A DNA stretch of 20,080 nucleotides from a virus. The notes below the pieces were generated by a model. That model made no database searches. It worked only from the letters and a program-made list of their open reading frames with translations, and was not told where the DNA came from. The translations under genes and the position numbers were made by a program. Positions 1-20,080 of this stretch are shown one piece after another. Within the stretch, counting starts at the first letter, position 1. Every line of letters begins with the position of its first letter. The stretch covers positions 1 through 20,080 of the IMG/VR virus record IMGVR_UViG_3300031999_000250; one strand, written 5' to 3'.

Positions 1-147
1 GCGAGCGGTGTAGTCGTAGGAGAGATTGTTGAAGGAGAGATTTGTGAGTAGGCCGGTGGTGTAGATGAAGCGCTGGATGGCGCAGACGCCGCGGCCTGGG
101 ATTTCGCGGACGGCGAGGAGCTCGGTGCGCCACTCGGGTGGAATCAT
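1..147 (-). CDS. Unknown small phage protein, N-terminal part only
   Basis: The reading frame opens with ATG at 147 and runs off the left edge, leaving 49 codons. The protein begins MIPPEWRTELLAVREIPGRG and contains a Cys and several aromatic residues. I do not recognise the family. The start is well supported: the ATG overlaps the TGA stop of the upstream 64-codon gene in a 4-nt ATGA junction, the arrangement used by most genes here, so translation is probably coupled. No function can be given from this fragment. Confidence 0.7.
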   Translation of the reverse strand, partial: MIPPEWRTELLAVREIPGRGVCAIQRFIYTTGLLTNLSFNNLSYDYTAR

Positions 148-338
148 GCTGTGAGCACCTTGAGAAAGAGCTGCGTGTGCATTTGGTACATGTCGTTGTG
201 GGCGCGAGCGCTGGAGAGTTCTGCGGCGTAGCGGTGCAGGAGGGCTTTGCGCGCGGGTGTTGGGTTTGCTTGATACAAGAGGCGCGCTTGATCATGCCTC
301 GCTATGTAAGGACTGAGAAAGTCTTGATCTTTTGTCAT
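144..338 (-). CDS. Unknown 64-aa helical protein
   Basis: A short, soluble, mostly helical protein rich in Ala, Arg, His and Gln, starting MTKDQDFLSPYIARHDQ. It has no membrane segment, no cysteine pattern and no motif I recognise. The ATG at 338 lies 3 nt beyond the TGA of the upstream gene, with a GGCGG element about 8 nt before the start. Its stop overlaps the next gene's ATG in an ATGA junction. It is accepted as real because it fills the gap between two coupled genes with no competing frame. Confidence 0.65.
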   Translation of the reverse strand: MTKDQDFLSPYIARHDQARLLYQANPTPARKALLHRYAAELSSARAHNDMYQMHTQLFLKVLTA

Positions 339-341
339 AGA

Positions 342-521
342 TCATTCCGCCACCCACTCAAGCGGCGCGCACACGCATAGGCTTGAGTAGGAGGTGACGA
401 TGAGCTGCGCGCGCAGGCCGAGCGGGCACTTTGTGTTCTGACATTGATCATACCGGTAGAGGAGCCCGAACAGGAGAGCCAGGATCAAGACAGCGAGGAA
501 CAGCCATCCTCTCAGCCTCAC
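342..521 (-). CDS. Small single-pass membrane protein with a four-cysteine C-terminal domain
   Basis: About 59 residues from a GTG start at 521. Residues 6 to 22 form one hydrophobic segment (WLFLAVLILALLFGLLY), followed by a short domain with C27 and C32, then C49 and C51 (a Cx4C...CxC layout). Arginines before the membrane segment predict N-inside topology, with the cysteine domain in the periplasm where disulfides could form. The GTG is chosen because it overlaps the upstream TGA as GTGA and has GAGGG about 5 nt before it. A longer reading from 650 would lie entirely over the upstream gene. The layout repeats that of the upstream gene. Function unknown; a lysis or envelope role would be speculation. 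Confidence 0.65.
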   Translation of the reverse strand: MRLRGWLFLAVLILALLFGLLYRYDQCQNTKCPLGLRAQLIVTSYSSLCVCAPLEWVAE

Positions 522-796
522 TTGGCCCTCAGTGCGCGAGCGCGTTCGTACAGCGGTGTGGTTGGCTCGAAGAATGGCTGTGGCGTGGTGGTATCTAGGC
601 AATAGCAGCCTTCGTCGGTGTGCACCTGCACCATGCCGGATTCGGCGCATGCGCTGACGCAGCGTCGTATAGCGAAGTAGTGCTGGGTGTATTCATCGTC
701 TAAACGCATAGCGGCGTAGAGCGAGGCAACGAGCACGGCGCAGGTGATCAAGAACGTGAGGTTGCTATGCCAAATGCGGCTCAAGAAAGCGATCAT
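518..796 (-). CDS. Single-pass membrane protein with a four-cysteine exodomain, 92 aa
   Basis: The ATG at 796 overlaps the upstream stop (ATGA) and is preceded by GGAGAG at 5 nt. Residues 13 to 31 are a membrane helix (LTFLITCAVLVASLYAAM). The following domain has C46 and C50, then C64 and C66, so Cx3C...CxC, probably two disulfides or a small metal site outside the cytoplasm. The C-terminus is Pro/Thr rich and then Arg/Ala rich. The next gene encodes a shorter protein with the same helix plus Cx4C...CxC order, so the two may act together or be ancient duplicates. I do not recognise the family. Confidence 0.7.
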   Translation of the reverse strand: MIAFLSRIWHSNLTFLITCAVLVASLYAAMRLDDEYTQHYFAIRRCVSACAESGMVQVHTDEGCYCLDTTTPQPFFEPTTPLYERARALRAK

Positions 797-1011
797 TGGG
801 TCTCTCCGAGGTTGAACAGGTGAAAGACAAGGCTACCACCGACTTGAAACGTGCCCACGTACTGCCCGCTGTCGAGCGGCAAGCGGTGGCCTGTGCCCGA
901 CACGAGCAGCCTACGATCTACGGTAGGCACAGCGTAGTTGTTTGGGATGTCCTTAGCCGGGCGCGTCGATCGCTTCCACGGGCAGGCCTTGCACTGCTTG
1001 TTCTCGATCAT
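793..1011 (-). CDS. Small CxxC protein, possibly DUF6283-like
   Basis: A 72-aa protein from ATG 1011, which overlaps the upstream TGA (ATGA) and has GGAT 4 nt upstream. The N-terminus has C7 and C10 followed by PWKRSTRP and a DIP tripeptide. That resembles the C-x2-CPW[RK]xST...DIP opening of the small phage and actinobacterial DUF6283 proteins, from memory only. The C-terminal half (a GHRLPLDSG stretch, then a Phe/Val-rich tail) does not give a confident match. Probably a small metal-binding protein; role unknown. Confidence 0.6.
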   Translation of the reverse strand: MIENKQCKACPWKRSTRPAKDIPNNYAVPTVDRRLLVSGTGHRLPLDSGQYVGTFQVGGSLVFHLFNLGETQ

Positions 1012-1214
1012 TTGATCCGATCCTTGCACCACGGGCAGTAGTGCTTGCCGTTGCGTGTGGCCCAGCCCTTGTATGTCTCAGGCAGCGTAGGCGTGATCTT
1101 GTCGCCCTCCTGCAAGTCCTCCTGCAGCACGAACGAGCTGGCAGTCGGAACTAGGACAGCGATTGGGCACGCGCCGTTGTCGCACTGCAAGTGAATGCAC
1201 AGGCTGACAGTCAT
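1008..1214 (-). CDS. Small zinc-ribbon-like protein
   Basis: A 68-aa protein starting MTVSLCIHLQCDNGACP. Cysteines near the N-terminus (C6, C11, C16) and a C-terminal YCPWC knuckle suggest one treble-clef or zinc-ribbon metal site. The start at 1214 is chosen because the ATG overlaps the upstream TGA as ATGA. The in-frame methionine 11 codons earlier lies inside the upstream gene. Small proteins of this kind are common in phage early regions and usually have no assigned job. Confidence 0.65.
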   Translation of the reverse strand: MTVSLCIHLQCDNGACPIAVLVPTASSFVLQEDLQEGDKITPTLPETYKGWATRNGKHYCPWCKDRIK

Positions 1215-1429
1215 ACTTGATCCCACTTGTCGAGTGCTCTGCGCCAAAGATCCTCGTCTGGATCGAGTTTGGTGGCGCGTGCGTAAGCCGCGTCCCCTCG
1301 TTGGCGCGCAAGGTCTGCCTCTGCCTCGTCCTCAGGCGTGCGCGGGTACTTGTAGGTCAGCGCGCTGTCCTCCTGTCCGTGCATCCACGCCACCCAGCAC
1401 CATGCCTCGGCTGCAGTGAGGTCACTCAT
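1211..1429 (-). CDS. Unknown 72-aa acidic protein
   Basis: A soluble protein rich in Ala, Asp, Glu, Arg and Trp, beginning MSDLTAAEAWCWVAWMHGQE and ending RRALDKWDQV. It is predicted mostly helical, with no recognised domain. The ATG at 1429 overlaps the end of the upstream gene by 8 nt, and its stop makes an ATGA overlap with the next gene. Function unknown. Confidence 0.65.
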   Translation of the reverse strand: MSDLTAAEAWCWVAWMHGQEDSALTYKYPRTPEDEAEADLARQRGDAAYARATKLDPDEDLWRRALDKWDQV

Positions 1430-1727
1430 GGCCTGCCGGCATTGTGCCTTTGATCCAGTAATGCACGGCAGAGAACGGCGTGTGGCTGGAAGAAAGCGGC
1501 ACAGCCTTCCGCGACTCTACTTCGTCCGCCCGCAGCATGTCGCGCAACACGTTCGCAACCATGAGGCGCGTGGTGACAGCTGCCAACTCGTCCCCTTCTC
1601 TTTGGATGGCGGAGAAAGCGGCTGAGACTGGCAATCCTTTCTCAGCGTACGGCCCCTGCATCATGCGCAAGCACTGCTCCTTGATCATACGTGTGCGGGT
1701 TTTCGGTGCTAGTGGTTGATGGATCAT
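1422..1727 (-). CDS. Unknown 101-aa helical protein
   Basis: The protein starts MIHQPLAPKTRTRMIKEQC. Its centre is helical and Leu/Ala/Arg rich (REGDELAAVTTRLMVANVL), with no membrane segment and no recognised domain. The start at 1727 is set by a strong Shine-Dalgarno, GAAGGA, 4 to 5 nt upstream. That site lies inside the upstream gene, giving an 86-nt overlap in another frame. The in-frame ATG at 1688 would shorten the overlap but has no ribosome binding site. Confidence 0.65.
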   Translation of the reverse strand: MIHQPLAPKTRTRMIKEQCLRMMQGPYAEKGLPVSAAFSAIQREGDELAAVTTRLMVANVLRDMLRADEVESRKAVPLSSSHTPFSAVHYWIKGTMPAGHE

Positions 1728-1905
1728 ACTTTCCTTCTTTCTCGAAACGCTCGCGCATGGCGAGCAACTTGCGGAGCGCGGATCGATGGCTCTGCGTGAG
1801 CATCGTGGAGTGCTTGGAAACGTCTTGGTGCACGAGGTTGAGTGCGGACAAGAGCGCGCGCACCTCAGGGCCTGTGAAGCTATTGCTTAGTCTCGGTTTC
1901 TGCAT
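1642..1905 (-). CDS. Unknown 87-aa protein overlapping its downstream neighbour
   Basis: The first 60 residues look like a genuine helical protein (EVRALLSALNLVHQDVSKHS, then MRERFEKEGKYDP). The last 29 codons lie over the next gene in another frame and read as unstructured Thr/Ser/Ala sequence. The ATG at 1905 has AAGG about 6 nt upstream and overlaps the upstream stop by 26 nt. The Lys-Glu-Gly-Lys codons near residue 58 double as the ribosome binding site of the next gene. Family not recognised. Confidence 0.6.
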   Translation of the reverse strand: MQKPRLSNSFTGPEVRALLSALNLVHQDVSKHSTMLTQSHRSALRKLLAMRERFEKEGKYDPSTTSTENPHTYDQGAVLAHDAGAVR

Positions 1906-2065
1906 GCGCTACCTTGACCTTGTGAAGGATGTGCTCCAGCGCGAGGCGTGCGCCAAGAGGCAGGAATATTGGGCGTGTGCGACGACCGTTGGACTCAGTA
2001 ACAGAAGCACAGACACGGCCAGTGCGATCTGTGAACACGTGGATGTCGAAGGACCTCACTGTCAC
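1880..2065 (-). CDS. Unknown 61-aa protein downstream of thyX
   Basis: A small protein with an N-terminal beta-type pattern (SFDIHVFTDRTGRVCASV) and a helical, His/Lys-rich C-terminus. The start is a GTG at 2065 that overlaps the thyX TGA as GTGA, with a near-perfect AAGGAGG 4 nt upstream embedded in the last thyX codons. A second GTG two codons later is possible. It is translationally coupled to thyX. No recognised domain. Confidence 0.65.
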   Translation of the reverse strand: MTVRSFDIHVFTDRTGRVCASVTESNGRRTRPIFLPLGARLALEHILHKVKVAHAETETKQ

Positions 2066-2760
2066 AGCGCCTCCTTGAAGATCTGCACTGTGCATGGCGC
2101 TAGCGGTTGGATCAGCTCAAGAATGGCTTTCGCGTACACACGGATCTCGTACTGAGCGTGGCTGTGCAATCGCTGCCTCAGGAAGTGCATCAAGTTGTGC
2201 AGGTCCGTTGTCCACATCCACCGGGTGTAGATGTTGAGCGGTAGCACCATGCGCGCAAGCTCCCGAGCAAGGCCGCGCTGCAGGAGCGCTTCGTAGGTCT
2301 TGTAGCTAGCAAGGGAGAGGGCCAAGATCTGCTGCTGAAGAAGAAGCCCAGTCTCGGAGTCCAACACCGCGCCCGACCCTTGCTTGTTATCCTTCGCCTG
2401 CGCTTGCATGCGGTCGAGCTCCGGCACGTAGAACTCGCTCGGCAGCACGCCGTACCGCGCCGACATCTCATTGAAGGAGCCGCTTCTGTACCTGATCCAC
2501 TGTCGCGCGATGAAGATGGGCAGCTTCACGTCGAACGTGAACCTTACGGTCTCGAAAGGAGTCGTGTGCGCGTTGGCGAGCAGGTAGCGCAGGAGTTTCT
2601 CGTTCTCACTCGTTGGCCTGACTTCGTTGCCTGAGATCGACACACGTGCAGCGTCCACCACCCGCTGGTCGCCAAGGCCCCACAGGGATGGCGCGCCTGT
2701 GGGTTCACTGGCCGGCATCGAATCCACCAGCTCGATGTGTCCGTGATCCAGTATTTTCAT
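2062..2760 (-). CDS. thyX: Flavin-dependent thymidylate synthase ThyX
   Basis: ThyX makes dTMP from dUMP using methylene-tetrahydrofolate, FAD and NADPH. The 232-aa length is normal for the family. Visible signatures are HTTPFE at 66-71 and the ThyX motif RQWIRYRSGSFNEMSARY at 86-103. The classical RHRx7S core reads RYR here (Y91), a substitution I think occurs in other ThyX proteins. The C-terminal nucleotide/flavin-binding region HNLMHFLRQR...AQYEIR is at 188-206. The start is ATG 2760, overlapping the upstream stop as ATGA; a TTG three codons earlier is less likely. A second, truncated copy of its first 13 or so codons lies upstream at 2920-2988. It supplies dTTP for phage replication. Confidence 0.95.
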   Translation of the reverse strand: MKILDHGHIELVDSMPASEPTGAPSLWGLGDQRVVDAARVSISGNEVRPTSENEKLLRYLLANAHTTPFETVRFTFDVKLPIFIARQWIRYRSGSFNEMSARYGVLPSEFYVPELDRMQAQAKDNKQGSGAVLDSETGLLLQQQILALSLASYKTYEALLQRGLARELARMVLPLNIYTRWMWTTDLHNLMHFLRQRLHSHAQYEIRVYAKAILELIQPLAPCTVQIFKEAL

Positions 2761-2930
2761 GGCTTCCAATCCTCCGGGCGATAGCCACCCTTGCTCAGCC
2801 AGCTGTCGAGCGTTTCCCAGGCGTCGATGACATCTGCCATTGCGGCGTAGGGATCATTGCTTCTGAGCAGCTGCGTCGGAAGCTCGGCGATTGCGGCTCG
2901 CATGTTTTCCAGCGCCTTGTCAGGATCCAT
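2757..2930 (-). CDS. Small protein, paralogue of the 3188-3451 product
   Basis: A 57-aa helical protein from ATG 2930, with GGAGG 6 nt upstream. It begins MDPDKALENMRAAIAEL and ends WLSKGGYRPEDWKP. The gene at 3188-3451 encodes MDPNESLEELRAAIAVF and WMSKGGFRPDDWKP, so the two are clear paralogues that differ by an internal insertion and a C-terminal extension. The stop overlaps the thyX ATG (ATGA). The in-frame methionine 11 codons earlier is rejected because it has no ribosome binding site and overlies the thyX-like fragment. Function unknown; the coupling to thyX may reflect gene order only. Confidence 0.7.
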   Translation of the reverse strand: MDPDKALENMRAAIAELPTQLLRSNDPYAAMADVIDAWETLDSWLSKGGYRPEDWKP

Positions 2931-2988
2931 GCTGATCCTCCGCGAGCGTGTCCACAAGTTCAACGTGCCCGTGATCTAGTATTTTCAT
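2920..2988 (-). pseudogene. Duplicated, truncated 5' end of thyX
   Basis: A 22-codon frame starts with ATG at 2988 and reads MKILDHGHVELVDTLAEDQ. The real ThyX starts MKILDHGHIELVDSMPASE. The similarity continues upstream: both copies have GGAAGCCATGAAAATACT at the start, where the preceding gene ends Lys-Pro-stop. The frame then runs into TGA just inside the next small gene. This is best explained by a duplication that included a thyX start junction, followed by loss of the rest of the copy. Whether the 22-residue peptide is translated is unknown. Confidence 0.75.
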
Positions 2989-3149
2989 GGCTTCCCCGTC
3001 GGGGCCTTCGGGGCCTTCCGGGCCTTTCGCGTCGCACGCGGGCCCTTGCCGCTAACTTTCTTCGCGCTCGGGGCAAACTCGGGCGCGGTAGTCGCTTGAA
3101 GCAAGTCTCCGATTGCGACGGCATCGGGAGCGGATTGGATAGTTGTCAT
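2985..3149 (-). CDS. 54-aa protein with a Lys/Ala/Pro-rich basic tail
   Basis: The frame reads MTTIQSAPDAVAIGDLLQAT and finishes with a strongly basic, Pro-rich tail containing RKARKAPKAP and TGKP, like a histone H1 or RecA-type nucleic-acid-binding tail. A GAAAGGAAA element lies about 8 to 10 nt before the ATG at 3149. The stop overlaps the ATG of the thyX-like fragment as ATGA. Three tandem 9-bp units at 3001-3027 encode the Lys-Ala-Pro repeats. A DNA-binding role is only an inference from charge. Confidence 0.6.
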   Translation of the reverse strand: MTTIQSAPDAVAIGDLLQATTAPEFAPSAKKVSGKGPRATRKARKAPKAPTGKP

Positions 3150-3187
3150 GGGCGGCATTTCCTTTCGGGTTAGGGTTCAGAACGTCT

Positions 3188-3451
3188 CTAGGTTCGCTGC
3201 GTTGATTCGTCGCCATCTAAGGCTAGTAGAGCAGCGACGATTTCAGACGGCTTCCAGTCGTCAGGACGAAACCCGCCCTTGCTCATCCACTGATCTAGCG
3301 CGTCCCAGGCTGTGACAACATCAGCGCCTGCCTCTGCGATGAGGATCAAGCGCGCAAGGACTGTTGAGCTATCACCGACAGGCGCGTAAGCGTGAGGGCG
3401 AAAGACCGCTATCGCGGCGCGGAGTTCTTCCAGTGATTCATTAGGGTCCAA
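3188..3451 (-). CDS. Small protein, longer paralogue of the 2757-2930 product
   Basis: An 87-aa helical protein using a TTG start at 3451, supported by GGAGG 6 nt upstream, the same spacing as in its paralogue. Residues 1 to 17 and a central stretch (AWDALDQWMSKGGFRPDDWKP) match the paralogue closely. Between them is extra sequence (a VLARLILIAEAGAD helix), and after DWKP a 19-residue extension. It is the first gene after the terminator at 3468-3497, so it probably begins a separate transcript or depends on read-through. Function unknown. Confidence 0.7.
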   Translation of the reverse strand: MDPNESLEELRAAIAVFRPHAYAPVGDSSTVLARLILIAEAGADVVTAWDALDQWMSKGGFRPDDWKPSEIVAALLALDGDESTQRT

Positions 3452-3467
3452 TCGATTCCTCCAACGT

Positions 3468-3497
3468 AAAAAGCCTACGCTTCTCAGCGTAAGCCTT
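3468..3497 (-). terminator. Rho-independent terminator after the modification operon
   Basis: On the minus strand, AAGGCTTACGC pairs with GCGTAGGCTT around a TGAGAA loop, giving about 10 bp with two G-T pairs, followed directly by TTTTT (AAAAA at 3468-3472 on the plus strand). It lies about 27 nt after the ParB-like stop codon and before the TTG-started gene at 3451. It would end transcripts coming from the right. Confidence 0.75.
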
Positions 3498-3523
3498 GTG
3501 CGGGATGCTTCTGTTTAGCGCCC

Positions 3524-4306
3524 TTACTCGACAGCTATGCTGCTCTCAAGCTCGACGTACCACTTCAGCGCAGCCAGCACTGCCTGCCCGTCTGTGTCAG
3601 CGCCAGACTTGCGCTTGGCCTCACCCAACAGCCGGCGCGTGGCCGGCGTGTTCACCAACTCGACGCGCAACGGGCGCCCTTGCCAGAACTCGCCGTCTTC
3701 AGCCGCCTCTGCGCCTGCGGGCGACCCGTCCTGGTTCACCAACGCCATGGCTGCCAGTGCGTCGTCCATTGTCTTGCTGAGGTCGAGCAAGAACGCTGGG
3801 TCGAGCGCCACGTGCGAGGCAACGATATCGACACCCATCTTCGCCACCAACTCGCGCACGAAGTCGACGAACACGGGCCCGTTGGGGCTCCCTGTGACGT
3901 TGAACGACAGCATGGCAAGGTCTACCTGCCCTGCGTCCGTTCCGGGGTCCAGCAAGATGATGGGGACGCGCGGGGCGCCCTTCTCCTTGAGCACCTGCAC
4001 ACGGTGGTGGCCGTCGACGATGCCGAACTTCCCTGGCTTCAGCTCCTCCGCGAGCACGAAGCTCTTGAAGCCCATGCTGTCCACGCTCGACCGCAGCGCT
4101 GTCAGTTCCTCGGGGGACATGGCGCGAGGGTTGTCTCGGCGCGGGTTGATGTCCGCTGGCTTCACGAAGCCGATGCGCATCGGTCCGATCCTCACGATCC
4201 CGTGCTTATCGAACGCCAGCGGTTTTGAGATGTCGACTGCCAGATCAGCCAGCGTGTTCACTGGCTTCTTTGAGGAGGTGCCCGCCGGCGAGCCCTGGGA
4301 TTTCAT
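3524..4306 (-). CDS. ParB/sulfiredoxin-like domain protein next to dpdA
   Basis: About 260 aa from ATG 4306. After a low-complexity start, residues 37 to 117 form a ParB-N/Srx-type domain: a strand pattern (IVRIGPMRIGFVKP), INPRRDNPR at 53-61, then GIVDGHHRVQVLKEKG at 95-110, corresponding to the conserved G-x-HR box of ParB-like proteins. The C-terminal half is helical and unassigned. The start is uncertain: ATG 4306 overlaps dpdA by 62 nt with a poor ribosome binding site, while GTG 4262 would overlap by only 18 nt. It is the last gene before the terminator. ParB-fold proteins may act as nucleases or NTP-dependent DNA-binding switches. DndB/DpdB-type partners of DNA modification are loosely comparable, but I see no proof of the same role. 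Confidence 0.8.
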   Translation of the reverse strand: MKSQGSPAGTSSKKPVNTLADLAVDISKPLAFDKHGIVRIGPMRIGFVKPADINPRRDNPRAMSPEELTALRSSVDSMGFKSFVLAEELKPGKFGIVDGHHRVQVLKEKGAPRVPIILLDPGTDAGQVDLAMLSFNVTGSPNGPVFVDFVRELVAKMGVDIVASHVALDPAFLLDLSKTMDDALAAMALVNQDGSPAGAEAAEDGEFWQGRPLRVELVNTPATRRLLGEAKRKSGADTDGQAVLAALKWYVELESSIAVE

Positions 4307-5237
4307 TACCGTGCTTGCGGAGCTGCGCGTCCCAGTCGAGCCCTTTCGCTTTCCAGTAGGCCGTGTGCCACTCTTCGAGTCTTCGGAAGACGTCAGCGGC
4401 GGCGGTATGGAAGCGGCCGTAGTTCTTCTGCCCATTTTCCTTCTCCACGATGTCACTGGCAAAGAAGTTCTTTGCCTTGATCAGGTTCGCTGCAGCTTGG
4501 CGCGGGTTGGTACGAAACTCCCTGTTGCCTACAGGGTATTGCCGGATCTTTCCAACAGCTGCATCAAACGCGGGGGCGAGGCCGAAGACTTGCGCTCCAA
4601 CGGACCAACTCGTGGAGTCGACGCTGTAGAACGGGATCTGCTTCATCCACTTTGCGTCGACCGCAGCGAAACCGTGCACGGGCTTCGCTGCCTTGTAGGC
4701 ATCGTACATGAGCACCTTACGGAGATCGACTGGGACGGCCCGGTTACCGCCCATCCCCATGTAGCGAATGTCGGGGTGTTCGAGCATCTCGTACCACCGC
4801 TTCGCTGTGTCGACTTCGTGCCATACGTAGCAGACTCGGATCCCGGTCTCCTTTTCAAACGGCGCCCAAAGGTCTCTGCGCCACGCAGTGATGGTGTCGA
4901 GTCCGTAGATGCGCTGGAGATCTAGCTCAACGATGAACGTAGGCTTGCGCGGCAGTCGGCGCACGGACGCTAAGAAGCGCGCGATCGTGTCTTCAATCTG
5001 CGAGACCGGCGCTTTCTCATCCTTCTTGAAGAAGGCGGCGAGCCAGACGTGCGCTCCCGAGTCCACGCAGTAGTCGATAGGCTGGCAGCCGCGATCAAGT
5101 GCCGTGAGCAGCTTCTGCTCGTCCTTGAACTGGGGCAAGTACGACGTGAGTAGTCGGTGGATCTGGCTACTGCCGCCGTGCTTTGACCTAGGCGCGGAGG
5201 AATAGAGCTGCGAAACCGCGGCTAGATAGACTCTCAT
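4245..5237 (-). CDS. dpdA: DpdA-type DNA 7-deazaguanine transglycosylase
   Basis: 330 aa with the layout of phage DpdA proteins, TGT-fold enzymes that exchange guanine in DNA for a 7-deazaguanine. Visible motifs are DYCVDSGAHVW at 55-65 (D59 in the DSGA box, a catalytic Asp candidate), FIVELDLQ at 101-108, VCYVWHE at 135-141, YMGMGG at 159-164 (base-pocket glycines), VHGFA at 187-191 and FYSVDSTSW at 203-211 (D207, the second catalytic Asp candidate). I see no tRNA-TGT zinc cysteines. The ATG overlaps the upstream stop (ATGA) and the gene sits in one run with queE, folE and the queD-like gene, which supports a DNA-modification role rather than tRNA modification. Confidence 0.85.
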   Translation of the reverse strand: MRVYLAAVSQLYSSAPRSKHGGSSQIHRLLTSYLPQFKDEQKLLTALDRGCQPIDYCVDSGAHVWLAAFFKKDEKAPVSQIEDTIARFLASVRRLPRKPTFIVELDLQRIYGLDTITAWRRDLWAPFEKETGIRVCYVWHEVDTAKRWYEMLEHPDIRYMGMGGNRAVPVDLRKVLMYDAYKAAKPVHGFAAVDAKWMKQIPFYSVDSTSWSVGAQVFGLAPAFDAAVGKIRQYPVGNREFRTNPRQAAANLIKAKNFFASDIVEKENGQKNYGRFHTAAADVFRRLEEWHTAYWKAKGLDWDAQLRKHGNEIPGLAGGHLLKEASEHAG

Positions 5238-6106
5238 ACCTCGTGCGCTTCCAGGCCCGCAGGAACGATCAGAACGTCCAGGTCTGCCTGCACCATGTTC
5301 TCCATCTGCTCCTTGTGCTGCATGAAGTCGGCGCGGACTCTCACCGCGTAGTTGGCGTCGCCCTCCACAACCACCATCATGTCGATGTCGTCGTTGTCGG
5401 TAGGCGCGTGAAACCGAGTAAGGCTGTTTGAGCCTTGCGCCCTAACTTCCTTGAGCTTCCAGCCGCGCTGCCTCAACCACACCGAAACCTGCTCGTAAGC
5501 CCGAGCCGGTCGAGTCTCGTTGAGGTGCTCACGCAGGATGTCGTGATACACGAACTCTGAGCGTTCTCGGAAACTGCCCGCCACTTCCACAGGGTGCTGG
5601 ATGGGCCGGGCGTCTTGCAAGGCCTTCAGCATGGGCGCTTCGGAGATCTCACGCCACGTGTTGACACCAGGCGCGGCTCGGTAGCCGTCCTCGCGGTACT
5701 CAGCGCCTTGTGACCTCAGGAAGTAGATGCCGTCGTACTGCCGCACCCACGAAGCGGCCAGCGCTGCCATCGAGCGCGCAAGCATCACCTCGCTGTGCTT
5801 CGGCACGAAGCGCGTCTTATAGTACGCAACGAAGTCGATCGGCGTACGATCTAGGATCAACCACGCCACGTTCGAGCGAGTCGAAGTCGCGATCTCGTTC
5901 GAGATGCGCCGCGTCACCTGGTACATCCAGCCGTCTAAGCCTTGATCAAGGAAAGTAGGCGGGAACGGCAGCGACGCGCCGGGTTCGTACACGATCTCTG
6001 CAAGAATGCCCCTGGAGCGGAGCCTGCCGACAAGCATCGTCGCGAGGGTCGTCTTGCCCGTGCTCTCGACGCCCGAGAGGGCGATGACTTTCTTACCGTT
6101 GATCAT
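5234..6106 (-). CDS. P-loop nucleotide kinase fused to a nucleotidyltransferase domain
   Basis: 290 aa from ATG 6106, which overlaps the upstream stop (ATGA); AAGGA lies 9 nt before it. Residues 1 to about 200 look like a NadR/thymidylate-kinase-type P-loop domain: Walker A GVESTGKTT at 12-20, an EPG after a strand at 41-43, LILDRTPID at 83-91, and a later Arg-rich lid region. Residues from about 215 carry a Pol-beta-type nucleotidyltransferase pattern: GS at 225-226, then DID at 240-242 (the hG[GS]x9-13Dh[DE]h motif), with a third acidic element ADLDVLIV at 274-281. Lying between a glycosyltransferase and DpdA, it may phosphorylate or nucleotidylate a base or sugar intermediate. That is inference. 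Confidence 0.75.
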   Translation of the reverse strand: MINGKKVIALSGVESTGKTTLATMLVGRLRSRGILAEIVYEPGASLPFPPTFLDQGLDGWMYQVTRRISNEIATSTRSNVAWLILDRTPIDFVAYYKTRFVPKHSEVMLARSMAALAASWVRQYDGIYFLRSQGAEYREDGYRAAPGVNTWREISEAPMLKALQDARPIQHPVEVAGSFRERSEFVYHDILREHLNETRPARAYEQVSVWLRQRGWKLKEVRAQGSNSLTRFHAPTDNDDIDMMVVVEGDANYAVRVRADFMQHKEQMENMVQADLDVLIVPAGLEAHEV

Positions 6107-6582
6107 GGTGCTACGTCCTTCATGTATTGATCCGGGCGAGTGAAGACCCCTTGGCCGACACTCATCGTAATCATCGAGTAAGGCACGCCCACCGAAACCT
6201 GATCTCCTGGCTTGAGCGCAGAGGACCATGGCGCGCCGAACACTCGGACGATCATGCTGATAGAGCCTCCCCAGGGCGCGCTTTCGCGAACTCGCAGGAA
6301 TGCCGGAACGTCTTGGAGCATCACGCCTTTGGTGACCACGTACCCTTTCTCTGCAACGGCTTGCCAGACCGTCGAAAGCCACTGCCAGTCCAAGAAAGTC
6401 TCCGTGAGGAACACCTGGCGCAGGTGCGGCTCGGCTAGAACACGTGCCCACTCGTCCGAACGCAGGAAGTTCGGGATAAATACGGTATAGAGTTGATCCG
6501 CTGACAACGCGCCTTCAACCTCAGGGCCGAACCAGTACCGACGCGCGCCCAGCCGAGCAGGGTGCGCCAAGCGATTGTCCAT
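6103..6582 (-). CDS. Unknown 159-aa protein of the modification operon
   Basis: A soluble alpha/beta protein that I do not recognise. Notable segments are RYWFGPEVEG at 15-24, LYTVFIP near 31, VFLTETFLDWQWL at 57-69 and GDQVSVGVP near 125. There are no cysteines, no membrane helix and no P-loop. The ATG at 6582 directly follows the TAA of the glycosyltransferase gene, and the stop overlaps the kinase/nucleotidyltransferase start (ATGA). Its position between a glycosyltransferase and the kinase suggests a part in the same pathway, but the sequence alone shows no activity. Confidence 0.75.
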   Translation of the reverse strand: MDNRLAHPARLGARRYWFGPEVEGALSADQLYTVFIPNFLRSDEWARVLAEPHLRQVFLTETFLDWQWLSTVWQAVAEKGYVVTKGVMLQDVPAFLRVRESAPWGGSISMIVRVFGAPWSSALKPGDQVSVGVPYSMITMSVGQGVFTRPDQYMKDVAP

Positions 6583-7716
6583 TTATGGAAGCTCCCACCA
6601 GTTCTTGATTTCCCTGCCGTACATGAGATCGAGAATGCGGTCAGCGGTGCCGCTATGCGTACGCGCAAGCCAGCCGACGTCAGGAGTTGCGTCCCCGTCA
6701 ACAAGTGCGACCAGCTTGTCTACGGCGTCCTCAACCGACCACGGCACGAACAGATGATCGCGGTCGTTCCGCAGTGCCTCAGGAAATGACCTGAACGCAG
6801 GCGCGAGCGTGTGCGTGGAGAACGTGCTGGCTTCGAGGGCCGTGTAGGACACGAAGTCTTGCTTTGCCGTGTTGAGCTGAACGCGGGAAGACGCGAGATG
6901 GCCGTAGTACTCAGGCTTGGTGCACTTGCGCTTGATCAAGACGGCGCCCTGCTCTTCCAAACCGCGGAGACGCGCGAGGGCAGTCGCGTCCGTGGACTTG
7001 ACCTCCGAGCTGCCGGTGCACACGACGAACTCGATGTCGCGGCCCAGCGCTCTCGTGCGCTCCACAACGTCCATGAAAAAGTGCGGCTGCTTCTCGGCGT
7101 CAAGCCGCGAGCTGTAGATCACCTTCCGCCCTCTGCTACGCCAAGGCACAGGCGCACCTTCGACAGTGCTCAGCACGTCCTGCGAGTCGTAGACATGCCC
7201 AACAACTCGAATGTCCCCTTCGAGGCAGGCGGCGCGCATCATCTCCTTGTGGGCGGTTGAGGAGCAGAGCACGGTGACCGACTCGGCGTGGTGCACCATC
7301 TGCTCGTAGTGCCGCATCCAACGCCGCATGTTGAACGTGAAGTCGTCGGGATCAACGCTCTGCGCGTGATTCCTGACGTAGATCCGAGGCCGGAACTGCC
7401 GAGGCAGTTGCTCCAAGATGTACGGGATCGCTGAGAAGCCTGGCGTGAACATGTCATCCAGGTAGATCACGTCGTTCTGCGCGAGGTGCTGTTCTTGCAG
7501 CGCCTTCACAAGGGCGGCGATCTGCGTGGCACCAAAGTAGCACCGACCGTACGCGTCAAGCACGGAGCCTGTATTGACCTCATCTGTGAGCGTCGTTCCT
7601 TGGATCACCCGAACCACAGCGCGTGGCGAGCGCGACAGCCCCGAAATCGTCCAACGCTGGAGCTGCTCAGTGTAGCGCTCCCGGTATCCCTCAAGGGGCA
7701 GGTAGTGGATCTTCAT
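6583..7716 (-). CDS. GT-B fold glycosyltransferase (GT4-like)
   Basis: 377 aa with the two-domain pattern of GT-B enzymes. The C-terminal donor-binding half is clear: VIYSSRLDAEKQPHFFMDVV at 199-218 is the family's G/S-RLDxEKQP strand-turn. Residues 290 to 315 (a SYTALEAS stretch, then FPEAL) correspond to the sugar-nucleotide-binding E-x7-E region, although the first acidic residue is not obvious. The N-terminal half is the acceptor domain and is not recognisable. There is no signal peptide or membrane helix, so it works in the cytoplasm. It starts at ATG 7716, overlapping the queD-like stop. In this operon DNA, or a 7-deazaguanine precursor, is a plausible acceptor; a role in capsule or surface glycans is less likely here. 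Confidence 0.85.
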   Translation of the reverse strand: MKIHYLPLEGYRERYTEQLQRWTISGLSRSPRAVVRVIQGTTLTDEVNTGSVLDAYGRCYFGATQIAALVKALQEQHLAQNDVIYLDDMFTPGFSAIPYILEQLPRQFRPRIYVRNHAQSVDPDDFTFNMRRWMRHYEQMVHHAESVTVLCSSTAHKEMMRAACLEGDIRVVGHVYDSQDVLSTVEGAPVPWRSRGRKVIYSSRLDAEKQPHFFMDVVERTRALGRDIEFVVCTGSSEVKSTDATALARLRGLEEQGAVLIKRKCTKPEYYGHLASSRVQLNTAKQDFVSYTALEASTFSTHTLAPAFRSFPEALRNDRDHLFVPWSVEDAVDKLVALVDGDATPDVGWLARTHSGTADRILDLMYGREIKNWWELP

Positions 7717-8063
7717 ACGAACTCCACGCGCGCGCCGTTTTCTTGATCCTCCCAGACTTCAATCGCGCTCACAGGGTACCGGATGGAGGCATAAAGGTGT
7801 TGCGCGATCATCTCGCAGGAGCGGTGGCCGAACTGGAACTCGCCGCCGCACTCAGCCGCGTCAAACGCTGTGATCATCGCCAGCTTCGCCTCGCGCTTGA
7901 GCATGTGGAACTCAACCTCACGGTTAGCGCCGCTAACCCGCGCCTCTACGCGAATCAAGAACTCGTGCCGATGCGAGCTGCACAGGTACGAAACCTCTGC
8001 CGGCGCGTCGGGCCAGCAGTGAAACCCGACCTCTTTGAACGTTGCGATGACTGTCTTGATCAT
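7713..8063 (-). CDS. Divergent QueD-like 6-carboxytetrahydropterin synthase
   Basis: About 116 aa, similar in length to QueD, which converts dihydroneopterin triphosphate to 6-carboxytetrahydropterin. The metal and catalytic pattern can be traced: H15 (VGFHCWPD), then C28 and the H31-R32-H33 pair (LCSSHRHEF), equivalent to C...HGH in QueD, and SCEMIAQHL at 82-90 with E84 in place of the usual pT.EN pterin-anchoring segment. HRH instead of HGH, and SCE instead of TAE, mark it as divergent. It lies directly after folE and queE, which supports the call. ATG 8063 is preferred; a GTG at 8105 is possible but lacks a ribosome binding site. Confidence 0.75.
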   Translation of the reverse strand: MIKTVIATFKEVGFHCWPDAPAEVSYLCSSHRHEFLIRVEARVSGANREVEFHMLKREAKLAMITAFDAAECGGEFQFGHRSCEMIAQHLYASIRYPVSAIEVWEDQENGARVEFV

Positions 8064-8086
8064 ACGGTCTCTCTTCGTTGAAGGCG

Positions 8087-8101
8087 CCCTGTCTTTCAGG
8101 G
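8087..8101 (-). other. Small hairpin in the queD-like leader
   Basis: CCCTG and CAGGG form a perfect 5-bp stem around a 5-nt loop, 24 to 38 nt upstream of the queD-like ATG. It has no T-run, so it is not a terminator. It could protect or expose the ribosome binding region. No regulator or ligand can be inferred. Confidence 0.35.
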
Positions 8102-8126
8102 TCACTCGTTTGCCGGCCCTACTAGA

Positions 8127-8143
8127 GCCCCTTGTTCGGGGGC
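8127..8143 (-). other. GC hairpin immediately after folE
   Basis: GCCCC and GGGGC form a 5-bp stem with a 6- to 7-nt loop, starting 2 nt after the folE stop codon. No T-run follows, so intrinsic termination is unlikely. With the second hairpin at 8087-8101 it marks the 81-nt gap between folE and the queD-like gene, one of the few gaps in an otherwise overlapping operon. It may be an RNA-stability or attenuation element. Confidence 0.35.
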
Positions 8144-8144
8144 G

Positions 8145-8729
8145 TCACCGTGAACAGCGATCGATGAGCTGCATCACTTCCGCGCGCGCTTCGGCACGCT
8201 CACGGAACGTGCCGCGCATCTCGCTCGTGCCCATCTTCGCGCCGGGCTTACGCACGCCTCGGCACACCATACAGGAGTGCTCGGCCTCGATCACCACTGC
8301 CACGCCGCGCGGGTTGAGGTGCTCGGCAAGCGCATCCGCGATCTGCGTCGTCATCCTCTCCTGCAGCTGCAACCGCCTCGCGTACGCCTCCACGACGCGC
8401 GGGATCTTCGACAGGCCCACGACACGATACCCTTCCGTACCTTTGCCTGGCAGGTACGCCACTGCCGCGCGCCCTGAGAACGGGAGCAAGTGGTGCTCGC
8501 ACATCGAGATGAAGGAGATCCCGGCCACAACGATCACCTGGTCATACTGACCGCTATCGAACGTAACGGACAGGATCTTGGCAACATCCTCATCGTAGCC
8601 ACTCGTCATCTCGCGCATCGCCTTCACAACACGTGCTGGCGTGTCTATGAGCCCTTCGCGCTCAGGATCTTCTCCCATAACTAGGAGCAGCTCACGGACG
8701 CCTTGCTTGGCCTTCTCGTGGTGGGTCAT
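8145..8729 (-). CDS. folE: GTP cyclohydrolase I, type FolE
   Basis: 194 aa. It converts GTP to dihydroneopterin triphosphate, the first step towards 7-deazaguanine (and folate). Zinc ligands are C77 and H80 in MCEHHLLPF and C153 in HSCMVCRGV. The substrate and fold motifs [20 protein letters not shown] (103-122) and [13 protein letters not shown] (122-134) are intact. The start is ATG 8729, overlapping the queE stop (ATGA); upstream in-frame sequence lies over queE and is rejected. It sits with queE, the queD-like gene and dpdA, so its product most likely feeds DNA modification. Confidence 0.95.
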
Positions 8730-9424
8730 GGAAGACCCAGCACGCGGTGAGTTTGCACGGATAGTGACCACGCAGGGTGCTCCATGCACCACTGGGCTGC
8801 GTTCGTCATGTTCACCTTGTCCAACACCGAGACGCCGACTCCGCACTGCGACGCTGCAGGCTGCACGTAGAGCTTGGTGCCGGGGCGCACCCACGCCGCG
8901 TACTGAAGGGGATCGTAGTTCGGGTATACCACCTTCAGCTCGCTCACAGCGTGCGGATCAAGCAGGAGCTTGTCTGCAGCATGCTTCGGCGAGCACGTGA
9001 TCCACAACCGCGCATGATCGAGCTGGCGCGCCGTAAGCTGCGCCAGCTCGGGGCCCATCGCGACTGTGCCATTCGTCTCGATCGCGACTTGCAGGAAATC
9101 CAGCATCTTTGAAGCGATGTCGTGGTCCAGCTGAAGCAGCGGCTCGCCGCCTGTGATCACAGCTAGCCGCCCGCCTTTTTCTGCATACGCGGAAACTACC
9201 GCCACGATCTCGTCGGCAGACATTTTCAGGCGGGGCACGAAGTCGGTGTCGCAGAACAGCGGGCACTGAGCTTGATTGCGCTTCGCATCGCGCTGCCGGT
9301 CTTCAGCACGACCGCTCCACAGGTTACAACCTGCCAGCCTGATGAACAGCGCAGGAGTGCCTGCCCACGATCCTTCCCCTTGGATCGTCTCGAAGCACTC
9401 TGCGAGTGCGTAAGTCTTCCCCAT
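8726..9424 (-). CDS. queE: 7-carboxy-7-deazaguanine synthase QueE (radical SAM)
   Basis: 232 aa. QueE turns 6-carboxytetrahydropterin into 7-carboxy-7-deazaguanine using a [4Fe-4S] cluster and SAM. The family opening ETIQGEG (12-18) and the long GCNLWSGR...[10 protein letters not shown] insert give cluster ligands C33, C54 and C58. This is the extended, NLWSGR-type spacing rather than Cx3Cx2C. TGGEPLLQ at 91-98 is the SAM-binding glycine motif. The ATG has AAGGAGG 8 nt upstream. It is separated from the MazG-like gene by 63 nt, a possible promoter position, and its stop overlaps folE. Confidence 0.93.
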
Positions 9425-9457
9425 TACCCAAGCCTCCTTCTGGCCGCACCGTAGTTG

Positions 9458-9482
9458 TCGCTTGCTGGCAGCGCGAGGTCAA
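9458..9482 (-). promoter_or_regulatory. Candidate regulatory motif or promoter upstream of queE
   Basis: The 63-nt gap before queE contains TTGACC at 9482-9477, a good -35-like hexamer, but no convincing -10. The plus-strand string TCGCTTGCTGGCAGCGCG at 9458-9475 matches the gap before polA (TCGCTTGCCTGCAGTGCG) at 16 of 18 bases. A shared phage promoter or protein-binding site is possible; the evidence is similarity only. Confidence 0.3.
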
Positions 9483-9487
9483 CTCTT

Positions 9488-9991
9488 TCAGGGAATCGGC
9501 CGCCAGTTTCGCGGCTTCACTTCCTCACGCCACACCCTGAACGCGAGGGCAACGACACCCTCACCAAACGATCTCGCGCGATCGTCCAAGACGCTGAACA
9601 GCGCTCCTAGCTCGTTGCTGAGGTTACGACGATGCGTCTCTTGATCTCCGCGAATACCTTGCTCCTGCTTGAGCTGGCAGTGCGCAACCCTGCCCAGCGC
9701 CGAGGACATCGCCCTTGCGTGCCCTTGCGTGCCGCTGATCGAGAACGGCCTTCGGTGCTGCCAAACCTCGACAACGTCCAGGCCTAAGTGCGTGCAGAAG
9801 TTGGTAGCGAAGATCAACATGTCCGCCAACGCATCCAGCTGAAGCGATGTGGTCTCCGCATCCCACAACTCGCCTAGCTCCTCCACCATGCCGAGGAGCG
9901 GCTGATAAGTCCGCTGGTCAGGGAAGTTATACCGAGTCCAGATCGCAGCCTCTGCCTGCATTGTCTTGAGCATTTCTAGATCATCCATCAT
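9488..9991 (-). CDS. MazG-like nucleotide pyrophosphohydrolase-type protein
   Basis: 167 aa from ATG 9991, overlapping the Rad50-like stop (ATGA). The N-terminal half has the all-alpha NTP pyrophosphohydrolase signature: GMVEELGELWDAE (the EExxE metal site) followed by LDALADMLIFATNFC (the ExxD-type second site). Such enzymes hydrolyse non-canonical or excess NTPs. The C-terminal half (NELGALFSVL, then VWREEVKPRNW) resembles the closing helix of MazG-type phage proteins. A perfect 10-bp tandem repeat lies at 9711-9730 between the halves, without breaking the frame. Placed just before queE, it may tune nucleotide pools for replication or modification. Confidence 0.8.
   Translation of the reverse strand: MMDDLEMLKTMQAEAAIWTRYNFPDQRTYQPLLGMVEELGELWDAETTSLQLDALADMLIFATNFCTHLGLDVVEVWQHRRPFSISGTQGHARAMSSALGRVAHCQLKQEQGIRGDQETHRRNLSNELGALFSVLDDRARSFGEGVVALAFRVWREEVKPRNWRPIP
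9711..9730. repeat. Perfect 10-bp tandem repeat in the MazG-like gene
   Basis: GCCCTTGCGT occurs twice without a gap at 9711-9720 and 9721-9730. The unit is not a multiple of three, so gain or loss of one copy would shift the frame between the two helical halves of the MazG-like protein. As it stands the frame is open to the end. Confidence 0.8.
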
Positions 9992-11640
9992 CCCACCACT
10001 TTTCCGCCTTCCACAACCCAACAAGCCGCAGCCAGTGCTTCCACACGCGGCCAGGAAGTCGCGTGCGTGATCAACACGACGCAACACTGCTCCGCCATCT
10101 CCTCCAGAACCTCCAGCACTGAGTCGCGCCCTTCAGCGTCCAACGTGTCGAAGCACTCGTCGAAGAACAGCGTGCCAGGGGCGCGGCTGCTCGATCCTGC
10201 CGCTACCTCCGCCAATGCGAGCAGGAGTGCCACGTCGATCCGTCGCTTCTCGCCGCCAGAGGTCGCGGCGTAACCTTGCCCGTTGCCTGCGCCTTCGATC
10301 TCCAGAGAGATCGCGTCCTTCACCGCACCCTTCGCGTTCTCCGTGTAAGGCTTCAGCGAGAGCGTCAGCGCGTAATCTCCGATTAGGGCGAGGCGGCTCA
10401 GCCAGACGTTCGCCACTGCCTCGATGCCGGCCAAGGCCTGGTGCAGCATGTGGCTCCGCACACCGCTCACGCTCAGCACGTCGTCCGCCGCCTGCAGCTC
10501 CGCCAGCGCTTCAGCCACGCTAGATTCTTCCGCTCGTGCTGTGTCTAGTTCCTCCTGCGCGTCTTCCAAGCGCTCGGCGACAACGGTGCGGCGGCTTGTT
10601 ACTCCCGCCATGGCTGCCTCCCACGCCCGCAATTCCGCGAGGGCCTCCCCAGCGCGCTCCGCTGCCGCCCCAGCCACCTCGCGCGCCTGCAGCGCGCTGT
10701 CGTGCGCACGCTGGGCGTGGGCCAGCAACTTGTCTTGCTCCGCGAGGGCTTGCACGGCCGCCCTGTGCGCCCCTACAGCGCTGTCCAACCCCCCAGGGGG
10801 CAGTTGTGCCCCGCACGTGCTGCACCGCCCCTGCTGGGCCCGGCTGAGCTGCGCAGTAGCCCTCGTAACGACCTGCTCACAGCGTGCGCGCTCCACGCGC
10901 GCGTCCGCCACGTGCGCCATCGCAGCGCGTACCGCTTTGGCCTTGGGGTCGACGGCCCCTTGCACCGCGGCCAGCTTCTCGCGCACTGCAGGGAGCGTGG
11001 CGAGGGTGACGGGCTTGCCTGCGTGCTCGACTGCCTCAGGTGTAGTCTCAGCAATCAGGCGGTCTTCTAGCCCGCGCACCCGCTCCTCCAGCAACCGGGC
11101 CTGGCCACGGGCCGTGTCCAGCTCCTGCCGCTTCGCCCGGCAGTCCTTACGGCACGCCTCACTCGCCTCGTCGAACACCAGCAACCCGAGCAACGACTCG
11201 ATGAGCCGCTTACGCTCGCTGTCCGTGGCCGTTGAGAAGTGCGCCGCGTCCTGCGAGCTGAACACGCTGACGCGCGACCACACGGCGTGCTCGCCAATCA
11301 CGCGCTCAAGCTCTTCCTGCGCCTTCCGTGCGTTCTCGAACTTCTCAGGCGCTTCGCCAGCGCGGTGCCACGTCGCCTTGCCCTTCGCAGAACGGCTGAC
11401 AACGAGGTCGTCTACCTCAACCTGCAGCGCCCCTTTAGGGGACGCCCACAGCGAGAGGCCTCGTTGCTGCCCTCGACCGCGGAGCGGCTTGTTCCACAGC
11501 CCGACACTCACTGCTTCGCTGATCGCGCTCTTCCCTGCGCCGTTAGCGCCCCGCAGTAGAACGATGCCGCGCTCAGGGAACACCGCCTTCGTGCTGACGT
11601 GCGACATGAAGTCGCGCAGCTCGACAGACTTGATCCTCAC
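9988..11640 (-). CDS. Rad50/SbcC-like recombination ATPase
   Basis: 550 aa, compact compared with cellular SbcC and like phage gp46-type subunits. Walker A GANGAGKS is at 31-38, coiled-coil arms run from about 160 to 270 and 290 to 390, and a zinc hook RCSTCGAQL (C273, C276) sits in the middle. The ABC signature TSGGEKRR is at 460-467 and Walker B LFFDECFDTLD at 491-501. With the Mre11-like partner encoded two genes upstream, it would form a DNA-end-processing complex for recombination-dependent replication or host DNA breakdown. The start is GTG 11640, overlapping the exonuclease stop as GTGA. Confidence 0.93.
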   Translation of the reverse strand: MRIKSVELRDFMSHVSTKAVFPERGIVLLRGANGAGKSAISEAVSVGLWNKPLRGRGQQRGLSLWASPKGALQVEVDDLVVSRSAKGKATWHRAGEAPEKFENARKAQEELERVIGEHAVWSRVSVFSSQDAAHFSTATDSERKRLIESLLGLLVFDEASEACRKDCRAKRQELDTARGQARLLEERVRGLEDRLIAETTPEAVEHAGKPVTLATLPAVREKLAAVQGAVDPKAKAVRAAMAHVADARVERARCEQVVTRATAQLSRAQQGRCSTCGAQLPPGGLDSAVGAHRAAVQALAEQDKLLAHAQRAHDSALQAREVAGAAAERAGEALAELRAWEAAMAGVTSRRTVVAERLEDAQEELDTARAEESSVAEALAELQAADDVLSVSGVRSHMLHQALAGIEAVANVWLSRLALIGDYALTLSLKPYTENAKGAVKDAISLEIEGAGNGQGYAATSGGEKRRIDVALLLALAEVAAGSSSRAPGTLFFDECFDTLDAEGRDSVLEVLEEMAEQCCVVLITHATSWPRVEALAAACWVVEGGKVVG

Positions 11641-12227
11641 AACGGCACTGAGTTGTTGAAGAACACGTTGCGCGCAAACCAGCGAAGGTCGGTGAGCGAC
11701 ATGTTGCAGTCGCTCAGCGCACGGTGCGCGTCCTTACTCTCTGCAGACTGCGGTTCGCCGACCCACGCGCGGTACAGCATACGCAAGCCACTCACGTCGA
11801 TCATGCGATGGTGCAGGTACTTGCACGCCACCGGGCAGTGCTGCTCCAAGAACGCCCGGTCGAAGTGAATCGAGTTCCCCACGAGCACAATGCTGCGAAG
11901 CGCTGGGCTGACACTGGCAAAGTGCGCCGTCAGCGCGCGATCCAGCCAAGGGTGCGCGTCATCCAGTAGCTGGTTCGTCGATGCGAGGAAGGACCGGTCA
12001 GCGTCGAGCGCTGCCAAGAGCCCGCTCCTGGTGTGCATCTCCTGCACGAACGCGTCCATGTAGCCAGGCGACCCGTGCGTCACCAACCACGATACCGCGC
12101 TGTGCGTCTGCAGATCCTTACGGCCTACGTGGATCGCAGCGCACTCCAAGACCCGGCACTGCGACGGGACAAGCCCTTCTGTTTCCAGATCCAACACGAC
12201 CCACTGCTGATTGTCGACTTCACTCAT
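11637..12227 (-). CDS. DEDDh 3'-5' exonuclease, oligoribonuclease-like
   Basis: 196 aa. The exonuclease acidic residues are visible: VVLDLETEGLVP (D13, E15), VGNSIHFDRAFL (D123) and HRALSDCNMSL (H168, D173), so DEDDh type. EMHTRSGL at 63-70 and the VGNSIHFDRAFLEQH...MIDVSGL order are typical of oligoribonuclease (Orn) rather than of DnaQ. Orn degrades 2- to 5-nt RNA to mononucleotides. In the phage it may recycle nucleotides released by the Mre11/Rad50 pair, whose genes flank it. The ATG has AGGAGG 5 nt upstream, inside the end of the Mre11-like gene. Confidence 0.88.
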   Translation of the reverse strand: MSEVDNQQWVVLDLETEGLVPSQCRVLECAAIHVGRKDLQTHSAVSWLVTHGSPGYMDAFVQEMHTRSGLLAALDADRSFLASTNQLLDDAHPWLDRALTAHFASVSPALRSIVLVGNSIHFDRAFLEQHCPVACKYLHHRMIDVSGLRMLYRAWVGEPQSAESKDAHRALSDCNMSLTDLRWFARNVFFNNSVPL

Positions 12228-13338
12228 TCAGCCCTCCTACTGCCTTCAAGTACCCTTGCACTCTTCGACTCACTGCTCCGCGATCAACGGCACCAGGCAC
12301 CGGCATCTTGGCGATATACGCCTCCAGAGCTTCCCGCATGTTGCTCGCTTGCGAGGTGGCCTTCGCCGCCGCTCGCGCTTGCTTTACTGCCGACACCTTA
12401 CTCGGCACCAGTGTGTAGTCCTTGATCCCGGCTTGCACCCCTGGCCCTTTCAACCATGCCCGAGCTGCAGGCAGCTCCGTAGGCTCCGCCTCCATGTGCG
12501 CGTAGATGCAGGTGCCGTGGCCAGCGAGCTGATGCGCGAGGTCAGAACCCCACACGAGCTTCACGAAGCGTGGGCCGGAGATCTTCACTGCCTTGACCTG
12601 CTTACTCGGATCAACACCTGTGTCGATCAGTAACACGCGCCCGAAAGTTGGTCCGAGGTTGTCGAAGCCTGTAGGCGTCAGCGCGCCCACCTGCTCGATG
12701 CGCGATTGCTTGGATGTCCACGATCCGTGGTCATGCCAGTTCCCAACACACAGGAGGCGCGTGCCGGCGCGATCCATCATCTCACGCAGGCTCTCCCAAT
12801 CGTGCGCGTCCGCGCCGGCGTGCCTGAGGAACTCCGGCGTCTTGGAGTCGATAATGCCGAAGTGCGCGAACACCGTGTGCGGCTTGTGCATAGCGAGGAG
12901 CTGCGGCAGCCACTCCCCCACAGCGCTCTGGTTGAACGGGGCGAAGAGAATGCGGTGCCCATCAACCTCGATCACGCCAGGTACTTCGTGGACGACGATC
13001 TCCCCGCCAGCTGTCCGGTGCGCGTTGAGGGGGCCAAGGGCGTGGTCGCCCTCTGACATGCTCCGCTGGTCGTGGTTGCCTACGATCAAGTGAACGTCGC
13101 CATTGAACGGCTGCAAGGCGCTGATCACTGCCGCCTCGACTTGCGGCGTGGGCGTGTCGGTATCGAACAGGTCGCCATTCACCACGAAGTACTCGCACTC
13201 ATGCTTGTTCGCCGCATGCACGGCGCGGTGGAGAGACTGCAACGAAGCGGTGCACCGCTCGTTGATCCCCGAAACGTGCGCACCGCCGAACTTCGGGAAG
13301 TTGCCTACGTGCGGGTCTGAAACGGCTGCGATCCTCAT
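12220..13338 (-). CDS. Mre11/SbcD-like nuclease
   Basis: 372 aa. A calcineurin-type metallophosphoesterase with the five expected motifs: SDPHVG at 7-12, NGDLFD at 54-59, VGNHDQ at 86-91, FAHFG at 157-161 and GNWHDHG at 199-205 (in the position of GHxH). The C-terminal third, with a Lys/Ala-rich region and KMPVPGAVDRG, is presumably the Rad50-binding part. It is coupled at both ends: the start overlaps the zinc-finger gene (ATGA) and the stop overlaps the exonuclease by 8 nt. It works with the Rad50-like ATPase on DNA ends. Confidence 0.92.
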   Translation of the reverse strand: MRIAAVSDPHVGNFPKFGGAHVSGINERCTASLQSLHRAVHAANKHECEYFVVNGDLFDTDTPTPQVEAAVISALQPFNGDVHLIVGNHDQRSMSEGDHALGPLNAHRTAGGEIVVHEVPGVIEVDGHRILFAPFNQSAVGEWLPQLLAMHKPHTVFAHFGIIDSKTPEFLRHAGADAHDWESLREMMDRAGTRLLCVGNWHDHGSWTSKQSRIEQVGALTPTGFDNLGPTFGRVLLIDTGVDPSKQVKAVKISGPRFVKLVWGSDLAHQLAGHGTCIYAHMEAEPTELPAARAWLKGPGVQAGIKDYTLVPSKVSAVKQARAAAKATSQASNMREALEAYIAKMPVPGAVDRGAVSRRVQGYLKAVGGLNE

Positions 13339-13721
13339 CGGCGCACCAGCGGTGTCTGATCAAACTCCTCAACCGCGTCCTCCAACGTGCGCAAGGGCGG
13401 CGGCGGCGCCAGCAACGTCGCGGTCAAGGGTTTTGATCCCTCCCAGGTTCGCCGAGGCCTCGTGAGGGTGATGTCAGGCTTAGGGCGTGCGCGCGTCGTC
13501 ATAGCCGCGTGCTGCGGGCAGTAGTCGAGCGCGGCGCCGACCTTCACGAGACATTTCTCGCACAGGGAGCGACTGCAGGTCTGCCCCGCCTTCGCCCCCT
13601 TCAGCGGGAAGTCACAGAGTGCTCCTGCGCGTGCGCCGCACTGCACGCACCGCTTTCCAGAAGTACGTGCGCACGCAAACCCCACAGCTTTGCCATTCAC
13701 CACGATTGTCGTACAGCTCAT
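13335..13721 (-). CDS. Cysteine-rich zinc-finger-type protein, 128 aa
   Basis: The first 75 residues carry a dense Cys/His pattern: CVQCGARAGALC, then C...LCEKCL and YCPQH, enough for two zinc sites of zinc-ribbon or treble-clef type. The rest is Pro/Arg/Thr rich and probably disordered, ending in an acidic EDAVEEFD segment. No enzyme motif is visible. The ATG at 13721 overlaps the preceding 58-aa gene's stop, and its own stop overlaps the Mre11-like start. It may be an accessory DNA-binding protein of the recombination module; the family is not recognised. Confidence 0.75.
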   Translation of the reverse strand: MSCTTIVVNGKAVGFACARTSGKRCVQCGARAGALCDFPLKGAKAGQTCSRSLCEKCLVKVGAALDYCPQHAAMTTRARPKPDITLTRPRRTWEGSKPLTATLLAPPPPLRTLEDAVEEFDQTPLVRR

Positions 13722-13894
13722 GCTTTTCCTCCCCTCACGACTGTCTTGGCACCGCGTGCCCGCACTTCCATTATGATCGACGGGTGCGCTGCGAAATCGG
13801 CGCGTATGAATGCCTTGGTACCACTCGGCTCGTCGATCACGGCGATCGTCAACGCGCTAAGTGGCGGCAAGGCATACGGCACTTCAGTCATCAT
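13718..13894 (-). CDS. Unknown 58-aa protein after recA
   Basis: A small protein starting MMTEVPYALPPLSALTIAV and ending in a basic RGAKTVVRGGKA tail. Two adjacent ATG codons (13894, 13891) overlap the end of recA by 8 to 11 nt; the sequence does not decide between them. Longer in-frame sequence lies over recA and is rejected. Function unknown. Confidence 0.65.
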   Translation of the reverse strand: MMTEVPYALPPLSALTIAVIDEPSGTKAFIRADFAAHPSIIMEVRARGAKTVVRGGKA

Positions 13895-14978
13895 CTGAGT
13901 CGGCCTCAGTTGCATCGTCTGCCCCAGCCTCTCTGCCAATCGAACCGACCACGTTGAAGTCCCAGTCAAGCGCTTCGAGCGCGTCGACGTACGTAGGCTT
14001 GTCCTTGGCCGCAACGAGCTTGAGGCGCTTCGCGTGCTCGATCGTAGTCCACTGGTTGTTGTACCCTGTCGCGTAGTCGAACCGCACCCGCGCCTTATGG
14101 AAGGGCGCGGTGAGGCGGTTCTTCACGGCCATGATCGTGACGACCTTCCCCACGTGCTCGTCGTCGGCGTTCTTGATCGCCTTGCCACCGAAAAACTGCA
14201 GCCTTACTGAGCTGTAGAAGCGCGGCCCGTTGCCGCCCGGCGTCGTGATGTTGCTGGCGAACTTGGAGCCGCCGATCATGTGCCGGATCTGGTTTACCAT
14301 GAACAAGTGCGCCCGGTGCTCTTGCAGCAGTCGCGGCATGTCTCGAAGCTCATCGCTCAAGACGCGCGCCTCTGCTGCGACGCCTTTCTCGCCTGCGTCC
14401 AACGCAAGGCCTGCTTTGGTGTTGAGACTCGCGATAGAGTCGAGCCCGAGGAGCAGTGGGCCGCGCTGAGGATCGTGGCTTCGCAAGGCAGCTTTCAACA
14501 TCTCGATCGCTTCTTCGAGGTGCGCAGGCTGCCCGATGACCAGATCAGAGATCTCGATACCGTGCGTCTCGGCACGTTCTTCGTCGAAGCTATGCTCAGC
14601 GTCCAGTAGCACTGCCACACCGCCGATCTGCTGCACCGCGCCGAGGCACCTGTACAGTAAGGCTGTCTTGCCGCTGGACTCCGCGCCGAAAACCTCAGAC
14701 ATGCGGCCGACTGGAAAGCCGCCTCGGCCGATCACATAGTTGTCGAGCGCGTCGATGCCAGTTGGGATGAACTCCTTGATCTGCGCCAAGCCGTGCTGCT
14801 CCTCTGCAACGGTTGTGATCCGCGATCCAAACGTCTTCGCGTGCTTCTTCTGCAGCACGGCAGCAAGCGCGGCACCCTTCCCCGTCGTACCGGGAGTCTT
14901 GGCCGGCTTGGCGCGCCGAACGGCCTTCTTCGCAGGCGCCCTTCGCGCTGCCTTCTTTTTCTTCTTCGTCGCAGCCAT
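13884..14978 (-). CDS. recA: RecA/UvsX-like recombinase
   Basis: 364 aa. It performs ATP-dependent strand exchange on ssDNA. Walker A GAESSGKT is at 98-105, the Walker B strand LLLGLDSI at 175-182 (D180), and the MVNQIRHMIGG loop at 227-237 contains the N-Q pair that senses ATP and DNA. A Lys/Ala/Arg-rich N-terminal extension (residues 1-30) and an acidic C-terminus (DSDDD) are both visible; the first is longer than in cellular RecA. The ATG has GGAGG 7 nt upstream. The gene follows a 134-nt gap with a hairpin, so it may have its own promoter. It lies with the gp32-like, Mre11 and Rad50 genes in a recombination module. Confidence 0.93.
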   Translation of the reverse strand: MAATKKKKKAARRAPAKKAVRRAKPAKTPGTTGKGAALAAVLQKKHAKTFGSRITTVAEEQHGLAQIKEFIPTGIDALDNYVIGRGGFPVGRMSEVFGAESSGKTALLYRCLGAVQQIGGVAVLLDAEHSFDEERAETHGIEISDLVIGQPAHLEEAIEMLKAALRSHDPQRGPLLLGLDSIASLNTKAGLALDAGEKGVAAEARVLSDELRDMPRLLQEHRAHLFMVNQIRHMIGGSKFASNITTPGGNGPRFYSSVRLQFFGGKAIKNADDEHVGKVVTIMAVKNRLTAPFHKARVRFDYATGYNNQWTTIEHAKRLKLVAAKDKPTYVDALEALDWDFNVVGSIGREAGADDATEADSDDD

Positions 14979-15007
14979 CTTCCAGCCTCCGGGCCGCCTG
15001 CGAAAGA

Positions 15008-15030
15008 GGAGCTAGCGCCCAACTAGCTCC
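15008..15030 (-). other. Perfect 8-bp hairpin upstream of recA
   Basis: GGAGCTAG and CTAGCTCC flank a 7-nt loop. On the minus strand the stem is followed by TCTTTC, a weak pyrimidine run. It could be a poor intrinsic terminator for the ssDNA-binding-protein transcript, or an operator or RNA element for recA. The rest of the 134-nt gap (14979-15113) holds the recA ribosome binding site, a GGGTTGCG motif at 15085-15092 shared with the polA gap, and nothing else that I recognise. Confidence 0.45.
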
Positions 15031-15113
15031 ACGCGTCATCTCGCTTAGGGTATTGGCGAGACCCGCCGCCCTCGCAGGCAGCACGCAACCCGGAAAATCC
15101 GAGTCGCTGCCTT

Positions 15114-15917
15114 TTACAACTCGATCTCCTCGATCTCGGCATCGTCGACTACGAAGGCAGCCGTGTCGAGCTCTTCGTCATCCTCGACTACACCGCGGCG
15201 CGAAGACCTGCGGTCGTTGTCGCGGCGGTCGCGCGGGTCTTCCCCCCGCAGCCTGGCGTCGATGTCGTCGTCGCTCTCTAACCGGACGAACTGCCTGAGG
15301 TCAGGCTGGTTTGCGATCCAATCTCGCATCACGTTCGTATCCTCGTGGAGAGGGCCTTGCGGGCCCTCCTTCACCTTGTACCGCGTGTTGGAGCGGCCTT
15401 GGCCTGTCTTGAAGAACAAGATGTCACTGCCGTTCATCGGGTGCGTGAAGTCCACGTCCTCCACGTCGCGCATCTCCGTAAGGTCGCGATCAATGCCAGT
15501 ACCGTACTCAAAGATCGCGGGGCCTGCCTCCTCGTTCTTGCGATCCACAGCGTTGCACACAACTTTGCGCACAGGCTTGTACCGGTCTGCCTGCTTCTCG
15601 TCCAGAGGGTTGCCAGACGCGCGCAGCTTCTGCTCTCGCTCGCACGCCTTGCACTTGCGCTGCCCTTTCGTTTCCAGACGCGGGCAGAAGAACGAAACCG
15701 TCCCCGCCCCAGGCACATCAATGAAGTGTTTCCAGAACACCCGCTTCCACCGCTCGCCTGGGCGAGCAGGCAAGATGCGGAACGTGTTCTTGCCTGCCTG
15801 GATCTTGACGTAACGGCCGCTGCCGCTCTGCGATTGCTGCTCCGACCTGTCCTTCTGCGCGTCTGCAGGCGTGTACTCCTCAAACTCTAAAACCGGATCT
15901 CGTGTCTTCTTTGCCAT
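15114..15917 (-). CDS. gp32-like zinc-containing ssDNA-binding protein
   Basis: 267 aa, resembling T4 gp32. A basic/Gln-rich N-terminus leads into GKNTFRILPA at 42-51 and then a zinc site H64...C78...C89-x2-C92. That nearly matches the T4 gp32 ligands (H64, C77, C87, C90) in position and spacing. The core continues to about 200. The last 60 residues are Asp/Arg rich and end in the acidic tail EIEEIEL, as in SSB proteins that recruit partners. A GAGGTGA ribosome binding site precedes the ATG. It coats ssDNA during replication and works with the RecA-like protein and polymerase encoded next to it. A 51-nt gap with no clear promoter separates it from the gene before. Confidence 0.85.
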   Translation of the reverse strand: MAKKTRDPVLEFEEYTPADAQKDRSEQQSQSGSGRYVKIQAGKNTFRILPARPGERWKRVFWKHFIDVPGAGTVSFFCPRLETKGQRKCKACEREQKLRASGNPLDEKQADRYKPVRKVVCNAVDRKNEEAGPAIFEYGTGIDRDLTEMRDVEDVDFTHPMNGSDILFFKTGQGRSNTRYKVKEGPQGPLHEDTNVMRDWIANQPDLRQFVRLESDDDIDARLRGEDPRDRRDNDRRSSRRGVVEDDEELDTAAFVVDDAEIEEIEL

Positions 15918-15968
15918 GTCTCACCTCGGCCAATGGGCCATTTGGGAATGTGGGCTGGATCTTCTAAA

Positions 15969-16430
15969 CTACTCGTCTTCGTCTTCGTCCTCCACAGCCG
16001 CGTCGTCGCGGGTTCCGCCGCCTTCTGCCTGCAGCTCGATGCGCACGTGGGCGCCGAGCGACACCAGCATATCCTTCTTCGTCCGCAGCGCTTCCAGGTC
16101 GCCGGCGAGGCGCGACTTCTGCCCTTCTGCCGCACTGTACGCACGGCACACGTCCTGGTAGATGCTGTTCGAGAGGATCGAGTTCCTGATGTAGCCTTCG
16201 CTTGGCTTTTTATCCGCGTCGCTGCAAACCTCCATGTAGAGCATGGCGTAGGTCTCGTCTCGGTACTGCTTCGTCTCCAGCACAGCCTGCAGCGCCTCTG
16301 AGTATTCCTCTGTCGCTCGCGCGATCTGTGGCGACATGCGGATGTATTCGTTCTTCACGTCCTCAGGAACGATGTTGAAGGAAGGGCGCGGTCGAGGTGT
16401 GCCTTTTGCGGTTGCTGCTTTTTTGGTCAT
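15969..16430 (-). CDS. Helical protein in the position of a UvsY-type recombination mediator
   Basis: 153 aa from ATG 16430, which overlaps the polA stop (ATGA) and has GGAGGAG 5 nt upstream. After a basic N-terminus (TKKAATAKG) it is almost entirely helical (RATEEYSEALQAVLETKQ, later QKSRLAGDLEALRTKKDML) and ends in a very acidic tail. Size, helical content, the RTKKDML segment and the place between polymerase, gp32-like SSB and RecA fit a UvsY-like mediator that loads recombinase on SSB-coated DNA. This is inference from pattern and context; no diagnostic residue proves it. Confidence 0.7.
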   Translation of the reverse strand: MTKKAATAKGTPRPRPSFNIVPEDVKNEYIRMSPQIARATEEYSEALQAVLETKQYRDETYAMLYMEVCSDADKKPSEGYIRNSILSNSIYQDVCRAYSAAEGQKSRLAGDLEALRTKKDMLVSLGAHVRIELQAEGGGTRDDAAVEDEDEDE

Positions 16431-19400
16431 TCTTTCTCCTCCGACATGTCTGTGAGACTGCCCCAGCTCGGGCCCCACTTCACGTCTACGCCCAGCGGCA
16501 CTCCGTTGGAGTTATGGCTGAGCATGATGCGCTTGAGCTGATAGCGCGCTTCATACGCCGCCGATCGATGCACGTTCAGCATGATCGAGTCGTGTACGGT
16601 GCAGACGAGCTGCCCAGGCACCGCGTCGCCCACTAGCCACTCCACGATTGGGGACAGGCTGGCTGTCGCGAACTCCGCCGCCGTGCCCTGCACACTCGTG
16701 TTGCCAGCGGTGCGCTCGTAGTGCGCTCGCATCGCTTGGTCTTGATCTAGGATGCGCCAGATGGGGCGCACCCGAGCGCGGCCGCCGTCCCACCACGTCC
16801 ACGCCTCACCAGTCCTGCGCGACTCCGTGACGCAGGCCTGCATGAAACGCTCTAGCTTCTTGTACCTGCCCCAGATCATCTTGTTGATCTGCACGATGGT
16901 GCCTACCGACACACCAAACTCGCGCGCGATCCCTTTGTCTGTCTTGCCGTACAGTCTGCCGAAGATGACCGTCTTGATCTGCGAACGATACGGGTCTCGT
17001 TCGTCCTTCGTCATCTTGTCCCACTTGGCGCGCGGCAGCTTCCAGGCAGCTTCGCAGCACAAAGTGGCGCCGTTGGTGTGGATGTCGATGCCGTTCTTGA
17101 AGTCGGCGATCATCACATCGTCGCCAGCGAGCATCGCTGCGATACGCAGCTCCAGCTGGCTGAAGTCTGCCTCGATCAATACATGACTAGGCGAGGAAGC
17201 GATGAAGCAGTCGCGCGCCATCTTACCCAGCACGCTGCCCTTTGCGCGAGGTATGTTCTGAAGGTTTGGATCGCGGCAGTTATGCGAAAAAATGCCCTCT
17301 GTCTCGTAGCTTTCGTCTTCATCGATGGTTAGGTCGAAGACCTCAAGATTTCCGCGATAGTGGATCTCTTCAATCGTAATGAATCCGGTTCTCTGGTCTG
17401 CCGTACGTGAATCTGCCTGTGCCCCGCTGCCGTACATAACGCTAGGTTGTCGATCGAGTTGTTCGTTGGGTCCTCGTCGATACGGTGGACAACAAAGCCC
17501 TTCGGGACCGACTTCAGCCCGAGCGCTTCCGCCACTTTGCGGCTGTGCAGAAACACCCGCTTGCCGTCCCAGAGGCAAGTCAGATAACCGTAGCCGTCCT
17601 CGCACACACCTTTCCAGTTGTGGTGCGCTTCGCCTGTCTTGCCGTACATAGGGCTGCGCCAGCTTGTTTTCGATGCTGAGTACCGAGCGACCTTCAGTAG
17701 CCGGTATTCCTCTGCCGGTAAGTAGTGGCTCAGAACGTGGCGCACGTTGTGAAACGTCGTGCCTGCGTCCTCTGCGATCTGTTCTACCGTCATCAACGCG
17801 CGCAAGTCGCGATAAGCACGCAGAACTGCCTTCTGGTTCTGTGTATTGCCAACCCACGCCTTTGACACCGACATCAATAACCTCTGCGACGGTTACCCAC
17901 GCACCGTCTTCACGCAACAACCGGTGAGACGGCGTACACGTCAAGACGTTCCCATTACTCATCTTCAGATCATACGTGAGACAACTGCCTTGATCTATTG
18001 TAGCGAGAACTCGCCGCCACCTGTTCTTGTGCGTCCAAACATTATCGCCTACGCGAACTTCTGCCATAGGTAGCACACCGCGGTCAGTCCGGCACATTGT
18101 CCAAGACGCCACACAAGACAATCTGCCAGTTCCAGCCCCGTCTATGAGGAACGAAGGATGCACGCGGCCATCGTCTCGGATGTGCCTCAACAGACCGTGC
18201 GCGTAGGTACCGCTGAACTTCGAGAGCTTCCGAAACTCCAACAGGTGGTTCACGTACGGGTGCTCACCTCGGAGCGTCTCCAACGCGTCCTCGTCTGTGC
18301 TCTGTGCCCCGCTGTCCGTCTCCTTCACAGAGCGCAGGCCGAGATCCTCGAACAGATACTTGGCGAGTTGCTTGGGCGACGCCGGGTTGATGTCCGTGTA
18401 CTGACGCATCTGCGCCTGCGTCTCTCCGATGCGCTGGTCGCAGTAGGCAGCGAGGTTCTGCACTGCAGCCTTGTCCACCGGAAAGCCCCAGTGCTCGATG
18501 TACCGCACGGCTTTGTTCGCATCCTTCACGACCAAGTTCCACGCACGAGAGATCGTAGGGTGGTCGAACAGGCGTGGCATCTGATCGTGCGCCACTTCCC
18601 GCGTGCTCCACACGTCGCGGGCGTTGTATCGATACAGCGTCCTGTGATCCATGAAACCGTAAGCAAACGCCTCGGTGTCGTGGCCGGCGCGGATCTTTGT
18701 CAGCACCTCAGTCGGCACGCTGAACTTCGGTGGTGCGGTCTTCCTGCGCTTCCCTTTCGGGGTGAACTCGGGCAGCGGGTTGGCTTGCCGATTTAGCTCT
18801 TTCTTGATCGCACTGAGCGCAGCCTTCGCCTCCAACTTGTGCCCGCCCATGCCCACTGTCTCTGCGATCGTAGACAAGCGCGCATCTGCTTCAGGATCAA
18901 GGAGCTTACGACCGAGACGCGTGTCATACATGATGTTCGGGATCTCTGCACCAAGATCGAGCATCACAGCACGATCATCATACTTACCGTTCTGCGTGAC
19001 CGTGGCAAGCTTTGGGCTCCTGAACAAAGTCGCGAGGATCTCGCGTACGCCCTTGTCCTGCATCGCTTCCTTCGTCCAGGTGAACGACCTCGTAGCCGTG
19101 TCACCGAGTAGCGTGACCGTCTCGATGCGGAAAGCCTTGTCGTGCATCAGATCCGTGGTCTCTACGTCGTAGGCGTACCACTGATGTTTGCTCAGCGAGC
19201 TGGCAGCGACGCGCGCGTGATCTTCGGTCTCAACCAAGACCGTGTACACGTCCTTGAACCACGGCGTGTGCGACGCAGCGAGCGCCCACTGCAAATCTTC
19301 CTCGAACGCCCGGGTCGAGAACGGGTTGCGAAACGCGATCGCTGGGTTGGGTAGGGTGTAGACAGGGATTGGGTCACCGTCTGCGTTCTTCGCCCAACCG

Positions 19401-19855
19401 TAAGCCTTGCGAACTACCTGCGCAGACACGCGGCGGCCGAGCACAGAGAGCGCTGCTTCGCTCCCGAGGCACAGGATGCGTTGAGGGCTTTGCTCCAGCG
19501 CAGCCGCCGTGTAAACACGGCACGCGGCGATCTGCTTATCCGAGATCTTCTTTGCGCCCGTTGCGCACCGGATCGCGTAGTCGTAGCGCGTTGCGCCGCG
19601 CCAATGCTTCTCCAGCATGCGCCGAAACTGCAAGCCGTACTGCCCGTAGAACACCTTGCCGGCCGTGTCCTCCAGCCGACTCGGCTTCTCGCCGATCACC
19701 AGCACACCGCCGGCTTGCCCCTCTGGCGCCATGCACACGTAGCGAACATTCTCGTGCAGCACGCACCGCGCGCACGCAAGGTCGCGCTGTTCTGGCTCTG
19801 CAGCATTCGCTGCCGCCGTTGGCAGCCCCTTCGGGTACAACAGAAGCTTCCGCAT
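16427..19855 (-). CDS. polA: Family A DNA polymerase with UDG-like domain and intein
   Basis: 1142-residue precursor; 863 residues after removal of the intein (581-859). Residues 25 to 195 form a uracil-DNA-glycosylase-like domain: C28 and C31, VIGEKPSRLED (53-63), C97 and C112 spaced as in family 4 UDG iron-sulfur proteins, and LPNPAIAFRNP (168-178), where the catalytic-site His is Asn. A 3'-5' exonuclease follows: YDVETT (D230, E232), NGKYD (D293), Y410-x3-D414. The polymerase domain has motif A ADFSQLELR (896-904), motif B R957/K961/F965/Y969 and motif C VHDS (1087-1090, Ser where Glu is usual). F965 aligns with E. coli F762. There is no 5'-nuclease domain. AAGGGG lies 5 nt before the ATG. 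This is the phage replicative polymerase. Confidence 0.95.
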   Translation of the reverse strand: MRKLLLYPKGLPTAAANAAEPEQRDLACARCVLHENVRYVCMAPEGQAGGVLVIGEKPSRLEDTAGKVFYGQYGLQFRRMLEKHWRGATRYDYAIRCATGAKKISDKQIAACRVYTAAALEQSPQRILCLGSEAALSVLGRRVSAQVVRKAYGWAKNADGDPIPVYTLPNPAIAFRNPFSTRAFEEDLQWALAASHTPWFKDVYTVLVETEDHARVAASSLSKHQWYAYDVETTDLMHDKAFRIETVTLLGDTATRSFTWTKEAMQDKGVREILATLFRSPKLATVTQNGKYDDRAVMLDLGAEIPNIMYDTRLGRKLLDPEADARLSTIAETVGMGGHKLEAKAALSAIKKELNRQANPLPEFTPKGKRRKTAPPKFSVPTEVLTKIRAGHDTEAFAYGFMDHRTLYRYNARDVWSTREVAHDQMPRLFDHPTISRAWNLVVKDANKAVRYIEHWGFPVDKAAVQNLAAYCDQRIGETQAQMRQYTDINPASPKQLAKYLFEDLGLRSVKETDSGAQSTDEDALETLRGEHPYVNHLLEFRKLSKFSGTYAHGLLRHIRDDGRVHPSFLIDGAGTGRLSCVASWTMCRTDRGVLPMAEVRVGDNVWTHKNRWRRVLATIDQGSCLTYDLKMSNGNVLTCTPSHRLLREDGAWVTVAEVIDVGVKGVGWQYTEPEGSSACLSRLARVDDGRTDRRGRRHDVSQRAPRSEPLLTGRGIPATEGRSVLSIENKLAQPYVRQDRRSAPQLERCVRGRLRLSDLPLGRQAGVSAQPQSGGSARAEVGPEGLCCPPYRRGPNEQLDRQPSVMYGSGAQADSRTADQRTGFITIEEIHYRGNLEVFDLTIDEDESYETEGIFSHNCRDPNLQNIPRAKGSVLGKMARDCFIASSPSHVLIEADFSQLELRIAAMLAGDDVMIADFKNGIDIHTNGATLCCEAAWKLPRAKWDKMTKDERDPYRSQIKTVIFGRLYGKTDKGIAREFGVSVGTIVQINKMIWGRYKKLERFMQACVTESRRTGEAWTWWDGGRARVRPIWRILDQDQAMRAHYERTAGNTSVQGTAAEFATASLSPIVEWLVGDAVPGQLVCTVHDSIMLNVHRSAAYEARYQLKRIMLSHNSNGVPLGVDVKWGPSWGSLTDMSEEKE
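17279..18115 (-). mobile_element. Intein in the polymerase active-site region
   Basis: A 279-residue intein interrupts the conserved TGRLS/xDPNLQNIP motif. Splicing joins GRLS580 to C860-RDPNLQNIP. Block A starts at C581 (CVASWTMCRTDRG), block B is LTCTPSH (T641, H644), block F is NLEVFDLTIDEDES (836-849) and block G is GIFSHN with H858, N859 and Cys+1. All splicing residues are intact, so it should be active. Residues of about 671 to 824 do not look like protein in this frame; they are the shadow of an HNH gene in the +1 frame. It is a mini-intein in splicing terms, probably a mobile element. Confidence 0.93.
17329..17874 (-). CDS. HNH homing endonuclease nested out of frame in the intein
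   Basis: 181 aa in the +1 frame relative to polA, entirely inside the intein. It has its own ATG with GAGG 6 nt upstream (GAGGTTATTGATG). Residues 29 to 50 (TVEQIAEDAGTTFHNVRHVL) look like a helix-turn-helix. Residues 77 to 89 (YGKTGEAHHNWKG) and the core FLHSRKVAEALGL...FVVHRIDEDPTNNSIDNLAL (108-146) are a phage HNH_3-type nuclease with H130, N138, N139 and N143. It would cut intein-free polA alleles and so spread the intein. The unusual point is that it is not fused in frame: the polA frame stays open through the same DNA. Confidence 0.9.
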   Translation of the reverse strand: MSVSKAWVGNTQNQKAVLRAYRDLRALMTVEQIAEDAGTTFHNVRHVLSHYLPAEEYRLLKVARYSASKTSWRSPMYGKTGEAHHNWKGVCEDGYGYLTCLWDGKRVFLHSRKVAEALGLKSVPKGFVVHRIDEDPTNNSIDNLALCTAAGHRQIHVRQTREPDSLRLKRSTIAEILRSST

Positions 19856-19887
19856 TTGATCCCCTTTGGCTCCGCACTACATGCAAC

Positions 19888-19911
19888 TCGCTTGCCTGCA
19901 GTGCGCAACCC
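19888..19911 (-). promoter_or_regulatory. Candidate regulatory motif upstream of polA
   Basis: The 82-nt gap before polA holds GGGTTGCGCACTGCAGGCAA on the minus strand. GGGTTGCG also occurs in the recA gap (15085-15092), and the following CTGCnnGCAAGCGA matches the queE gap (9458-9470). A TTGCGC at the start could be a -35, but no clear -10 follows. A shared phage promoter or protein-binding site is possible. The same GCAGTGCGCAACCC also occurs inside the MazG-like gene at 9678-9691, which weakens the case. Confidence 0.3.
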
Positions 19912-19929
19912 GCGAGCGCGAGGCTCGCG
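19911..19929 (-). other. GC-rich hairpin before polA
   Basis: CGCGAGC and GCTCGCG form a perfect 7-bp stem around a GCGAG loop, with outer C-C/G-G pairs after a 2-nt bulge. It begins about 9 nt after the stop of the gene at the right edge. No T-run follows, so a classical terminator is unlikely; an RNA stability or pausing element is possible. Confidence 0.4.
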
Positions 19930-19937
19930 CGGGCGGT

Positions 19938-20080
19938 TCAGCGCATGTCCGGCGATACCAACTCGATAGCGCGTGGCACCCGCTGCTCCAGGTTATCAAT
20001 GGTCTCCAGGACCTTGAGTTTCGTCTTGAGCTTCAGGCACGCATTTGTGATGTCGGCTTTCGACTTGAGCCCTTGCTTCA
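19938..20080 (-). CDS. Unknown protein, C-terminal part only
   Basis: The last 46 codons of a gene that enters from the right edge and ends at TGA 19938-19940. The sequence is Lys/Leu rich and helical (KLKTKLKVLETIDNLEQRVP), ending IELVSPDMR. It could be the end of a coiled-coil protein. Of the three minus-strand frames, this one stays open to the edge and stops just before the polA leader. Function cannot be inferred. Confidence 0.6.
   Translation of the reverse strand, partial: KQGLKSKADITNACLKLKTKLKVLETIDNLEQRVPRAIELVSPDMR

Follow-up and report, generated by a model that had tools for sequence, protein, structure and literature searches.

Inteins are described as having an in-frame endonuclease, as lacking an endonuclease, or as being split around one. 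The polA locus in the window (the whole stretch of viral DNA analyzed here, 20,080 nucleotides in length) raises the question of whether a nuclease gene can instead lie out of frame within an intein whose own frame remains open. An earlier note, made without database searches, had claimed just this: an HNH gene nested in the +1 frame of an open intein with intact splicing blocks. The claim held. We consider the locus to be a homing intein with a separate, +1-nested endonuclease gene that is not fused to it, and we place the probability of this reading at ~0.85. The two frames and their conservation, the avoidance of stop codons, the start signals, the insertion site, and the empty alleles are seen directly in the DNA, while translation, splicing, cleavage, and homing are inferred. 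The features of the host gene and intein are as follows.

16427..19855, minus strand: polA gene, an uninterrupted 1142-amino acid ORF, interrupted by an intein
17279..18115, minus strand: intein of 279 amino acids, polymerase residues 581–859, inserted as GRLS/C...HN/CRDPNLQNIP
17864..18115, minus strand: N-terminal splicing domain, intein residues 1–84, with Cys1 and block B TxxH (alignment, AlphaFold, Foldseek)
17390..17863, minus strand: intein-frame linker, intein residues 85–242, a by-product reading of the HNH gene
17279..17389, minus strand: C-terminal splicing domain, intein residues 243–279, with block F VxD..V..D.S and block G HN (alignment, pLDDT ≥90)

Without residues 581–859, the ORF at 16427–19855 is a family A DNA polymerase with N-terminal uracil-DNA glycosylase-like and 3'-5' exonuclease domains (Pfam UDG, DNA_pol_A_exo1, and DNA_pol_A, the last on both sides of the intein). 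The fusion of a uracil-DNA glycosylase-like domain to the N-terminus of an exonuclease-PolA polymerase (18116–19855; Pfam UDG, 3e-9) is an observation in its own right. Minus-strand neighbors at 2062–2769, 6583–7716, 8726–9424, 9988–11640, 12220–13338, and 13884–14978 have matches to ThyX (Thy1), glycosyltransferase, radical SAM, SMC/SbcC-like ATPase, metallophosphatase, and RecA.

The intein begins with Cys1 and ends with SHN, which is followed by Cys+1. The splicing residues are kept across 15 relatives, as seen in alignments of both intein ends. Cys1 and His64 are invariant and Thr61 almost so, the penultimate His and the Asn are conserved, and the +1 residue is Cys or Ser. All elements expected of a Hint-type intein are thus present (N-terminal Cys, block B TxxH, block F, C-terminal HN, and +1 residue). 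The Pfam Intein_splicing match to the intein frame (1.4e-5) is under the Pfam cut-off; with the aligned intein profile, solved inteins are recovered, including gp41-1 at 3e-12. AlphaFold assigns pLDDT values of 91–96 to intein residues 1–80 and of about 90 or more to the last ~30, and the ordered part matches solved inteins in Foldseek. In three empty, uninvaded alleles (L133–L135), polA is continuous across the insertion site. These predictions and matches, together with the empty alleles, satisfy the expectation of a Hint fold inserted precisely and in frame into a conserved host motif. With every active-site residue present, we regard the window element as a splicing-type intein, although self-excision and ligation of the exteins are inferred from the sequence and have no biochemistry behind them.

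The second ORF, 17329–17874, is shifted by +1 from the intein frame and covers polymerase residues 661–842. Its features are as follows.

17329..17874, minus strand: nested gene for a putative HNH homing endonuclease, 181 amino acids plus stop (Pfam HNH_3; PHROG 7545)
17881..17884, minus strand: GAGG Shine-Dalgarno sequence, 6 nt ahead of the HNH ATG
17893..17895, minus strand: HNH-frame stop codon, six codons 5' of the ATG, which limits any frameshift fusion
17419..17508, minus strand: HNH_3 catalytic core, HNH residues 123–152 (Pfam)
17482..17484, minus strand: HNH codon 131, Arg in the window versus His (VHH motif) in relatives, silent in the intein frame
17329..17406, minus strand: dual-coding 3' region, HNH residues 157–181, over the start of the intein C-terminal domain

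An in-frame TTG occurs one codon 5' of the ATG. The HNH frame matches Pfam HNH_3 above cut-off (5e-8) and PHROG 7545 (HNH endonuclease) at 5e-17. H130, N139, N143, H152, and H156 are invariant in HNH motif alignments, and the core expected of an HNH_3 homing endonuclease, with catalytic His and Asn, is present except that residue 131 is Arg in the window. Fold searches with the HNH were weak (best relevant match I-HmuI, E 0.37), and a profile search of PDB sequences with the HNH profile gave no match. Assignment of the nested HNH as a homing endonuclease rests on inference as to its cutting of the empty allele, for which the only support is the intron-encoded homolog I-PfoP3I, which targets another polA site.

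The predicted structures separate the two proteins. Intein residues 85–242 (polymerase residues 665–822) are predicted to be disordered (pLDDT 33–47, with nearly all residues below 50), and Pfam detects no nuclease in this intein-frame linker. The HNH model is ordered over residues 1–162 and disordered over 163–181, and the ordered parts of intein and HNH are thereby predicted to tile along the DNA with barely any overlap. The element is thus not a canonical full-length intein, in which the endonuclease is part of the intein polypeptide: its linker is disordered and the HNH is in the +1 frame. The coordinates, frame, GAGG ribosome-binding site, and ATG proposed in the earlier note all held, as did its view of the linker (about 671–824) as a by-product, which agrees with the predicted disorder. 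It had missed the dual coding of the last ~25 HNH codons and the catalytic-site substitution in the window HNH.

Relatives were sought with the HNH protein alone as query, with no condition placed on any other frame. This identified nine polA-intein loci, and a scan with an HNH profile identified 20, all of them polA inteins in which the HNH is again +1 and the intein frame open. A scan with a profile of the C-terminal intein/polA junction gave 159 matches, the best 80 of which were sorted into classes: nested HNH with open intein frame (50), nested second nuclease (11), mini-inteins (6), split or unresolved (5), truncated or frameshifted (3), ordinary in-frame inteins (3, with LAGLIDADG matches in two and the third a copy), and HNH remnants (2). 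As the junction profile was built from nested inteins, these shares are not population frequencies. Where a full-length HNH and both intein ends occur in one ORF, the HNH is +1 in 50 of 50 loci and in frame in none, and it is absent from mini-inteins and empty alleles. Compensating indels or homologs with an in-frame fusion, either of which the earlier note would have taken as refutation, were thus not encountered. The 47 non-redundant IMG/VR loci carry the HNH family in an identical +1 frame and have no stop in the intein frame. In one locus (L055), an internal deletion has reduced the HNH to 58 amino acids, and the intein frame is still open. Identities among loci with this arrangement fall as low as ~40% for the HNHs and ~20% for the polymerases, which favors a stable way of expressing the nuclease separately over a transient intermediate in invasion, the two possibilities originally entertained.

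Scanning of genome contigs (the genome_contigs collection) with the HNH profile yielded no confirmed relative, and the intein had no nucleotide-level match among cultured phages; the intein-N profile was too divergent for scanning the collection. The inteins of Pacc40 gp60 and an EBPR siphovirus, which were suspected of nesting, turned out to be ordinary in-frame LAGLIDADG-like inteins. Two of the contigs (those of L030 and L031) have a second intein in the same polA, ~100 nt 3' of the first (L061/L062, 4199–5452). Microcystis phage Mvi-JY20 has a polA mini-intein at the same PN motif (L136, 2501–about 2900), in a host gene annotated as hypothetical.

In a +1 nesting, an intein-frame stop requires a nuclease codon ending in T before AAN, AGN, or GAN. 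Among the 47 non-redundant loci, T occurs in 0 of 1672 such risky contexts versus 1353 of 4756 (28%) elsewhere (Fisher p ~1e-203); an earlier set of 15 loci had given 0 of 566 versus 374 of 1556. The loci are related and the p-values therefore overstate independence, but AT-rich and distant members nonetheless agree. Synonymous shuffling predicts 303 intein-frame stops in the 47 loci, and none is observed. For the window HNH alone, shuffled genes have a mean of 4.5 stops and leave the intein frame open with P=0.0045. The third frame contains 3–21 stops per gene, and the intein frame is open in AT-rich members as well (GC3 0.36–0.53). T-ending codons have thus been purged at positions silent in the nuclease, and both frames thereby stay open; selection on the two frames has left a very strong, simple signature.

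Conservation lies in the HNH frame: mean identities over the same columns are 46% in the nuclease frame and 26% in the intein frame, and purifying selection on the HNH frame is clear across the family, a check that the earlier note had proposed. Synonymous conservation in the HNH is near expectation over residues 1–156 (bins 0.96–1.21) and 1.5–1.6 times expectation over residues 157–181, where the intein C-terminal domain begins. The intein linker therefore appears to be selected only for the absence of stops, with true dual coding confined to the last ~25 HNH codons.

Nesting is not limited to this HNH family. A DUF559/PD-(D/E)XK-like nuclease is nested in the +1 frame of 11 larger inteins (about 405–520 amino acids) at the same polA site (L085, L092–L094, L097, L101, L104, L105, L109, L119, and L121), with T in 0 of 615 risky contexts versus 556 of 1822 elsewhere. 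In L103, the DUF559 gene lies between separate intein halves (about 2709–4108), and 40 of 77 risky contexts have T, giving 40 stops; as a split intein is free of the open-frame constraint, this locus serves as a natural control. Three phages have inteins in the terminase gene TerL with an HNH nested in the +2 frame: Rhodobacteraceae phage LS06-2018-MD07 (L145, 2501–3310), Tetrasphaera phage TJE1 (L146, TerL 1038–3224), and Acinetobacter phage Highwayman (L147, TerL 888–3170). Their TerL coding sequences are annotated as continuous and the nested HNHs are unannotated. In Highwayman, stop avoidance is clear (P<0.001), whereas in the other two it does not reach significance (P about 0.2–0.3). A clear Shine-Dalgarno sequence is found only in LS06-2018-MD07 among the TerL members and is lacking from several DUF559 members as well. 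Two apparently split inteins were also noted. L106 (3563–4096) is a probable split mini-intein: two stops fall in its frame, and its C-terminal half has a possible Met start. The helicase intein of Pectobacterium phage Amona (L050, 3075–4700) has many stops and a LAGLIDADG endonuclease gene in another frame that overlaps both intein ends; the locus carries no annotation beyond hypothetical protein, homing endonuclease, and DNA helicase, and that of Abuela (L052) is annotated alike.

The prevalence of the +1 frame may have a codon-level cause. In this frame no protein sequence forces an intein-frame stop, because the stop starts with the third-position T of a nuclease codon and a change from NNT to NNC is always synonymous. 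In the +2 frame, a stop is unavoidable wherever Met precedes Ile, Met, Thr, Asn, or Lys. Such pairs are present in 42 of 44 nested HNHs and 11 of 12 DUF559 proteins and absent from all three TerL HNHs, which is weak evidence as these have few Met. This codon logic is a possible explanation only, as frame choice reflects few independent events.

The nested HNH has relatives in introns. Its homologs in cultured phages (35–43% identical) sit between two polA halves and several are annotated as intron-encoded; where the insertion point could be mapped, it falls in the same GRLSxxxPNLQNIP motif, only a few codons from the intein site. A relative described in the literature, I-PfoP3I of Pf-WMP3, has been shown experimentally to be a group I intron homing nickase, with its intron at a different polA site (PMC3428280). 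In an unrooted tree, one branch (support 99/98) divides 44 intein HNHs from 11 intron HNHs, from which a single switch of carrier between intron and intein may be inferred, in a direction that the tree does not give. Neither the window nor L001–L009 gave a group I intron match in Rfam at its gathering threshold, but the introns of cultured phages were equally missed, and the search hence does not discriminate. The continuous frame and Hint motifs, in our inference, speak against the window insertion being an intron. Mean identities are 43% for the HNH, 38% for the N-terminal part of the intein, and 24% for the upstream extein, with the HNH exceeding the extein in 99.7% of pairs. (Comparison was made with the upstream extein because a second intein in the C-extein of L030 distorts identities there, which were left out.) Identity of the element above that of its host suggests lateral spread, although stronger constraint on the HNH may account for part of it. 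Empty sites, HNH remnants, and mini-inteins fit a homing cycle.

The alternative that survives best is that the nested ORF in the window is a dead remnant and that the element persists here only as a splicing intein. The second His of the VHH motif is the general base of HNH enzymes, and this nearly invariant residue is lost in the window (H131R). The near-identical allele L001 (13 differences in 6749 bp) retains His131 but has P75L at another nearly invariant residue, and both substitutions are silent in the intein frame. Judged from sequence alone, the window HNH copy is likely to be catalytically inactive, although the HNH family as a whole seems active. Against the remnant reading, the ORF is full-length with its start and Shine-Dalgarno sequence intact, the HNH family is under purifying selection, and a sequencing error or a minor allele is conceivable in one assembled contig. 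We find the evidence for and against this alternative evenly balanced. The two substitutions also count against our own reading, since they raise the possibility that the nuclease is decaying in the window lineage after fixation.

A second alternative is that programmed ribosomal frameshifting joins the N-terminal part of Pol-intein to the HNH and that no free nuclease is made. The relative frame is constant, and an element resembling a Shine-Dalgarno sequence could stimulate frameshifting too. However, the aligned first residue is a start codon in 44 of 44 full-length nested HNHs (ATG in 32, GTG in 8, and TTG in 4), and predicted pairing with the anti-Shine-Dalgarno sequence is strong (median −7.1 kcal/mol versus −2.9 at upstream same-frame start-like codons; p=3e-17). 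The median distance from the HNH start to the nearest same-frame stop on its 5' side is 7 codons; such a stop lies within 0–7 codons in about half of the loci and directly touches the start in three of 44. These signals probably reflect internal initiation, with translation itself inferred, and they leave a frameshift fusion very unlikely.

A third alternative, that a genuine HNH gene overlaps an intein frame left free of stops merely by chance in GC-rich DNA, is not negligible for single GC-rich members (L007, P=0.03; L101, P=0.10), but it is all but excluded by the absence of T from every risky context, the ~303 expected stops of which none is observed, the stops in the third frame, and the open AT-rich members. 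Finally, sequencing or assembly indels that broke an ordinary in-frame intein-HNH fusion are conceivable in a single metagenomic contig but are likewise all but excluded, as the same +1 frame recurs in 47 non-redundant loci from many metagenomes with no in-frame locus, the HNH has its own start, Shine-Dalgarno sequence, and stop, and selection against stops in the intein frame is strong.

Under the preferred reading, a homing intein with a separate nested endonuclease gene, translation of polA would yield a Pol-intein-Pol precursor from which the Hint domain (the first ~84 and last ~37 intein residues) would excise itself, with the nuclease-coding stretch read in the intein frame as a disordered linker. 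The internal Shine-Dalgarno sequence and ATG on the same mRNA would direct synthesis of free HNH protein. This protein would cut or nick intein-less polA at GRLS-xDPNLQNIP, and the whole element would be copied in. Intein-frame stops would be removed through third-position changes silent in the nuclease, with both frames remaining open as a result. The window allele, with H131R, would probably be a post-homing, endonuclease-dead copy.

A bolder reading is that inteins with nested out-of-frame endonucleases are widespread and previously undescribed and have at least three origins (HNH and DUF559 in polA, zinc-finger HNH in TerL); that they are maintained by synonymous purging of stops and exchange nucleases with group I introns at the same motif; and that a stop arising in the linker provides a natural route to split inteins. 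We lean toward this combination as a whole, but only slightly. In such elements, one stretch of DNA encodes both the precursor of a host enzyme and an independent nuclease, which can be expressed apart from the polymerase and can decay without harm to splicing. Both the cycle of homing and the way in which split inteins arise become directly testable, and the TerL version in named phages (e.g., Tetrasphaera phage TJE1) makes experiments possible. Annotation pipelines hide such nested genes, which form a compact test-bed for the evolution of overlapping genes.

An out-of-frame nuclease inside a splicing intein was not found in the literature searched, which excluded bioRxiv 2025.01.02.630785 ('Actinobacteriophage Inteins... 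Non-Canonical Architecture'). The closest published case encountered, the ShiLan domain in phage DNA methylases, is an out-of-frame HNH (Arsenault, Gosselin, Gogarten 2025, PMC11855218), and the Applejack methylase is a related case (PMC12613952). As in the window, the HNH lies out of frame in a host gene that is kept open, with ShiLan homing inferred from patchy distribution. ShiLan-type elements, however, have no intein splicing domains and no detectable ribosome-binding site and are thought to remain in the host protein, whereas the window element has a complete Hint domain around the HNH and a Shine-Dalgarno sequence and thus does not qualify as ShiLan-type.

Split inteins with free-standing endonucleases have reportedly been described ('Fractured genes', Dassa et al. 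2009), and these resemble the window element in that the nuclease is encoded by a gene of its own, placed between the two halves of the intein; the nested DUF559 (PD-(D/E)XK-like) is one that we take to resemble their Vsr-like nuclease type. Unlike fractured inteins, the window intein is unbroken, and its reading frame runs on through the nuclease gene. A single continuous intein ORF is found in the window, the 50 HNH loci, and the 11 DUF559 loci, which are therefore not fractured, while L103 and Amona appear to be split versions. The group I intron HNHs of phage polA (I-PfoP3I, phiL7, PPWS1, and others) are homologous to the nested HNH (about 35–43%), have their own start, and lie within polA, mostly at the same motif. 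Their carrier is an RNA intron between polA halves that, unlike the nested intein, imposes no constraint to keep a host frame open. Lastly, canonical inteins with homing endonucleases (LAGLIDADG or in-frame HNH) share with the window element a Hint domain, a nuclease located between blocks B and F, and a homing cycle with mini-inteins and empty sites; the window element differs from them in having its nuclease outside the intein polypeptide.
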